A DNA stretch of 64,000 nucleotides from an uncultured Roseobacter sp. (lineage in GTDB: Bacteria > Pseudomonadota > Alphaproteobacteria > Rhodobacterales > Rhodobacteraceae), in NCBI GenBank assembly GCA_947488305.1, contig CANKZM010000001.1:310001-374000 (forward strand). The letters are read 5' to 3'. Shown piece by piece: positions 1-64,000 of the stretch. The notes below the pieces were generated by a model that was not told where the DNA came from, made no database searches, and saw only the letters and a list, made by a program, of their open reading frames with translations. The position numbers and the translations under genes were made by a program. Within the stretch, counting starts at the first letter, position 1. The number at the start of each line of letters is the position of its first letter.

Positions 1-1
1 C

Positions 2-148
2 GATCATTTTGGTGCGCTCATGACGGAAGGTAATCCTTTGAAAGAGTGTGTCGACGCGGCCCTAGAAGAAATGAAATCAGACGGAAGCCTCGCCGCCATA
101 GAAGCGCAATGGTTGCAAGAGACGACAGGCGTGCCGTTGATCCGCTGA
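2..148 (+). CDS. Amino-acid ABC transporter substrate-binding protein, C-terminal fragment
   Basis: The gene enters from the left edge, so only 48 codons are visible before the TGA. The visible tail (LKECVDAALEEMKSDG, then AIEAQWLQ) is the C-terminal helix usual in periplasmic family-3 solute-binding proteins (SBP_bac_3), where a sentence such as 'aal..mk.dG.la.i..kW' closes the fold. The family binds polar amino acids or related small compounds in the periplasm and delivers them to an ABC permease. The next two genes encode a matching permease and ATPase on the same strand, 5 bp downstream, which supports the call. The ligand cannot be told from this fragment. Confidence 0.75.
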   Translation, partial: DHFGALMTEGNPLKECVDAALEEMKSDGSLAAIEAQWLQETTGVPLIR

Positions 149-153
149 TCAGG

Positions 154-963
154 GTGAACCGCAGGCAGGCATATGAGGCAGCGCAGCGACGCCGTGCGCT
201 GATGGTGGCGGGGGTCAGCACTGTGGTGGTCCTGGCTGCCGCGATTATTTTGGTGCCTCTGGCGCCGGGGTGGCCAGCGGTTCGCGCGAGCTTTTTCGAT
301 GCAAGTGTCTTTGCCGAGACATTTCCCACTCTTTTGCAAGCCTTCCTGATCGACGTGATGATCTTTGCATGGTCCGTGCCGCTTATTCTGGGGCTTGGGC
401 TGGCGATTGCGCTTGCACGGGGTGCGCGGGCAGCGGCGCTTTTCCCACTGCGGATATTCGGGGCGATCTACGTGGACGTATTCCGTGGCATCCCCGTGGT
501 ACTGACGATCTACCTGATCGGCTTTGGCATTCCCGGGTTAGGTCTGCCGCGCCCCTGGAACAGCCCGTATATCTGGGGGACTGTCGCATTGGTGCTGACC
601 TATTCAGCCTATGTCGCCGAGGTGTTGCGCTCCGGCATAGAAAGCGTACATGCCAGCCAGCGCAATGCCGCGATCTGCCTGGGGCTGAGCGAACGGGACA
701 CGATGCGCTATGTCATCCTGCCACAAGCAATCCGGCGGGTTGTCCCGGCCAATATGAACATGCTGGTTGCGCTCCAGAAAGACGTGGCGCTTTTGAGCTT
801 TATCGGGCCGGTCGAGATTCTGCGTCAGGCGGGCATCTATAAAAGCCTGCTTGCGAATTTTACGCCCTATGTGGTGGCCGCCGTGATCTTTCTGTTGGTG
901 ACGGTGCCAGCTACGAGGTACGCCGACCACCTGTTGAACCGGGACCGAAATGCCAGAAGCTAA
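154..963 (+). CDS. Polar amino-acid ABC transporter permease (HisM/GlnP family)
   Basis: Inner-membrane permease of the polar amino-acid uptake family. The EAA-type loop that docks to the ATPase is visible ([20 protein letters not shown], then a conserved ILPQA), and several hydrophobic spans flank it. I chose GTG 154, just after the stop of the binding-protein gene, giving 269 residues. Longer in-frame starts exist at 109 and 46, but they would overlap the upstream gene and add an Arg-rich tail unlike the family. The 3' end overlaps the ATPase gene by 14 bp. Only one permease gene is seen; such systems may use a homodimer, or a second permease may lie off the left edge. Confidence 0.82.
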
Positions 964-1687
964 GCTGTCCTTGCGCGCTGTTGTTAAGTCCTTTGGTGAC
1001 AACGCGGTCTTGAAGGGCATTGACCTTGATGTGGCGCCGGGGGAAATGATCTGCCTGATTGGCGCTTCGGGCTCGGGGAAGTCCACTTTGTTGCGCTGTA
1101 TCAACCAGCTTGAACCCATCGACGACGGTGCGGTCTTTCTTGAGGGGCAGGACATATCTGAACCGGGTCTTGACCTTGCGCCGATCAGGCGTCGGATCGG
1201 TATCGTGTTCCAATCTTACAACCTTTTCCCGCATATGACCGCTCTGGATAATGTTCTGCTCGCGCCCCGGCGGGTGTTGCGAGGGGATGTCGCCGAACAG
1301 CGTGCGCGGGCTGAAGCTCTTTTTGATCGCTTTGGGCTTGCGCCGCATATGTTGAAATACCCCGATCAACTTTCGGGTGGGCAACAGCAGCGGGTTGCCG
1401 TGATCCGGGCATTGGCGATGCAGCCTGAAATTATGCTCTTCGACGAGATTACAGCGGCGCTCGATCCGGAACTGGTTGGCGAAGTCCTTCAGGTACTGCG
1501 TCAGTTGCGGGCAGAGGGCATGACCATGGTTCTGGCCACCCATGAAATGGGTTTCGCCCGGGAGGCGGCAGACCGTGTATGTTTCATGGACGGTGGCGTT
1601 ATTGTCGAAGAGGGTCCCCCACAGGAGATTTTCTCTGCCCCGAAGCGTGCACGAACACAGGCTTTTCTGAAAGCCGTGCTTAGGTAG
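950..1687 (+). CDS. Polar amino-acid ABC transporter ATP-binding protein (GlnQ/HisP family)
   Basis: Cytoplasmic ATPase of the upstream importer, 245 residues, the usual length for GlnQ/HisP. Walker [10 protein letters not shown] is at residues 38-46, the signature LSGGQQQRV at 141-149, Walker B IMLFDE at 161-166 and the switch histidine in ATHEM near 198. The residue after the catalytic Glu is Ile (DEI) instead of the more common Pro or Ala, a mild variation. ATG 950 lies inside the permease gene, so the two are translationally coupled. It ends 13 bp before the convergent MFS/spermidine synthase-like gene. Confidence 0.9.
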
Positions 1688-1700
1688 TCCGATCTGGCAC

Positions 1701-3917
1701 CTACTTGAGGGCGGAGAGGATATTGCTGCGGTCGTCGGTCCAGGCCGGTTTGTGATCCGGGCGTACGATTTGCCAACGAGGGTCCTGCAAAAGCTTGTCA
1801 GTTCGGCTCGTATCAGCGGACAAGACCATGACAACCGATGGCTGCGTGCCCTTGGCGGTGATCCGTTCGTCGCGATCATCTCGAATAATGGCGTTCAACC
1901 CGAGGTCGCGAGCGATACGCGCCAATGGTTGTGAAAGATCATAGTAACGGTTTGAGATATGGAAGACGAGTTGCCCATCCTTGGCCAGCCGGTCGAGATA
2001 CATTTCAACGGCTTCAATTGTGACAAGATGGACCGGGATGGAATCCGAACTGTAAGCATCTAGGACCATTATGTCGAAACTGACATCATGCTGCGCGAGT
2101 ACGATGCGGGCATCACCCAAATGTGTTGAGGATCCGGGGGCACATTCTGACATGAAAGTGAAGAGCGACGGAGTACGCGCGGCCTGATCCACCATATGGT
2201 CGATTTCGTAGAATTCCCACGTCTGACCGGGTTTGGCATAACAAGCCAGCGATCCCACCCCAAGGCCAACGACAGCAACATTTGCGGTATCGAGCCCTTC
2301 AGACGTGGTGAGAACTTGCGCCATCGGGCTTTCTGGATGGTAATAGGAGAGGGGGGTCGGTCGTACGCCCGGCTCGAGCTCATCGATGAACTGGTAGCCA
2401 TGGATCGTGGTCCCGTTGCCATAGATGCGAACATTATCCTGATCATAGATGCTGTGCGTTCCGAAAAAGCTGCGGTCCTGGAAAAGATGATGGGATGTTG
2501 TTCTGCTCCCAGCGTCGAGAAGAAGAAAAACACTAATTGCCAAGGCCATTGCGACTAGCGACCGCCAGAAAGCTACGACCGCCGACGCGAATACGGCGAT
2601 TGCGATCAACTGGTACTCTACCTGTATCGCAGGGCCGCCGGTCATGTTCCGCAACGTGTCAAAGGCTTCTTGCGCGACGATCGCGAGCGCGATGCCTATC
2701 GCGATGTTCCGGACCGATGGACGACCCATGGCGATTGCGCCAATGCATGCTGCACAGGCGACGCTTATCCACCCTTCATGAAGTTTGTCGAAGACGGTCG
2801 GCGCGATGATGGAGTTGAAAAGACCGCCAAGCGCGCCGCCCACCGACATGCAAATGTAGAAAACGGTCAGATGGCTGCTGGCTGGGCGCAAGAGATACAG
2901 TTGACGGTGGGCGTAGGCGGCGACGACCATCAATGCAGGGGCAAACAGGAGTGCGCTTGCCCACGTCGGGAAGCCTTGTGAATAACCGCTCATCAAGAAT
3001 GCCATGATGGCGCAGCACGCAAGGTAGAACTTTGAAAGCGCCTGATCCGGGATCAGTGGCCTGTTCGTAAAGGTCACAACGAAGGAAAAAATGTAAATTG
3101 CCAGTGGGACCACCCAGATCAATGGCATCGCACCCATGTCGGTGCTTACCTTGGTTGTGATCGCAAGCATCAGGCTTGAGGGTACAAAAGCGATGAAAAC
3201 CCATTTCAGGCCGGTAATCAGGCTGACAGTGTCGACGCGTTCATCATTGGGCAGGCTCTGATCAGTTGGTTTTTTGAAGTGCAGAGCGAGCCCACCACTT
3301 GCCAACAGAAAGCCGCCAAAAAGCACAAAGATTGCAGTCCATCCCCAAGCCGTTACGGTTGCACCAAGATAGGGTGCGGCGAGGAGTGGGAAGGCAAGCA
3401 ATGCGATAAGCGAGCCCAGATTGCTGGAGCCATAGAGGAAATATGGATCCTGCGCCGAAGGTCCTGTCGTTTTGGAGTACCAAGACTGAAGCAGCGGCGC
3501 ATTGGCGGAGAGCATTGCAAACGGGATGCCCACACCGACGGCAAAAAGAGACAGCGTTTGCCAAGTGGTAGAAGCCTGTGGGTCGTAGCGCCACCCGTCA
3601 CTAATCGAAAGCGGCAAGAAAGCCAGTGCCAAAACCCAAAACGCCGCATGTACGCCAAGCTGCCAGCCGAGGGGCACATATTTGCTGAGCAGATGCGCGT
3701 AAACATACCCAAAAAGCAAAACCACCTGAAAGAACAGCATCGCCGTTGTCCAGACTGCGGGCGCGCCGCCGATATGAGGCAGGACCAATGCGGCAAACAA
3801 GGGTTGCACGAAAAAGAGGAGGCTCGCGCTCAGGAAAATTGTAAGCGTAAAGATGACCGGTAACGCCAGCCCAATTGCCCGCGGCTTTACAGTCGGAACG
3901 CTATCCAAAAGTGCCAT
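1701..3917 (-). CDS. Fused MFS transporter/spermidine synthase-like protein
   Basis: 738 residues in two parts. Residues 1 to about 480 are a run of hydrophobic segments typical of the membrane half of 'fused MFS/spermidine synthase' proteins. About residues 500-738 are a Rossmann methyltransferase-like fold with a glycine-rich loop (VAVVGLGVGSLACYA), an acidic position (FYEIDHMV) and the loop LDAYSSDSIP, which corresponds to the spermidine synthase active-site Asp region. Spermidine synthases transfer aminopropyl groups from decarboxylated S-adenosylmethionine; the substrate of these membrane fusions is not established. It stands alone, convergent with the amino-acid transporter operon. Confidence 0.8.
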   Translation of the reverse strand: MALLDSVPTVKPRAIGLALPVIFTLTIFLSASLLFFVQPLFAALVLPHIGGAPAVWTTAMLFFQVVLLFGYVYAHLLSKYVPLGWQLGVHAAFWVLALAFLPLSISDGWRYDPQASTTWQTLSLFAVGVGIPFAMLSANAPLLQSWYSKTTGPSAQDPYFLYGSSNLGSLIALLAFPLLAAPYLGATVTAWGWTAIFVLFGGFLLASGGLALHFKKPTDQSLPNDERVDTVSLITGLKWVFIAFVPSSLMLAITTKVSTDMGAMPLIWVVPLAIYIFSFVVTFTNRPLIPDQALSKFYLACCAIMAFLMSGYSQGFPTWASALLFAPALMVVAAYAHRQLYLLRPASSHLTVFYICMSVGGALGGLFNSIIAPTVFDKLHEGWISVACAACIGAIAMGRPSVRNIAIGIALAIVAQEAFDTLRNMTGGPAIQVEYQLIAIAVFASAVVAFWRSLVAMALAISVFLLLDAGSRTTSHHLFQDRSFFGTHSIYDQDNVRIYGNGTTIHGYQFIDELEPGVRPTPLSYYHPESPMAQVLTTSEGLDTANVAVVGLGVGSLACYAKPGQTWEFYEIDHMVDQAARTPSLFTFMSECAPGSSTHLGDARIVLAQHDVSFDIMVLDAYSSDSIPVHLVTIEAVEMYLDRLAKDGQLVFHISNRYYDLSQPLARIARDLGLNAIIRDDRDERITAKGTQPSVVMVLSADTSRTDKLLQDPRWQIVRPDHKPAWTDDRSNILSALK

Positions 3918-4080
3918 TTGCCCAAAACCCCTGAGGAAAAATGCCTCACTGTGCCTCGGGGTACGCTCTGAATGCGGCCAAATTTTGATCGTATCCGCAA
4001 CAATTGAGGCATTTGGGCCGGATTGTTTTGCGTGCTTCTACGTGCTGCGCCTGATCAGCCACCATCTTTAGGCAATATGG

Positions 4081-6516
4081 TCACGCGCGGACGCGCGACA
4101 TCTCCGGATCGTAGGCAGCAGTTGGTTCGACCCTGGCGGGAACAGGTTGCCCGAGCACATCAACCGTCAAACCATGGCTCCCGTCGGACACTTCGGGGTC
4201 TATAAATGCATAGGCGATGTTTTTGGCCGTTCGATGCCCCCATGCGCCGGATGTCACGGTGCCGACAATAGCGTCACCTTTCATGACCGACGCACCGCCG
4301 TGGGCAGGTGCGAAACTACACTCCAGCGAGAGGGTGACAAGTTTCTTCCGCGGCCCTTCTTTCTTGGACCGGAGCAGAGCCTCGCGGCCAATGAAGTCCG
4401 GCTTTTCGGGCTTCACAAACCGATCAAGCCCGGTTTCGTAGGGATCAAATTCCGTCAGAATATCCGCTTTCCAATGCAGGTACCCTTTTTCCATGCGCAT
4501 CGACTCCACGGCATGCGCACCAAAGGGCTTCATATCATGAGCTTTGCCGGCCTCTTGCAGAGCGCGGTAGGCAGCATATAGCGATGCGTTGGGGATGTGT
4601 ATTTCGTAGGCGAGCTCGCCACTGAAGCTCACGGCCATAACGGTCGCCGGTGCAATGCCGATGTAACATTCGCGCACTGAAAGCCATGGAAAACCCTCGG
4701 CAGACCAATCACCGCGACTGACAGATTGCAGAACATCCCGCGCTTTTGGGCCCGCCAAAACGAGGATGGTTTGCTCGTTGGTCAGAGAGCGTATCTGCAC
4801 ATCTTCGTCCGTACGCAAATGCTGGCAAAGCCAGTCCATGTCGTGAAACTCTGACGCGGCGGCGGAGCCGTACCAGATGCGCGCCGGTCCGCGATCCGAT
4901 GCTGGAAGTCTGGCTAAAGTGGCCTCGCTTTTCACCATGCCATGGTGATTGAGGAGATATTCCAGGCGCACGCGACCTTCGCGGGCGGGCATGCCACCAC
5001 AAATCATGCGGTCGAGGAAACTCACTGCATCCGCTCCGGTGATTTCCAGACGGTTGAAGCCGTTGACTTCACATAGACCCACGCCCGTTTGTACCGCTTC
5101 AACCTCCTTCGCGACGACGTCAAAACTCTCATCAAAGCGAAAACTATAGGTCACCGAAAAATCGGGTGAAGGCTTGAAATACTCCGCACGTTCCCAGCCA
5201 TTCACCACTGTGAATTCCGCGCCTTCCGCTGCCAGTACAGGGGTAAGCGCGGTGGTTTTCGCCATGCGACCCGCCGGGCGGTGTTCATTCGGGAAGTGAA
5301 ACCGGAATTCGTTCTGGTAATCCTCGATGGCTTTCAGCGCCGTCAGTTCAACATTTGCGTGGCCAGTAAAGCGTCGGGGATCAATGCACCATGTGTCATA
5401 GCAGGCCTCACCATGCACAATTTGTTGCGCCAGCAGCCAACCATGGCCGCCGCCTTCACCTAAGCCGGCACGCAAACCAATAATGCAAAACGCATTACGC
5501 TTGCCCGGAATGGGCCCAACAAGCGGCGCGCCATCAATCGTGTAGGTAATGGGTCCGTTCACGATGGTGTGGATACCCGTTTCCATAAGCGCGGGCATTC
5601 GGGCAAAGGCGCCTTCCAACACGTCGGTGACCCGGTCGAGATCGTCAGGGCAGAGGGCATTGACGAAATTCGGATCGATCCCATCCATGCCCCAGGTCTT
5701 GCAGTCCTGTTCATAGAACCCCAACAGAAGGCCGTTTTTCTCCTGACGGCAGTAGTAGTCACTGATCGGGCAGCGTAGCAGTGGCATCCTGTGTCCTGCA
5801 TCGCGGATCGTGGGGATTTCTTCCGTCAGGAAGTACTGATGCTCCATCGAGGTAACGGGGTGCTGCACTCCCATCATCGCGCCGACTTCGTTGACGCGGT
5901 ACCCGCAGGCGTTGACGACGATATCGCAGTCTATGTCGCCCTTTTCAGTATGGACCGTCCAAGTGTCATCCATGTGCTGGGTCAAAGCCGTGACGGGTGT
6001 TTCGCGGTAGACTTCTGCACCTGCCTGACGAGCCCTGCGCGCGAGCGCCTGACATAGTTGGGCGGGGTCAATGTCACCGTCCTGCCCATCCCATAGACCG
6101 CCCAATAGGTTTTCAGTCGAAATGAGCGGATGCCTTCTGGCGCATTCCTCCGCGTCGAGGACCTCGAAGGTTACATCCATCCCCCGAGCCATGGAGGCAA
6201 AATGGCGGTATCCTTCCATTTGCGCTTCGGTATTTGCCAGCCTGATACCGCCGTCACCGTGGTGATAGTTGATCGGGTATTCCGGATCGTTGGCAAGCTC
6301 CTGGTAAAGCGCGATGGAATGACTTTTGAGACCCACCATCGTCTGGTTCATGCCAAAGTTGGTGACTTGAGCTGCAGAATGCCATGTGGTGCCGGATGTG
6401 AGCTCGTTGCGTTCAACCAGAACAACGTCACTCCATCCTTCCTGCGTCAGGTGGTAGAGCGTCGAACAACCGGCTATTCCGCCTCCGATGACAACGACTT
6501 TGGTTCGTGACTTCAT
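4081..6516 (-). CDS. GcvT-fused FAD-dependent oxidoreductase (dimethylglycine/sarcosine dehydrogenase family)
   Basis: 811 residues. The N-terminal half is a DAO-type FAD domain with GGGIAG at residues 11-16 and a WH pair (SGTTWH, W45-H46) at the place where dimethylglycine and sarcosine dehydrogenases bind FAD covalently through His. The C-terminal half is a GcvT-like tetrahydrofolate domain, so an N-methyl group would be oxidised and its C1 unit passed to folate. I used ATG 6516 directly before KVVVIGGG; the open frame continues 30 codons upstream but adds nothing like the family. It is divergent from an MttB homologue, which suggests demethylation of a methylated amine. The exact substrate (dimethylglycine, sarcosine or another N-methyl compound) is not determined here. 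Confidence 0.85.
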   Translation of the reverse strand: MKSRTKVVVIGGGIAGCSTLYHLTQEGWSDVVLVERNELTSGTTWHSAAQVTNFGMNQTMVGLKSHSIALYQELANDPEYPINYHHGDGGIRLANTEAQMEGYRHFASMARGMDVTFEVLDAEECARRHPLISTENLLGGLWDGQDGDIDPAQLCQALARRARQAGAEVYRETPVTALTQHMDDTWTVHTEKGDIDCDIVVNACGYRVNEVGAMMGVQHPVTSMEHQYFLTEEIPTIRDAGHRMPLLRCPISDYYCRQEKNGLLLGFYEQDCKTWGMDGIDPNFVNALCPDDLDRVTDVLEGAFARMPALMETGIHTIVNGPITYTIDGAPLVGPIPGKRNAFCIIGLRAGLGEGGGHGWLLAQQIVHGEACYDTWCIDPRRFTGHANVELTALKAIEDYQNEFRFHFPNEHRPAGRMAKTTALTPVLAAEGAEFTVVNGWERAEYFKPSPDFSVTYSFRFDESFDVVAKEVEAVQTGVGLCEVNGFNRLEITGADAVSFLDRMICGGMPAREGRVRLEYLLNHHGMVKSEATLARLPASDRGPARIWYGSAAASEFHDMDWLCQHLRTDEDVQIRSLTNEQTILVLAGPKARDVLQSVSRGDWSAEGFPWLSVRECYIGIAPATVMAVSFSGELAYEIHIPNASLYAAYRALQEAGKAHDMKPFGAHAVESMRMEKGYLHWKADILTEFDPYETGLDRFVKPEKPDFIGREALLRSKKEGPRKKLVTLSLECSFAPAHGGASVMKGDAIVGTVTSGAWGHRTAKNIAYAFIDPEVSDGSHGLTVDVLGQPVPARVEPTAAYDPEMSRVRA

Positions 6517-6678
6517 GATCTGTCCCACTCTTTGACCACAGCGAAAAAAATCCGCTACGCGAATGCTTGCCATATCGTTCGCGACATTCGAAGCGAAAAT
6601 GTCCACGCGCTCATTTTTTCATTTGCCGGACTGCTGGCAGGCCGCGCATCATCAGATGTGTTGCAGGAGAATCAATAC
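6517..6678. promoter_or_regulatory. Divergent promoter region between the GcvT-fused oxidoreductase and mttB-like genes
   Basis: 162 bp separate the two divergent starts, so both promoters should lie here. A clear Shine-Dalgarno CAGGAG at 6664-6669 precedes GTG 6679. I could not pick a convincing operator or -35/-10 pair. Confidence 0.45.
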
Positions 6679-8217
6679 GTGGAAGACAAGACATCATCCC
6701 CGTCGGCGCGGCGGCGAAGATCCGGGAGAAAGTCCCGGCTGGCGCAACGCGCGGCCCCGCCAAAGGTGAATCCTGCACCTCCCGGCCCGAAGGGCGGGCG
6801 GTATCAGCCTCTGGGTGAGCCGGAACTCCTGTCGATTTTTCAAACTGCTTTGCGCTTGCTCGAAGAGCTAGGCATGGGTGAAGTGCCGGATCGCCTCGCG
6901 ACGGCGCTTTGCTCTGCGGGGGCAAAACCACTCGACAACGGGCGTATAAGCATGCCACGGGCTCTGGTGGAAAGTTGCATCGGATGCGCGGCAAAACAAT
7001 TCGTGCTGCATGGCCGTGACCCAGAGCGCTCGATCAAGGTGGGCGGTGACCGGGTCTATTTCGGGACCGGTGGTGCGGCGGTGAACACGCTCGATATCGA
7101 CAGCGGGCAGTACCGACCTTCGACGCTTGCAGATTTGCACGACTTCACACGGTTGCAGGATACGCTTGAAAACGTCGCTTGGTTTACCCGCTGCTGCATC
7201 GCAACAGATGTGGCCGATCCTTTTGAGTTGGACGTGAACACCGCATTTGCGCTTTTGAAAAATACGACCAAACCCGTGGCGACCGCCTTTACTTTGGCTG
7301 ACCATGTAGACCCGATCGTGGCTATGTTCGATATCGCGGCAGGCGGGGCTGGCAAGTTTGCGGAACGCCCTTTCGTAAAGGCCCATATCAGCCCGGTCAT
7401 CTCTCCCATGCGGTTTGGTGAGGACGCTGTTGATGTGGTCTACAAATGCATCGAACACAATATCCCGATGTCCTGCATCACGGCGGCGCAGGCGGGGGCG
7501 ACGGCTCCGGCAACGCTGGCGGGTTTTCTGGCGCAGTCGCTGGCAGAGACGTTGGCCAGTCTGGTGATGGTCAATGTGATTAGCCCCGGGTATCCAATGG
7601 TGTTTTCCAATTGGCCGCTGGTCATTGATCTGCGAAGCGGCGCGTTTTCGGGCGGTGGGGGAGAGACGACGCTGCTGAACGCAGCCTCTGCGCAGCTTTC
7701 GAATTGGTTGGGACTGCCGTCGGGGGTGGCCTGTTCCATGACCGACGCCAAGGCGATCGACGCGCAATATGGCGTGGAGAAGGGCATGACCAGTCTTGCT
7801 GCGGCGCTGGCCGGTGGCAATCTGATCTACGAAAGTTCAGGCATGACGGCGGCGTTGCTTGGTGCCAGTTTCGAGGCGTTCATACTGGATGATGACATGC
7901 ACGCGATGACCTATCGTGCTTTGCGTGGGGTCGAAGTGAGTGAAGAGAACCTCGGCTTCGACGCCATTTGCGAGGCGGTTCTGGGAGAGGGCCATTTTCT
8001 GGGATCAACCCAGACCTACAACGCGATGGAACGGGATTATTACTACCCGCAACTGGCGGATCGGGAACAACCAAGGACCTGGCAGGAAGCGGGCGCGGAT
8101 GATGCCTGGACCAGAGCCAGAGCGCGTGCGCGCACGGTCCTGCACGAGCATCACCCCGCCTACCTGTCCGCCGAACAGGAACATGCGATCAGGTCGGCTT
8201 TCCCGATCCGGGATTAG
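6679..8217 (+). CDS. Trimethylamine methyltransferase (MttB) family protein, non-pyrrolysine
   Basis: MttB superfamily TIM-barrel methyltransferase, 512 residues from GTG 6679, chosen because CAGGAG lies 9 bp upstream and the product begins with the basic, Arg-rich tail (RRRRSGRKSR) and the 'GG.Y.pL' entry usual in this family; the open frame runs further upstream but without family-like sequence. Archaeal MttB reads an in-frame TAG as pyrrolysine; this gene has no internal TAG, so it belongs to the non-Pyl branch, some members of which demethylate glycine betaine or similar quaternary amines onto a corrinoid protein. No corrinoid protein gene is in the window. The last 4 bp overlap the convergent tctA gene. 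Substrate unknown. Confidence 0.85.
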   Translation: MEDKTSSPSARRRRSGRKSRLAQRAAPPKVNPAPPGPKGGRYQPLGEPELLSIFQTALRLLEELGMGEVPDRLATALCSAGAKPLDNGRISMPRALVESCIGCAAKQFVLHGRDPERSIKVGGDRVYFGTGGAAVNTLDIDSGQYRPSTLADLHDFTRLQDTLENVAWFTRCCIATDVADPFELDVNTAFALLKNTTKPVATAFTLADHVDPIVAMFDIAAGGAGKFAERPFVKAHISPVISPMRFGEDAVDVVYKCIEHNIPMSCITAAQAGATAPATLAGFLAQSLAETLASLVMVNVISPGYPMVFSNWPLVIDLRSGAFSGGGGETTLLNAASAQLSNWLGLPSGVACSMTDAKAIDAQYGVEKGMTSLAAALAGGNLIYESSGMTAALLGASFEAFILDDDMHAMTYRALRGVEVSEENLGFDAICEAVLGEGHFLGSTQTYNAMERDYYYPQLADREQPRTWQEAGADDAWTRARARARTVLHEHHPAYLSAEQEHAIRSAFPIRD

Positions 8218-9725
8218 TCGCCATCCGCCACGCCGGAGGCCCTGATGCGGGCGCGGCGCGCGCGGTAGCTTGGCAGGATGATCAGGATCGCGGCAACGAT
8301 GAGCAGACCCAGTGTCATGGGACGCTCCCAAATAAATGAGACCCCGTCGTAGAGCTGCATGGAGCGCGCGAAGTTGTTCTCCAACATGCCGCCAAGGATG
8401 AAACCGATCAGCAGGGGGGCCAGCGGATAGTCCGCAAACCGCAGGATCGTCGCACAGATGCCAAAGCCCACGAGCAGCAACAATTCGGTTGCATTGTTCT
8501 GCCCGATGTAGGCCCCCATAAGTGTGAAAAACAGGATGAAGGGGATCAGAAAGTTGCGCGGAATGCTGAGAACCTTGGCGATGTAAGGGATCAGCGGCAG
8601 GTTCAGGATCAAAAGCACCAGGTTGCCAATGAACATGGACATGATGACCGCCCAGAAAATCTGTGGCTCATCGATCATCAGACGCGGTCCAGGTGTCACG
8701 TTCAGCGCAATCAGAGCGCCAAGCAAGATTGCCGTGGTGCCTGAGCCCGGAATGCCCAGCGTCAGCAAAGGCACGAATGACCCGGTACAGGCCGCGTTGT
8801 TGGCCGTTTCGGGCGCGGCAAGCCCCTTGATAGAGCCCTTGCCGAACTCGTCCTGCTCTTCTTTCGTGGCAATGTTGCGCTCTACCGCATAGCCGAGGAA
8901 GGACGCAATTGTCGCCCCAGCGCCGGGCAGAACCCCGATGAAGAACCCTTGAATGGATTGACGGCCGATGACCGGCGCGATGGCCCGCGCTTCGGCGCGC
9001 GTGATGCGCAGATCCTTGATGTCGCCATCGCTTTCCTTTGCGTCTCGTGGTTTCAACACCAGAAACAGAGCCTCGGGCAGAGCAAACATCGCCATGGCCA
9101 GCGTGATGAAGCCGAAACCCGATTGCAGGTCCATCAGGCCCATGGTGAAGCGTGGCATGTTGAACAGGGCACCTTCGCCCACCGTCGCCATGATCAACCC
9201 GAGGATGGTCATCAAGAGTGCTTTGGCGACCTGACCTGTGCCTGCGAAAGCTGCGATCGCGGAAAGGCCCACCACCATCAGGGCGAAGTATTCTGCCGAA
9301 TGGAACAGCAGGGCCACCGAAGACAAAATGGGCGCGAAGACCATGAGCAGGATGGCCCCGATTGTGCCACCGGCAAAGCTGGCGATTGCGGCGATTGTCA
9401 GGGCCTTGCCGGCCTTGCCCTGTCGGGCCATTGGAAAGCCGTCAAAACTACTGGCGACTGTGCCGGCAACCCCGGGGGCGTTCAGCAGGATGGAAGAGGT
9501 CGATCCGCCGAAAATCGCACCGTAGTAGACCCCGGCCAGCAAGATCAGTGCGGCAGAAGGGTCCCCCATGGAGATCGCAACAGGGATCATGATCGCAATG
9601 ATGGACATGGGCCCAAGGCCGGGCAACATGCCGATGAATGTCCCGATCAGACAGCCGCCAATGACCATCAGAAGGTTTTGGATAGAAAGGGCCGTTTGCA
9701 GACCGATCAGCAAGCCTTCGAGCAT
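8214..9725 (-). CDS. tctA: Tripartite tricarboxylate transporter large permease
   Basis: 503-residue membrane protein of the TctA family, the main channel of secondary, binding-protein dependent carboxylate transporters. Glycine/proline-rich motifs typical of the family are visible (GMLPGLGPM near residue 33, GSTSSILLNAPG near 79, and a repeat-like GVLPGAGATIASFLGY in the second half). ATG 9725 has a CGGAGG ribosome site; the open frame continues 28 codons upstream without family sequence. It is the third gene of a tctC-tctB-tctA operon and ends overlapping the convergent mttB-like gene by 4 bp. Confidence 0.92.
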   Translation of the reverse strand: MLEGLLIGLQTALSIQNLLMVIGGCLIGTFIGMLPGLGPMSIIAIMIPVAISMGDPSAALILLAGVYYGAIFGGSTSSILLNAPGVAGTVASSFDGFPMARQGKAGKALTIAAIASFAGGTIGAILLMVFAPILSSVALLFHSAEYFALMVVGLSAIAAFAGTGQVAKALLMTILGLIMATVGEGALFNMPRFTMGLMDLQSGFGFITLAMAMFALPEALFLVLKPRDAKESDGDIKDLRITRAEARAIAPVIGRQSIQGFFIGVLPGAGATIASFLGYAVERNIATKEEQDEFGKGSIKGLAAPETANNAACTGSFVPLLTLGIPGSGTTAILLGALIALNVTPGPRLMIDEPQIFWAVIMSMFIGNLVLLILNLPLIPYIAKVLSIPRNFLIPFILFFTLMGAYIGQNNATELLLLVGFGICATILRFADYPLAPLLIGFILGGMLENNFARSMQLYDGVSFIWERPMTLGLLIVAAILIILPSYRARRARIRASGVADGD

Positions 9726-9726
9726 G

Positions 9727-10209
9727 TCAGCCTCCGAAAAAGAATGGCAGGGGACGCAGGAAAATGCCCAGGACGACCTGGACGAGATACCAGACGACGC
9801 CGGTGGCAATTGCCGCGATCAAAACAGTCAACAAAATGCGGCGTTCACCGAGGATCAAGGCCCCCAAGATCAGAAAGCCGGATGTAGAAACCAAGAAACC
9901 GGCAGGACGAAGCAACAGCGCATAGGCAACCATAAGCGCGAGCAACAAGACTGCCTGGCCGAGATTATAATCCCACAACCGCCGGTAATCGATGTCGCCG
10001 ATCTTCTGCTCGCCTTTTTCAAGACCTGTGACGATGACCAGCGAGGCTATGATTCCAAGAATGGAAAGCACTTTGGGAAAGGTAGACGGCCAAATGGGAT
10101 TGCGTCGCATGAACGGGGCGAGCATGTCATCCATCGTAAACCAAGCGGCGTAGCCATAGACGAGACAAACGCCCAATAAGACCAGCCCGATCCAGCGATC
10201 CAACGCCAT
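9727..10209 (-). CDS. tctB: Tripartite tricarboxylate transporter small permease
   Basis: 160 residues with four hydrophobic stretches, the size and profile of TctB, the small membrane subunit that works with TctA. ATG 10209 follows a G-rich tract that can serve as ribosome site. Its stop lies 1 bp before the tctA start, so the two are co-translated. Confidence 0.85.
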   Translation of the reverse strand: MALDRWIGLVLLGVCLVYGYAAWFTMDDMLAPFMRRNPIWPSTFPKVLSILGIIASLVIVTGLEKGEQKIGDIDYRRLWDYNLGQAVLLLALMVAYALLLRPAGFLVSTSGFLILGALILGERRILLTVLIAAIATGVVWYLVQVVLGIFLRPLPFFFGG

Positions 10210-10239
10210 ATCATACCCCCCCCGGGAAAAAGCGTGAAC

Positions 10240-10271
10240 TGCGGGGCGCAGCCAAGCTGCCGCGCCCCGCA
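10240..10271 (-). terminator. Strong hairpin between tctC and tctB
   Basis: TGCGGGGCGC at 10240-10249 pairs perfectly with GCGCCCCGCA at 10262-10271, and AGC/GCT extends the stem. It sits 12 bp after the tctC stop on the minus strand, without a clear T-tract on that strand. It may stabilise the tctC mRNA or partly terminate, giving more binding protein than permease. Confidence 0.6.
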
Positions 10272-10282
10272 TAGTATTTGAT

Positions 10283-11269
10283 TTAGAGGAAACCCAGTTT
10301 CTTCATCAGGTCGCCGATGGCCTTTTCCTGGTCTTCCAGGAAGGCTTTGAAGTCATCCCCAGGATTGTGGATGTTGACCCAGCCGTTGCGAGACCGCACG
10401 TCTTCCCATTCGGGTGTGTCATACATTTTGGCGATAGCATCCTGGTAGGCAGCGACTTGTTCCGCTGGCAATCCGGGGGCGCCGAAGAATCCGCGCCAGT
10501 TGACGAAGGTGGTGTCGATTCCCTGTTCCGTCATAGTCATCGCGTCGGGGGCCGCATCCACGCGTTCTGCCGATGTAACGCCGATGATTTTGACTTCGCC
10601 TGCGTTGGCCAGATCAACCGCTTCGGAAAAACCTGTCGACAGGGCTGCGATCTCACCAGAGAGCAGCGCAGCCATGGCTTTGCCGCCTGCGTCATAAGGG
10701 ATGTATTTGACGCCCAGGGCGTCCTTGCCCGCAGCTTCCATCACCATCGCGGCCACAAGGTGGTCCATACCACCGGGCACCGAGCCACCACCGATGGCCG
10801 TGTTTCCGGGGTCCGCATCATATGCTGCCAGCAGGTCCGCCATGTTGTTGATCGGGCTGTCTTTGCCCACAACGATCGCGGCATAGTCACCGATTGTGCC
10901 CGCCACGAGCGTCAAATCGCGGAAGTTGTGCGGAAACACACCTGTCAACGACCGGATCACGATGGGGGTGGAATTCACCATCAGCGTGCCGTGGTTGCTT
11001 TCGGCGTTTTCAATCAGGTAGCCGATCGCCTTGCCGCCACCGCCGCCGGACATGTTCTCATACGAAGCCGTACCGACAAGTCCCGCTTTGGTCAGCGCTT
11101 CACCCGTACCACGGGCTGTTCCATCCCAGCCACCGCCGGCACCGCCGGGGATCAGGAAGTGGATGCTGTCGACAACCTGGTGGCCATCCGCAAAAGCCGG
11201 AGCTCCAAAGCTCATAGCGGCCATAGCCGCGCCCATCAGGGCCCTGCGGCCCAGTTTCAATGTGGTCAT
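10283..11269 (-). CDS. tctC: Tripartite tricarboxylate transporter substrate-binding protein
   Basis: 328-residue periplasmic binding protein of the TctC/Bug family. The signal peptide is clear (MTTLKLGRRALMGAAMAAM, cut after about APAFA). The family hallmarks are present: an early IHFLIPGGAGGGWD loop that clamps the carboxylate and a central VAGTIGDYAAIVV segment. Ribosome site GGGAGG precedes ATG 11269. It is first in tctCBA and divergent from the tctDE regulator genes, the classical arrangement of citrate/tricarboxylate systems. The neighbours hint at a carboxylate derived from methylated amines, but the ligand is not shown by sequence. Confidence 0.9.
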   Translation of the reverse strand: MTTLKLGRRALMGAAMAAMSFGAPAFADGHQVVDSIHFLIPGGAGGGWDGTARGTGEALTKAGLVGTASYENMSGGGGGKAIGYLIENAESNHGTLMVNSTPIVIRSLTGVFPHNFRDLTLVAGTIGDYAAIVVGKDSPINNMADLLAAYDADPGNTAIGGGSVPGGMDHLVAAMVMEAAGKDALGVKYIPYDAGGKAMAALLSGEIAALSTGFSEAVDLANAGEVKIIGVTSAERVDAAPDAMTMTEQGIDTTFVNWRGFFGAPGLPAEQVAAYQDAIAKMYDTPEWEDVRSRNGWVNIHNPGDDFKAFLEDQEKAIGDLMKKLGFL

Positions 11270-11334
11270 TTTTTCCTCCCATTTGACAACTCAACCTGTT
11301 GCGGCTCAGTTGCGTCTTATCAAACACAGCAACC

Positions 11335-11355
11335 TGACATGTAGCTGTCATGTCA
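11335..11355. promoter_or_regulatory. Inverted repeat between tctC and tctD, candidate TctD operator
   Basis: TGACAT (11335-11340) and ATGTCA (11350-11355) form a perfect inverted repeat; a nested TGACA-N6-TGTCA is also present. It lies about 66 bp upstream of the tctC start and 22 bp upstream of the tctD start, a sensible place for a regulator controlling both directions. Binding by TctD is inference. Confidence 0.4.
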
Positions 11356-11376
11356 TCGGACCTGCGAGCCACAACC

Positions 11377-12042
11377 ATGAAATTTCTTTTGGTCGAAGAC
11401 AACGATGAATTGGCGCAGGCCTTAATGTCACGCTTGCAACAAGATGGGCATGTCATTGATCATGCGTCTAAAATCGAAGACGCAGTAGCGTTCTCTGATG
11501 TGGGCGAATACGATCTGATCCTGTTGGATATCATGCTGCCTGACGGGGATGGGCGCGACTTTCTCAATCACCACAGACAGGCCAAACAGGATACACCTGT
11601 CATTGTTCTGACCGCCCGGTCACAGGTATCGGATAGAATCACCTTGCTGGATCTGGGGGCGGACGACTATGTCACCAAGCCTTTCGACCATGCTGAGTTG
11701 GAGGCGCGATGCCGCGCGGTTCTACGGCGTCGCGCGGGCGCGTCGCGGACGGTGACACAGATAGGAAATGCGCTTTTCGACCCGGTCGCAGGTACCTTGT
11801 CTGTGGGAGGCGTAGCGGTGAAGCTTCGCAACCGCGAATTACGGCTGCTGGAACTCTTCATGAACGCGCCCGGGCAACTTTTCTCCAAGCAAAAGCTGGT
11901 GGATCGGCTGTTTTCCTATGACGAGGACGTCTCGGACAATGCGATCGAAGTCTATGTCGGTCGATTGCGGCGTCATCTGGAGGGGTCGGGCCTCAGGATC
12001 ATCACATCACGCGGTCTAGGGTATAGTCTTGAACATGACTAG
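11377..12042 (+). CDS. tctD: OmpR-family response regulator, TctD-like
   Basis: 221 residues: receiver domain with the acidic pocket (VEDND) and phospho-acceptor D51 in LLDIMLPDGDG, the switch Lys in VTKPF, then an OmpR/PhoB winged helix. I used ATG 11377, directly before KFLLVEDND; the open frame begins 9 codons earlier. Its 3' end overlaps the histidine kinase gene by 8 bp. With the divergent tctCBA operon it fits TctD, which turns on tricarboxylate uptake when the kinase senses substrate. Confidence 0.88.
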   Translation: MKFLLVEDNDELAQALMSRLQQDGHVIDHASKIEDAVAFSDVGEYDLILLDIMLPDGDGRDFLNHHRQAKQDTPVIVLTARSQVSDRITLLDLGADDYVTKPFDHAELEARCRAVLRRRAGASRTVTQIGNALFDPVAGTLSVGGVAVKLRNRELRLLELFMNAPGQLFSKQKLVDRLFSYDEDVSDNAIEVYVGRLRRHLEGSGLRIITSRGLGYSLEHD

Positions 12043-13399
12043 CGCGCTGCGCTCATCAACCTCACTGCGCCGCCGCCTGAACATCGTTTTGATCGGTGGT
12101 GCGGCGGTGCTGGCTCTGCTGATTTTTCTTTTCGTGCGCCATTACACCACCCAGATTGCGCAACAGGGGCAGGATAATATCCTGAAAGCATCTGTTTCAT
12201 CAATTCTGGATGCCGCCGTGATCCGGAATGGCACGCTGGAGATCGACTTCCCCTATGCAGCTTTGTCGATGCTGAATACGGCGTCGGATGATCGTGTTTT
12301 CTATGCCATTTACCAGGATGGGGCACTGCTATCGGGCTATGAAGCCCTTCCGCCGGCGGGGTCGGAGAGTTTCAACACCATTTCCCGGACGGGGCGGTTC
12401 AATGACGTCCCCGTCCGGATCACGTCAGCGGCACGCAGGCTGGTAACCAGCGACGGCGTCACTGTGATCTCGGTTGCCGTCGCGCAAACGCAGGACGCGC
12501 TATCGCTCACTCTTGCGGGTATCTCGCGGACGGTCGCGTTTTTTGGTGCCGGGTTTTTCGTGATGGCGACAGCGCTGTCGTTTTGGGCCTCGTCAGCAAC
12601 AATCGCCCCTCTCAATCGATTGGCGCAATCTATCACCCGCCGCGGGCCTCAAGACCTCAGCCCGGTGCAGAAGCCCGTACCGAGCGAAATGGCGCCGCTT
12701 GTTGCGTCGCTCAACACACTGATGGGACGACTGGACCAGTCGCTGAGACAATCCGAGGATTTTATCGCAGAGGCCGCACATCGTGTTCGCACGCCGTTGG
12801 CGACAGTAAGGTCGCATGCAGAAGCAACCCTTCAACGCGTCGAGCGAGAGGAAAACCGGAAGGCATTGAGGTCCATGGTTCGAGCTATTGACGAAAGCTC
12901 GCGTGCAGCCGGGCAGTTGCTGGACCACGCCATGATTACTTTTCGCGCCGATCATCTGGAACGCCAGTCTCTGGATCTCGCGGCGCTGTTGCGCGATTTG
13001 GTGGACCGGCTTGAGCCGGTGGCGGAGATGAAGGACATCAGCTTCAAACTGTTGGCGCCGGAGGAAGTCCATGTGCTGGGCGATCCTATCCTGCTCCAGA
13101 ATGCGTTTCGCAATCTGATCGACAACGCCCTGAAATACGCGCCGGCCGAAAGTGTAATCGAAGTGCATGTCACAAATGGTGCTAGTGCATGCGTCGAAAT
13201 CCGGGATCAGGGTGCTGGGTTTCCGCCTGCACAAATTGATGAGCTGGTGACACGTTTCGCGCGCGGTGAGAACGCAGATGGTACGATCGGCTCCGGCCTC
13301 GGGCTGACCATTGCGCAGGACGTGGCAGTTGCGCATGGCGGGACGCTCGTTTTGCAAAATCGTGAGGAGGGCGGCGCATGCGTTACTTTTTCCTTGTAG
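12035..13399 (+). CDS. tctE: Sensor histidine kinase, TctE-like
   Basis: 454 residues. A transmembrane segment (about 16-34), a periplasmic sensor region to about 160, a second membrane span (about 165-190), HAMP-like linker, then the H-box AEAAHRVRTPLA with phospho-acceptor H249, the N-box (LIDNALKYAP) and G-box GSGLGLTI. ATG 12035 was chosen; TTG 12029 is an in-frame alternative. The gene overlaps tctD upstream by 8 bp and the next gene by 22 bp, so all three should be made together. Confidence 0.88.
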   Translation: MTSALRSSTSLRRRLNIVLIGGAAVLALLIFLFVRHYTTQIAQQGQDNILKASVSSILDAAVIRNGTLEIDFPYAALSMLNTASDDRVFYAIYQDGALLSGYEALPPAGSESFNTISRTGRFNDVPVRITSAARRLVTSDGVTVISVAVAQTQDALSLTLAGISRTVAFFGAGFFVMATALSFWASSATIAPLNRLAQSITRRGPQDLSPVQKPVPSEMAPLVASLNTLMGRLDQSLRQSEDFIAEAAHRVRTPLATVRSHAEATLQRVEREENRKALRSMVRAIDESSRAAGQLLDHAMITFRADHLERQSLDLAALLRDLVDRLEPVAEMKDISFKLLAPEEVHVLGDPILLQNAFRNLIDNALKYAPAESVIEVHVTNGASACVEIRDQGAGFPPAQIDELVTRFARGENADGTIGSGLGLTIAQDVAVAHGGTLVLQNREEGGACVTFSL

Positions 13400-14385
13400 T
13401 GGCACTGGTGTGCTCCGGTCCGGCGGGTGCACAGCAATGGGAAGACAGGCAGCAGTTTGGCGATCCGGATGCACCAACACTACTGCGCGTATTGTCCAGT
13501 ACGGATACTGCGCTTTTTGCGCCTGTTCTGAATGATTTTGTCGATACAGTGCCGAGCGTGTCCATCGACTACCACGTGGCCGCCACCGCAGAAATCGATC
13601 AGGTCGTGCGGACGTCTTCGGCATCATTTGATGTCGTGATCTCAAGTGCCATGGATTTGCAGTTCAAACTTGCGAACGACGGGTTTGCCGCCCGCGTTGA
13701 TGGATTTGAACAACCGGAGTGGGCTCAATGGCGCAGCAGCCTTTTTGCATTCACCTCTGAACCGGCTACGATCGTGGTCAATCGCGAGGCTTTTGCCGGC
13801 GCAGCAGTACCCAGAACCCGCCAAGACCTGATCCGTGCTTTGCGTGATCGCCCCGACAGCTTTCGTGCACGCGTCGGAACCTATGACGTTAGGCAGTCCG
13901 GGTTGGGTTACTTGTTTGCGACCCAGGATGCACGCACGTCAGAGACGTTCTGGCGCCTGATGGAGGTGATGGGGAACCTTGATGCGCAGCTTTACTGCTG
14001 CTCGGGTGCGATGATCGAGGATGTAGCAAGTGGCAAGATTGCCGTTGCTTACAATGTGCTGGGCAGCTACGCGATGGCGCGGGATGATCTGGTCGATCAG
14101 ATAGAAGTCATTTTGCCCCAGGATTTCCAGACCATCATGATGCGCACTGTATTGGTGTCATCTGGAACGCCGAACCCGGAAGGAGCAGCTACCTTCGTTA
14201 GGCATCTGTTGCAGCGCGGCCAAGCGCTCAGTACGCTGTCAGCGACCTCGCTACCGTTTCTGGATTTCACTCGCCCACCGGCAGAGCAATCCACGATTGC
14301 CCTTGAACCAGCGCTGCTCACCTATCTGGATCGCCTGAAGAGCCAGCGTTTTCTTGCGGAATGGGAGGATGCAATCATCCAATGA
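13378..14385 (+). CDS. Periplasmic solute-binding protein coupled to the TctDE-like two-component system
   Basis: 335 residues with a Sec signal peptide (MRYFFLVVALVC, cut near AGAQQ) and the fold pattern of AfuA/FbpA-like extracellular solute-binding proteins. ATG 13378 lies 22 bp inside the kinase gene, and no permease or ATPase gene follows. That arrangement points to a ligand-sensing adaptor that presents substrate to the kinase, as proposed for PgtC in the phosphoglycerate system, rather than a transport component. A Cys pair (YCCS near residue 207) is an unusual detail of unknown meaning. The role is inferred from gene order; the ligand is unknown. Confidence 0.72.
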   Translation: MRYFFLVVALVCSGPAGAQQWEDRQQFGDPDAPTLLRVLSSTDTALFAPVLNDFVDTVPSVSIDYHVAATAEIDQVVRTSSASFDVVISSAMDLQFKLANDGFAARVDGFEQPEWAQWRSSLFAFTSEPATIVVNREAFAGAAVPRTRQDLIRALRDRPDSFRARVGTYDVRQSGLGYLFATQDARTSETFWRLMEVMGNLDAQLYCCSGAMIEDVASGKIAVAYNVLGSYAMARDDLVDQIEVILPQDFQTIMMRTVLVSSGTPNPEGAATFVRHLLQRGQALSTLSATSLPFLDFTRPPAEQSTIALEPALLTYLDRLKSQRFLAEWEDAIIQ

Positions 14386-14683
14386 CGCAGCTTATGCCGC
14401 CACGGCTGTTGTGCTTTCGAAGATATGGTCGGCAGTGAATTTCGCCGCCGCCAACTATGTCTCCGCTTCTGTACTGCACAGCCTGTCAGGAATTTTTTTC
14501 AAAGCTGCGGTAAGTGCCATGCCTGCGGGGCACAATGCTCGACTCTTTATACTTGAGATTGCGTCAAACCGATCAAGGAGCGCTTGACTGCCACGCCCGA
14601 AGCGGTTTTGCATAAGGCTTTGATGGAGGCACGCCAAGCTCAGCCTTTCGATTTTCGGGCTCAAGATGCCAGCAAGGATAATG
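14386..14683. other. Intergenic stretch without a supported gene
   Basis: 298 bp between the sensor operon and the VOC gene. Short open frames on both strands lack a ribosome site or recognisable motif. AAGGA at 14674-14678 is the ribosome site of the next gene. No repeat, RNA gene or strong hairpin was seen. Confidence 0.5.
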
Positions 14684-15064
14684 ATGCAAATAGAGAAATT
14701 GGACCACGTGAACCTGCGTACAACACGCATGGCTGAAATGATTACTTGGTACGTAGACGTATTGGGGTTGCGAAATGGACCTCGCCCCGATTTTGGGTTT
14801 CCGGGCGCTTGGCTCTATGCTGGTGAGGATGCGTTTGTCCATCTAATCGACATTGACGCACCGGAGGGAATTGGTTCCGACAAAGATCTCAAGTTGGAAC
14901 ATTTCGCATTTACGGCGAAAGGTGCGGTCGCGTTCGAGGAACGTCTAAAGAACCGGGACGAAACCTATCGGCGGATCGAAAATGCCGAGACCGGTTTGAT
15001 TGCCTTCAACGTATGGGACCCGGATGGCAATCACATCCATGTGGATTTCGCCAGCTCCGAGTAA
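14684..15064 (+). CDS. VOC (glyoxalase/dioxygenase fold) family protein
   Basis: 126-residue single-module VOC protein. The metal-ligand positions of the family are visible: H in LDHVNLRT near residue 7, H in KLEHFAF near 69 and a terminal acid in the stretch DPDGNHIHVDF near 117. The PDFGFPGAWLY loop is common in lyase-like VOC proteins. ATG 14684 sits 5 bp after AAGGA, better spaced than ATG 14681. It stands alone between the tct regulators and a convergent cysteine synthase, so the substrate cannot be told. Confidence 0.8.
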   Translation: MQIEKLDHVNLRTTRMAEMITWYVDVLGLRNGPRPDFGFPGAWLYAGEDAFVHLIDIDAPEGIGSDKDLKLEHFAFTAKGAVAFEERLKNRDETYRRIENAETGLIAFNVWDPDGNHIHVDFASSE

Positions 15065-15106
15065 CCCGCTGGCCCATGGATCGGGCAAGCGGGCTTTCGG
15101 AGCGGC

Positions 15107-16186
15107 TCAGTCCATGTGATATCCGGGCGTGGAGCGAGAGATTGCAATTTCCTCTTCGTCCATGTCCTCGACGATGCCTTCAAAGAGCGGTGTTGAGAGG
15201 TATCGCTCGCCCGTATCTGGCAGCATGCATAAGATGACCGATCCAGCGGGTGCTTTTTCGGCAATCTTGAGAGATACCGCGAAGGTAGATCCGCCGGAGA
15301 TGCCAGTGAAAACCCCCTCCTTGCGGGCGAGCTGACGAGCACATTCGATCCCGTCAGGTCCGGCGACCGGGATCAGGTCATCATAGTAAGAGCCGTCCAC
15401 AGCTTCCTGTAGCACAGAGGGAATGAAATCTGGCGTCCAGCCCTGAATGGGGTGGGGCTCAAAAGCCGGGTGGCTGTGGCTGGGGGAGGCATCGGCGTTT
15501 CGGCCTTGTTCCTGCCCGCTACCGAGCAGTTGCGCATTGGCAGGCTCGGTCAGGATGATCTGCGTCTCGGGACGTTCCCTCCGGATAACGCGACCCAGAC
15601 CCGAGACCGTCCCGCCTGTGCCATACCCAGTGACGATGTAGTCCAGCCTGTCACCCGCGAAATCCGCCAGAATTTCGGGCGCTGTCGTGGTCTCGTGGAT
15701 GTCGGCGTTTGCTTGTGTCTCAAACTGCCGGGCAAGGAACCAGCCGTTTTTCTCCGCCAGCTCGACGGCCTTGTTGTACATGCCAAAGCCTTTTTCGGCG
15801 CGCGGCGTCAGGATTACCTTTGCCCCGAGCATCCGCATCAGGCGACGACGCTCCACCGAGAAGCTGTCGGCCATGGTAACCACCAGAGGGTACCCCTTTT
15901 GAGCGCAGACCATCGCAAGCCCGATGCCGGTGTTGCCACTGGTTGCCTCCACCACAGTCTGCCCGGGTTTGAGCGCCCCGGCACGTTCTGCGGCTTCAAT
16001 GATATTCACTGCCAACCGGTCCTTGACCGATGCACCTGGGTTGAAAAACTCCGCTTTCACATAAAGCGTGACGTGATCCGGTGCCAGATTGTTGATCTTG
16101 ATCACTGGCGTGTTGCCAATTGTATCAAGCACTGAATCGTAGCGGCGCCCTCGTCCTGAAGTGCTGCGAATTTGATCGGATGACAT
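15107..16186 (-). CDS. cysK: Cysteine synthase (O-acetylserine sulfhydrylase family)
   Basis: PLP-dependent beta-replacement enzyme, 359 residues, making cysteine from O-acetylserine and sulfide in the cytoplasm. The PLP lysine is K55 in NPGASVKDR, the asparagine loop TSGNTG is at 82-87, and GYGTGGT with the C-terminal DTGERYLST complete the family set. It is longer than the usual 310-320 residues because of an insertion after about residue 240 (GSGQEQGRNADASPSHSHPA) before the HPIQG motif. ATG 16186 has GGGAG 8 bp upstream. A cystathionine beta-synthase-like role is possible, but no CBS domain follows. Confidence 0.88.
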   Translation of the reverse strand: MSSDQIRSTSGRGRRYDSVLDTIGNTPVIKINNLAPDHVTLYVKAEFFNPGASVKDRLAVNIIEAAERAGALKPGQTVVEATSGNTGIGLAMVCAQKGYPLVVTMADSFSVERRRLMRMLGAKVILTPRAEKGFGMYNKAVELAEKNGWFLARQFETQANADIHETTTAPEILADFAGDRLDYIVTGYGTGGTVSGLGRVIRRERPETQIILTEPANAQLLGSGQEQGRNADASPSHSHPAFEPHPIQGWTPDFIPSVLQEAVDGSYYDDLIPVAGPDGIECARQLARKEGVFTGISGGSTFAVSLKIAEKAPAGSVILCMLPDTGERYLSTPLFEGIVEDMDEEEIAISRSTPGYHMD

Positions 16187-16324
16187 GATGGTACTCCCTA
16201 TTGAACCAATGCGCGCATCATGCGGCGCGATGGCGTGACCTCGGATTGGCCGATTATTCTCTTGCGCAGGGCTTAGTATGGCATAACTAATGGCGAGTTT
16301 CACCTTTCTGGCAGGATTGCAGCG

Positions 16325-16873
16325 ATGCCCCAAAAAAACAGGCGGCCCCACTCGATCTGGCTTTGCCCCGGGCCACCGGAATCCGATGATTTGATTGCTG
16401 TTATTGAGCAGATCATCCGCACCACCGACTCGCCAAAATTCGCAACACACGTGACCTTGTTGGGGGACCTGATCGGTGACCCCGGGCGCACGATGGCGGT
16501 TTGCAAGGAACTGTTTGCTTCTCTGGGTGACATCCGTGTCATGGCAACAGGGCTTTCGCAAGCCGACGAGTTTTTCATGTCGCTCTTTCTGGATCTGGAA
16601 TTGACGCCCGAGCTTTCTGACCTGCGCAGGAAGCTGAGTGATACCCTTGAGGTGCCACAAACATCGTTTCGCCCGCACCTCAGCCTTGCCAATGGCGCAT
16701 TGCCTGACCCATTTCAGCCAGCCTTCGTGGATGCACTTTCAACGCAGTTCGAGGGTTTCGAATTCCGCTTGAGCCACATTTGCGTTGTGGCATCGGCACA
16801 AGAGATTCCGATCCACGAATGGCGGGTGCTGGAGTGTGCGCCTCTCGTTTCGGGGACTCCGATGGTTTCTTGA
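16325..16873 (+). CDS. 2H phosphoesterase (cyclic phosphodiesterase-like)
   Basis: 182 residues with the two HxT/S motifs that define the 2H superfamily: HVTLL near residue 42 and HLSLA near 118. The spacing fits the cyclic phosphodiesterase-like branch (ADP-ribose 1'',2''-cyclic phosphate or 2',3'-cyclic nucleotide hydrolysis). It starts 138 bp from the divergent cysK start, preceded by AGGA. Substrate unknown. Confidence 0.72.
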   Translation: MPQKNRRPHSIWLCPGPPESDDLIAVIEQIIRTTDSPKFATHVTLLGDLIGDPGRTMAVCKELFASLGDIRVMATGLSQADEFFMSLFLDLELTPELSDLRRKLSDTLEVPQTSFRPHLSLANGALPDPFQPAFVDALSTQFEGFEFRLSHICVVASAQEIPIHEWRVLECAPLVSGTPMVS

Positions 16874-16960
16874 CGGCAAAAAGGAATCTCTTGCCCGGTT
16901 GACAGTCCTGCAAATTGGCGAAATGTTTGATCTTATTGCGGATCGCATGGTGTGGGGGCA

Positions 16961-16978
16961 CCGTCACGCAAACGTCAT
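16961..16978 (+). promoter_or_regulatory. PHO-box-like direct repeat upstream of ugpB
   Basis: CCGTCAC (16961-16967), a 4 bp spacer and ACGTCAT (16972-16978) form two heptamers with an 11 bp period, matching 5 of 7 positions each of the PhoB half site CTGTCAT. A further CTGTCAC at 17001-17007 lies 36 bp upstream of the start. PhoB control of ugp is established in enterobacteria; here it is inference. Confidence 0.4.
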
Positions 16979-17036
16979 CCAGCGATCCTAAAAGCCAAAG
17001 CTGTCACAAAAGACAGTCTCAAATAGGGAGAATCCA

Positions 17037-18332
17037 ATGAGATCGATTACCTTGCTTACGGCAGGAATAGCGACCCTTGCGTCTGGCGCTTGGGCGCAGA
17101 CGGAAATCCAGTTCTGGCACGCGATGGGCGGCCGTCTGGGTGAAGTCGTTGAAGAGGTCGCTCAGAAGTATAATGAGAGCCAAAGCGAAGTCGTATTGGT
17201 GCCCACCTATAAGGGTGGCTACGAAGACACGATGACCGCTGGTATTGCGGCGTTCCGCGCGGGCCAACAGCCTAATATCATTCAGATTTTTGACGCAGGT
17301 GCTGCAACGATCATCAACGCACCAGGTGCCACGATTCCGGTTGCGGACTTGCTGGATCAGTATGGCGACGGCTTTAACGCCAACGACTATATTGAAGGCG
17401 TGCGGAACTTCTACGCGGACAGCGAAGGCAAGATGATCGGCATGCCGTTCAACTCCTCCACACCGCTGCTGTATTACAACAAAGAGATCCTGGCCGAAGC
17501 CGGCATCGACGCGCCGCCCAGCACATGGGAAGAGTTTGAGGCGATGGCACCCAAGATCAAGGAAGCGGGTTATCAGGCGCTGGCGCAAAGCCACAGCCCC
17601 TGGATTTTCTCCGAGAACTTCCACAGCCGCCACAACATCCAGCTGGCCACAGGCAACAACGGCTATGACAGCACAGACGTCGAAATCCTCTATAACAACG
17701 ACGCTATGAAAACCCACTGGTCCAAGGTCAAGGAGTGGTTGGATGCGGGCTATTACGGTTTCTACGGCCGTGGCTGGGGCGACAACCAGGACGCCTTTGT
17801 ACAGAAGAAAGTTGCCATGTGGCTGGGCTCATCCGGTTCGTTCGGCGGCCTGAAAGCCTCGACTGATTTTGAATTCGGTACGGCCTATCTGCCATATTGG
17901 AAAGCGATCATCGACGAGCCGAAATCTACCTTCATCGGTGGCGCTGCGGTCTTTGCAATGGCAGGCAAGAGCGACGAAGAGAACAAGGCAACAGCCGACT
18001 TCCTGAACTTCCTCGATAGCCCCGAAGTGCAGTACTTCTGGCACAAGGAAACAGGCTACGTGCCGATCACCAACGCGGCCTATGAACTTGCCAAGGAAGA
18101 CGGCTACTATGAAAGCACGCCAGACGCCGAAATCGGCATTCTGCAGCTGAGCCAGCCGGGTGGCGAGTGGACCAAAGGTTACCGCCTTGGCTTTTACGTG
18201 CAGATCCGTGAAGTGATGTACAAGCATTACGAAGGCATCTTCTCGGGAGAGACCTCTGTGGATGACGCTTTCGCCAAGATCGAAGAAGAATCCAACGATC
18301 TGCTGGCTCGCTTCCATCAGACCGTGAACTAA
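17037..18332 (+). CDS. ugpB: sn-Glycerol-3-phosphate ABC transporter substrate-binding protein
   Basis: 431-residue periplasmic protein with a signal peptide (MRSITLLTAGIATLASGAWA) and clear resemblance to UgpB: IQFWHAMGG at the mature N-terminus, VPTYKGGYEDTMTAGIAAFR, PFNSSTPLLYYNK and IGGAAVFAM are all hallmark segments. UgpB binds glycerol-3-phosphate or glycerophosphodiesters and gives the cell carbon and phosphate. TAGGGAG precedes ATG 17037. It leads ugpB-A-E-C, with a hairpin after its stop. Because uronate genes follow in the same operon, a different sugar acid ligand cannot be excluded. Confidence 0.87.
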   Translation: MRSITLLTAGIATLASGAWAQTEIQFWHAMGGRLGEVVEEVAQKYNESQSEVVLVPTYKGGYEDTMTAGIAAFRAGQQPNIIQIFDAGAATIINAPGATIPVADLLDQYGDGFNANDYIEGVRNFYADSEGKMIGMPFNSSTPLLYYNKEILAEAGIDAPPSTWEEFEAMAPKIKEAGYQALAQSHSPWIFSENFHSRHNIQLATGNNGYDSTDVEILYNNDAMKTHWSKVKEWLDAGYYGFYGRGWGDNQDAFVQKKVAMWLGSSGSFGGLKASTDFEFGTAYLPYWKAIIDEPKSTFIGGAAVFAMAGKSDEENKATADFLNFLDSPEVQYFWHKETGYVPITNAAYELAKEDGYYESTPDAEIGILQLSQPGGEWTKGYRLGFYVQIREVMYKHYEGIFSGETSVDDAFAKIEEESNDLLARFHQTVN

Positions 18333-18350
18333 GGTTCAGCTCGAAAAATC

Positions 18351-18379
18351 CGGTCAGCAGGGCAGCCCCTTGCTGACCG
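18351..18379 (+). terminator. Hairpin between ugpB and ugpA
   Basis: CGGTCAGCA (18351-18359) pairs perfectly with TGCTGACCG (18371-18379) around a G/C-rich loop, 18 bp after the ugpB stop. There is no T-tract, so it is more likely an mRNA-stabilising or partial-termination structure that favours binding-protein expression. Confidence 0.6.
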
Positions 18380-18410
18380 CACCAATAATACCGTTGGGGG
18401 TACGGGGCAC

Positions 18411-19289
18411 ATGAAGCGCGTTCAGTTCGAGCACAGCGCCATTCCATATCTGTTCATCGCGCCGCAGATCATCATCATTTCGATCTTTTTTCTATGGCCC
18501 TCAGCGCAGGCTATCTATCAGTCGTTCCTGCTTGAAGACGCCTTTGGACTTTCTTCGCAGTTTGTCTGGTTCAAGAATTACACCGACACAATCGGGAGCG
18601 ATGCGTGGCTACAGGCTGCAGGCTTCACGCTGATCTTCTCTAGTCTGGTGACGTTCCTGTCTCTTGCACTGGCGCTTTTGCTCGCGGTCAAGGCGAACGA
18701 AGTGTTACATGGGGCCAGCACATACAAGACGATGCTGATGTGGGCCTATGCGATTGCGCCGCCCGTCGCCGGGCTGATGGGCAATTTGATGTTCAACCCG
18801 CTGATTGGCGATCTTTACAACCTGATGAACCAGTTCGGGTTCGAGTTTGACCACAAGCTGGATTCGGTGGATGCCGGGTTCGTTGTTGTTCTGATCTCCG
18901 TCTGGAAACAGGTCAGCATCAATTTCATCTTCTTTCTGGCAGGTCTGCAGGGCATACCAAAATCGGTTCAGGAAGCGGCGGTGATGGATTGCAACAGCTC
19001 CACGCGTCGGTTCTGGACGATTACGTTCCCGCTACTCGCACCGACGACATTCTTCCTCGTGGTGATCAACATCACCTACGCCTTCTTTGAAACGTTCGGG
19101 ATCATCGACACCACAACGCAAGGTGCGCCCGGTGGATCGACGACGACGCTGGTCTACAAAGTCTATCAGGATGGCTTCCGAGGCGCGGATATCGGCGGAT
19201 CGTCAGCACAGTCCGTCGTTTTGATGATCATGGTATTGGCGCTGACGGTGGTGCAGTTCCGATTTATCGAGAGAAAGGTGCATTACTGA
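18411..19289 (+). CDS. ugpA: Glycerol-3-phosphate ABC transporter permease UgpA
   Basis: 292-residue inner-membrane permease of the carbohydrate-uptake MalF/UgpA family, about six hydrophobic spans. The EAA loop reads QEAAVMDCNSSTRRFW then PLLAP, with Cys where Gly is usual after the Asp. It overlaps ugpE by 1 bp and partners it as the heterodimeric channel. Confidence 0.88.
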   Translation: MKRVQFEHSAIPYLFIAPQIIIISIFFLWPSAQAIYQSFLLEDAFGLSSQFVWFKNYTDTIGSDAWLQAAGFTLIFSSLVTFLSLALALLLAVKANEVLHGASTYKTMLMWAYAIAPPVAGLMGNLMFNPLIGDLYNLMNQFGFEFDHKLDSVDAGFVVVLISVWKQVSINFIFFLAGLQGIPKSVQEAAVMDCNSSTRRFWTITFPLLAPTTFFLVVINITYAFFETFGIIDTTTQGAPGGSTTTLVYKVYQDGFRGADIGGSSAQSVVLMIMVLALTVVQFRFIERKVHY

Positions 19290-20134
19290 TGGACCGTCCC
19301 AAGCTCTCAACACATCTGATCCTGATCATCGGCGCGATCTTCATGACGTTGCCTGTGTGGGTTGCTTTTGCCACCTCAACCCATGCGCCTGAAACCATCC
19401 TGCGTGAAGGGCTGCAATTCTGGCCCGGACCACATCTCATCGAGACCTACAATGAAGTTCTGTTTGTCGAAGGCGGGGTGATGAAGAAGGTGACCGCCAC
19501 CGAGATGCTGAAGAACTCCATGATCCTCGGTATCGGGTTTGCCATTGGCAAGGTCATCATCTCGATGCTGGCCGCCTATGCCATTGTCTATTTCCGCTTC
19601 CGTCTGGGCGTGCCGCTCTTCTGGGTCATCTTCATGACCTTGTTGCTGCCGCTGGAGGTGCGCATCATCCCGTCCTACGAGGTTGTCGCAAACATGGGGC
19701 TTCTCGATACGCACACGGGATTGATCGTGCCGCTGATCGCCTCGGCTACGGGCACCTTCTTTTTCCGGCAATTCTTCAAATCGGTGCCCGACGAATTGCT
19801 GGAAGCGGCAAGACTCGATGGGGCCACTGCGTGGGGGTTCTTCATCGATATCCTTGTGCCGCTCAGCCGCACGATGATCGCGGCGATCCTCATCATCATG
19901 TTTGTGGTGGGCTGGAACCAGTACCTCTGGCCGCTGATCATGACCACGAAAGAGGAAAACTATACCCTCGTGATCGGCATCAAGCAGATCTATCAGGTGC
20001 TGAACGAGGGGGGCGAGTTGCCGCAATTCCAAAAAGCATTCGCACTGACCATTCTGGCGACCTTGCCGCCGGTGATGGTCGTGTTGATCTTCCAAAGATG
20101 GTTCGTAAAGGGCCTCGTCGAGAGTGAGAAATAA
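19289..20134 (+). CDS. ugpE: Glycerol-3-phosphate ABC transporter permease UgpE
   Basis: 281-residue permease of the MalG/UgpE family with six hydrophobic spans and the EAA loop [14 protein letters not shown] followed by LVPLSR. The N-terminal region ([20 protein letters not shown]) matches UgpE proteins. Its start overlaps ugpA and its stop overlaps ugpC (TAATG), giving tight coupling. Confidence 0.88.
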
Positions 20135-21210
20135 TGGCTCAGGTTGAACTGAAACAAGTCCGCAAAACCTATCCCAACGGCGCAGAAGCGATCTTTGGGG
20201 TTGATATGAAAATTGACGATGGAGAGTTGATCGTCTTCGTCGGGCCGTCTGGTTGTGGTAAATCCACCCTGTTGCGCATGGTCGCCGGGTTGGAAAGCAT
20301 CACCTCGGGTGAGATCTCCATCGGCGATCGGGTCATCAATGATGTTTCGCCGTCTGAGCGGGATGTGGCCATGGTGTTCCAGAACTACGCGCTCTATCCG
20401 CATATGTCGGTGCGCGGGAACATGTCTTATGGGTTGAAAAACCGCAAAATGCCAAAGGATGAGATCGAGCGACGGATCACGGATGCAGCAAAGATGCTAA
20501 AGATCGATCAGTTCCTGGACCGCCAGCCCAATCAGCTTTCAGGGGGACAACGTCAGCGGGTGGCCATGGGTCGTGCGATTGTGCGTAATCCGCAGGTGTT
20601 TCTGTTTGATGAACCTTTGTCGAATCTGGATGCCAAACTCCGGGTTCAAATGCGGATTGAAATCAAGAAGCTGCAACGCCGCATGAATGTCACGTCGATT
20701 TATGTGACGCACGACCAAACTGAAGCGATGACCCTAGCGGACCGGCTCGCCGTCATTAACGAAGGCAAGGTGGAGCAGATGGGTGTTCCGATGGAACTTT
20801 ACTCGAACCCTGCGACGCTCTTTGTGGCCTCTTTTATCGGCGCGCCACAGATTAACCTGATCCCGGTGCGCTTTCAGGATGGTGCGCTGACCAATGGCGC
20901 GTTGTCGGTGCCGGGATATGCGAACCTGCCCACCGACACTGATCTGGTGCTTGGTGTGCGTCCAGACGTCCTGCGCCTTTCAGATGACGGGCAGTTCACG
21001 TTGAATGTCGATCTTGTGGAGCAACATGGCGGTGAAAACCTGATCTACGGGTCTTTGGTGGGCGCGGCCACCGACGCTGGTGAACTACAGGAAATCTGCA
21101 TCAAGGCGCCGCAATCCATGTTGCCGCAAGCGGACGAGCAGTTGAAGCTATCGTTTGATCCATCCACATCATTTGTTTTTCGCAAGGACACCGGTGAGCG
21201 ATTGATGTGA
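20134..21210 (+). CDS. ugpC: Glycerol-3-phosphate ABC transporter ATP-binding protein UgpC
   Basis: 358 residues of the MalK/UgpC family. Walker [10 protein letters not shown] (about 38-46), signature LSGGQRQR, Walker [13 protein letters not shown] and the His switch in YVTHDQTEA are intact. A TOBE/OB-like C-terminal region ([12 protein letters not shown] onwards) follows, the usual regulatory part. It energises the UgpAE channel. Confidence 0.9.
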
Positions 21211-21217
21211 CCGCTTG

Positions 21218-22057
21218 ATGAACTTCGCAAAGCCTTTGGCACAGCGATTGCTGGATCATGTGATCCTGTCTGCGGGCGTAGTGTTTTTGCTGGGCCCGAT
21301 TGTCTTGATGATGGTCGCGGCGACGCAAACCTCCCTGTCACTCAATCTGGAGGGATTGGGCCTCTCCATCGGAGGGGCACTATTCGATAACTTCGCCGCA
21401 GTATTAACGCTAAAGGCAGGATTTACAGACCAGATCACTGTGCCTGGCATGTTACGAAACTCCCTCGTCGTTGCGCTTTCGCTCGCAAGCCTGACGACTG
21501 TGTTTTCGCTCTGCGCCGCTTATGCGTTGGTCTACTTTCACCTGCCGGTCGGAGGCTTCCTTTTCTGGCTGACAATGGCAACGCTTTTGCTGCCCTTAGA
21601 CAGTCGGTTTGTGACGACATTTCAGGTGGCGGCGACATTGGGTTTGGTGAACACATTGACCGGGCTGGTCCTGCCCGCACTTGCACTGGCGCTGGGCACA
21701 TTGTTCTTTCGGCAGCTCTTTCGCAGCTTTCCCGAAGAATACCTGGAAGCTGCCAAGCTGGATGGAGCGGGGCCTTGGCTCTATTTTCGCGACTTTATCA
21801 TTCCGCTGTCGTGGCGGCGTGGGGGCGCGATATTCGTCGTCTCATTTATGATAGGATGGCACCAATACCTTTGGCCTGTGATGCTGAGCACGGGCGAGAG
21901 CACTTACACGGTGGTTCGCGGAATTCGTCTGATTGGATTGGAAAGTGGTACTGGCATGGCGCTTGCCGTGTTGACCCTCTTGCCGCCGCTGATCCTGGTT
22001 GTGATTTTCCAGCGGTACTTCTTTCAATCCCTTACAGACGCTGGAAGCCCTTCCTAA
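21218..22057 (+). CDS. Second UgpE-like carbohydrate ABC permease, without its own partner
   Basis: 279-residue permease with the MalG/UgpE profile: six hydrophobic segments and an EAA loop EAAKLDGAGPWLYF with IIPLSW. It is clearly paralogous to the UgpE two genes upstream (both share LLLPL...RFVTTFQVAATLG-type and GWHQYLWP segments). No matching MalF-like permease, binding protein or ATPase accompanies it. ATG 21218 is 7 bp after the ugpC stop. It could pair with UgpA to change specificity, or be the remainder of a uronate transporter next to uxaC. Confidence 0.78.
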   Translation: MNFAKPLAQRLLDHVILSAGVVFLLGPIVLMMVAATQTSLSLNLEGLGLSIGGALFDNFAAVLTLKAGFTDQITVPGMLRNSLVVALSLASLTTVFSLCAAYALVYFHLPVGGFLFWLTMATLLLPLDSRFVTTFQVAATLGLVNTLTGLVLPALALALGTLFFRQLFRSFPEEYLEAAKLDGAGPWLYFRDFIIPLSWRRGGAIFVVSFMIGWHQYLWPVMLSTGESTYTVVRGIRLIGLESGTGMALAVLTLLPPLILVVIFQRYFFQSLTDAGSPS

Positions 22058-22105
22058 AGGCAGCGATCTGACCTAGAAATGCCTGATCCACAAGGAAAAC
22101 CCGCC

Positions 22106-23512
22106 ATGGCACTAACCGACCCTGACCGTCTGTTCCCTGCTGATCCGCGGACCCGTGATCTGGCGCGTGCGCTCTATCAAACCGTCGCTGATTTGCCGAT
22201 CATCAGCCCGCATGGCCACACAGACCCGAGCTGGTTCGCCCAAAACGAGCGCTTTGAGAACCCGGCAGCCCTTTTCGTGATCCCCGATCACTATGTGTTT
22301 CGCATGCTGATCAGTCAGGGCGTCGCGCCAGAGGCGTTGGGTATCCCGCGCAGGGACGGTGGTGCAGTCGAAGAAGACCCGCGTGCGATCTGGCAAGTGT
22401 TTGCGCGTCATTTCCACCTGTTTCGCGGCACGCCTTCCGCCATGTGGCTCAACCATTCGTTCGAACATGTCTTCGGACTAACCGAACCTCTGAACGCTGA
22501 AAACGCAACCCACGCCTACGATCACATTGAAGCGCAGTTGCAACGTGACGCCTTTCGGCCCCGTGCGCTTTTTGATCGTTTCAAGGTCGAAGTTCTGGCA
22601 ACGACGGAAGGGGCGCTGGATGATCTGAAATGGCACCGCATGATTGCCGAAAGCGATTGGACGGGCAGGGTGGTCACGACCTACCGTCCCGATGCGGTGG
22701 TGGACCCGGAGTTTGAAGGATTCGTAGATAACCTCAAAGATTTCGCGCGGATCACAGGGGAAGATACGACGACATGGCGTGGATACCTGCAGGCGCATCG
22801 CAAAAGGCGGATGTTCTTCAAAGAACATGGTGCCACGGCGTCAGATCACGGGCATCCCTCCGCCACGACGGCCAATCTGGCACCTGCCGAAGCGCAAGCA
22901 CTGTTTGACAGCGTCCGACAGGGTGGGTGCACGGGGCAGCAGGCAGAACTCTTTCGGGGTCAGATGCTCACCGAAATGGCTCGGATGAGCCTCGACGACG
23001 GGCTTGTCCTGCAAATCCATCCCGGATCGCGCCGCAATCATAGCACCTTGATGTTTGATCGGTTTGGCCGCGACAAGGGGTTCGATATTCCAGGACCAAC
23101 AGACTACGTTGATGCGCTGAAACCTCTGCTTGATGCGGTGGGGATGGAACCATCCCTGAACATCATCCTTTTTACGCTGGATGAGACCGCCTACGCTCGC
23201 GAACTGGCACCGCTTGCGGGCGCTTATCCGGCGCTGACGCTCGGCCCGCCGTGGTGGTTCTTTGACAGTTACGAAGGGATCAAGCGGTTCCGCGAGGCCA
23301 CGACAGAAACCTGTGGGTTCTACAACACGGCTGGCTTCAATGATGATACGCGCGCCTTTTGTTCAATCCCAGCCCGGCACGATGTGGCCCGTCGTTCGGA
23401 CTGCGCGTACCTCGCCGAACTCGTGGTAACAGGGCGGCTCTTGGAAGCGGAAGCTTTTGAGCTGGCCTATGACCTCAGTTACCGTTTGGCCAAGGAGGCA
23501 TATCGCCTGTGA
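22106..23512 (+). CDS. uxaC: Glucuronate isomerase
   Basis: Amidohydrolase-fold enzyme turning D-glucuronate or D-galacturonate into the keto forms fructuronate or tagaturonate, first step of hexuronate breakdown in the cytoplasm. Visible hallmarks: PIISPHGHTDPS with two metal-site histidines near residue 33, WHRMIAESDW, LQIHPGSRRNHS and the C-terminal GFNDDTRAFCSIPARHD. ATG 22106 has AAGGA 9 bp upstream, while ATG 22079 has no ribosome site, so the shorter 468-residue form is preferred. It overlaps uxuB by 4 bp. Confidence 0.9.
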   Translation: MALTDPDRLFPADPRTRDLARALYQTVADLPIISPHGHTDPSWFAQNERFENPAALFVIPDHYVFRMLISQGVAPEALGIPRRDGGAVEEDPRAIWQVFARHFHLFRGTPSAMWLNHSFEHVFGLTEPLNAENATHAYDHIEAQLQRDAFRPRALFDRFKVEVLATTEGALDDLKWHRMIAESDWTGRVVTTYRPDAVVDPEFEGFVDNLKDFARITGEDTTTWRGYLQAHRKRRMFFKEHGATASDHGHPSATTANLAPAEAQALFDSVRQGGCTGQQAELFRGQMLTEMARMSLDDGLVLQIHPGSRRNHSTLMFDRFGRDKGFDIPGPTDYVDALKPLLDAVGMEPSLNIILFTLDETAYARELAPLAGAYPALTLGPPWWFFDSYEGIKRFREATTETCGFYNTAGFNDDTRAFCSIPARHDVARRSDCAYLAELVVTGRLLEAEAFELAYDLSYRLAKEAYRL

Positions 23513-24951
23513 CGGAACACCCGAGGTTAAAACGAAACACCGCCCCGCCCAAACCGGGGATTGTGCATCTGGGTCCGGGTGCCTTTTTCAAAGCGTTCAA
23601 TGCAGTCTATACCGATGACGCCCTGCGGGACGGCGGCGGTAATTGGGGTATCGTTGCCGTCAGCTTGCAAAGCGACCGCGCCGCGCGCGAGTTGCGCCCG
23701 CAGGGCTGTGCCTACACTTCTGTCACTTTGGGTGCCGCGGGTCATGAAACGCGGGTCATCCAGTCTCTTTCTGACGTGTTGGTCGCAAAGCAGGATCCGC
23801 AAGCTGTGTTGTCGATCATGAGTGACCCCGCGATCTCAATTGTATCTTTGACTATTACCGAAAAGGGCTACTGCCATAATCCAGCAACGGGAACGCTGCG
23901 CTTGGATGCGCCGGAGATTCAGTTCGATTTGGCAAATCCAACCAATCCACAATCCGCACCGGGTCTTATTGTCGAGGCGCTGGTGCGCCGCTATTCAGCA
24001 GGGGCGGTCCCCTTCACCGTCATGAGCTGTGACAACCTGCCTGACAACGGCGCATTGGTACGAGGCGTGGTATTGGAATTTGCCCGCGCTCGGGACCCGT
24101 TGCTTGCAGAGTGGATAGCGAAAGAGGTGCCGTTTCCTGCCACAATGGTCGACCGCATCACCCCAGCCACAACACCGCAAGATATTGTACGACTTACTGA
24201 GCAGAAAGGATATGTCGACCTCGCCTGCGTTCAGCATGAGCCATTCCGCCAGTGGGTCATCGAGGATCACTTTGTCGGCGGCAGGCGCCCCAGGTGGGAG
24301 GTCGGGGGTGCGCAGATCGTTCGGTCCGTCGCGGCACACGAGACCATGAAGCTGCGGTGCCTGAACGGGACTCATTCCACATTGGCCTATCTGGGGTACC
24401 TCGCTGGGTATGAAAGCATCGCAGAAACTGTGGCCGATCCTGATTTCGCAACGCTTTGTACAACTTTGTGGGAGCGGGAAATCTTGCCGACAGTTCCGCA
24501 GCCTGAAGGCGAGGACTTCCAGGCCTATGTCGAGTCTTTGCTCGAAAGATATCGTAATCCGGCGATCCACCATCGTACCTGGCAGATTGCCATGGATGGG
24601 TCCCAGAAATTGCCGCAACGCGTGCTCGGCACCATAAAGGATCGGCTCGACGCTGGACATATCCCGAATGGACTTTGTCTGACAGTGGCAGGCTGGATGC
24701 GGTATGTCGGCGGGATCGATGAGCAAGGCCAGACCATAGACGTGCGTGACCCATTGGCAACGGACCTGCGTGCCGCGTCGGACAGTGCGGAGAATGCTTC
24801 AGGTAAAGTAAACGCGCTTTTGGCAATGGATGCGGTTTTTGATCCGGCTTTGTCCGGCGATCCCCGATTTGTTCAGGCCGTAACAAATGCCTACCGGCAA
24901 TTAAGTGATCAAGGGGCCGCTGCTGCGGTCAGGCAGTACTTGAACACCTAG
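23509..24951 (+). CDS. uxuB: Fructuronate reductase / mannitol dehydrogenase family oxidoreductase
   Basis: 480-residue NAD-dependent long-chain polyol dehydrogenase. The nucleotide loop IVHLGPGAFFKAF near residue 18, SLTITEKGY, VMSCDNLPDNG and KLRCLNGTHS segments are those of UxuB/MtlD proteins. Directly after a glucuronate isomerase, with a 4 bp GTGA overlap, the likely reaction is D-fructuronate to D-mannonate. Mannonate dehydratase (uxuA) and KDG kinase are not in the window. Tagaturonate reductase activity is the alternative. Confidence 0.85.
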   Translation: MTEHPRLKRNTAPPKPGIVHLGPGAFFKAFNAVYTDDALRDGGGNWGIVAVSLQSDRAARELRPQGCAYTSVTLGAAGHETRVIQSLSDVLVAKQDPQAVLSIMSDPAISIVSLTITEKGYCHNPATGTLRLDAPEIQFDLANPTNPQSAPGLIVEALVRRYSAGAVPFTVMSCDNLPDNGALVRGVVLEFARARDPLLAEWIAKEVPFPATMVDRITPATTPQDIVRLTEQKGYVDLACVQHEPFRQWVIEDHFVGGRRPRWEVGGAQIVRSVAAHETMKLRCLNGTHSTLAYLGYLAGYESIAETVADPDFATLCTTLWEREILPTVPQPEGEDFQAYVESLLERYRNPAIHHRTWQIAMDGSQKLPQRVLGTIKDRLDAGHIPNGLCLTVAGWMRYVGGIDEQGQTIDVRDPLATDLRAASDSAENASGKVNALLAMDAVFDPALSGDPRFVQAVTNAYRQLSDQGAAAAVRQYLNT

Positions 24952-24953
24952 GA

Positions 24954-25988
24954 TCAGGCTGCGCTGGAGATGCGGGGCACAAGGGCTTTCACAAGGTCTT
25001 TCATGTCGAGAACTCCAACAGGTTGGCCCTGTTCCAGGACCCTGTAAATATGTCCGGTATCCCCGCCTGAGATCGCGATCAGCCTTTCAAGCGTGTCGTT
25101 CGCCTCCACATCGCCTGCAAAGCTGCTATCCGCCAAGGGTCGCATCACAGAACGCACGCGCAGCACGCGGGCGCGATTAATGTCGCTGACAAAATCTTCG
25201 ATGTAAGGGTCTGCAGGACGCAAAAGAATGCCTTGCGGCTCACCTTGTTGAACAACCGCGCCGTCTTTCAGGATCACGAGGTGATCGGCAAGCTTCAGCG
25301 CTTCGTCAAGGTCATGGGTGATGAATATGATCGTCTTCTTCAGCTCCACCTGCAATTCCAGCAAAAGATCCTGCATGTCCGTTCGGATCAACGGGTCAAG
25401 GGCAGAAAACGCTTCGTCCATCAGCATGATGTCCGTCCCCGCGGTGAGCGCGCGCGCGATGCCAACCCGCTGTTGCATGCCACCTGACAATTGCGAAGGG
25501 TAGCGATCTTCGTACCCTCCCAGACCCACCCGCAAGAGCCATTTGCGGGCTTCTCGGTCCTGAGTCTCTTTATCCGCCCCTTGGACTGCCAGCGCGGTGG
25601 CTGCATTCTGTTGCACGGTACGATGCGGCAGCAGCGCGAATTTCTGGAACACCATCGCCATTTTTTGCTGGCGCAACCGCCGCAACTCGGCCGCTGACAG
25701 TTTCGTCACATCCTCCCCATCGACGAGGATTTCACCGGCAGTTGGGTCGATCAATCGGTTGAGGTGACGTATGAGCGTGCTTTTGCCCGAACCCGAAAGC
25801 CCCATAACAACCGTTATTTCGCCCGCCTGCATATCGACATTGATGTCCTGCAACCCAAGAACATGCCCGTGATCGGTCAGCAGCCGCTCCTTGCCGACAC
25901 CGGCACTGACCTGTGCCATCATGGCTTTGTCCCTTGGGCCGAATATCTTGTAAACGCCGCGCAGCTGCACCTTTGGCTGAGTGTTCAT
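24954..25988 (-). CDS. proV: Glycine betaine/proline ABC transporter ATP-binding protein
   Basis: 344 residues. Walker A GLSGSGKST at 63-71, signature LSGGMQQRVG, Walker B IMLMDEAFSALD and the switch His in FITHDLDEA. The N-terminal segment with KIFG and the GLQDINVDM lead-in are typical of ProV/OpuAA. The C-terminal tail has roughly one CBS-like unit (GHIYRVLEQGQPVGVLDM), shorter than the two-CBS E. coli form. ATG 25988 is used; the open frame extends 32 codons upstream into the proW end. Third gene of proXWV. Confidence 0.88.
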   Translation of the reverse strand: MNTQPKVQLRGVYKIFGPRDKAMMAQVSAGVGKERLLTDHGHVLGLQDINVDMQAGEITVVMGLSGSGKSTLIRHLNRLIDPTAGEILVDGEDVTKLSAAELRRLRQQKMAMVFQKFALLPHRTVQQNAATALAVQGADKETQDREARKWLLRVGLGGYEDRYPSQLSGGMQQRVGIARALTAGTDIMLMDEAFSALDPLIRTDMQDLLLELQVELKKTIIFITHDLDEALKLADHLVILKDGAVVQQGEPQGILLRPADPYIEDFVSDINRARVLRVRSVMRPLADSSFAGDVEANDTLERLIAISGGDTGHIYRVLEQGQPVGVLDMKDLVKALVPRISSAA

Positions 25989-25998
25989 GTCGTAGGCC

Positions 25999-27033
25999 TC
26001 ACAGTGCTTTTTTGTTTTTATCGATGCGGCCAAGGGCCGCTTTAGATGCACGGTCAAGAATGACCGCGAGCAGCACGATCCCAAATCCGGCTACTATTCC
26101 GACACCCAGTTCCAGATTGCGGATGCCGCGCAGCACGAGTACGCCAAGCCCCGGTGCGGAAACCAGCGACGCGATCACGACCATCGCAAGGCTCATCATG
26201 ATCGTCTGATTCACGCCAGCCATGATATTCGGCAAGGCAAGTGGCAGTTGGACGCCCCAGAGTTTTTGTCTTTTGGTCATGCCAAAAGCGTCGGCGGCCT
26301 CAATCACATCGGGGTCCACAAGCCGAATGCCAAGGTCGGTGAGCCGGATCACTGGAACAATCGCGTAAAGAATAATGGCGATCCCGTAGAGCTTGGATTC
26401 CGTGACTGAAAACAGGAAAATCAGGGGGATCAGATAGACGAATGTCGGCAAGGTCTGAAGAAGGTCGAGCACCGGTACGATCAGGCGTTGCAGTGTATTG
26501 GAGCGTGACATTGCGATCCCGATGGGGACGCCCAGAGCCACGGAAAGGCCAGTGCACACAAATATGATCGAAAGGGTTTCGAGTGCCACGTCGAGGTGAT
26601 CTATGAAACCCAGAAAGAGGAATGACGCAGCAACAAAGAGCGTGACGCCGACAGACCGGGCGACAAACCAGGTCAGGGCGACCAGCAAGGGTACGATGAT
26701 GAACCAGGGCGTGGTTGTGAAAAGCCACAAGGCGCCATCGAGCATCCATGACAAGGGCTGTGTTATCGGGTCCAACACCAGCTTCAGGCTTTCGCGTGCC
26801 GCCAGGAAGGCCTCTTCGACACCCGCTGTCATGTCACGGGTTTGAGGAATTTTCGCGCAGGCTTCATGCAAGGCATCGAGGGATGGGAACGGCACGCCCT
26901 CAGCCCCTTCGGCGTCATCACCGCCACCAAGCTGGCCAAGCAGCGCTTGCATTGACGTGGGTGCAGCTTCAGCATCCTGATCACACCAGGCGCGTAGTCC
27001 CAATGTGTCAAACAAACCGTCGTAATAGGCCAT
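25999..27033 (-). CDS. proW: Glycine betaine/proline ABC transporter permease
   Basis: 344-residue ProW-type permease. About 100 polar, acidic N-terminal residues precede the membrane part; E. coli ProW also has a long N-terminal tail. The core has the EAA-like loop VIEAADAFGMTKRQKLWGVQLPLALP split over residues about 238-263 and ends with a hydrophobic span and a Lys-rich tail. AAAGGGGG precedes ATG 27033. It lies 10 bp upstream of proV. Confidence 0.88.
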   Translation of the reverse strand: MAYYDGLFDTLGLRAWCDQDAEAAPTSMQALLGQLGGGDDAEGAEGVPFPSLDALHEACAKIPQTRDMTAGVEEAFLAARESLKLVLDPITQPLSWMLDGALWLFTTTPWFIIVPLLVALTWFVARSVGVTLFVAASFLFLGFIDHLDVALETLSIIFVCTGLSVALGVPIGIAMSRSNTLQRLIVPVLDLLQTLPTFVYLIPLIFLFSVTESKLYGIAIILYAIVPVIRLTDLGIRLVDPDVIEAADAFGMTKRQKLWGVQLPLALPNIMAGVNQTIMMSLAMVVIASLVSAPGLGVLVLRGIRNLELGVGIVAGFGIVLLAVILDRASKAALGRIDKNKKAL

Positions 27034-27052
27034 GCGCGCCCCCTTTAATCAG

Positions 27053-27083
27053 TCGGGCGCAAGATCCGAAGACCTGCGCCCGA
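27053..27083 (-). terminator. Hairpin between proX and proW
   Basis: TCGGGCGCA (27053-27061) pairs perfectly with TGCGCCCGA (27075-27083). It starts 18 bp after the proX stop on the minus strand and has no T-tract, resembling the hairpins after other binding-protein genes in this window. Confidence 0.6.
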
Positions 27084-27101
27084 ACATTGGTCCGTGATGG
27101 C

Positions 27102-28070
27102 TTACTGGAGAAGCGCGCTCAATTTGGATTTTGCGTCGTCATTCAGCCAGGCTGACCACGTGTCTTTGTAGCTGGTCAGGAAATACACCGCGGCTTCCTC
27201 GTAAGAGGCGTTGTTGGTTTCCTGCCAGGCAAGAACTTCACCCATCTGTGCGTTGGTAAAGCTCATGTTGCCGAGCATTTCCGCTACCTCCGGTTCACGC
27301 TCGGAGAAAGTGGTGGTAACGGCGGTCACAACGTTGGATGTGGGGTAGGCGGACAGCCCGGGTGTTGCGCAATCTTCAAGGCCGTTACATGTATGGGTTG
27401 CTTCGTCATAGGCAGGCATTTCGACCTGAATCATCGGGTATTTTCCCAAGACCGAAGTGGGGGCCCAGTAGTAACCAAACCATGGTTCTTGTGCTTCATA
27501 GGCCGCAGCAATGGCGGTCGCCAGCGTTTCGCCAGACCCGTGCTGGAACCGCTCTACGCCCGCATCCGCGAGCCCTGACGCCTTGAAGTTGTTATTGTTC
27601 GTGATGTCACATCCCCAGCCCGACGGACAGTCATGGAACAAGCCGCCGACAAGTTCAGGGTTTGCCTTGATGCCGTCTAGCGTTGTCAGTTCAGGGTGTT
27701 TTTCTGCCAGATAATCGGGGATCCACCAGGCTTCGACCCCGCCATCTGAAAGAACCTTTGACAGCTCTACGAGTTTACCTTCGGCCACGAGGTCTTCATA
27801 GACTTCCGTGTAGCTGGTCCAGAGTTCTGTCAGAATATCCGGCTGTCCGGTTTCCGCAACGGATGTCATCGCGGGGACCGTGGTTGTCGGCACGACCGTC
27901 ACGTCGCAGCCGTAACCTTGTGTCATCAGAAAGTTGGCAACAGAGGTGACGACAGCGGCGGATGCCCAGTCCATTTCCGTTATCGAAACTTCGCCACAAT
28001 CGGCGAGTGCCGAGGTGGCGGAGAGGCTTCCTGCCACGCACAGGCTCGCGGTTAGCATTTTGTATTTCAT
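27102..28070 (-). CDS. proX: Glycine betaine/proline ABC transporter substrate-binding protein
   Basis: 322 residues with signal peptide (MKYKMLTASLCVAGSLSATS, cut near ALADC). Aromatic and acidic segments of OpuAC/ProX proteins are visible: ITEMDWASAAV, ILTELWTSYTEVYED and AWWIPDYLAEKHPEL, with WFGYYWAPTSVLGKY later; aromatic cages bind the trimethylammonium group. GGGAG precedes ATG 28070; the longer open frame has no signal sequence. Betaine import fits the GcvT-fused dehydrogenase and MttB homologue elsewhere in the window. Confidence 0.88.
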   Translation of the reverse strand: MKYKMLTASLCVAGSLSATSALADCGEVSITEMDWASAAVVTSVANFLMTQGYGCDVTVVPTTTVPAMTSVAETGQPDILTELWTSYTEVYEDLVAEGKLVELSKVLSDGGVEAWWIPDYLAEKHPELTTLDGIKANPELVGGLFHDCPSGWGCDITNNNNFKASGLADAGVERFQHGSGETLATAIAAAYEAQEPWFGYYWAPTSVLGKYPMIQVEMPAYDEATHTCNGLEDCATPGLSAYPTSNVVTAVTTTFSEREPEVAEMLGNMSFTNAQMGEVLAWQETNNASYEEAAVYFLTSYKDTWSAWLNDDAKSKLSALLQ

Positions 28071-28400
28071 GAGTAACTCCCTTGTTGGCGATACGCACTT
28101 CGGTTGAACGTGTGCGCATCTTTCAATTGTCCTGGTTTCCCCTTGCGAAGCGGACATGTGCCTCAAGAAGCCATGCAGCGAAGCTCGACCGGATTGGAAA
28201 CGCTGCGTAAAGGAGTATTTAGCCCGCCCACGAGGGTCAAGCATCGAAGCGCGAAAGCCAAGGATGATTGGCGGACTATTTGGATCAAAATCTCATCCCT
28301 TACATCGCGGCAGGCCACAAAAATGCGATGCGTCGCAGCCCTTGACAGACATTGAACCTTAACAGAACCATATGCACCTAAGTTAAAAGGGATTTTCAAA
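28071..28400. promoter_or_regulatory. Divergent intergenic region between proX and the patatin-like gene
   Basis: 330 bp without a supported gene. A perfect -35 hexamer TTGACA is at 28342-28347 on the plus strand, but the matching -10 is weak (around GAACCAT). AAGGGA at about 28387-28392 is the ribosome site for the patatin-like gene. No operator was recognised. Confidence 0.4.
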
Positions 28401-29648
28401 ATGGCAGTAGGATTGGTCCTTGGGGGTGGCGCCCCCAATTTGCCGCTTATGTCCGGAGCACTTTTGGCACTGGACGATGCGGGTATTGATTTCGATGTTG
28501 TGTCGACGACAGGGGCAGGCATGCTTATCGGTCTGATGTACGCAGCACCCAAAAACGGTGATCGCAAGGCGACACTGCAGGCGACACGAGAAATGGGCGT
28601 GCATGACGCCATTTATAATGTCTTTCCCGTGAACTATAAGATTTTCCACAAGGCCGGACCTTGGGCAGAGGCCTACACGAAGTTCCATCAGACATGGCTG
28701 GCTGCAATGCCACGTGAAAATGAAGCACAGCGCTTTATGTCGGATATCACCCAGTTCTGGATGGCCGCCTTTTGCCCTGGTGACGCGAACCCAAAGCAGA
28801 ATGGGATGTGCCAGCCGCCACCCTGGATTGATCTGGTTGTCGATTTTGAAAAACTAAAGGAATTTGACGGCGAATTTCTGATGTCCGCCTACTGCATCGA
28901 GGACGAAAAAGAGGTCTCGTTCTACAAGAACGAAATCACCTCGGACCATTTCAAGGCGGCCCTCGCCATGCCGTTGATTTATGCGCCTTACAAGATGGAC
29001 GGCAAAACTTATCTTGAAGGGTCGGCCTTCGATACGTTGGCGTTCAGTCCCGGCGAAGTGATGAGCCAGAACCTGATTGATACCGTCATCTACTTTGACG
29101 TCCTGGGCCAACGCAAACTGATTGCGGAGCCGGAAAACCTCTATGATGCATGGGTCCATTCCATCATCAACCCGTTGACGCGCATTGCCGAAATGGATTC
29201 GCAAAACTACGAAAACACCGGCTCAAAACTGGAAAAAGTCGAAGTTCTTCGCATGCCTTTCCGCGACAATATCTCGGAAGAGCAATGGCCCAAGGTTCTG
29301 GATTGGTCTTATTCGAACATGTCGACGCTCTTCGACATCGGATACAAGACGGGAGAGCAGTTCGTCGAGAATTACAAAGAAAAACTGGAAAAGGGCAAGG
29401 AGAATACACCGAAGAAAACGCTCCAGAAACTTCAGGAGGCCGGAGTGCACGACAAGGTTCAGGACATTGTAAAGACCGAGACCAAGAAGAAGTCCCTGAC
29501 CACCAAACAGACCCTTGAGCGTCAATTCAAGAAACTGGCAAAAGATGACACGCAGGATATGCTCAATGCCTTTGCCGCGGCCGCTCAGATGTTCGAACAA
29601 GCTGCTCCCAAGAAGAAACAGCCCGACAAAGACGCTTCCAATGCATAA
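28401..29648 (+). CDS. Patatin-like protein lacking the catalytic dyad
   Basis: 415 residues. The N-terminal half has the patatin lay-out: a glycine loop (GLVLGGGAPNLPLMSG), the nucleophile elbow and a C-terminal 'aSxA.P..f.P' segment (AALAMPLIYAPYKMDG). But the elbow reads TTGAG at 36-40 where GxSxG is expected, so G38 replaces the nucleophilic Ser, and the DGG/DGA motif reads EGS at 206-208. GGGxRG is also changed. The C-terminal 110 residues are Lys/Glu-rich and helical. A lipid acyl hydrolase is therefore unlikely; a binding or regulatory role is inference. It precedes the cyclase/AAA gene by 102 bp. Confidence 0.75.
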   Translation: MAVGLVLGGGAPNLPLMSGALLALDDAGIDFDVVSTTGAGMLIGLMYAAPKNGDRKATLQATREMGVHDAIYNVFPVNYKIFHKAGPWAEAYTKFHQTWLAAMPRENEAQRFMSDITQFWMAAFCPGDANPKQNGMCQPPPWIDLVVDFEKLKEFDGEFLMSAYCIEDEKEVSFYKNEITSDHFKAALAMPLIYAPYKMDGKTYLEGSAFDTLAFSPGEVMSQNLIDTVIYFDVLGQRKLIAEPENLYDAWVHSIINPLTRIAEMDSQNYENTGSKLEKVEVLRMPFRDNISEEQWPKVLDWSYSNMSTLFDIGYKTGEQFVENYKEKLEKGKENTPKKTLQKLQEAGVHDKVQDIVKTETKKKSLTTKQTLERQFKKLAKDDTQDMLNAFAAAAQMFEQAAPKKKQPDKDASNA

Positions 29649-29750
29649 TGCTTCCCACAAGTCTCCACCTGACTTATGCTGCGTGGAAGCCGGTACAGTG
29701 GGCACTATGTTGCACGTAGACTGCACCGCAGAAGGAATTTGAGTGTAGCG

Positions 29751-32700
29751 ATGGAATGTCTTGCTTGTGCAAAGGTCAACCGGCAAGGGCGCCGGTTCTG
29801 CAGCAGCTGCGGCGCTGCACTTCCGGTTGCTTGCCCGTCTTGCGGCTTTGCCAATGAACCGGACGACGCATTCTGCGGCGGATGCGGGAGCGCCATGGCG
29901 GCATCCAGTGGCACAACGGCAGTTGTCAGGAATCCTGGGAACGAGGGGGCACGCCCCTACGCCTTTGAGGGAGACAGGCGCCAACTGACCGTCATGTTTT
30001 GCGACCTTGTGGGGTCAACGATCATTTCCGAGCAACTCGATCCGGAAGAAATGACCGGTTTGCTGACCGCCTACCGCATTGCCTGCGCAGAAGTGGTGGA
30101 GCAGTTCGGCGGGTTTATCGGAAACTTTATGGGCGATGGCCTGCTGATCTATTTTGGATACCCGCAAGCACATGAAGATGACCCGCAGCGTGCGATCCGG
30201 GCGGGCTTGAGCATTATCGCGGCAGTGGAGGAGTTGAACAAGGACTTCTCTGCGCCGGATGTTCGATTGAACGTGCGGATCGGGATCAACACGGGACTTG
30301 TGGTTGCGGCAGATATCGGGGCTGGCGAGCAGCGGGAAAAAATGGCGATTGTCGGCGATACACCCAACATCGCGGCACGGCTGCAGTCTTTGGCTGAACC
30401 CGGGACGGTGGTGATCGGGCGACGTACCCACCGGCTGATCGAAGGGTTGTTTGTATGTGAGCCGCTTGGCGCGCAGACCCTCAAAGGCATTTCGGAACCG
30501 GTCGAGGTTTTCCGGGTTTGCGAAACGACCGAAGCGCGCAGCAGTTTTGAAGCAAAGCTTCAAAAAGGCCTGACACCGATGGCGGGTCGCAACGAAGAAA
30601 TCAGCCTTCTGGTGAACCGTTGGGACCAGGCAAAAGAACGCGAAGGGCAGGTTGTTCTGATCTCCGGTGAGCCGGGTGTCGGTAAATCCCGTGTCCTTCA
30701 GCACTTCCGATCGATCGTGACTGAGCAAAACTGTTCTGCGATCAGTTTCGTGTGCTCAAATTACCGGCAAGACACGCCGTTTCATCCGGTGATCGACTTT
30801 TTTGAACGCACTTTGCAAGCCGATGCGAATGATGCGCCCGAGGCGATGCTGGACAAGCTTGATGCCTTCCTGGAAGACCTTGATCTTGACGTTGCAGAAT
30901 TCGGGTCGCTCCTTGCGGCGATGATGAGTTTGCCTGCGTCGGGCCGTTACAATACCCCTGTTTTGACACTGGAAGATCAGAAGAACAAAACCCTCAAAGC
31001 ACTTGTGTCAGTGACCGAGGCGCTGTCACAAAAGTCGCCCATGCTTATCCTGGTGGAGGACTTGCAATGGGCCGATCATTCTACGGTCGAGTTTCTGGGA
31101 TTGCTGGTTGAGCATGTACGTACGTCGCGTATCCTGGCGGTCTTGGCTTATCGCGCTGATTTCGATCCCCCTTGGAGCAAGCAGCCGAACCTGACAGTCA
31201 TGCGATTGCGGCATTTGAGCCGCCCCGAAAGCATTGAGTTGATCGAAGGTGTCACCGGCGGATGCCCGTTGCCCGAAGAGGTGCTGGACCATATCCTCTC
31301 CAAGACTGATGGGGTTCCGCTGTTTATCGAAGAGCTGACCAAGCTGGTTCTGGAGATGGACTTCCTTGAACTCAAGGATGGACGGTATCACCTGAATGGC
31401 CCGCTTGGTGCGACGGCAATTCCGGACAGTCTTCAGGACTCGCTGATGGCGCGGTTGGACCACTTAGGGACCGCAAAGGAGGCGGCGCAGCTGGCCTCAG
31501 TTCTAGGGCGTACGTTTGGGCACGCCTTGCTGATGGCCGTGACGCAAAAAAGTGAGGAGGCTCTCGACCGCGCGCTGACGCGACTTGTGGATTCGGAACT
31601 CCTCTACCGACGGGGTCTTGCGCCTGAAATTGTCTACGAATTCAAACACGCGCTGGTTAAAGACGCCGCTTACCAAGGGCTGCTGCACAGCAAACGCCGT
31701 CAGTTGCATTTGGAAATTGCAGAAATACTTGAAACGCGGTTTCCGCAGATGTCGGAACGCAGCCCTGAGCTTTTGTCCTACCACTACAAGGCGGCTGGTG
31801 ATGTGGAGAAAGCCATACCCTTCAGTTTCAAGGCTGGGGACGCGGCCGCCGAACGCTATGCGTCAACTGAAGCTTCGGCGCATTATCAGACGGCATTGGA
31901 GATGTCCAAATCCGTGACATCTGTCGAAAAGTCCGCGCGTCTTCAGATCAAGGCCATTTTAAAGTTGGCGAATGTCGCATCTTCACGGGAGCAATTTGAA
32001 CGCAACCTTGGCAATTTGGGCACAGCCCGTGCCTTGGCCGAGAAGATCGACCATCAATACAGACTGTGTCAGATACAATACTGGACGGGTCGGACATATT
32101 ACGTTTTGGGTCGGTTTGGACTGGCGGCTGATCTGGCAAGACACGCACTGGAATTGGCGGAAAAGCTCGGGGATGATGATCAAATGACCTCCGGGCCGGT
32201 CAATTTGCTGGCGCGGGTGCATTGTCTTTTAGGCGAGCCGGTATCGGCAATCAACTATGCCACCCAAAGCGTACGTCAGATGCATGACGTAGGCGACCAT
32301 GTTGAAGAAGCAGCCGTTTCTGGCGTGCTGTCTTTCGCTCTGGCGCAGCATGGCGAGTACCAAAAGGCAATTGATGCGGCAAACCACGGGGTCAAACTCG
32401 CGCAAGAGGTTGAACATCTGCCAACAGTCGCCGCCTGCTTGATGTTTCGTGGATTGGTCAATGGCTGGTTTGGCAGGCTTTCGGATGCAACACCGGACTT
32501 TGAACAAGGACTCTATGTCTGTGAGCAATCTGGCGATGTCTTCCGACGGTATTTGACCCTCGGTTGGCAGGGCGAGGCATGCCTTGTGGCAGGAGAAATC
32601 GTTGCTGCAAGGAACAATTTGGAACAATGTTTGGAATTGGGTTCGAAACTCGGCACCTCTTTCCATCGAGGGGCGTTCGAAGCGTTCCTGGCGAAAGCCT

Positions 32701-33092
32701 TGTTGTCTCAGGGAGAGACCGAAACCGCGATGCGGCTGGGGGAGGCCGCGGTGATTACGGCAACCGAAAGCGGTGAGACCTGGCCGCGTTCCATCGCGCT
32801 TCGTGTCGCGACCGAAGTGCAAATTGCGTCACAGACGCCAGATATCGCCCAAGCGCAGTCTTATATCGCTTCAGCGATTGGTATTCAGACCGAACGACAG
32901 TGCAAATGCGATCTTGCTTGGTCGCATCTTGTGGAAGGTCACGTCCATGCCGCGCGCGGTGCACATGCGGACGCGGTCTCGTCCTATCAGGTGGCGCAAG
33001 GGATGTTTGAGACGCTACAGATTGATCGAGGTATCGAGCTTTCGAAAACAGCTCTGGTGTCGCTCAAGAATGTGATCGCAAGCGCGAGTTGA
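29751..33092 (+). CDS. Zinc ribbon/class III nucleotidyl cyclase/AAA ATPase/TPR protein
   Basis: 1113 residues. Two zinc ribbons at the N-terminus (C3, C6, C17, C20 and C28, C31, C42, C45), then a class III cyclase domain (about 72-260) with metal Asps D85 in MFCDLVGST and D129 in MGDGLL and a GDTPNIAARLQ motif. A P-loop ATPase follows (GEPGVGKS at 306-313; Walker B ILVEDLQWAD), then a long TPR-like helical C-terminus. The lysine before GDG that reads adenine is Asn (NFMGDG), so nucleotide choice or activity is uncertain. ATG 29751 was chosen because CLAC follows immediately. Such proteins are large signal transducers; the ligand and output are unknown. Confidence 0.82.
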   Translation: MECLACAKVNRQGRRFCSSCGAALPVACPSCGFANEPDDAFCGGCGSAMAASSGTTAVVRNPGNEGARPYAFEGDRRQLTVMFCDLVGSTIISEQLDPEEMTGLLTAYRIACAEVVEQFGGFIGNFMGDGLLIYFGYPQAHEDDPQRAIRAGLSIIAAVEELNKDFSAPDVRLNVRIGINTGLVVAADIGAGEQREKMAIVGDTPNIAARLQSLAEPGTVVIGRRTHRLIEGLFVCEPLGAQTLKGISEPVEVFRVCETTEARSSFEAKLQKGLTPMAGRNEEISLLVNRWDQAKEREGQVVLISGEPGVGKSRVLQHFRSIVTEQNCSAISFVCSNYRQDTPFHPVIDFFERTLQADANDAPEAMLDKLDAFLEDLDLDVAEFGSLLAAMMSLPASGRYNTPVLTLEDQKNKTLKALVSVTEALSQKSPMLILVEDLQWADHSTVEFLGLLVEHVRTSRILAVLAYRADFDPPWSKQPNLTVMRLRHLSRPESIELIEGVTGGCPLPEEVLDHILSKTDGVPLFIEELTKLVLEMDFLELKDGRYHLNGPLGATAIPDSLQDSLMARLDHLGTAKEAAQLASVLGRTFGHALLMAVTQKSEEALDRALTRLVDSELLYRRGLAPEIVYEFKHALVKDAAYQGLLHSKRRQLHLEIAEILETRFPQMSERSPELLSYHYKAAGDVEKAIPFSFKAGDAAAERYASTEASAHYQTALEMSKSVTSVEKSARLQIKAILKLANVASSREQFERNLGNLGTARALAEKIDHQYRLCQIQYWTGRTYYVLGRFGLAADLARHALELAEKLGDDDQMTSGPVNLLARVHCLLGEPVSAINYATQSVRQMHDVGDHVEEAAVSGVLSFALAQHGEYQKAIDAANHGVKLAQEVEHLPTVAACLMFRGLVNGWFGRLSDATPDFEQGLYVCEQSGDVFRRYLTLGWQGEACLVAGEIVAARNNLEQCLELGSKLGTSFHRGAFEAFLAKALLSQGETETAMRLGEAAVITATESGETWPRSIALRVATEVQIASQTPDIAQAQSYIASAIGIQTERQCKCDLAWSHLVEGHVHAARGAHADAVSSYQVAQGMFETLQIDRGIELSKTALVSLKNVIASAS

Positions 33093-33184
33093 AAAGGTGT
33101 TGCCGGTCTGCTGACTGAGTGATCGACCCAGCGATAGTATAACGTAAGCAGCTGGGTAGAATTCCGCCAAGTACCCGCAGTTTT

Positions 33185-34213
33185 TCAGCGAGGACGTTCG
33201 ATGCAGGTTTGGCGATCTGCAAGGCTGATTTCGCAATTTGTGCGCTGAACCTCATGATTGTCCTGAATAATCGATTGCGCCAGTTTCTCACCAGCAATCT
33301 GCCCGATTGACCTGGCGGGCAAATGGATAGTGGTAAGGGCTGGTTCCATCTCTTTTGACCCTTTAAAGTCTCCGATACCAATAATGGACAAGGTGTCGGG
33401 TACACTGATGCCCAAACGCCGGGCTGCGTGAATTGCACCAACAGCCAGTATGTCATTGCCACATAGCAAAGCCGTCGGACGCCTTTCAGCCTGCAAAATT
33501 TCACTAACAGCCTCTTTCCCATCCGCGATGCTATAGCGGGCCTCTGTGGTCCATGTGGCAGGCAAGTCAGGGCTGCTTTTCGCCAGCTCGGCCAATGCAC
33601 CTTCGCAGCGGGCGCGGGCACGGTCGTTATCCTCCGTAGGCGGAAAGACCACCGCGATTTCCTGATGCCCCAGGTCGAGAAGATGCCGAGCTGCCATGCG
33701 ACCGGCTTCGTGGTTGTCAACACCGACACAAGAAAGCCTTGAGTGGGCGTCATAGCTCCAAATCGTGATCGCGGGGATACTTTGGCTGTCGATCAACCCG
33801 TAAGTTTCTTCGCTATGATCCACCCCGATCAGCGCCACACCATCTACGCGGTGCTCGAGAAACTTGCGCAACACAGCGTATTCTTTTTCGAGGTCGTATC
33901 CGTGGGACGCCACCATGATGGTGAATCCATGTTCTTCCACGCTGTCGGAGAATGCCTGGATCACTTCTGCAAAAATCGCATTGTCAATCGTCGGGACGAC
34001 CAAGCCGATGGTCCCGCTTCGGATTCCATGCATGGTTTGTGCCGCCCGATTGCGGATATACCCCAGTTTTCGCACCGCTCGGTCGATCTTCTTGCGAGTC
34101 GCTGATTTGACCAGTTCCGGGTGGTTGAAGCTACGGGAAACCGTTGAAATAGACACCCGCGCTGCATTTGCTACAGCGACAATATCGGCATTTTTTCTAA
34201 ATTTCTCAACCAT
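33185..34213 (-). CDS. sauR: LacI-family transcriptional regulator, SauR-like
   Basis: 342 residues. LacI helix-turn-helix near residues 10-30 (DIVAVANAARVSISTVSRSF) and a periplasmic-binding-protein-like effector domain (GTIGLVVPTIDN..F, HLLDLGHQEIAVVF, TALLCGNDILAVGA). It is divergent from a tripartite transporter operon continuing into SauS and SauT genes. In Cupriavidus necator the sulfoacetate genes are controlled by SauR, a LacI-type regulator, so the symbol rests on context and could be wrong in detail. Confidence 0.75.
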   Translation of the reverse strand: MVEKFRKNADIVAVANAARVSISTVSRSFNHPELVKSATRKKIDRAVRKLGYIRNRAAQTMHGIRSGTIGLVVPTIDNAIFAEVIQAFSDSVEEHGFTIMVASHGYDLEKEYAVLRKFLEHRVDGVALIGVDHSEETYGLIDSQSIPAITIWSYDAHSRLSCVGVDNHEAGRMAARHLLDLGHQEIAVVFPPTEDNDRARARCEGALAELAKSSPDLPATWTTEARYSIADGKEAVSEILQAERRPTALLCGNDILAVGAIHAARRLGISVPDTLSIIGIGDFKGSKEMEPALTTIHLPARSIGQIAGEKLAQSIIQDNHEVQRTNCEISLADRQTCIERPR

Positions 34214-34237
34214 ATGAAGGGTGAATCTCGCTCAAAA

Positions 34238-34265
34238 ATGAAAACATTTGCAAAACTATTTTCAT
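34238..34265. promoter_or_regulatory. Candidate LacI-type operator between sauR and the transporter operon
   Basis: TGAAAACATTTGCA at 34239-34252 is a 14 bp imperfect palindrome (10 of 14 symmetric positions) of LacI/GalR style. A wider pair ATGAAAA (34238-34244) and TTTTCAT (34259-34265) frames it. It sits between the divergent starts, 50-77 bp upstream of the tctA-like gene. Confidence 0.45.
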
Positions 34266-34314
34266 TCCCTAGCCTTATAGGTCAAGGAAATCCTGAAGGG
34301 GCTGGGAGGCCTGA

Positions 34315-35826
34315 ATGGAATTTATCTTTTATTTCGGTGACGTGTTCACCCCGATCAACTTCGGTCTGCTTCTGATTGGCACGATTGGGGGGTTGATCCT
34401 TGGGGCAACGCCCGGTCTGTCGCCGACCATGGCTGTTGCACTGCTCATTCCATTTACCTTTCAGCTTGAAGCAACACAGGGCCTAATCCTGCTTGGTGCG
34501 GCCTATACGTCCACGGTGGCGGGCGGCGCAGTTTCGGCGATTTTGCTCAAGATACCGGGCGCGCCTGCCAACATCGCAACAACGCTTGACGGTCACACGA
34601 TGGCGCAAAACGGGCAGGGGACCAAAGCGCTGCAACTGAGTTTCCTGTCGTCGGCAATTGGTGGGATCTTCGGGGTGATGCTGCTGATTTTCCTGACGCC
34701 GGTATTGGCGAAATGGGCACTGGCCTTTGGTCCTTCACATCTGTTCTGGCTGGCCATCCTGGGTGTGACAGTGATTGGAACACTCGACAGCAAGTCGGTG
34801 GTCAAGGGCCTGTTGTCGGGCTGTATCGGGCTTTGGTTGGCCACGATCGGGTTCGACGACATCATGGGCGCACAGCGGTTCATCTTTCACGACGCGCTTG
34901 GAGGTGGCATCAATATCATTGCGGCTCTGATCGGGCTTTTTGCCATCCCTCAGGTGATTTCGATGTTCGCCAAGGGGCGCCAGGATGAGGGCGCGGAAGT
35001 CCTCGAAGTTCAGAAACATTCAATACTGGATGCTTTTCGTGAGTTGTTGCGGTTTCCACGCGCGATGGGGATCGGGATGGCCACCGGGTCGATTATCGGA
35101 TTGATCCCCGGTGTGGGGGGGCAGATCGCTGGCTTGGTGGCGTACGATCAGACCAAAAAATTCTCTCCCGACACAGAGAAATTTGGCAAAGGTCACCCAG
35201 AAGGCGTTATCGCGGCGGAGGCTGCCAACAATGCGATGGTCGGTCCCTCTCTGGTACCGCTCCTGACATTGTCGATCCCGGGGTCCCCAACGGCCGCGGT
35301 CCTTTTGGGTGGCTTGCTGATCCATGGTATCTTTCCCGGGTCGGATCTTTTTGACAATCATCCGGATGTGGCATGGACCTTCATCAACTCGATGCTGATT
35401 GGTCAGGTACTGATGTGTCTCTTCGGTCTCTATGTTGCCGGTCTGGCCGCACGCGTGGCTCAAGTGCCGCAATCCTTGATGGCCGCGGTCGTTCTGGGGC
35501 TCGCTGTGTTTGGAAGCTATTCCGTGCAATCCAGCATGGGAGACGTCTATGTGATGGCCGCGCTGGGGATAATGATGTACTTTCTGGAGCGCTTTGGTTT
35601 CTCGGCAGCACCACTGGTGCTGGGGTTGATCCTCGGGCCGATTGCCGAGTCCAACTTCATTCAAGGGTCAATGATCGCAAATGCAACCGATGGCATGGTG
35701 CCCTATTTCCTGACGGGCGGCCTCAACATCTTCCTGATCGTTGTCGTTGTCGTATCCGTTGCCTACTCCGGGTGGATGGAATTGCGCAGCCGTCGCTTTG
35801 TGTCGAAAGAGGAGTTGATGGTGTGA
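34315..35826 (+). CDS. Tripartite tricarboxylate-type transporter large permease (probable sulfoacetate uptake)
   Basis: 503-residue TctA-family membrane protein with the family motif LGATPGLSPTMAV near residue 30, KIPGAPANIATTLDG and LIPGVGGQIAGLVAYD. It differs clearly from the other TctA at 8.2-9.7 kb. The stop overlaps the small permease start (GTGTGA) by 4 bp. Position in front of SauS/SauT suggests sulfoacetate as substrate, replacing the MFS carrier SauU of C. necator; this is inference. Confidence 0.87.
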   Translation: MEFIFYFGDVFTPINFGLLLIGTIGGLILGATPGLSPTMAVALLIPFTFQLEATQGLILLGAAYTSTVAGGAVSAILLKIPGAPANIATTLDGHTMAQNGQGTKALQLSFLSSAIGGIFGVMLLIFLTPVLAKWALAFGPSHLFWLAILGVTVIGTLDSKSVVKGLLSGCIGLWLATIGFDDIMGAQRFIFHDALGGGINIIAALIGLFAIPQVISMFAKGRQDEGAEVLEVQKHSILDAFRELLRFPRAMGIGMATGSIIGLIPGVGGQIAGLVAYDQTKKFSPDTEKFGKGHPEGVIAAEAANNAMVGPSLVPLLTLSIPGSPTAAVLLGGLLIHGIFPGSDLFDNHPDVAWTFINSMLIGQVLMCLFGLYVAGLAARVAQVPQSLMAAVVLGLAVFGSYSVQSSMGDVYVMAALGIMMYFLERFGFSAAPLVLGLILGPIAESNFIQGSMIANATDGMVPYFLTGGLNIFLIVVVVVSVAYSGWMELRSRRFVSKEELMV

Positions 35827-36293
35827 GCGACATTTCATTGCCCCGCCTTCAGCATATTGTGGCTTCCGCACTAGTGGCATTGGTCGGGGGGTGGGTCACC
35901 TATCTCAGCTACACGCAACAGCCGTCGGAAGCGTTCCTTTTTCCGCGGCTCATTTCGACGGTCTTTCTCGTCCTCGCGCTTTGGACCTTTTTCAAGGCCT
36001 GCTTGGGATGGACCAAGGTCGGGGTCGGTATCTCGGGCCAAGCGTTTCTCCGGATGCTGCCCGGTCTTGCAATCGCCGTGGTCTACGTCTTTTGGGCTGC
36101 GAAGGGGCTTGGGTTCTACACTGCGACCGCAATCACCTTTTTCATCCTGTTCAGTCTTTATGATCCGGCACCCCACAATGCACTGCGGTCCTGGATCAAA
36201 CGCATCATCGGAACGGCAGCATTCACGGCGGTGATGTACGCGCTGTTTGCGGTATTACTGAAAGTCTACACCCCGCGAGAAATCTTTTTTTGA
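35823..36293 (+). CDS. Tripartite tricarboxylate-type transporter small permease
   Basis: 156 residues with four hydrophobic stretches, TctB family profile. GTG 35823 overlaps the large permease stop; longer in-frame starts upstream lie inside that gene. It belongs to the same operon as the binding protein that follows 41 bp later. Confidence 0.8.
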   Translation: MSDISLPRLQHIVASALVALVGGWVTYLSYTQQPSEAFLFPRLISTVFLVLALWTFFKACLGWTKVGVGISGQAFLRMLPGLAIAVVYVFWAAKGLGFYTATAITFFILFSLYDPAPHNALRSWIKRIIGTAAFTAVMYALFAVLLKVYTPREIFF

Positions 36294-36334
36294 AAGATCA
36301 ATGCGGATCAAAAATCCAAGGGAGGAATAATACA

Positions 36335-37300
36335 ATGAAGAAGCTACTTGCAGGAGCCGCACTTGCGGTAATGACGCTCACAGGTGGCGCCGTACTGGCT
36401 GAAGAGAGCTATCCGGAGCGTCCGTTGATGCTCATGGTCAGTTATGGTGCTGGGGGCGCGACTGATTTCCAGGCACGTATCGTGACAATGACGTCCGGCA
36501 ACGAAGACGCGTTAGGCATGCCGATTGCGATCCTGAACAAGCCTGGCGCCGGAGGACGTGTCGGGTGGAACTGGCTGGCCGATCAGGCAGATGCAGACGG
36601 GTATACACTGGGGGCTTACAACGTTCCCCATTTCATCGCGCAGTCGATCAAGGGCGGTGTAAGTTACGGTGTAGATAGCTTCGAGCCAATTGCTAACTGG
36701 GGCGCTGACCCTGCTGTGCTTGTCGTTGGTGCTGACAGTGAATTCAACACGTTGCAGGACGTCGTGGATTTCGCTACCGCAAATCCGGGTAAGCTAACCA
36801 CATCAGGGGCCGGGTTGTTTGTGGGCCACCACATAGCTGCGTTGCAAATGGAAAAAGCAGGCGATTTCAAGATGGCCTACATCCCGACGAAAGGCGGCGG
36901 TGCGGCAGCGATGAAGGCGGTTATCGCGGGTGAAGTATTGGCCGGCATCAATAACCTTTCCGACGCTTTCCGGGCGCGTGAAGCGGGCAACGTCAAAATC
37001 CTCGCCGTTGCGGATCTGGAACGGAATGAATTCCTGCCGGACGTGCCTACGATGAAAGAGGCCGGTTTGGACGTGGACAATGCTTCGGTGAACTTTCGCG
37101 GAATCATGGTGCCAAAGGGCACCCCGCAGCCGATCATCGACAAGCTGGCCGCCACGGTGCCGACAATGTTCGAAAATGGCCGCGTTCAGGGCAAGATGAA
37201 AGCCGGTGGATCACCAATGCACATCATGACCCGCGAGGAAGTACTGGCCATGTGGCAAAAACGTCAGGAAACCCTGAGCGAGCTGTTGGCAGGACTTTAA
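36335..37300 (+). CDS. Tripartite tricarboxylate-type transporter substrate-binding protein
   Basis: 321 residues, signal peptide MKKLLAGAALAVMTLTGGAV cut near LAEE. TctC/Bug hallmarks: YPERPLMLMVSYGAGGATDF clamp, NKPGAGGRVGWNWLA and GSPMHIMTREE. GGAGGA precedes ATG 36335, settling the start against the open frame at 36290. The likely ligand is sulfoacetate or a similar C2 sulfonate, from context only. A hairpin follows the stop. Confidence 0.87.
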   Translation: MKKLLAGAALAVMTLTGGAVLAEESYPERPLMLMVSYGAGGATDFQARIVTMTSGNEDALGMPIAILNKPGAGGRVGWNWLADQADADGYTLGAYNVPHFIAQSIKGGVSYGVDSFEPIANWGADPAVLVVGADSEFNTLQDVVDFATANPGKLTTSGAGLFVGHHIAALQMEKAGDFKMAYIPTKGGGAAAMKAVIAGEVLAGINNLSDAFRAREAGNVKILAVADLERNEFLPDVPTMKEAGLDVDNASVNFRGIMVPKGTPQPIIDKLAATVPTMFENGRVQGKMKAGGSPMHIMTREEVLAMWQKRQETLSELLAGL

Positions 37301-37308
37301 CGGCTCTG

Positions 37309-37338
37309 GCTCCGCCAGGTGTTCTGATCCGGCGGAGC
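37309..37338 (+). terminator. Hairpin between the binding-protein gene and sauS
   Basis: GCTCCGCC (37309-37316) pairs with GGCGGAGC (37331-37338), 8 bp after the binding-protein stop. No T-tract follows. The sauS ribosome site AGGA lies just beyond, so partial termination or mRNA protection is likely. Confidence 0.55.
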
Positions 37339-37362
37339 GTTTCAGTGGACAGGAAAACGACC

Positions 37363-38766
37363 ATGAATGCTCAAGATCAGATTGGTGAGGTTGAGGCAAT
37401 TGTTGCGAAAGCACGTGCGGCCCAGCAGCGCTACGAAGCCAATGGCTCGCAAGAACGTTACGATCTGGCGGCTCAGGCGGCTGGCTGGGCGATCATGGAA
37501 CCCGCCCGCAACCGCCATCTTGCCGAGCTTTCCGTAAGAACCACGGGTCTCGGCAATGTGGCGGACAAGATTACCAAGAACCACAGAAAGACCCTCGGCC
37601 TGTTGCGCGATATCGCTGACGTGCCGACCTACGGCGTGATTTCGGACGATCCCGTGACAGGGATTACAGAGATTGCCCGCCCTATGGGCGTTGTCGGGGC
37701 AGTGGTGCCTTCGACCAACCCGGCAGCGACACCCGCCAACAACATCATCAACGCCCTCAAATGCGGGAATGCTATAGTGTTGTCGCCTTCGCCGAAAGGC
37801 GTGGCAGCCTGCGAGGTGTTGTTGGACTATATCCATCGGGAGTTTGCCAAAATAGGCGAGGACCCCGATCTGGTGCAGATGGTTCCAGCCCCGGGATCAA
37901 AAGAGAAAACACAACGCCTGTTGGAAATCAGTGATATCATCGTAGTCACGGGCTCTCAGAACAACGTCAAACGGGCCTATACCAGCGGCACACCGGCGCT
38001 CGCTGTGGGGGCAGGGAACGTCACGGTCATCGTTGATGAGACAGCGGATCTGGCCGAAGCAGCATCGAAAATTGCGGCCTCCAAGACGTTTGACAATGCA
38101 ACGTCCTGTAGCTCGGAGAATGCGCTGGTTGTTGTTGATGCGGTGTATGATGCCTTTGTTGCAGAACTCGCCAAGGTGGGCGGCGCAGTTGTGGCGGATG
38201 AAGCGCGGATCGTCGAAAGACTCTGGCCCGATGGTCACCTCAATCGCCATGTGATCGCGCAGGACGCCGATCAGATGCTGACGGCTCTCGGGATGGCAGA
38301 TGATGTGCCAGATGACACCCGTTTCCTTGTTGTCGAAACCAAAGGTATAGGACCGCAACATCCTCTTTCGGGGGAAAAGCTGTCACGCGTCGCGGCACTT
38401 TACCGGGCAGCTGATTTTGAGGGAGCATGCACGATCGCGGCCCGGGTAATGGATCACCAGGGTGCCGGGCATTCTGTCGGGTTGCACTCCGCCGAGGACA
38501 GTCGTGCCTTGCACCTGGGTCATCACCTGCCAACCTGCCGGGTGATCGTCAATCAAGCCCATTGCTTTGCGACCGGTGGCGCCTTCAACAACGGAATGCC
38601 GTTTTCACTTTCCATGGGCTGTGGGTCCTGGGGTGGGAATTCCATTGATGACAATCTGCATTGGAAGCATTTTTTGCAGACGGCGAAGGTCATACGGGAG
38701 ATTCCGCCGAGAGAACCAACCGTGGAGGAGATTTTTGCCGGCTATTGGAGCAAGGCAGGCGCATGA
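37363..38766 (+). CDS. sauS: Acylating sulfoacetaldehyde dehydrogenase, SauS-like
   Basis: 467-residue CoA-acylating aldehyde dehydrogenase of the AdhE/EutE-like group. Catalytic C249 lies in DNATSCSSEN; GAGNVTVIVDETADL before it is the group hallmark. ATG 37363 has AGGA 9 bp upstream. SauS reduces sulfoacetyl-CoA to sulfoacetaldehyde with NADPH; the adjacent CoA ligase (4 bp ATGA overlap) supplies sulfoacetyl-CoA. Other C2-C3 aldehydes are possible for the family, but the LacI regulator, transporter and CoA ligase arrangement matches sulfoacetate. Sulfoacetaldehyde acetyltransferase (xsc) is not in the window. Confidence 0.78.
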   Translation: MNAQDQIGEVEAIVAKARAAQQRYEANGSQERYDLAAQAAGWAIMEPARNRHLAELSVRTTGLGNVADKITKNHRKTLGLLRDIADVPTYGVISDDPVTGITEIARPMGVVGAVVPSTNPAATPANNIINALKCGNAIVLSPSPKGVAACEVLLDYIHREFAKIGEDPDLVQMVPAPGSKEKTQRLLEISDIIVVTGSQNNVKRAYTSGTPALAVGAGNVTVIVDETADLAEAASKIAASKTFDNATSCSSENALVVVDAVYDAFVAELAKVGGAVVADEARIVERLWPDGHLNRHVIAQDADQMLTALGMADDVPDDTRFLVVETKGIGPQHPLSGEKLSRVAALYRAADFEGACTIAARVMDHQGAGHSVGLHSAEDSRALHLGHHLPTCRVIVNQAHCFATGGAFNNGMPFSLSMGCGSWGGNSIDDNLHWKHFLQTAKVIREIPPREPTVEEIFAGYWSKAGA

Positions 38767-40259
38767 AGATTGACCCCGATACCCCGCCACAGGGGACCGT
38801 GCGGAGCTGGCTTGACGATCTTGGCGGCGTTGAAGATGTGGCTTTCTATTTTCCGGATGATGACAGCAAGTTGACCTGGCGAGACCTGCATGCAGAAGCG
38901 CAGCGCGTGGCATGGATGCTGACGCACTACGGACTTTCAAAAGGGGAGAGCGTCGCGGTTTTGCACCCGAATGGTCGAGACGGGTTGGTAGCGCTCTACG
39001 GGGCTCTTTATGGCGGTTACCGGGCGACGATGATCAATCTCGCTGCTGGCCGCGAGGCCATCTCCTATGCATTGCAGCATTCGGAAGCGCGCGTGGCATT
39101 CGTTCACGACGAGGCCGCGGAGATTTTTAAGCAGGTGCGGCCCAACCACATCGAACATTTGGCACAGGACCAACCAGCGACTGAAATCCGCTTGCATGAG
39201 CTGTCCCCTGAGGACGATGCATTGCTGATGTATACCTCCGGTACGACGGGCCGCCCAAAAGGTGTTGTCCATAGCCATTCCAGCTTGCTTGCCGGCGGAT
39301 GGACAGCGGCAATAGCGCATGACTTGCAAGAGCATGATTGCGGTCTTTGCGTCCTGCCCATTTATCATATTAACGGTTTATGTGTCAGCGTGATGGGCGG
39401 GCTGGTCACCGGCGCCTCTCTTGCGATATGTTCGCGGTTCTCGGCGCGCCGGTTTTGGAAGGATGCAGGGAAATCCAAGGCCACATGGTTCTCGGTTGTG
39501 CCCACGATCATCAGCCATCTGCTGCATGGGGATGCGGAACCTGATGCCGAGACACGAAAACGCTTGCGGTTTGGGCGTTCGGCGTCATCGGCTCTGGCGC
39601 CTGATGTTCAAAAAGCCTTTGAAACGCGCTTCGAAGTGCCCATCATCGAAACGATGGGGTTGACGGAAACAGCCGCACAGATCCTCTCCAACCCCTTGCC
39701 GCCAGGGCATCGCAAGATCGGGTCACCAGGCGTTGCTTATGGCAATCAAGTTGCGATCTTTGATGCAGATTTTCGTGAATGCCCTACGGGCGTGGAGGGC
39801 GAAATCGTCGTGCGCGGCCCGAACGTAATGCGCGGCTACCTGAAGAACCCGACGGCGACACAGGAAAGTTTTGCAGGCGAATGGCTGCGCACCGGCGATT
39901 TAGGGCGCATGGATGACGAGGGGTATCTCTTTGTCACAGGTCGATTGAAAGAGCTGATCATCAAAGGGGGCGAAAACATCGCGCCGCGTGAAATTGATGA
40001 GGCCCTTTACGCGCATGGCGACGTGATCGAGGCCGCCGCCTTTGGTCGCCCGTGCAGCAGTTACGGAGAACGGGTTGAAGCGGCTGTCCGGGTCCGTGAT
40101 GGCTCTGAACTTTCAGCAGATGACCTGCGCCGGATTTGCGAAGACCGTTTGGGCGCATTCAAGTCGCCCGATCTGGTCCATTTCCTGCCCGAGCTTCCAA
40201 AAGGACCATCCGGCAAGATTCAACGCCGCAAACTGCTTGAGATGCTGCCGGCCAGCTAG
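38763..40259 (+). CDS. sauT: Sulfoacetate-CoA ligase, SauT-like (AMP-forming)
   Basis: 498-residue ANL-superfamily acyl-CoA synthetase. Phosphate loop YTSGTTGRPKG at 157-167, GLTETAAQI, WLRTGDLG, KELIIKGGENIAP and the C-terminal catalytic Lys motif GPSGKIQRR are all present. It activates a carboxylate with ATP and CoA. ATG 38763 overlaps the sauS stop. In C. necator H16, SauT activates sulfoacetate, followed by SauS; gene order here supports the same route. Oxalate- or malonate-type activation is the alternative. Confidence 0.78.
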   Translation: MKIDPDTPPQGTVRSWLDDLGGVEDVAFYFPDDDSKLTWRDLHAEAQRVAWMLTHYGLSKGESVAVLHPNGRDGLVALYGALYGGYRATMINLAAGREAISYALQHSEARVAFVHDEAAEIFKQVRPNHIEHLAQDQPATEIRLHELSPEDDALLMYTSGTTGRPKGVVHSHSSLLAGGWTAAIAHDLQEHDCGLCVLPIYHINGLCVSVMGGLVTGASLAICSRFSARRFWKDAGKSKATWFSVVPTIISHLLHGDAEPDAETRKRLRFGRSASSALAPDVQKAFETRFEVPIIETMGLTETAAQILSNPLPPGHRKIGSPGVAYGNQVAIFDADFRECPTGVEGEIVVRGPNVMRGYLKNPTATQESFAGEWLRTGDLGRMDDEGYLFVTGRLKELIIKGGENIAPREIDEALYAHGDVIEAAAFGRPCSSYGERVEAAVRVRDGSELSADDLRRICEDRLGAFKSPDLVHFLPELPKGPSGKIQRRKLLEMLPAS

Positions 40260-40347
40260 ACCGCGTTCGTGATGCAGCTTACTACGTGGTGTCGAACCAT
40301 GCGTTGCCATGGTCTGGTCTGCTGCGACGCCTCTTTTCCCTCTTGGC

Positions 40348-41442
40348 CTAGCCTTTGGGGATGTCGCCGATCGCACCACGAGGGATCGATACTGCTTTCA
40401 AAACTGCAAAAACGGGTTTCCCTTCACGCAATCCCAATGCTTCGACAGAGCGACGAGTGACCCGCGACAGTAACAGGTTCTTACCTGACCGCAATTGCAC
40501 AAGCGCACCGGGACCGTCTCCCATGCGCAAGGCAGCAACGGTTGCAGGAAGGACGTTGAGGGCCGAGATTTCCTGCGGCCGGGCAAGGGCGATCATGACG
40601 TCCTGTGCCTCGATGCGGAGACGTAGATGCGCCCCGACGCTCGCCTGCATCTGTGGCAGTAGCAACGGAATGCCGCCCGCCACGACTTCGGTCACGCCAT
40701 CATCGTGGTGGGCAACGACCTGCGCCTCCAGGATTACGCCAGCAGCGCCCGCGCCCAGCGGCGTGACACCGGGATCGCTTAGCACTTCCGTGGCTGGTCC
40801 CGCCCTTACTAACCGGCCGTTTTCCAGTACTACCAGCGTATCCGCGAGACGGGTGACTTCGGCACTGGCATGGCTGACGTAAACGATAGGAACATCCAGT
40901 TCATCGCGAAGGCGTTCGAAATAGGGCAGAATTTCATCTTTGCGCGCGTCATCCAAAGCCGCCAGCGGCTCGTCCGCCAACAAGAGCCGAGGACGTGCCA
41001 GGAGCGCCCTGCCAATGGCAACCCGTTGTTTTTCGCCTCCCGACAACCCGTCTGGCCGCCGGTTCAGCAGCGGGCCAATGCCGAGCATTTCGACGATTTT
41101 TGATCGGTCCGCACGGGCTTCACGCCGACTGGCGAACCATTTGCCATATGTCAGGTTCTGTTGAACAGTGAGATGGGGGAAGAGCCGGCCTTCCTGAAAG
41201 ATGTAACCAACTTGTCGTTTGTGAGCCGGCAGGCTGACACCCGCCTTACTGTCATAGAGCGATACATTTCCGATGCTGATCCTGCCTGCGTCAGGCTGGA
41301 TCAACCCGGCCAGCGCGTTCACGATTGTCGTTTTGCCAGAGCCCGAACGGCCATAAAGCATCGTGACACCATCGGGCGCCTCGAAGGAAACATCCAAAGC
41401 AAAGTCACCAAGTCGGTGCGTGAGGGAGACAGAGAGGCTCAT
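40348..41442 (-). CDS. modC: Molybdate ABC transporter ATP-binding protein
   Basis: 364 residues. Walker A GRSGSGKTT near 31-39, signature LSGGEKQRVA, Walker B LLLADEPLAALD and the His switch in YVSHASAEV (ASAE instead of the usual DQxE). The C-terminal third is a TOBE/Mop-like molybdate-binding module (ISALNVLPATVAAL, LLLSRVTRRSVEALGL). It energises ModAB and overlaps modB by 4 bp. Confidence 0.9.
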   Translation of the reverse strand: MSLSVSLTHRLGDFALDVSFEAPDGVTMLYGRSGSGKTTIVNALAGLIQPDAGRISIGNVSLYDSKAGVSLPAHKRQVGYIFQEGRLFPHLTVQQNLTYGKWFASRREARADRSKIVEMLGIGPLLNRRPDGLSGGEKQRVAIGRALLARPRLLLADEPLAALDDARKDEILPYFERLRDELDVPIVYVSHASAEVTRLADTLVVLENGRLVRAGPATEVLSDPGVTPLGAGAAGVILEAQVVAHHDDGVTEVVAGGIPLLLPQMQASVGAHLRLRIEAQDVMIALARPQEISALNVLPATVAALRMGDGPGALVQLRSGKNLLLSRVTRRSVEALGLREGKPVFAVLKAVSIPRGAIGDIPKG

Positions 41443-42143
41443 GTCTGACCGATGCGCCGTGCCACGCGGCGTGAAACAACTTCAGACAACAAGAGTGCCC
41501 CCATGGCGATGAACACGGCAATTACGACCAGCCGCAACGCTGATTTCTCCGACCCCGGAACCTGAAGAAACGCGTAAATCGCGGACGGCAGGGTTTGGGT
41601 TTGGCCAGGAATGTTGGAGACAAAGGTGATTGTAGCGCCAAATTCACCCATTGCCTTTGCGAAGGCGAGGATGCTGCCTGCCAGGATACCGGGCAGGATC
41701 AGTGGGATCGTCACAGTGACATAAACCCAAAACGGCGAGGCCCCCAACGTCGCTGCCGCTTGCTCCAGTTTTGGATCGACGGCCTCGATGGAAAGGCGGA
41801 TCGCCCGCACCATCAGCGGGAAAGCCATGATGGCAGCGGCGAGTGCCGCGCCGGTCCAGTTGAACGCAAAGACGATGCCGACCCGGGACAACGCCTGACC
41901 CAATGGGGCTTCGAGGTTGAAGGTGACAAGCAATAGATACCCTGTCACCACCGGCGGCAACACGAGCGGCAGGTGGACCAACCCATTGAACAGTTGTTTT
42001 CCGGGAAAACTGCATCGCGCCAACAGGTGTGCAGCAATGAGCGCAAAGGGCAGGCTGGCAAGTGTCGCCCAGAGTGCAACGCGCAACGAGAGGGCCACCG
42101 CATCCCATTCTTGAGGGCTCAGCCAATCCATTCCGTTGCTCAC
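41439..42143 (-). CDS. modB: Molybdate ABC transporter permease
   Basis: 234-residue permease with about five hydrophobic spans. ModB segments are visible: HLPLVLPPVVTGYLLL, EQAAATLGASPFWVYVTVT (EAA loop) and AKAMGEFGATITFVSNIPG. It overlaps modA and modC by 4 bp each. Confidence 0.9.
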   Translation of the reverse strand: MSNGMDWLSPQEWDAVALSLRVALWATLASLPFALIAAHLLARCSFPGKQLFNGLVHLPLVLPPVVTGYLLLVTFNLEAPLGQALSRVGIVFAFNWTGAALAAAIMAFPLMVRAIRLSIEAVDPKLEQAAATLGASPFWVYVTVTIPLILPGILAGSILAFAKAMGEFGATITFVSNIPGQTQTLPSAIYAFLQVPGSEKSALRLVVIAVFIAMGALLLSEVVSRRVARRIGQT

Positions 42144-42916
42144 TCCCTTGCGACGATAAACCCATGCTTATCAAAGATGTCATGTGCAGTGTCAGAGCGA
42201 AGATAGTCAAGCAAAGCTGTTGCAGCAGGTGATTTGGATTTGGTTGTGACGGCGGCAGGATAGACAATTGGCGGATGCGTCTCGGATGGAAAAACCCCGT
42301 TCACATGCACGCGCGGCTCCGCTATTGCGTCGGTTGCGTAGACAATGCCAAGCGGTGCGGCTCGCAGTGCCACGAGGGCCAAAGCCGCGCGCACATTGTC
42401 CGTTTGCGCGACACTTCCTTCGACGTTCTTCCAAAGACCCAGATGCTGGAGCGCTGCCTTGCCATAAATCCCGGCAGGAACAGCCTCTGTCAGGGCCATG
42501 GCCAGCTTGCCGCCGTTCAACATGGCGTTCAGGTCTGTCTCGGGGGTGATGGTGGCAGCTTCGATACCTGCGTCCGCTGCAATCAAGACGAGACGGTTCT
42601 GAAGAAGATCGACGCGGGTTTCTGTTATGATGTGGCCGGTTTCCGCCAGTCTGTCCATCCATTCTGTGCTGGCAGAGATGAAGATATCCGCAGGCGCGCC
42701 ATACTCGATTTGTCTGGCAAGTGCAGATGATCCAGCGAACGAGGTTGTGACCTTATGACCGGTTTCGGTTTCGAAACTGGCGGTGATCTGGTCGAGTGCT
42801 TCTTTCAGGCTTGCGGCAGCAAATACCGTAATCTCCTCGGCATCTGCGACGACTCCCATCGACGCGGAGACCGCGAAGGCCGCGAGCAAGTGCTTGATCT
42901 TTCGCCGTAGTCTCAT
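42140..42916 (-). CDS. modA: Molybdate ABC transporter substrate-binding protein
   Basis: 258 residues with a signal peptide ending near VVADAEE and the ModA oxyanion-site segments ITVFAAASLKEALD, FAGSSALARQIEYGAPADIF and VPAGIYGKAAL. Ligands are molybdate or tungstate. GAGGA touches ATG 42916 directly, a poor spacing, and the gene begins 25 bp after the arsJ stop, so translation may depend on reading from the ars transcript. Confidence 0.88.
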   Translation of the reverse strand: MRLRRKIKHLLAAFAVSASMGVVADAEEITVFAAASLKEALDQITASFETETGHKVTTSFAGSSALARQIEYGAPADIFISASTEWMDRLAETGHIITETRVDLLQNRLVLIAADAGIEAATITPETDLNAMLNGGKLAMALTEAVPAGIYGKAALQHLGLWKNVEGSVAQTDNVRAALALVALRAAPLGIVYATDAIAEPRVHVNGVFPSETHPPIVYPAAVTTKSKSPAATALLDYLRSDTAHDIFDKHGFIVARE

Positions 42917-42941
42917 TCCTCAGGTATTCAGCACAAAGCGC

Positions 42942-44213
42942 TTATGTGCAAGATGCGGTCGGCTCGGGTGCAGACAGCCGGGACGTCCCAATGACATTCA
43001 ATACCAGCAAGGCCGCAGCGGAAAAAAGGCATAGTGGCAGGCCGCCAAGCTGATAGCTCAGGCCAGACAAAAGAGTGCCAAGCAAGCGTCCCGCCGCATT
43101 TGCCATATAGTAGAAACCGACATCCATCGTGACGCGCTGGTCTGTGCTGAAAGCGAGGATCAGATAGGAATGGAGCGAGGAATTTACCGCAAATATCGCA
43201 CCAAACAGCACGAGACCGGAGACGATAATTCCAGTGAGCCAAAGGGCTGGTTCAGGCTGAGTTGCAACGAGAACTGCGAGGGCGAGTGGGATCACGATTA
43301 ATGCGGCGCCCCAAACGCGGGCATCCCGGATAAGGTGTGTGAGTTGCTTATTTTGAGCGTTCAATAGTCGAGGTGCAAATGCTTGTACCGCGCCATAGAG
43401 GATAATCCAAAGCGCCATGAAGCTGCCAATGGCAAAGAATGCAGCGCGGTTGCCTGCCTCTGATCCATCAGAGAGCACGACGTAAAAGTAAATCGGTATG
43501 CCAACCACAAACCAGACATCTCGGGCACCAAACAGAAACATCCGCGCAAAACAAAGCCAGTTTATGTTCGGATTTTTCGAGAAAACCTCCTGGAACTTTG
43601 CAGTCTTGCGGCCTGCTGGCAGGCCAACCGGCATTTTGAAGATCAGGATCAGAAGGATAAGCGCCAAAAAGGCGGCCATTCCGATGAGTGTCTGCGTAAA
43701 CCCGAACAGACCAAGACAAACTGCGCCAAGGAAAAAGCCCAGCCCTTTAACAGCGTTTTTGGAGCCTGTGAGGACCGCAACCCAACGAAAAAGCCCGCCT
43801 TGTCCCGTTGGGGCAAGCAGCTTGACTGCAGATTTTGCACTCATTTTTGACAGGTCTTTGGCGACACCTGACAGACCTTGCACTAGCATCACAAAGATTA
43901 CCGATGTGCCGAGAGCCCAGGCCGGATCCAGCTGTGTCAGCGCGATCAGTGCAAATACCTGTAGTCCCAGCCCCACATAAAGGGTGGACGACAGGCCAAA
44001 GCGGGCAGCGATCCAGCCTGCGCTAAGGTTTGTAACAATCCCGGCGACCTCGTAGAGCACAAAAAGATAAGCCAATTGAACCGGCGAAAACCCGAGACCA
44101 TGGAAATGCAGCAATATGAGCATGCGCAACGCGCCATCGGTCAGCATAAAGCTCCAATAAGCGAGGGTTACCGCGACATAGGCGGCCAGATCACGTTGGG
44201 CACTTTTCGCCAT
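42942..44213 (-). CDS. arsJ: Organoarsenical efflux permease ArsJ (MFS)
   Basis: 423-residue MFS transporter with about 12 hydrophobic spans. ArsJ segments include WSFMLTDGALRMLILLHFH split near residue 20, LYEVAGIVTNLSAGW and GVAKDLSKMSAKSA. ArsJ exports 1-arseno-3-phosphoglycerate made by a partner GAPDH. Here that GAPDH gene precedes it with a 1 bp TGATG overlap, and an ArsR-ArsC fusion lies before that. The longer open frame would begin inside the GAPDH gene, so ATG 44213 is preferred. Confidence 0.9.
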   Translation of the reverse strand: MAKSAQRDLAAYVAVTLAYWSFMLTDGALRMLILLHFHGLGFSPVQLAYLFVLYEVAGIVTNLSAGWIAARFGLSSTLYVGLGLQVFALIALTQLDPAWALGTSVIFVMLVQGLSGVAKDLSKMSAKSAVKLLAPTGQGGLFRWVAVLTGSKNAVKGLGFFLGAVCLGLFGFTQTLIGMAAFLALILLILIFKMPVGLPAGRKTAKFQEVFSKNPNINWLCFARMFLFGARDVWFVVGIPIYFYVVLSDGSEAGNRAAFFAIGSFMALWIILYGAVQAFAPRLLNAQNKQLTHLIRDARVWGAALIVIPLALAVLVATQPEPALWLTGIIVSGLVLFGAIFAVNSSLHSYLILAFSTDQRVTMDVGFYYMANAAGRLLGTLLSGLSYQLGGLPLCLFSAAALLVLNVIGTSRLSAPEPTASCT

Positions 44214-45211
44214 CAGAGGGACGCACCGACCATGCGGGCCACGTCGACCAGCCTGTTGGCGTAACCCCATTCGTTGTCATACCACGCATAGACCTTTAGC
44301 TGCGTGCCATTAACAACCATGGTGGAGGGCGCATCGATGATCGAAGACCGGGGATCATTCGTATAATCCGTGCTAACGAGCGGGCGCGTCTCATACCCCA
44401 GAATGCCTTCGAGAGGACCTTCAGAGGCTGCCTTGAACAGGCCGTTGACCTCTTCAACGGTGGTGTCTCGTTCCAGTTCGAAGACACAGTCGGTCAGGGA
44501 CGCGTTGAGCAAAGGCACGCGTACCGCATGTCCGTTCAACCGACCAGTCAGTTCCGGATAAATCAGCGTGATGGCCGTGGCACTGCCCGTGGTCGTGGGA
44601 ATCAGCGAATTGAGCGCAGACCGAGCGCGCCGAAGGTCCTTGGCAGGGCGATCGACGATGGTCTGCGTGTTCGTGACGTCATGAATAGTTGTTATACTTC
44701 CGTGTTTTATTCCAATATTCTCATGTATCACCTTCACCACTGGCGCCAGGCAATTGGTCGTGCAACTCGCGGCCGTCACGACGTGATGGGCACCCGGATC
44801 ATAGATCTCGTGATTGACTCCATAGACGATGTTTGCTGTTGGCCCGTCCTTGACCGGAGCCGATACAACGACCTTTTTCACGCCAGCAGCAAAATAGGGT
44901 GCGAGTGCCGCCTCTGACTTGAATGCGCCGGTGCAGTCGATGACCACATCCACACCGGCAAGCGGAAGGCTTTCCAACTCTCGCCGCGCATGAGCCGGAA
45001 TGCGAGTTCCGTTGATCGATACGGCGTTTTCGTCCGCCCCCCATTCCGCATCCCAGCGCCCATGCACGGTGTCGAACTCCAAAAGATGTGCGTGCATTGC
45101 CGGGTCACCCACAGCGTCATTCAACCACGCGATCTCGGCCCCGCTTTCGAGCAGGGGTTTAAGGGCAAGCTTGCCGATGCGGCCAAGGCCATTGAGTGCG
45201 AAAACTGTCAT
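44213..45211 (-). CDS. ArsJ-associated glyceraldehyde-3-phosphate dehydrogenase
   Basis: 332-residue GAPDH. NAD loop [11 protein letters not shown] at 7-17, catalytic C150 in SCTTNCLAP, and [11 protein letters not shown] near the C-terminus. Between ArsR-ArsC and ArsJ this GAPDH is expected to use arsenate in place of phosphate, making unstable 1-arseno-3-phosphoglycerate that ArsJ exports. It overlaps the upstream fusion gene by 4 bp (ATGA) and arsJ by 1 bp. A purely glycolytic role is unlikely in this place. Confidence 0.9.
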
Positions 45212-46047
45212 ACGATCTCCGGTGTTCTTCCGATTTCATCAACGTGCCGTTGAAGGTCGACACGATTGGTGGTTGAGAAAGGCAAAGCAGCAAATGCCCT
45301 TATCCTGTTGCTCAAAGCGCCAAATACCTGCTGGAAGGCCAACCTTTTTTCGGCGGGCGTGCCATTTGCTTGTGCGGGATCAGGCAGGCCCCAATGGGCT
45401 GAGATGGGTTGGCCAGGCCAAGGGGAACGCTCCTCATTTGCGGCGAAATCGCAGACCGTGAAAACGAAATCAAATGGAGGTGCCTGAGGGCCCTGATAGT
45501 CGGATAATGGCTTCGACCTCAGAAGCGACGTGTCGATCCCGCACTCCTTTGCCAATTCCAAAGCGAACGGGTGCACCGCTTCACGAGGGTGTGCACCCGC
45601 AGAATAGGCGTTGAAACGTTTCCCTGCTTCATGGCGCAGGATCGCTTCAGCGAGAATGGAACGTGCTGAGTTGCCGGTGCAAACAAAGAGAACGTTCATT
45701 TTGCGATCTGCCGGTGCCGGTGCCATATCGGTGCAAGGGACAGGTACGGGCGGGCACAGATCTGGCCGGCCATTGCAGCACTCCAGAAACAGATCAGAAA
45801 TGACGCCGCGGGCGGCCTCAAGATTTACTTCATAACGCAGAGAGGTGCCCTGCCTTTCTTGCGAAATTAGCCCCGCCTGCATCAAAGCTGAAAGATAGAC
45901 AGATGTGGTGCTGGGCTTCAGGTTCAGAACCCGTGCAATCTCTCCAGCGGGAAGCGCGTCGGGGCATCGCCGCATCAGAAGCCTGAAGACACGCATCCTG
46001 TGCGGGTGGCTTAGCGCAGCAAGGCGGTCTGAGAGTTCTACATCCAT
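45208..46047 (-). CDS. ArsR repressor fused to low-molecular-weight phosphatase-type arsenate reductase
   Basis: 279 residues. About 1-90 is an ArsR winged helix ([29 protein letters not shown]). C90, C91 and C98 near its end could bind arsenite. About 118-245 is an LMWP-fold arsenate reductase with active-site loop CTGNSARS at 123-130 (C-x5-R). C199 in [10 protein letters not shown] is present, but the second redox Cys that I expect in the E-x-C-P motif reads ERSP. The C-terminal helix follows. No ribosome site precedes ATG 46047; an inverted repeat abuts it, so leaderless translation and autorepression are likely. Confidence 0.85.
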
Positions 46048-46067
46048 ATTTCATGAATATATGAAAT
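46048..46067. promoter_or_regulatory. ArsR-type operator abutting the arsR-arsC start
   Basis: ATTTCAT (46048-46054) and ATGAAAT (46061-46067) are a perfect inverted repeat around a 6 bp AT-rich spacer, directly before the ATG. AT-rich palindromes of this size are typical ArsR/SmtB operators. It lies 133-152 bp upstream of the divergent tupB start and could influence that too. Confidence 0.6.
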
Positions 46068-46199
46068 AGACCGATGTATCAAGAGCTCTCGAATTCGCAT
46101 AGATGTTCTACCTTGGTAATTGGCACGGGAGTGATTGCAGTCGACATTGCCATGAAATAACCTCTGTGGGATGAAGCGCAGTTGGGCTGACAGAATAAA

Positions 46200-46904
46200 A
46201 TGAGCGATATTGTCGAAGGCCTTACAGCAGCGTTCTGGCTTGTCATTTCCCTTGATCCCGAGCTTCTTGAAATCAGTCTGCGATCTTTGCAAGTCACCTT
46301 GACGTCACTGGTGATCGCCTCGGCGATCGCCTTGCCCTTTGGCACTTTCCTCGCAATCCGCCGGTTCCGGTATCGGCGCCTCACAATCTCGGTCCTAAAT
46401 GCGCTTATGGGCTTGCCACCGGTCGTGGTCGGGCTGATCGTCTACATCCTGTTGTCCCGGTCGGGTCCGTTTGGCGTGCTGGGCCTGCTCTTTACGCCAA
46501 CAGCCATGGTCATAGCGCAAGTGATTATCATCACACCCTTAATCGCCTCCATCACCCATCAGGCGATGCGCGAACTTTGGGCCGAATATCATGATCTGCT
46601 GATTTCGCTGAATACGTCTCAGTGGCAAAGGATCAAGACCCTCATCTGGGATGGGCGGCGAAATCTGTTAACGGCGTCTCTGGCTGGATTTGGGCGAGGT
46701 ATTGGCGAGGTTGGCGCGATCATGATTGTCGGTGGCAATATCGACAACGCGACACGTGTGTTGACCACGGCCATCGCGCTTGAAACGGGCAAGGGCGATT
46801 TTGCGCTGGCTCTTGCACTGGGCTTCGTGCTGATCGCCCTGGCGATTTCGGTGAATATTGCGATCCACTCGCTGTCTCGCACCGAAAGAGAGGGTCGCTG
46901 GTGA
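46200..46904 (+). CDS. tupB: Tungstate ABC transporter permease
   Basis: 234-residue permease with TupB features: LGLSLQVTL-like start (LEISLRSLQVTLTSL), NALMGLPPVVVGLIVY and GFGRGIGEVGAIMIVGGNI. It carries tungstate across the inner membrane. Weak ribosome site before ATG 46200. First gene of tupB-C-A, divergent from the arsenic operon, overlapping tupC by 4 bp. Confidence 0.88.
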   Translation: MSDIVEGLTAAFWLVISLDPELLEISLRSLQVTLTSLVIASAIALPFGTFLAIRRFRYRRLTISVLNALMGLPPVVVGLIVYILLSRSGPFGVLGLLFTPTAMVIAQVIIITPLIASITHQAMRELWAEYHDLLISLNTSQWQRIKTLIWDGRRNLLTASLAGFGRGIGEVGAIMIVGGNIDNATRVLTTAIALETGKGDFALALALGFVLIALAISVNIAIHSLSRTEREGRW

Positions 46905-47614
46905 CAAATATCCTCCCATTGAACCTCAAGGACGTCATGGTCAAACGGCGCGGCAAGCGCCTCATCGGTCCGGTGTCGACCAAACTGGGGAATACTGGCA
47001 TAACGATGATCCTTGGCCCGAACGGGAGCGGCAAGACTACGCTGCTGAAGGTGATGCACGGGGTCGAACGGGTCAGTGCCGGCCAAGTGCAGTGGGCGGT
47101 GCCGGACCACGAAGCTCAGCATCATCAAAGCTATGTCTTCCAGTCGCCGATCATGTTGCGCCGATCAGTGATCGACAACCTTCGGTATCCGCTGCAGTTA
47201 CATGGCACCCCCAAGGCCGAACAAGAAGCGCGTGTTTCCGAATGGGCGCGCAAGATCGGTCTTGAAGACCATTTGTCGGTGCAGGCCACACGGTTATCAG
47301 GCGGTGAAAAGCAGCGTCTCGCCCTGGGGCGGGCCTTGATCCGCCGACCAGAGGTTTTGTTTCTGGACGAACCTTGTGCCAATCTTGATGGGGCTTCTAC
47401 ACGCGACATTGAAACGCTGTTGCTCGAAGCGCATGCGGCGGGGACGCGTATTGTGATGACCACGCACAACATTGGGCAGGCGAAACGGCTTGCGACCGAT
47501 GCGATTTTTTTGTTGCATGGCGAGATATGGGAGTCCGGGCCGTCGGCGAGGTTTTTCGACGCCCCAGAAACCCCGGAATTACAGGCATTTTTCAGAGGAG
47601 ATATCATCGCATGA
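46901..47614 (+). CDS. tupC: Tungstate ABC transporter ATP-binding protein
   Basis: 237 residues. Walker A GPNGSGKTT at 39-47, QSPIMLRRSV, signature LSGGEKQRLA, Walker B VLFLDEPCANLD and switch His in MTTHNIGQA. GTG 46901 overlaps tupB; its stop overlaps the tupA start (ATGA). Confidence 0.88.
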   Translation: MTNILPLNLKDVMVKRRGKRLIGPVSTKLGNTGITMILGPNGSGKTTLLKVMHGVERVSAGQVQWAVPDHEAQHHQSYVFQSPIMLRRSVIDNLRYPLQLHGTPKAEQEARVSEWARKIGLEDHLSVQATRLSGGEKQRLALGRALIRRPEVLFLDEPCANLDGASTRDIETLLLEAHAAGTRIVMTTHNIGQAKRLATDAIFLLHGEIWESGPSARFFDAPETPELQAFFRGDIIA

Positions 47615-48417
47615 TCGCGCGCGTCCTTGGCATTATGGCGACGTTCTTGATGGCGTCGGTTGCAACTGCAGACTCGATCAAACTGGCGGTGACGACCTCT
47701 TTCGAAAACTCCGGGCTATCAAGCGTTCTACTGCCAGCGATCCAGGAAGATCTGGGGTTGGAAGTTCAGCTCCTTGTTGTTGGCACAGGTCAGGCGCTGC
47801 GGCTGGGGGAAGCGGGGGATGTGGATGCAATTCTTGTCCATTCTCGTGCTGCAGAAGAACAGTTTGTGGCGGAAGGCTCTGGAACCCATCGCCGAGAGAT
47901 CATGTACAATGATTTCGTTTTCATCGGTCCTGATGATGACCCTGCCGGGATCGCGTCCGCAGAGTCCGCAGTTGATGCCTTGCAACGAATAGAGACAACA
48001 AAACCTGCTTTTGTCAGTCGGGGTGATGACAGCGGCACGCATAAGAAAGAGGTGGGCCTCTGGCAAGAAGCCAGGTTAGAGCCAGAGAGCTTTGAGGCGT
48101 GGTACCGAAAGGTAGGCGCAGGCATGGGCGCGAGCCTCAACACCGCTGCGGGTTTGGAGGCGTATATCCTAGCGGATCGCGCCAGCTGGCTCAACTTTGG
48201 CAACAAGGCCGGGCTTGGGCTCTTGTTCGCGGGTGATCCGGTTCTTTTCAATCAATATGCATTTTTGCCGGTAAGCCCCGAAAAGCACCCACATGTGCGA
48301 AATGATCTGGCGGTACAACTTGAAGAATGGCTTGTAAGTGACCGTTCTGCTGAGCTTATCAATTCGTATCAGATCGAAGGCGAAACGCTCTTTACCTTTA
48401 ACGCTGACCCAGAATGA
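47611..48417 (+). CDS. tupA: Tungstate ABC transporter substrate-binding protein
   Basis: 268 residues with a signal peptide cut near ATADS. TupA hallmarks: IKLAVTTSFENSGL at the mature N-terminus, VVGTGQALRLGEAGDVD, SRGDDSGTHKKE and a conserved LADRASWL. TupA binds tungstate with high affinity, which fits supply to the formate dehydrogenase encoded downstream. ATG 47611 overlaps tupC. Its stop is adjacent to the convergent DUF6505 gene. Confidence 0.9.
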   Translation: MIARVLGIMATFLMASVATADSIKLAVTTSFENSGLSSVLLPAIQEDLGLEVQLLVVGTGQALRLGEAGDVDAILVHSRAAEEQFVAEGSGTHRREIMYNDFVFIGPDDDPAGIASAESAVDALQRIETTKPAFVSRGDDSGTHKKEVGLWQEARLEPESFEAWYRKVGAGMGASLNTAAGLEAYILADRASWLNFGNKAGLGLLFAGDPVLFNQYAFLPVSPEKHPHVRNDLAVQLEEWLVSDRSAELINSYQIEGETLFTFNADPE

Positions 48418-48912
48418 TCAGTGCTGATGGGGATCGTCGTCCAATGATCCATGAACGGCGAACTGTTCGATCCCGGCACTTTGCGGCTCGATCATCCCAT
48501 AGCTTTCCTTGATGCCGGCATCGGTCAATTCGCGCGCAACCGTGAGCAGCGTATTGGCGGGTTGTTCTTCACAAAGCGCGATCATCTGGTCGATTTCTTC
48601 CAGCGCAGTGCCCATCGCAGCGTCAACAGACGGGGCACCATAAATCGACACAAAATGCTGCGCCAGAGATTTGGCTAAAGCCTCCCGTTCGAAGGGTTCG
48701 ATCTGAGCGACCGCAACCAGGCTCGAACGCCCGAACGTTTCGAGCCCCATCCAGCCATTGCTGAATGCTTGTTTGGCTTTGCCAACGAGGTCTCCTTCTG
48801 TCCAGTTCGAGAACTCGAACCCGCCGGAGATGCACCATTCACCCGTGCGGGCCGGACTGTGGAAAACGCGAGTGTCGCTTTCGTCGAAGTGAATTGCACG
48901 GGCAAGTTTCAT
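48418..48912 (-). CDS. DUF6505-like protein of the formate dehydrogenase neighbourhood
   Basis: 164 residues, no signal peptide or membrane span, ending in a His/Asp-rich tail (GSLDDDPHQH). I recognise it as resembling DUF6505, a family of unknown function; the recall is not certain. It is last in a minus-strand operon whose genes all overlap by 4 bp (DUF6494, mrp, biotin-ligase-like, this gene). A role in formate dehydrogenase or Fe-S/pterin assembly is inferred only from context. Confidence 0.65.
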   Translation of the reverse strand: MKLARAIHFDESDTRVFHSPARTGEWCISGGFEFSNWTEGDLVGKAKQAFSNGWMGLETFGRSSLVAVAQIEPFEREALAKSLAQHFVSIYGAPSVDAAMGTALEEIDQMIALCEEQPANTLLTVARELTDAGIKESYGMIEPQSAGIEQFAVHGSLDDDPHQH

Positions 48913-49613
48913 GGGGTCTCCGTCAGAAGGTCCGTCAGGGGGATGATCGTCGTGTTGGTGTCTGTCTGCAAGATCATTCCAAAGTTTTCATCCACGCCCA
49001 CGAATGTTCCTGCGTGATCGCCTTGGCAGGCCGCTTCATTCAACCCGTGGACAAGCCCGGACCACTCCCGGTGCAACGGGCGGGGGCCTTCGTCCAGCCA
49101 CCGGTTTATCCACACAAGACTGTGCCGCACCCAGGCCTCCAGCAGAGCAGGGGCCTCAACGTCGGAGCAGCCTTCGGAGAAAAGCGCAGTGACATCCGGT
49201 GTCAGCCCGGTTTCATCCGAAGCAGGCCATAGCGCAAGCTCAAGCCCGATCACCAGCCAATCCGGCTCCTCCAGCAGTGCGGGGGGCATCGCTGCCATCT
49301 TCAGCGTTCCCGCAACTGCGCCATTCAGGCGGATGTTGCCATCCCATACCAAGTGCACGCTGACTTCGGGCGGGGCCAGAGCGCCCAGAGCGTTCTGAAA
49401 GCCAACGCCGCATACGGGCAACATGACCGCAGCCTCCTGCAACGGAACCTCTGGCGCAAAGACCATCGCCGCACGCAGGACATCGGGCCGCAAATCATAG
49501 ACGACAAGCCCCGCGTCACAACCGGATTGGGCTTGCTTGCAGGCCAGTACAAACGGATCTTCTCCGGCGCTGGCTATCTCGGTGAACAGCGGAGGTAACG
49601 ACAGGGTGCTCAT
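48909..49613 (-). CDS. Degenerate biotin/lipoate protein ligase-like protein (DUF4444 type)
   Basis: 234 residues. A biotin-ligase core is suggested by LVWDGNIRLNGAVAGTL, which lines up with the BirA segment 'kWPNDl...grKvaGiL', followed by a small C-terminal barrel (HAGTFVGVDENFGMIL). The Lys expected before 'vaGiL' is absent and the GRGRxGR ATP loop cannot be found, so it is probably not an active ligase. It overlaps its neighbours by 4 bp. Why a ligase relative lies beside formate dehydrogenase genes is unclear. Confidence 0.65.
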   Translation of the reverse strand: MSTLSLPPLFTEIASAGEDPFVLACKQAQSGCDAGLVVYDLRPDVLRAAMVFAPEVPLQEAAVMLPVCGVGFQNALGALAPPEVSVHLVWDGNIRLNGAVAGTLKMAAMPPALLEEPDWLVIGLELALWPASDETGLTPDVTALFSEGCSDVEAPALLEAWVRHSLVWINRWLDEGPRPLHREWSGLVHGLNEAACQGDHAGTFVGVDENFGMILQTDTNTTIIPLTDLLTETP

Positions 49614-50677
49614 GCCTTCCCGTCTGCGATCAGATTCCGCGCAACGGTTCGGAAGACGGCGGCCTGCGCACTGTCGGGCTTGGAAACCACGATGGGCGCG
49701 CCACCGTCGGCTGCTTTTCGGATATCGAGATGCAACGGGATTTCTGCGAGCAAAGGCACGCCGAGTTTTTCCGCTTCTGCCTTTACGCCTCCGTGCCCAA
49801 AGACATGTTCTTCGTGTCCGCAGTTCGAACAGATGTGCGTGGACATGTTCTCGATCATCCCAAGGATCGGGGTGCCCAACTGGTTGAACATGTCGATGCC
49901 CTTGCGCGCGTCCAACAGCGCCACGTCCTGCGGCGTGGAAACGACAATCGCACCATCCACATGGGCTTTTTGCGCGAGTGTCATCTGAACATCGCCCGTA
50001 CCGGGCGGCAAATCGACAATCAGCACATCAAGTGCGCCCCACTGCACCTGGTTCATCATTTGCTGCAGCGCGCCCATCAGCATCGGCCCACGCCAGACAA
50101 CAGCCTGATCCTCATTTGTCATCAAGCCGATGGACATCATCGTAACGCCAAAGTTCCGCATCGGCAGAATGGTCTTTCCATCGGGGGAAGCGGGCCGACC
50201 GGAGACTCCCAGCATTCGTGGCTGTGACGGGCCATAGACATCCGCGTCCAGCAGCCCGACCCGTCGCCCTTCGGCGGCCAGCGCACAGGCGATGTTGGCC
50301 GAGAGTGTGGATTTGCCCACGCCCCCTTTGCCGGAGGCAATTGCAATGATCCGGTCCACGCCAGGTATTTTCTGCGGGCCAGCGGGCTCTGCCTTGCGTT
50401 GAGGTTTCAGATCTGGCGGCGGTGTTTGCGCGCTATGGGCGGTCATCAGCACTTGCGATTTCGACACGCCAGCGCTTGCAAGTGCCTCTTCTGCAGCGGT
50501 CTTGACCGCTTCATAGGCGCTGACCTGCGAGGGGGGCACTTCCATGACAAACCGCACCGCACCATCCTCACCAACCGTGAGGGCCTTGACCAGTCCGGCA
50601 GAGACCAGATCACTGCCCGACACCGGATCGTTTACCGTTTTAAGTGCGGCAAGTACCGTTTCGCGGGTTACGGTCAT
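49610..50677 (-). CDS. mrp: Mrp/ApbC-family Fe-S cluster carrier ATPase
   Basis: 355 residues. N-terminal MIP18-like domain (about 1-85), P-loop GKGGVGKST at 116-124, ADVYGPSQPRMLG, LIVDLPPGTGD and the C-terminal cluster pair CSNC in THICSNCGHEE. Mrp proteins carry and insert [4Fe-4S] clusters; the nearby polyferredoxin and formate dehydrogenase need at least a dozen. It overlaps both neighbours by 4 bp. Confidence 0.88.
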   Translation of the reverse strand: MTVTRETVLAALKTVNDPVSGSDLVSAGLVKALTVGEDGAVRFVMEVPPSQVSAYEAVKTAAEEALASAGVSKSQVLMTAHSAQTPPPDLKPQRKAEPAGPQKIPGVDRIIAIASGKGGVGKSTLSANIACALAAEGRRVGLLDADVYGPSQPRMLGVSGRPASPDGKTILPMRNFGVTMMSIGLMTNEDQAVVWRGPMLMGALQQMMNQVQWGALDVLIVDLPPGTGDVQMTLAQKAHVDGAIVVSTPQDVALLDARKGIDMFNQLGTPILGMIENMSTHICSNCGHEEHVFGHGGVKAEAEKLGVPLLAEIPLHLDIRKAADGGAPIVVSKPDSAQAAVFRTVARNLIADGKA

Positions 50678-50874
50678 GCGTCTGTTGCACCTGTGATCTG
50701 TCCCGTCACGACATGTTCGACGTCGAGACCATCAATTGTCAAAACGACTTTCGCCTCAAAGGATTTACCGCTGGTATTGCCTGCGTCACGCATCGCTTTT
50801 TCAATGGCCTGTTGCGACGTCACGCCAACCTGTTTGAGGAACTTGCGCATCGACATGTTGAAGTCATCATTCAT
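50674..50874 (-). CDS. Small DUF6494-like protein
   Basis: 66 residues from ATG 50874, which follows TAGGAGAG; the open frame is longer but unsupported. Sequence shows MNDDFNMSMRKFLKQVG, an amphipathic helix, then a two-strand end (KSFEAKVVLTIDGLDVEHVV). I recognise it as DUF6494-like, function unknown. First gene of the operon with mrp, divergent from the mini-TupA/cytochrome c gene. Confidence 0.65.
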   Translation of the reverse strand: MNDDFNMSMRKFLKQVGVTSQQAIEKAMRDAGNTSGKSFEAKVVLTIDGLDVEHVVTGQITGATDA

Positions 50875-50963
50875 TTGGGTCTCTCCTAATTGGTCAGAGT
50901 CTTGACGGTTTGTTGGCGGTGCCCCTAGGCTGCGAACCATCGTTCTAAAGAGGGGATTGGGCG

Positions 50964-51701
50964 GTGAAGAAACTGATTCAGTCGATCCTTGTTGCCATGG
51001 TTTGTGCCCGCGCCGTCACCGCAGAAGAGGCCGAGCTGAAGCTGGCTGTACCAGGAGCCTTGGAAGACGCGGGTTTCATGCAGTTCCTTGTGCCCCGATT
51101 TTCGCTGAAGACAAGTATCAGAATAGCACGGGTGCCAGAGGGTGATGTCGCACAGATGAAATTCGGGACCAGTGGCACGCCGGTTTTCGAAGGTCTCGGC
51201 CAAATCTGGCACCTGACCCATGACGGGGATGCGCGCGCCCAGCGGTTTGAGGATTGGCTGTTGTCTGACATCGGCCTGCGCACGATCGAAAGCTTTGCCA
51301 TGGCGGATGGATCTGGATTTACAACACCGTCGGTTGAGGCCGAAGTGGCGGAAGAGACAGTTTTTCTGGGCGATCCGCAACTGGGCGAAACCATTTCGCT
51401 GCAGAAATGCGGGCGATGCCACGTTATCAATGACAGCAACCGGATGAAGGGCATGGGATCCACTCCGTCCTTCGCGCTCATGCGGACCTTCGAGGATTGG
51501 GAAACGCGATTTGCGACCTTTCACGAACTCAAGCCGCACCCGAGTTTCACCCAGATCGAAGGCGTGAGCGAAGCCTTTGATCCCGCGCGTCCACCTCCCA
51601 TCGTGCCGGTGACGATGACGCTTGGCGATCTGGATGCGATCCTCGCCTATGTAGCGGGCATTGAACCCGCGGATCTTGGCGCCCCTTTGCAATTTCAGTG
51701 A
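50964..51701 (+). CDS. Mini-TupA/cytochrome c fusion protein
   Basis: 245 residues with signal peptide (MKKLIQSILVAMVCARAVTA). Residues 24-60 align with the start of the TupA encoded 3 kb upstream (KLAVPGALEDAG versus KLAVTTSFENSG), and residues 90-120 with the TupA C-terminus (FEDWLLSDIGLRTIESF versus LEEWLVSDRSAELINSY). About 170 central TupA residues are missing. A single c-type heme site CGRCH is at 149-153, with Met 161 or 164 as possible axial ligand. GTG 50964 has an AGAGGGG site. It looks periplasmic and could pass electrons or sense an oxyanion; function unknown. Its end overlaps the convergent polyferredoxin gene by 7 bp. Confidence 0.8.
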   Translation: MKKLIQSILVAMVCARAVTAEEAELKLAVPGALEDAGFMQFLVPRFSLKTSIRIARVPEGDVAQMKFGTSGTPVFEGLGQIWHLTHDGDARAQRFEDWLLSDIGLRTIESFAMADGSGFTTPSVEAEVAEETVFLGDPQLGETISLQKCGRCHVINDSNRMKGMGSTPSFALMRTFEDWETRFATFHELKPHPSFTQIEGVSEAFDPARPPPIVPVTMTLGDLDAILAYVAGIEPADLGAPLQFQ

Positions 51702-53650
51702 TCCTTGCGCTTGCTCAGGTAGTCATCTGTGGTGCGCACGCGCGGTCGATCCTTGCTGGCGAACGGGTTGTTGTCAGAATGGTACTGCGCCTGAACACGG
51801 CAGTTGTCACACATCTGGATCATGCGGATTGTCTCCGGGCTGGAGAACATCGCGTGATTGCCAGCCAGCTTTTCGGTAATCCGTTCGACCGTTGATTTGA
51901 CGCCGAACAGTGATCCGCACTCAACGCAGGCAAATGGCTCTTCTTCGTGGAGAACTTTCTGCGTGAAAGCGGCGTCGGTCAGGTCCAGTTGCGGGGTCAG
52001 GCTGATGGCCTTTTCAGGACAAATATTGCTGCAAAGACCACATTGCAGACAGGCATCTTCCTGAAAGCGTAGTTGGGGATTATCCGGATTATCACCTAGC
52101 GCCCCGGACGGGCACAGCGACACGCAGGAAAGGCACAAGGTGCAAGCGTCCTGGTCGACAACAATTGCACCGTAGGGTGCCGCCGCGGGTAAAGGCAGGA
52201 TTTCGGCGTCGGGTTGAAGAGCTTTGGCCGCGAGACGGGTCACCTGACGTCTGGTCCCGATCGGTAGCACAGGTTCTGCCACCGGATCGGCAACCGATGT
52301 GTCATAAAGGGCATCCGACAGGGCATCCGGGTCCGATATATCGAGCAGACGAATTGCAGATGTGCCGCAAACTGCAATCGCCAGAGCAACTTCGTCTTCA
52401 ATCACACCACGTTCGGTCTTTGGGGCCAAGAGAATGTCGACCTGCGCAAAACCTGTGGCCAGCGCCGCGAGCATTTCAGCATGACCGAACCCGGCTAACG
52501 CAGACACGGAAAGGGGGATCACATCGGCTGGCAATCCGCGGCCATACCGTGCAGCAAGCGAAATCATCTCAGCGCCAAAGTAATCGTCATGCAGCAGCAA
52601 CCGAGGCGCGGAACCGCCTGCGTTGCGGTAGGTGCTGGCAAGGGTATGCAATCGGTTGAATAGTGTTCCGACGGGGGGCGCATCATAGGTGATTGCACCA
52701 GATGGACAGAGGGCCGAGCATGCGCCGCATCCTGCACATATCAGCGGATCAATCGCGACATGTTCGCCTGCTGATGTGATTGCACCCGTCGGGCAAATGT
52801 CGAGGCACTTTGTACAGGCTGGTTTTTCCGCACGGGAATGCGCACAAAGGGGTTCTTCAAGCCGGACGTAGAGGGGCTTTTCAAACGTGCCGACCATCTG
52901 CGACGCCTGCAAGACCGCATCGGCCACGGCGGGCACGCTGCCCGGGGCCGCTCGCAGATATCCATCCCGTTTCTCCGGTGCGGGAAACAGGGGTTGCCCG
53001 CCAGACAGATCAAGGATGATGTCGCATTCCGACAAAGCGCCGTCTTTTGGTTCGGTCCAGGTCGGTGTGCCGCGACCGCCTGCAATGACGTTCTGAAAGG
53101 CGTCGATGCGCAAGGAAAACTGTCCCAATGTACCTTCTGCGCGGTGAAGGTGCCCGGCGACCGTTTCAAAGTCCCCCAAAACATCTGTGTCCGTCGCTTC
53201 CGGCAACAGAAGGGTCACAGCCAGTGCTGAGCTGAGATCATCCGCTGCCTTCAGCGCGGCTTCAGTTCCACCGATCACCAGACACGCGCCCTGTGACTGG
53301 ATATCGAGTGTCTTTTCCGCCGGTCGGCTCAGCGTGGCTTCGGCTAGCAAGGCCGCCATTTTTGGCGTTGGTTCCTGGCCTTTTGCCGTCCAACCGGCGC
53401 GGTCGCGAATGTCAACAAACGCGGGGGCTGACGCGCCGACTTCCTCGGCCAGTTCGGAAAAGAGGCGAGCCTGTTGTTGGCAGGCGACCATCACATCGCC
53501 ATCTTCGATTGCTTTGGCCGTCGTCTCAATCTGGCTGCCACAAGCATCTGAAAGAGTTTTGTCGCACTGCAATCCTGTCACGGATGCCAGGGTATTGGCG
53601 TCGATTTTTTGACTGCCGAGACAATCACACAAGATCAGCTTCTTCGCCAT
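51695..53650 (-). CDS. Polyferredoxin with four [4Fe-4S] motifs
   Basis: 651 residues, cytoplasmic. Four ferredoxin Cys sets: C279-C282-C286 (with C269), C305-C308-C311-C315, C503-C506-C509-C513 and C534-C537-C540-C544. A final pair of CxxC (C575/C578 and C614/C617) may bind zinc or a further cluster. The N-terminal 60 residues have Cys at 8, 10, 29, 37 and 57. The 190-residue linker between cluster pairs has no motif I recognise. Such proteins accompany formate dehydrogenase genes in related bacteria; electron transfer or cluster assembly for it is inference. Confidence 0.8.
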   Translation of the reverse strand: MAKKLILCDCLGSQKIDANTLASVTGLQCDKTLSDACGSQIETTAKAIEDGDVMVACQQQARLFSELAEEVGASAPAFVDIRDRAGWTAKGQEPTPKMAALLAEATLSRPAEKTLDIQSQGACLVIGGTEAALKAADDLSSALAVTLLLPEATDTDVLGDFETVAGHLHRAEGTLGQFSLRIDAFQNVIAGGRGTPTWTEPKDGALSECDIILDLSGGQPLFPAPEKRDGYLRAAPGSVPAVADAVLQASQMVGTFEKPLYVRLEEPLCAHSRAEKPACTKCLDICPTGAITSAGEHVAIDPLICAGCGACSALCPSGAITYDAPPVGTLFNRLHTLASTYRNAGGSAPRLLLHDDYFGAEMISLAARYGRGLPADVIPLSVSALAGFGHAEMLAALATGFAQVDILLAPKTERGVIEDEVALAIAVCGTSAIRLLDISDPDALSDALYDTSVADPVAEPVLPIGTRRQVTRLAAKALQPDAEILPLPAAAPYGAIVVDQDACTLCLSCVSLCPSGALGDNPDNPQLRFQEDACLQCGLCSNICPEKAISLTPQLDLTDAAFTQKVLHEEEPFACVECGSLFGVKSTVERITEKLAGNHAMFSSPETIRMIQMCDNCRVQAQYHSDNNPFASKDRPRVRTTDDYLSKRKDH

Positions 53651-53959
53651 TTTCTCCCCTTCGACTGGCGCAAATGCACAGTGTTATTGAGCGCCGCGCA
53701 AAACTAGGCAGGAAAAACGGTGCTCGTAAACCAGATTCGTTAGTCTTTTCCCAAGCTTAAATGGCAAGGCAGGCATTCAATTTGCGCGCGTCAAAAAGAC
53801 TTGATGTCATGCAGCATCTGCAAATCTTTTTGTTTTCAGGTTGTTGTGGAAAAACAATGCGCTCAGCGGGTGCAGTATTCTGGGATTGTGTACAGGCGCA
53901 TGCATTTTTTTTCTAGGAAGTTGCGGATCATTTGATAGGATCAAAACACGAAGGGAACA
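53651..53959. promoter_or_regulatory. Divergent promoter region of the formate dehydrogenase operon
   Basis: 309 bp without a gene between the divergent polyferredoxin and DUF3305 starts. TTGAT-AGG-ATCAA at 53932-53944 resembles an FNR box, but the spacer is 3 bp instead of 4. AAGGGA lies just before GTG 53960. No tight sigma-70 or sigma-54 promoter was found. Confidence 0.4.
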
Positions 53960-54547
53960 GTGCGAGGTTACCTTTTGAGTTTAAGTTACCCGAACTCCCA
54001 GTCGTTGCGGCTGGGTGTTATCATGCGAAGAACCCCCGGCGTGACCCGTTGGGCAAAGTGGAGCTGGAAAGCAGTCTCTGTCGTGCCTTTTGCAGGGGAC
54101 GCCAACTGGAAGTTGTTGCGTTCCGAAGGAGATGTGGCTGAATTCCACGCCGCTACATTGGACTCCTGGCTCTATGTCTCGGACACGGAGGCGTATGTGC
54201 ATGAACTGGGTGCTGAGCAACCCTCTGTCTATGTCGTCTTGCGGCCAAGTGAGGGTGACAACCCTTCTGGCCTTGACGTTATACACATCACTGCATCGCC
54301 CTATGAAGCACAGGACTATGCCGACACCGGTGAGGAAATCGTTGAAAAGGTTCCAATGCCCGAAGGCGTTCTGGCGTGGGTCACGGACTTTGTGGACAAA
54401 TATCATGTTGAAGAAACCTTCGTGAAACGCCGCCGGAACAAAGAACGGGTTGATCGGAAGGACAGCGGCATCGGGGATTCCCGCATTTCGCAAAACTCGG
54501 ATGTGTATCGTGCGCCAACTGCGACACGGCATGAGGCTGCCGAATGA
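53960..54547 (+). CDS. DUF3305 family protein of the formate dehydrogenase operon
   Basis: 195 residues. The family core VIMRRTPGVTRWAKWSWKAV near residue 20 and a conserved RPSEGDNPSGLDVIHITASPYEA stretch are visible, followed by a Lys/Arg-rich tail (FVKRRRNKERVDRK). DUF3305 genes stand with DUF3306 and TorD-like genes in front of formate dehydrogenase genes in many proteobacteria; the role is unknown. GTG 53960 is used; TTG 53975 is an alternative. Overlaps DUF3306 by 4 bp. Confidence 0.8.
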   Translation: MRGYLLSLSYPNSQSLRLGVIMRRTPGVTRWAKWSWKAVSVVPFAGDANWKLLRSEGDVAEFHAATLDSWLYVSDTEAYVHELGAEQPSVYVVLRPSEGDNPSGLDVIHITASPYEAQDYADTGEEIVEKVPMPEGVLAWVTDFVDKYHVEETFVKRRRNKERVDRKDSGIGDSRISQNSDVYRAPTATRHEAAE

Positions 54548-55161
54548 AAGACGCGGGCTCCTTCTGGGCGCGTCGCCGCGCCGCCGTCGAGGCCGAAGCG
54601 CATGCTGATGCGGTAGCGACACAAGCCAGTGAAGAGAGGGCGCGAGCAGAGGCGCTTGCATATAAGGACGACGCAGAGGTTCTTGCTGAGCTGGGTCTGC
54701 CCAACCCTGAAGACATGCAATCTGGCGACGATTTCTCAGCCTTTATGAATCGAGACGTGCCAGAGCATCTGCGCAAACAGGCTTTGAGAACATTGTGGCG
54801 AAGCAATCCTGTTTTGGCCTGCGTCGACGGTTTGAATGAATATGACGATGATTACCGTGCTGCAATGTTACTGCAGGAGCCAATCAAGACCGCTTATCAG
54901 GTCGGCAAAGGTATGCTGAAGCATATCGAAGAGATGGAGCGCCAAGCTTCCGAGGAGGTCGTCTCGCCTGAGCATGACGATGATGCGCAGGATGTCACTG
55001 CATTGGATGTGGATGAAACAGAGATGCCACAGGTCGGCGCTGACGATGTGACCCTTGAGCCGGTGATGGCACAAATTGATTTAGCGGATGTGGAGGAGGA
55101 CATGACGGCTTCTCCAACCCCCCGCCGAATGCGCTTTCGATTTGAAGAGGCCGCATTATGA
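54544..55161 (+). CDS. DUF3306 family protein of the formate dehydrogenase operon
   Basis: 205 residues. N-terminal SFWARRRAAVEAEA helix, central FMNRDVPEHLRKQALRTLWR and SNPVLACVDGLNEYDDDY are family features, followed by an acidic low-complexity region and a basic end. Function unknown; always near DUF3305. The stop overlaps the chaperone start by 4 bp. Confidence 0.8.
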   Translation: MKDAGSFWARRRAAVEAEAHADAVATQASEERARAEALAYKDDAEVLAELGLPNPEDMQSGDDFSAFMNRDVPEHLRKQALRTLWRSNPVLACVDGLNEYDDDYRAAMLLQEPIKTAYQVGKGMLKHIEEMERQASEEVVSPEHDDDAQDVTALDVDETEMPQVGADDVTLEPVMAQIDLADVEEDMTASPTPRRMRFRFEEAAL

Positions 55162-55769
55162 ATCAGCAGCAGGCGGAACAGATGGAAGTTGATGCCGAGG
55201 ACCGGCTGCGTGCTGATCTTTACAATTTTCTGGGTGTTTTGCTTGCGCGGCCTGCAGGCGAAATGCTGCTGGAACAGACTGCATCTTTGACCGGTGACGA
55301 TGGCCCGTTGGGGCAGGCGATTGCGGGATTGTCGCGGGTTGCAAAAGTGAGCAAGGCCAAGGCTGTTGAGCGGGAGTTCAACGATTTGTTCATCGGGTTA
55401 GGGCGCGGCGAGCTGTTGCCCTATGCGAGTTACTATCTGACAGGTTTTCTCAACGAAAAACCTTTGGCGCGTTTGCGTCAGGACATGGCTGCATTGCAGG
55501 TGACACGGGCTGAGAATGTGTTCGAACCTGAGGACAGCATGGCGTCACTGATGGAAACCATGGGTGGGTTGATTGTGGGGCGGTTCGGTGTGCCGGCCAC
55601 GCTGGAGCGTCAAAAGACGTTTTTCAACAATCACATAGCACCTTGGGCCACACATTTTTATTCGGATTTGGAGGCTGCGAAAACGTCCGTGTTTTACGCC
55701 TCCGTCGGGGCTGTCGGGCGTGAGTTCATGGCCATCGAACGCGAAGCATTTCGCATGAGCGCAGATTGA
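55158..55769 (+). CDS. TorD-family molecular chaperone for formate dehydrogenase
   Basis: 203-residue all-helical protein of the TorD/DmsD family with the hallmark segment YASYYLTGFLNEKPLARLRQD near 90. Such chaperones bind the Tat leader and hold the molybdopterin subunit until cofactor insertion. Its place directly before two Tat-signal proteins supports this role. Confidence 0.85.
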   Translation: MNQQQAEQMEVDAEDRLRADLYNFLGVLLARPAGEMLLEQTASLTGDDGPLGQAIAGLSRVAKVSKAKAVEREFNDLFIGLGRGELLPYASYYLTGFLNEKPLARLRQDMAALQVTRAENVFEPEDSMASLMETMGGLIVGRFGVPATLERQKTFFNNHIAPWATHFYSDLEAAKTSVFYASVGAVGREFMAIEREAFRMSAD

Positions 55770-55822
55770 TCTGCGCATTTTGGGGCGGGACGCCGCCCGG
55801 TAAGACGAAAGGAAGGTAAGAC

Positions 55823-56014
55823 ATGTCAAAGAAAACCGAAGGTGGCACGAACCGCCGGGATTTTCTGAAACTTGCGGGGACGACAGCGCCTGCAGCTATC
55901 GCAGCGGTTGCTGCGGGGGGCACAAGCGCCGAGGCAGCAGAGCCGGATCTGTCGTCTGACAAGATGCAGGATACCGCGCATACCCGCGCTTACCTGGAAA
56001 GCACCCGCTTCTAA
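55823..56014 (+). CDS. Small Tat-leader protein upstream of fdhA
   Basis: 63 residues with a Tat motif NRRDFLKLAG at 10-19, hydrophobic core and AEAAEP cut site. After cleavage only about 25 residues remain. AAGGAAGG precedes ATG 55823. Small Tat-signal proteins like this recur ahead of this formate dehydrogenase type; whether it acts as a chaperone decoy or an exported peptide is not known. Confidence 0.8.
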   Translation: MSKKTEGGTNRRDFLKLAGTTAPAAIAAVAAGGTSAEAAEPDLSSDKMQDTAHTRAYLESTRF

Positions 56015-56107
56015 AAACGGGAAATGTCGTAAGGCCCGGGTAGCCCGCGACAGTAAGAACTTAAAGCCAACCCAGCCACCTCCACAGGGGCAGCAAGGGA
56101 GAGAAAC

Positions 56108-58990
56108 ATGCTAAGAAAAAAGACCAATTCTGTCGGTCAACGCGCAGGACGCTCCAGTATATTGGGCGATGTCGCGTCTAAGTCGGTAGATCGCCGCGCA
56201 TTCCTGAGAGGCTCCGGTCTCGCAATCGGCGGATTGGCCGCCATTTCCGCGACAGGTGGATCGGTTACTCAGGCCTCTGCGGCGGCTGCCGTTTCCGGCT
56301 CTGTCGAAAACATCAAATCCGTGTGCACGCACTGCTCTGTCGGCTGTACCGTGATTGCAGAGGTTTCCAACGGTGTCTGGACAGGTCAGGAGCCGGGATG
56401 GGATAGCCCCTTCAACCTCGGTGCCCATTGCGCCAAGGGAGCCGCTGTCAGAGAGCACGCCCATGGCGAGCGGCGTCTCAAGTATCCGATGAAGAAGGAA
56501 AACGGCGAGTGGGTCCGCATCAGCTGGGATCAGGCGATCGACGAGATCGGCGACGGCATGATGAAAATCCGCGAGGAAAGCGGCCCGGATTCCGTCTACT
56601 GGCTGGGGTCTGCGAAATCGAACAACGAAGGGGCCTATCTCTTCCGCAAGTTCGCGGCCTACTGGGGCACCAACAACGTCGATCACCAGGCGCGGATCTG
56701 TCACTCGACCACGGTGGCGGGTGTGGCAAACACATGGGGCTACGGCGCCATGACCAACAGCTACAACGACATCCACAATTCCAAGGCGATCTTCCTGATC
56801 GGCGGCAACCCTGCAGAAGCGCACCCTGTGTCGCTGTTGCACATGCTGAAAGCCAAGGAGCAGAACAACGCACCGTTTATCGTCTGCGACCCGCGGTTTA
56901 CACGTACCGCTGCCCACGCCGATGAATATGTGCGCTTCCGTCCGGGCACAGACGTCGCGCTGATCTGGGGTATTCTCTACCACATCTTCGAGAATGGCTG
57001 GGAAGACAAAGAATTCATCCGCACCCGCGTTTGGGGGATGGATCAGATCAAAGCCGAAGTTGCGAAATGGAACCCCGAGGAAGTCGAGCGTGTCACAGGC
57101 ACGCCGGGCAGCCAGCTCAAGCGCGTCGCGCGCACCTTGGCCAACAACCGTCCAGGCACCGTGATCTGGTGCATGGGCGGTACGCAACACACCAATGGTA
57201 ACAACAACACGCGCGCCTACTGTGTGCTCCAGCTTGCTCTGGGCAACATGGGCACAGCGGGTGGCGGGACCAACATCTTCAGGGGCCACGACAACGTGCA
57301 GGGTGCTACCGATCTTGGCGTTTTGGCCAACACGTTGCCAGGCTACTATGGCCTCAGCGACGGATCCTGGGCCCATTGGGCGCGGGTCTGGGAAGAAGAT
57401 CTGGATTGGCTGAAAGGCCGCTTCTCTGACGCCGAGTTCGGCGACAAGAAGATGATGAACCAGACCGGTATCCCGGTGTCGCGCTGGATCGATGGCGTGC
57501 TCGAGGATGCCGAGAACATGGACCAACCCGACAACACGCGGGCCATGGTGTTCTGGGGCCACGCACCAAACTCTCAAACGCGTATGAAAGAGATGAAGAC
57601 GGCGATGGAGAAACTCGACATGCTTGTCGTGGTGGACCCATATCCGACAGTCTCTGCTGTTATGCAGGACCGCACCGATGGTGTGTATCTGCTGCCAGCC
57701 TGTACGCAGTTTGAAACCTACGGTTCTGTGACAGCATCCAACCGTTCGCTGCAATGGCGTGAAAAAGTGGTCGAGCCGCTCTTTGAATCGCTGCCCGATC
57801 ACACGATCATCCATAAGTTCGCGACGAAGTTCGGATTTGCGGATCGTATTTTCCGCAACATCGAAGTGAATGGCGAAGAGCCGCTGATCGAAGACATCAC
57901 CCGCGAATTCAATCGCGGCATGTGGACCATCGGCTACACGGGACAAAGCCCGGAGCGGATGCGTTTGCACATGGAAAACCAGCACACCTTCGATCGCACA
58001 AGTCTTCGTGCGGTAGGGGGGCCGGCAGATGGCGACTACTATGGTATGCCATGGCCAAGCTGGGGCACAGCCGAGATGAACCATCCCGGCACACCAAACC
58101 TTTATGACATGTCTCTGCCGGTGGCAGAGGGTGGTTTGGCGTTCCGTGCTCGTTTCGGTGTGGAGCGGGACGGTGACAATCTGCTGGCAGAAGGGGTCTC
58201 GAACCCGGGTGCGGAAATTCAGGATGGCTATCCCGAATTTACGATGCAGATGCTCATGGACCTTGGATGGGACAGTGATCTGACCGATGAGGAACGTGCT
58301 GCCATTGATGCGGTGGCTGGACCAAAAACCAACTGGAAGACCGACTTGTCAGGCGGCATCCAGCGGGTTGCGATCAAGCATGGTTGTGCGCCCTTCGGGA
58401 ATGCCAAGGCCCGTGCGGTTGTCTGGACCTTCCCGGATCCGGTGCCAAAACACCGCGAGCCGCTTTATACCAACCGTCGCGATCTCGTGGCCGACTATCC
58501 GACCTACGAGGACAAGAAGTTCTGGCGCCTGCCGACAATGTACAAGTCGATCCAGGAAAATGACTTCTCAGCGGATTATCCGATCATTCTGACCTCCGGT
58601 CGTCTGGTCGAATATGAAGGCGGTGGGGACGAGACACGGTCCAACCCGTGGCTGGCGGAACTGCAGCAGGACATGTTCGTTGAGGTGAATACTCGCGACG
58701 CGAACAACCTCGGCATCCGCGATGGCTCCGACGTTTGGGTCGAAGGTCCGGAAGGCGGCAAGGTCAAGGTGAAGGCCCTCGTGACAGAGCGGGTCGCCTC
58801 GGGCGTCGCCTTTATGCCGTTCCACTTTGGCGGACACTGGGAAGGTGAGGACCTGAGGGGCAAGTATCCCGAAGGAGCTGACCCTTATGTGCTTGGTGAA
58901 TCAACCAACCTCGCACAGACCTATGGCTATGACAGCGTAACCCAGATGCAGGAGACTAAAGCCACTCTCTGCAAAATCTGGGCAGCATAA
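56108..58990 (+). CDS. fdhA: Formate dehydrogenase alpha subunit (molybdopterin/tungstopterin, Tat-exported)
   Basis: 960-residue bis-pterin oxidoreductase. Tat motif VDRRAFLRGS at 28-37; [4Fe-4S] Cys C73, C76, C80 and C108; active site C198-H199 in QARICHS, where some formate dehydrogenases carry selenocysteine (no UGA here). Family segments include GGNPAEAHPVSLLHM and SGRLVEYEGGGDETRSNPW. It oxidises formate in the periplasm and passes electrons to the Fe-S subunit. Tungstate and molybdate uptake genes nearby leave the metal open, though TupABC favours W. GGGAGAG lies before ATG 56108. Confidence 0.92.
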   Translation: MLRKKTNSVGQRAGRSSILGDVASKSVDRRAFLRGSGLAIGGLAAISATGGSVTQASAAAAVSGSVENIKSVCTHCSVGCTVIAEVSNGVWTGQEPGWDSPFNLGAHCAKGAAVREHAHGERRLKYPMKKENGEWVRISWDQAIDEIGDGMMKIREESGPDSVYWLGSAKSNNEGAYLFRKFAAYWGTNNVDHQARICHSTTVAGVANTWGYGAMTNSYNDIHNSKAIFLIGGNPAEAHPVSLLHMLKAKEQNNAPFIVCDPRFTRTAAHADEYVRFRPGTDVALIWGILYHIFENGWEDKEFIRTRVWGMDQIKAEVAKWNPEEVERVTGTPGSQLKRVARTLANNRPGTVIWCMGGTQHTNGNNNTRAYCVLQLALGNMGTAGGGTNIFRGHDNVQGATDLGVLANTLPGYYGLSDGSWAHWARVWEEDLDWLKGRFSDAEFGDKKMMNQTGIPVSRWIDGVLEDAENMDQPDNTRAMVFWGHAPNSQTRMKEMKTAMEKLDMLVVVDPYPTVSAVMQDRTDGVYLLPACTQFETYGSVTASNRSLQWREKVVEPLFESLPDHTIIHKFATKFGFADRIFRNIEVNGEEPLIEDITREFNRGMWTIGYTGQSPERMRLHMENQHTFDRTSLRAVGGPADGDYYGMPWPSWGTAEMNHPGTPNLYDMSLPVAEGGLAFRARFGVERDGDNLLAEGVSNPGAEIQDGYPEFTMQMLMDLGWDSDLTDEERAAIDAVAGPKTNWKTDLSGGIQRVAIKHGCAPFGNAKARAVVWTFPDPVPKHREPLYTNRRDLVADYPTYEDKKFWRLPTMYKSIQENDFSADYPIILTSGRLVEYEGGGDETRSNPWLAELQQDMFVEVNTRDANNLGIRDGSDVWVEGPEGGKVKVKALVTERVASGVAFMPFHFGGHWEGEDLRGKYPEGADPYVLGESTNLAQTYGYDSVTQMQETKATLCKIWAA

Positions 58991-59005
58991 GGGAGGACAT
59001 GAACA

Positions 59006-59602
59006 ATGGCCGCTAGAGCAAAATTTCTCGTCGACGCTGAACGCTGCATTGAATGCAACGCCTGTGTTACCGCCTGTAAGAACGAGCACGAAGTGCCGTG
59101 GGGCATCAACCGTCGAAAGGTTGTCACGCTAAATGACGGCCAACCCGGCGAACGCTCGATTTCGGTAGCTTGCATGCACTGTTCAGACGCGCCTTGTATG
59201 GCAGTCTGCCCGGTGGATTGCTTCTACCAGAACGAAGAGGGCGTGGTCCTGCACTCCAAGGATCTTTGTATCGGCTGCGGGTATTGCTTTTATGCATGCC
59301 CCTTCGGTGCCCCTCAGTTCCCGCAGGCAGGCAACTTCGGATCCCGGGGCAAGATGGACAAATGTACCTTCTGCGCCGGTGGCCCCGAGGAAAACCATTC
59401 GACAGCCGAATTCCAGAAGTATGGTCGCAACCGGATCGCGGAAGGCAAGCTGCCGATCTGCGCCGAGATGTGTGCCACCAAGGCGCTTTTGGCCGGTGAC
59501 GGTGACGTGGTTTCCGGCATCTACCGCGAGCGTGTTGTTGCACGGGGCTTTGGCTCCGGTGCCTGGGGCTGGGGAACGGCGTACGACCAAAAAGGTGGCT
59601 GA
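59006..59602 (+). CDS. fdh3B: Formate dehydrogenase iron-sulfur beta subunit (FDH3 type)
   Basis: 198 residues with four [4Fe-4S] sites: CIECNACVTAC at 14-24, CMHCSDAPCMAVC at 56-68, CIGCGYCFYAC at 88-98 and C120/C123 with later Cys near CAEMCATK. It relays electrons from the pterin subunit to the cytochrome b. It begins 15 bp after fdhA. No membrane anchor is seen, so it is held by the gamma subunit. Confidence 0.9.
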   Translation: MAARAKFLVDAERCIECNACVTACKNEHEVPWGINRRKVVTLNDGQPGERSISVACMHCSDAPCMAVCPVDCFYQNEEGVVLHSKDLCIGCGYCFYACPFGAPQFPQAGNFGSRGKMDKCTFCAGGPEENHSTAEFQKYGRNRIAEGKLPICAEMCATKALLAGDGDVVSGIYRERVVARGFGSGAWGWGTAYDQKGG

Positions 59603-59630
59603 CAGGCCTCTTTTTTGTACTAACTGATAA

Positions 59631-59653
59631 GGGGCGGTTCTTAGAGCCGCCCC
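59631..59653 (+). terminator. Hairpin between beta and gamma subunit genes
   Basis: GGGGCGGTTC and its partner GAGCCGCCCC form a 10 bp stem (one G-U) with a 3-base loop at 59631-59653, 28 bp after the beta-subunit stop. No strong T-run follows, so full termination is doubtful; partial termination would lower gamma-subunit levels. Confidence 0.55.
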
Positions 59654-59681
59654 TCACCATCTTTGACAGGGTGTCCTAAAT

Positions 59682-60869
59682 ATGCTGCGTCTGTTTTCCG
59701 TCTTTCTTCTGGCAATGTTCTTCGCTCTGCCTGCCTACGCACAAGAAGCTGAACCCGCTCCTGATCGCTCTGCTACCGGCGGGGCTCAAACGCTTGAAGA
59801 CATCATGCGGCGTCAGCAGGGGTTGGAGGTCGACAATTCCTTTCGCAGTTCGAACACCGGCAATCCGACGGGGGGCGCTTCCCCGACCGACCAACTTGGT
59901 ACTTTGGGCGGCGCTTCCGATCCGGACCTGTGGCGTGGCCTGAGGTTTGATAGCGCCGATATCACAACACAGATTCAACACCCCGCTGCCACGGTCCTGA
60001 TTCAGGACACCGGGATGTGGTGGTTGCAATTCCGCGAAGGGCCATTGACCAAATATGGTTTTGGGCTGGTTCTTGGCACCATGGCGTTGCTCGTTCTGTT
60101 CTATCTGATACGTGGACGCATTCGTATCGACGGCGAGAAGACAGGGCGCAAAATTCTGCGGTTCAAATCCATCGAGAGGTTTGCCCATTGGCTGCTGGCC
60201 GGATCGTTTATTCTACTGGGTCTGACTGGTGTCATATCGCTCTTGGGGCGAAACTTCCTGATCCCGGCACTTGGACCTGAAGGGTTTTCAACCATAGCGA
60301 TTGGCGCAAAATGGGTTCACAACAACGTCTCATGGGCGTTCATGTTGGCGATTGTGATGATCTTTGTGCTCTGGGTGGTGCATAATCTGCCGCATCGGTC
60401 CGACATCAACTGGTTGCTCAAGGGCGGCGGCATTTTTGGCGGTGGTCACCCGCCGGCCAGAAAGTTCAACGCCGGTCAAAAGTTCATTTTCTGGTCTGTC
60501 ATCATCTTGGGCGGGTCGATCTCGGCTTCCGGACTGTCGCTGCTATTTCCGTTTGAATTGCCGATGTTCGCGGCCACCTTTGAAAAACTGAACCAGTTTG
60601 GCATCCCCCAACTTCTTGGATTAGGTGAGCTTAACACCAACCTCGCGCCGCATACAGAAATGCAATATGCACAGCTCTGGCATGCGATTGTAAGCTTTGT
60701 ACTCTTTGCCATCGTCATCGCGCATATCTACATCGGGTCAGTGGGGATGGAGGGTGCATATGACGCCATGGGATCCGGCGAAGTGGAAGAGCAATGGGCA
60801 CGTGAGCACCACAGCCTTTGGGTCGAAGAGGTCAAATCAAAAGAAGCCAAGGCGGGAGGCTCATCATGA
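59682..60869 (+). CDS. Formate dehydrogenase cytochrome b gamma subunit
   Basis: 395 residues. A signal peptide (MLRLFSVFLLAMFFALPAYA) and about 110 mostly polar residues precede the four-helix cytochrome b core. Candidate heme ligands are the His in RFAHWL, WVHNNV, WHAIV and AHIYIG. The core shares GHPPARKFNAGQK with FdnI/FdoI-like subunits. It anchors the complex and gives electrons to quinone. The long periplasmic N-terminal part is not in E. coli FdnI. Its stop overlaps the next small gene. Confidence 0.9.
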   Translation: MLRLFSVFLLAMFFALPAYAQEAEPAPDRSATGGAQTLEDIMRRQQGLEVDNSFRSSNTGNPTGGASPTDQLGTLGGASDPDLWRGLRFDSADITTQIQHPAATVLIQDTGMWWLQFREGPLTKYGFGLVLGTMALLVLFYLIRGRIRIDGEKTGRKILRFKSIERFAHWLLAGSFILLGLTGVISLLGRNFLIPALGPEGFSTIAIGAKWVHNNVSWAFMLAIVMIFVLWVVHNLPHRSDINWLLKGGGIFGGGHPPARKFNAGQKFIFWSVIILGGSISASGLSLLFPFELPMFAATFEKLNQFGIPQLLGLGELNTNLAPHTEMQYAQLWHAIVSFVLFAIVIAHIYIGSVGMEGAYDAMGSGEVEEQWAREHHSLWVEEVKSKEAKAGGSS

Positions 60870-60991
60870 GAGAGATTTTCCTCGCATTCGCCGCCATGGC
60901 CGTCATCGCTTTTGGCGCAAGCTACACGCTTGGCGAAATGGGTTTCTCGTCTCAAGATCAGACGACCGGTGGATCTGTCAGACTGGACTAG
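60866..60991 (+). CDS. 41-residue membrane peptide closing the formate dehydrogenase operon
   Basis: ATG 60866 overlaps the gamma-subunit stop by 4 bp (ATGA), with GGCGGGAGG upstream, and the frame runs to TAG 60989. The peptide has one hydrophobic span (IFLAFAAMAVIAFGASYTLG) and a short polar end. Overlap, ribosome site and a single clean span argue for a real gene. I know no family name for it; a small accessory subunit of the cytochrome b is inference. Confidence 0.65.
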   Translation: MREIFLAFAAMAVIAFGASYTLGEMGFSSQDQTTGGSVRLD

Positions 60992-61623
60992 TTGATTAGA
61001 GACTGTCGCTGAGACTGTAGCGCTTCTACCAGTGTTGCGCTTCAACTTTTCCATATGGCTATGAAACTGGTCACCTTTCGGGGGGATGTTATCGCGCGCG
61101 AGCCGCGCGGTCGGTGCACTCTCCCGCCTTTTCAAAATATTGATGATCGATGAGTGTTCCGCAATAGAAACTTCCATCCGCCCGGGGGGCCGAAGTTACA
61201 GCCGCTCGAAGGGTTTCAAAGACGAGAAAGCGCGACGGCCTGGTTCTCCAAAGGCATTGCCGGTCATCCGATGTAGCATTTGGCTGAACGCTTCGCGCTC
61301 CGGGACGCGTCGGGTTCTCCATCACGGAAATGGGTGGGCGAAGCATTTTGGGAGGCGGTCTGGAGGCCGGAATCCAATACCAAGCTACGCCAGCCGGACA
61401 CGCCAATGTCGGTCGTTGCAGACTCATGCCCGGGCAGCTTGGAAGGGGGCTGGGTTCTCTAAAAATTGCATTAATTCCGTCAGTCATTGCACGGCGGCTC
61501 CTTTGGATGGCCACGATTTGGACACAGGATTCCGGCCCTTTCCCTTCAAGACCCGAAGTGCGTCCACTGCCCAACAACGCGTCGAACCACATCGGGAAAA
61601 TGAGATGGGATGAGTGAACAGCC
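60992..61623. other. 632 bp without a supported gene
   Basis: Open frames of 175 and 199 codons exist on opposite strands, but neither has a ribosome site, motif or protein-like composition. The DNA is GC-rich, with inverted-repeat-like C/G tracts near 61175-61185. It may hold the FDH operon terminator, the kinase promoter, an unrecognised RNA, or a decayed gene. Confidence 0.4.
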
Positions 61624-63072
61624 GTGAGCACCATTGAGGAGATAGATGATTCGGAAATCGGCAGCGACGCGCTCGCACCGGGCAGCAAACTGCTGAGCGG
61701 ACAGTATGAGATTATTCGTTATCTCAGCAGCGGTGGCTTTGGGATCACCTATCTTGCCAAAGACAGCCTGAACCGCACTGTCGTCATCAAGGAGTGTTTT
61801 CCCGAGGCATTCTGTAGCCGTGTGAAAAAAACGGTTCGCGCCCGCACCAAGAACTATGTCGAAGATTTCCGGTCGATCGTAAAACTCTTCATCCGGGAGG
61901 CGCACGCGCTTTCAAGGTTGGACCATCCCAGCGTCGTCGGCGTCCACCAAGTATTTGAGGACAATGAAACGGCCTATATGGCGCTCGATCTCATCGACGG
62001 AAAAGACCTGCTTGAGGTGATTGAAAGCGGGTCGCCCAAAATGACCCCCAGTGAAATCACGAAGATGACGCTGAGGCTACTTGATGCCATCGCGCATGTG
62101 CACGGTCAGGATTTGCTCCATCGGGACATATCGCCAGACAATATTTTGGTGGATAAGACGGGACATCCGGTCCTGATCGATTTTGGAGCGGCCAGAGAAG
62201 AAGCCAGCCGGAAGAGCCGCGTTCTTTCATCTGTACTGGTGGTCAAGGACGGGTATTCACCGCAAGAGTTTTACGTCGCGGGCAGCCAACAATTGCCTTG
62301 CAGTGACCTCTATGCTTTGGCGGCGACGCTGGCTCACCTTGTGTCTGGGGAAGCACCGCCAAACAGTCAGGCACGTCTGGCGGCGCTGGCCAGCAATCAA
62401 CCCGATTTATACGAACCCCTGACGGGCCGCTTCCCGCAATATGATGACGCGTTCCTTCAGGCGATTGACAAGGCGATGGCCATTGTCCCGTCAGAGCGTT
62501 TGCAATCGGCAGAAGATTGGTCCCTGATGATCGACCATTCCAAGCGCGTCGAGTTGGCCCGTCAGAGAGCGCTGAAAGACAAGACGATTGACCAGACGGT
62601 CATGAACCTTGTCCGCACCGTGAACGTCGAGCCTGAGCCGTTGGAACAGGGGATATCGAACCCCGGCCAGAACCTGGAGCCATTGGAAAAGAAATCAGAT
62701 TCTCCTGCCGAAACATGTGTGGAAGATCTTCGTGCGCTGGACCTGGTGGATGTTGGAGCGATTACACTTCCAGCCGTCGAAAATGACGACAACAAGCCGA
62801 CACCATACGTTCGCGTCAAATCGAAAGCTGTGAAAGCTGCTCAGGAAGCTCTCGAGGTGAAGAAATCGCCGAAACCTCGCAGATCGCCCCGGCAATACAT
62901 TCGCATGGCAACAATCCCCTTCGTGTTCTGTGCCTATTTTTTCTACGGCTACATCTTGTTGCAATATGACGCGGTTCAGGCTGCCACTGTGCAACCGATC
63001 CTGGATTGGAAAGAGGAACTTTCCAAGCCGAAGAGGTCAAGTGTGACCATACTCAGATTGTCTGAAAGCTGA
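61624..63072 (+). CDS. Membrane-anchored serine/threonine protein kinase
   Basis: 482 residues. Kinase domain about 27-300: glycine loop YLSSGGFGITYLA at 33-45, ATP lysine K56 in VVIKE, catalytic HRDISPDN with D168 and N173, and DFG at 186-188. A linker rich in Lys and Glu follows, then one membrane span near 430-450 and a periplasmic tail of about 35 residues. GTG 61624 follows a weak ribosome site. The next gene encodes a probable FHA protein, a likely phosphothreonine-binding partner. Confidence 0.85.
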   Translation: MSTIEEIDDSEIGSDALAPGSKLLSGQYEIIRYLSSGGFGITYLAKDSLNRTVVIKECFPEAFCSRVKKTVRARTKNYVEDFRSIVKLFIREAHALSRLDHPSVVGVHQVFEDNETAYMALDLIDGKDLLEVIESGSPKMTPSEITKMTLRLLDAIAHVHGQDLLHRDISPDNILVDKTGHPVLIDFGAAREEASRKSRVLSSVLVVKDGYSPQEFYVAGSQQLPCSDLYALAATLAHLVSGEAPPNSQARLAALASNQPDLYEPLTGRFPQYDDAFLQAIDKAMAIVPSERLQSAEDWSLMIDHSKRVELARQRALKDKTIDQTVMNLVRTVNVEPEPLEQGISNPGQNLEPLEKKSDSPAETCVEDLRALDLVDVGAITLPAVENDDNKPTPYVRVKSKAVKAAQEALEVKKSPKPRRSPRQYIRMATIPFVFCAYFFYGYILLQYDAVQAATVQPILDWKEELSKPKRSSVTILRLSES

Positions 63073-63162
63073 CCTCGCCATGACATTCTGTGAACGCAAA
63101 CCCTCCAGTAACGTGTCCCTTGGACATTTGAGTAACGATCAGCCCCTAGGAAAGGTAATTCC

Positions 63163-64000
63163 ATGACTCTCTTCAAGAAAGTATTCCAGACCCAATCCCA
63201 ACCGGCCTCAAAAGAAGACGTGTTGGATGAGGATGCATTGCGCCGCGCTTTTGCAGAGGCAGAAGAGGCGGCTGATCCGCTCGATCTTGATCCGTTTGAG
63301 TGCGTCGAAGCGAAAGCAGCGGATGAACCGGGTGTTGAAGAAGACCTTGAAGAGGGGGAGCTTATCCAGCCCGATGCCTCGACAGAGCAGGATCTGGAAA
63401 CCGATGCGTTTCAGATGATTGACGGCGACGTTGTGCAAGACGAAGACCTCACTGATGAGTGGTATGAGAATGACCCCCCGCAGGAACTAGAGGAGGCTGT
63501 GGAACTGGCGGAAGAAGCCGTGGTTGAAGAAGATGAGCCTGCCCAGAGCGATGAGGAGATCGCGGCCTGTCTTGATAGGGCACTTGCAGCTGATGCACCC
63601 GAAACGCAGGCAGAATCGGATACGTTTGATCTGTCACATGGTGTCGAAGCCGCCAGTGACGAGCCAATTGATGAGCCGATAGACGATTTGGTGACGTCCG
63701 AACTGGTTGATGAAGAAACATCGGACGATGTTGATCTGACGCAGTTCGCACAGCAGCAAATGGCGGTGCTCGAGACCGAAGAGGCGAATGCGAATGACGG
63801 TTTGGATCTGTCGGCCGCAGGTTCTGATGGGCTTGATACAGTTCCTGCACCTGCAGCAGGTCGGGCTGGCCGTCGTGCTGGACGTGTCAAAACCCGATTG
63901 CTGGGCTTTAATCGAACTGGAGATGCCGAGCATGATCCTTTCGGCCAGGCGCCGGAAGCAACAGCCTCGGCGCAACGTGAAAAATACCCTGTCGGATGGT
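63163..64000 (+). CDS. Acidic protein, probable FHA-domain protein, truncated by window edge
   Basis: 279 codons visible and still open. AGGAAAGG at 63148-63155 precedes ATG 63163. The first 240 residues are very acidic and low-complexity (many Glu/Asp runs), then a short basic Arg/Lys patch (GRAGRRAGRVKTR) and EKYPVGW at the edge. In related kinase-adjacent proteins I recall this 'fPvGWl' start opening an FHA domain, so FHA is inference from memory and gene order. It is 90 bp after the kinase gene. Confidence 0.55.
   Translation, partial: MTLFKKVFQTQSQPASKEDVLDEDALRRAFAEAEEAADPLDLDPFECVEAKAADEPGVEEDLEEGELIQPDASTEQDLETDAFQMIDGDVVQDEDLTDEWYENDPPQELEEAVELAEEAVVEEDEPAQSDEEIAACLDRALAADAPETQAESDTFDLSHGVEAASDEPIDEPIDDLVTSELVDEETSDDVDLTQFAQQQMAVLETEEANANDGLDLSAAGSDGLDTVPAPAAGRAGRRAGRVKTRLLGFNRTGDAEHDPFGQAPEATASAQREKYPVGW

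Follow-up and report, generated by a model that had tools for sequence, protein, structure and literature searches.

What does part of a tungstate receptor do at the front of a cytochrome c? The question is raised by one gene (50964..51701, + strand, stop included) in the window, a 64,000-nucleotide stretch of DNA from an uncultured Roseobacter sp. The reading frame is intact: 245 codons, with a GTG start at 50964 and a stop that ends at 51701. Taken together, the ORF and its family matches define a 245-residue protein, here called mini-TupA, with four parts in order: a putative Sec signal peptide (residues 1-20; 50964..51023, +), recognized by eye in the sequence and modelled as a helix over residues 2-14; a lobe I domain of ~103 residues (~22-124); a short linker; and a monoheme cytochrome c domain (residues ~133-245; 51360..51698, +), delimited by standalone homologues and by Pfam Cytochrom_C matches in relatives.

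An earlier note had aligned the front of this protein first to the start of TupA and then to the TupA C-terminus, and this is borne out by BLASTP, half-profiles, and hhalign. In BLASTP comparisons with the window's own TupA, 16/71 residues are identical in the N-part (E 0.002) and 10/29 in the C-part (E 0.014), both being single-comparison E-values. That TupA is a full-length, two-lobe protein (47527..48417, +, taken as the longest ORF; NCBIfam TupA, E 3.9e-53) whose true start is probably Met29. For mini-TupA, the NCBIfam TupA model is the sole NCBIfam match at E<=0.1 (E 0.0016, residues 10-69, 17.8 bits), and Pfam returns no match at E<=0.1. The protein scores below the NCBIfam TupA cut-off (17.8 vs 400 bits), as does the window's TupA (180.5), so the cut-off is of little help here. 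Nineteen of 86 mini-TupA homologues match this model at E<=0.01.

Two half-profile HMMs were made separately from the 86-row homologue alignment (A2) for residues 22-72 (51027..51179, +) and 78-124 (51195..51335, +), the N-terminal and C-terminal segments of lobe I. They were run against the stop-to-stop ORFs of the window and of 144 fetched loci, 16,509 in all with a minimum length of 80 aa. With the mini-TupA family left out, every row at E<1e-3 is TupA: 9/9 for the first profile, near the TupA N-terminus; and 25/25 for the second, in the last ~35 residues. The weaker rows include one unclassified ORF for each profile (E 0.48 and 0.56). A class-wide search (385 genomes) shows in many of them two separate matches, to model positions ~5-77 and ~88-135, on one and the same TupA-like ORF. 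By hhalign against 54 TupA sequences, the N-part scores 90.2% (E 1.5e-6) and the C-part 95.5% (E 1.4e-8), and a PDB profile search retrieves five binding-protein-like chains at E<0.003 (3muq, 5my5, 3cvg, 3kn3, and 3lr1). The N-terminal domain is homologous to TupA lobe I; the separate half-profiles, hhalign, and the structure search rule out chance likeness. As for its source, the adjacent TupA is unsupported as direct donor: the TupA proteins that match the domain most strongly are 44-49% identical to the window's own.

The structure models place this homology in the fold. AlphaFold gives a mean pLDDT of 93.0 and a pTM of 0.83 for the N-domain alone, and 91.4 and 0.67 for the whole protein, so the orientation of the two domains is uncertain in the model. 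The N-domain model corresponds to lobe I of TupA, as the reading in the earlier note requires: Foldseek against the PDB ranks 5my5, TupA of Desulfovibrio alaskensis, first (probability 1.00, TMq 0.67, E 0.011, rmsd 9.8). Both Foldseek searches found nothing at E<=0.001; with E-values this weak, the structural claim leans on the sequence profiles along with the rank, probability, and TM-score of the match. The match aligns 108 residues over 248 columns, a spread that would be expected of a single lobe built from two chain segments, with the other lobe missing between them. TupA structures (5my5, 3lr1) and the NCBIfam model (NF041772) thus share with mini-TupA the lobe I sequence and fold, assembled from both ends of the chain; TupA differs in having lobe II, ~140 residues that are missing here together with the two-lobe arrangement, and mini-TupA differs in carrying a cytochrome c. 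The central part of TupA is indeed gone, although the loss is ~140 residues by this alignment rather than the 170 first proposed. (Six family members, L119, L124, L132, L133, L136, and L137, appear by eye to have a longer middle stretch in this lobe and are possibly nearer to the ancestral TupA lobe I.)

Tungstate binding is unlikely to have survived. Three motifs that we take to be tungstate-binding are conserved in TupA and lost in the mini family: TT[TS] (52/54 TupA vs 1/86 mini sequences); GTGxA (54/54 vs 1/86); and SRGDxSGTH, searched as SRGD[DN]SGTH (51/54 vs 0/86). What the 86 mini sequences keep instead is a set of invariant residues that spans both domains: G37, R45, K49, W98, G141, C149, R151, C152, H153, S169, F170, P191, H192, P215, L238, and G239, with G104 in 85/86. 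W98 and G104 lie in the C-terminal lobe I segment. The invariant basic residues R45 and K49 (86/86) could contact an anion or the heme propionates, and so lend something to the idea of an oxyanion or formate sensor, in which the lobe binds the anion and the heme reports this or is modulated by it. The earlier note had offered such a sensor, a proposal that the protein does not support: lobe II is absent, the TupA motifs are gone, and neither a transmembrane nor a signalling output domain is attached. We regard a sensor as the least probable of the functions considered.

The heme site that the earlier note placed after the TupA-like part is present: CGRCH at residues 149-153 (51408..51422, +), with C149, R151, C152, and H153 invariant and a CxxCH site in 86/86 sequences. 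Pfam Cytochrom_C matches 46/86 homologues at E<=0.01, the window's protein not among them. In the AlphaFold model one helix precedes the heme site (138-149) and another lies near the C-terminus (220-231). The 86-sequence alignment has no conserved Met column in the region where a class I c-type cytochrome would be expected to carry its distal ligand; M161, eight residues after His153, occurs in 59/86, and His192 (51537..51539, +) in 86/86. The lack of a conserved distal Met suggests His/His ligation, with His192 as the candidate second axial ligand beside His153.

Could the fusion be an accident of one genome? A frameshift or pseudogene is ruled out by homologues that stand open in many genomes and by 112 fused ORFs among the fetched loci. 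The lobe-cytochrome fusion is a real, conserved protein architecture, and apparently one not described before: literature searches returned no paper on such a protein, as judged by title or start of abstract.

The genes around mini-TupA bear more directly on its role. Upstream and divergent lies DUF6494 (50674..50874, -; start inferred from a Pfam match that begins at residue 23 of an 88-aa ORF), followed on the same strand by an Mrp/ApbC-type Fe-S carrier ATPase (49610..50677, -; Pfam, NCBIfam), a biotin/lipoate ligase-like protein with DUF4444 (48909..49613, -; Pfam), and DUF6505 (48418..48912, -; Pfam). Beyond these, with tupA, come the TupB permease (46200..46904, +; NCBIfam TupB, E 5.7e-50) and the TupC ATPase (46901..47614, +; Pfam ABC_tran, named by position). 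On the other side a 4Fe-4S polyferredoxin (51695..53650, -; Pfam) is convergent with the mini-TupA gene and overlaps its 3' end by 7 bases. It is followed by DUF3305 and DUF3306 (53960..55161, +), named from position and annotated relatives; a TorD-like chaperone (55158..55769, +; Pfam, NCBIfam); and the FDH3-type formate dehydrogenase subunits fdhA, fdh3B, and fdhC (56108..60869, +), named from annotated relatives. Farther out, the minus strand of 42942-46047 encodes an MFS transporter, GAPDH, and a 279-aa ORF in which a DNA-binding part like ArsR is joined to one that resembles ArsC or low-molecular-weight phosphatases; by eye the set resembles an ArsJ/GAPDH arsenate cluster in which arsR and arsC have fused.

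This setting is conserved. The survey covered 108 stretches: the window, 100 genome stretches, three further contigs, and four of the five plasmids identified. Polyferredoxin, DUF3305, and DUF3306 each occur somewhere in 106/108; the ligase-like gene in 105, TorD in 104, DUF6505 in 103, and Mrp in 102; fdhA in 102, fdhB (fdh3B) in 91, fdhC in 86, and DUF6494 in 95. The polyferredoxin gene is downstream of and convergent to mini-TupA in 106/108 loci, and in the two without it (L118 and L137) the stretch stops at a contig edge. DUF6494 lies on the upstream side, divergent, in 95/108, and both genes flank mini-TupA in 93/108; in 11 of the 13 loci where no DUF6494 was detected, that position is occupied by Mrp or the ligase-like gene. 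The earlier note had asked whether homologues keep company with tup and fdh genes. They are found in fdh loci, and linkage to fdh is firm (fdhA 102/108); that to tup is weaker, with tupA in 45/108 stretches (upstream, on the same strand, and within 7 kb in 40 of the 45).

DUF6505, the ligase-like/DUF4444 gene, Mrp, and DUF6494 (48418-50874, -, in the window) form a conserved set beside FDH3, possibly an unstudied formate dehydrogenase maturation module; a literature search on its three DUF names found no paper. An fdhGHI-linked DmsD-type operon, according to a published survey, groups formate dehydrogenase, chaperone, DUF3305, DUF3306, and ferredoxin genes (PMC4464133). In comparison with the window's cluster, the survey passages on this operon mention no cytochrome c or TupA-like domain (PMC4464133).

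Since Mrp, the ligase-like gene, and the polyferredoxin look maturation-related, the association points toward maturation as much as toward catalysis. One reading therefore makes mini-TupA a maturation or repair factor, whose cytochrome would supply or remove electrons during periplasmic activation of FDH3 while the lobe recognizes the enzyme or its metal site. Consistent with this are the short divergent intergenic region that mini-TupA commonly shares with the DUF6494-Mrp-ligase-DUF6505 set (DUF6494 upstream in 95/108), and the apparent cofactor or Fe-S maturation character of that set, the polyferredoxin, and TorD. So is a fused gene from outside the window's family (L179), which adjoins DUF6494-Mrp-ligase-DUF6505 in a 13 kb stretch that holds no polyferredoxin or fdh gene. 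Arguing the other way, formate dehydrogenases of the FDH3 type are exported already folded by Tat (the Tat signal was read by eye), and the gene is missing from some of the clusters, as the distribution shows.

Mini-TupA gene matches occur in 105/295 genomes of the window's family, in the fused form in 103; the remaining two (G004 and G054) have the cytochrome alone, and no cluster gene was detected within their fetched stretches. The class sample adds two genomes of another family with the fused form: L179, described above, and L178, which has polyferredoxin ~3 kb off. To gauge presence of the cluster, polyferredoxin was used. Matches at E<=0.001 occur in 249/295 genomes, many of them weak ferredoxin matches, and a strong match was set at E below 1e-120 (our own cut). 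Strong polyferredoxin is found in 137 genomes, 103 with the mini-TupA gene and 34 without; conversely, 103/105 gene-positive genomes have one, the exceptions being G008 and G102.

The loci of 20 of these 34 cluster-positive, gene-negative genomes were fetched and inspected. Neither the N-part nor the C-part of mini-TupA was found at any of the 20. In 17/20, DUF6494 sits directly beside polyferredoxin; in two (L192 and L195) DUF6494 was undetected and Mrp adjoins polyferredoxin; and one (L204) is rearranged. A replacement cytochrome elsewhere is rejected as well: the cytochrome part has no match at E<=0.001 in any of the 34 genomes, five of which are <90% complete. (What the profile search of the 34 did yield, 39 matches in 24 genomes, falls entirely in the TupA-like part of the model, positions 3-129.)

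A quickly built polyferredoxin tree (133 rows) needs 18 changes to account for presence and absence, and starred branches force 13 of these. Shuffling gives a mean of 18.9, and absences are thus scattered as if at random, which fits frequent loss and also poor tree resolution. Repeated loss seems the likelier direction of change than repeated gain. With ~18 changes in presence while the cluster stays, the mini-TupA cytochrome is accessory or optional rather than core. For a maturation or repair factor this is awkward: 34/137 cluster-positive genomes do without the gene, and the 20 fetched loci among these retain most of the genes presumed to serve maturation. That reading thus seems unlikely, if clearly the most credible of the alternatives.

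The descent of the lobe raises another prospect, a redox gate on tungstate uptake: the lobe would compete with TupA for TupB, and the state of the heme would couple import to formate respiration. TupB (E<=1e-30) is indeed present in 104/105 gene-positive genomes. It is about as common without mini-TupA, in 32/34 cluster-positive, gene-negative genomes (vs 58/156 other genomes), so TupB goes with FDH3 and is uninformative on mini-TupA; tupA itself lies in only 45/108 stretches, which also speaks against a gate. We consider such a gate improbable. Equally improbable is a variant in which a one-lobe receptor with heme uses its old TupB-facing surface to seat the cytochrome on either the Tup transporter or the dehydrogenase, with the redox state of the heme linking the supply of tungstate to formate respiration.

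If the cytochrome is optional, is the lobe? Thirteen ORFs encode the cytochrome without it, 11 outside the window's family and two inside. Seven of the 11 outside-family loci lie near cluster genes (L168-L171, L173, L174, and L176), one of them (L173) having cluster genes but no fdh genes in its stretch; the other four (L172, L175, L177, and L184) have no cluster gene in the fetched stretch. The standalone proteins of other families' FDH3-type clusters have the same domain, with the Pro-His pair kept (by eye, among the sequences listed), and differ in the missing N-terminal lobe. The existence of lobe-less forms means that the lobe is dispensable for whatever the cytochrome does.

In three loci (L169, L170, and L174) a full tupA lies ~1 kb from the standalone cytochrome, a setting in which fusion could arise. 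The cytochrome-domain tree (117 columns, 124 rows), whose bootstrap had not settled and whose root is unsure, groups nine standalone forms from other families (96/85) and places L168 and the pair L182/L183 among fused forms. With standalone forms both apart from and among the fused ones, the lobe may have been gained as well as lost, in either order.

Some of these loci merit separate mention. Between tupA and cytochrome, L169 (10400-10792, -) and L170 (8813-9232, +) show by eye a small ModE-like HTH frame. The cytochromes that stand without a cluster at L172 (9653-9919), L175 (9760-10044), and L177 (754-1014) may have other partners. L184 (9421-9942, +) encodes a weak cytochrome relative (E 3e-8) that by eye has a Met two residues past Pro-His-Pro; judged from its sequence, this is perhaps an ancestral form, with a Met ligand, of what became the His-only family.

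The closest known kind to mini-TupA is XoxGJ, or cytochrome cGJ, whose partner is methanol dehydrogenase and whose binding part is XoxJ, in contrast to a TupA-like lobe beside formate dehydrogenase. (No methanol dehydrogenase was found among the window's neighbours scanned with Pfam and NCBIfam.) XoxJ we take to be a full-length protein of a binding-protein family other than TupA. As described for Methylacidiphilum, XoxGJ fuses the XoxJ binding protein to the XoxG cytochrome, a type that takes up the electrons of methanol dehydrogenase (PMC8170126, PMC8498564). Both systems join a binding-protein part to a c-type cytochrome in one periplasmic chain, in the context of a C1-substrate dehydrogenase; relatives of XoxGJ have separate genes for the two parts (PMC8170126, PMC8498564). 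Methylorubrum is reported to need XoxG and XoxJ for XoxF-dependent growth (PMC7391723). XoxJ is proposed to activate methanol dehydrogenase (PMC8170126), a precedent that speaks for mini-TupA as a maturation factor.

The same parallel serves the reading that we prefer, at roughly even confidence: mini-TupA as a soluble periplasmic monoheme cytochrome, an optional electron partner of FDH3, in which the motif-less TupA lobe I is a docking or positioning module and not a receptor. The protein would be exported by Sec; its heme c would be held by His153 and His192; the cytochrome would take electrons from the FDH3 formate dehydrogenase; and the former receptor lobe would dock or position the cytochrome. 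A carrier for FDH3 fits residence in the FDH3 cluster, the lobe-less cytochrome in other families' clusters, and the XoxGJ precedent. Against it, FDH3 has its own membrane cytochrome b (FdhC), and a soluble cytochrome is therefore unneeded for quinone reduction. Among the functions first suggested for this gene, an electron carrier for formate dehydrogenase fits the cluster context best, the transfer itself being our inference.

The finding suggests that a metal receptor has been recycled as the scaffold of an optional electron carrier. To our knowledge, descriptions of natural one-lobe proteins that derive from two-lobe binding proteins are rare; in this family such a protein persists in roughly one in three of the genomes sampled, nearly always in the same metalloenzyme cluster. 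The parallel with XoxGJ suggests that binding-protein folds have been recruited more than once as cytochrome scaffolds for C1 dehydrogenases. Among relatives the cytochrome may be fused, free-standing, or absent, which makes the role of the protein directly testable. As a candidate soluble electron outlet for FDH3, it may also be of interest for formate and CO2 electrocatalysis.
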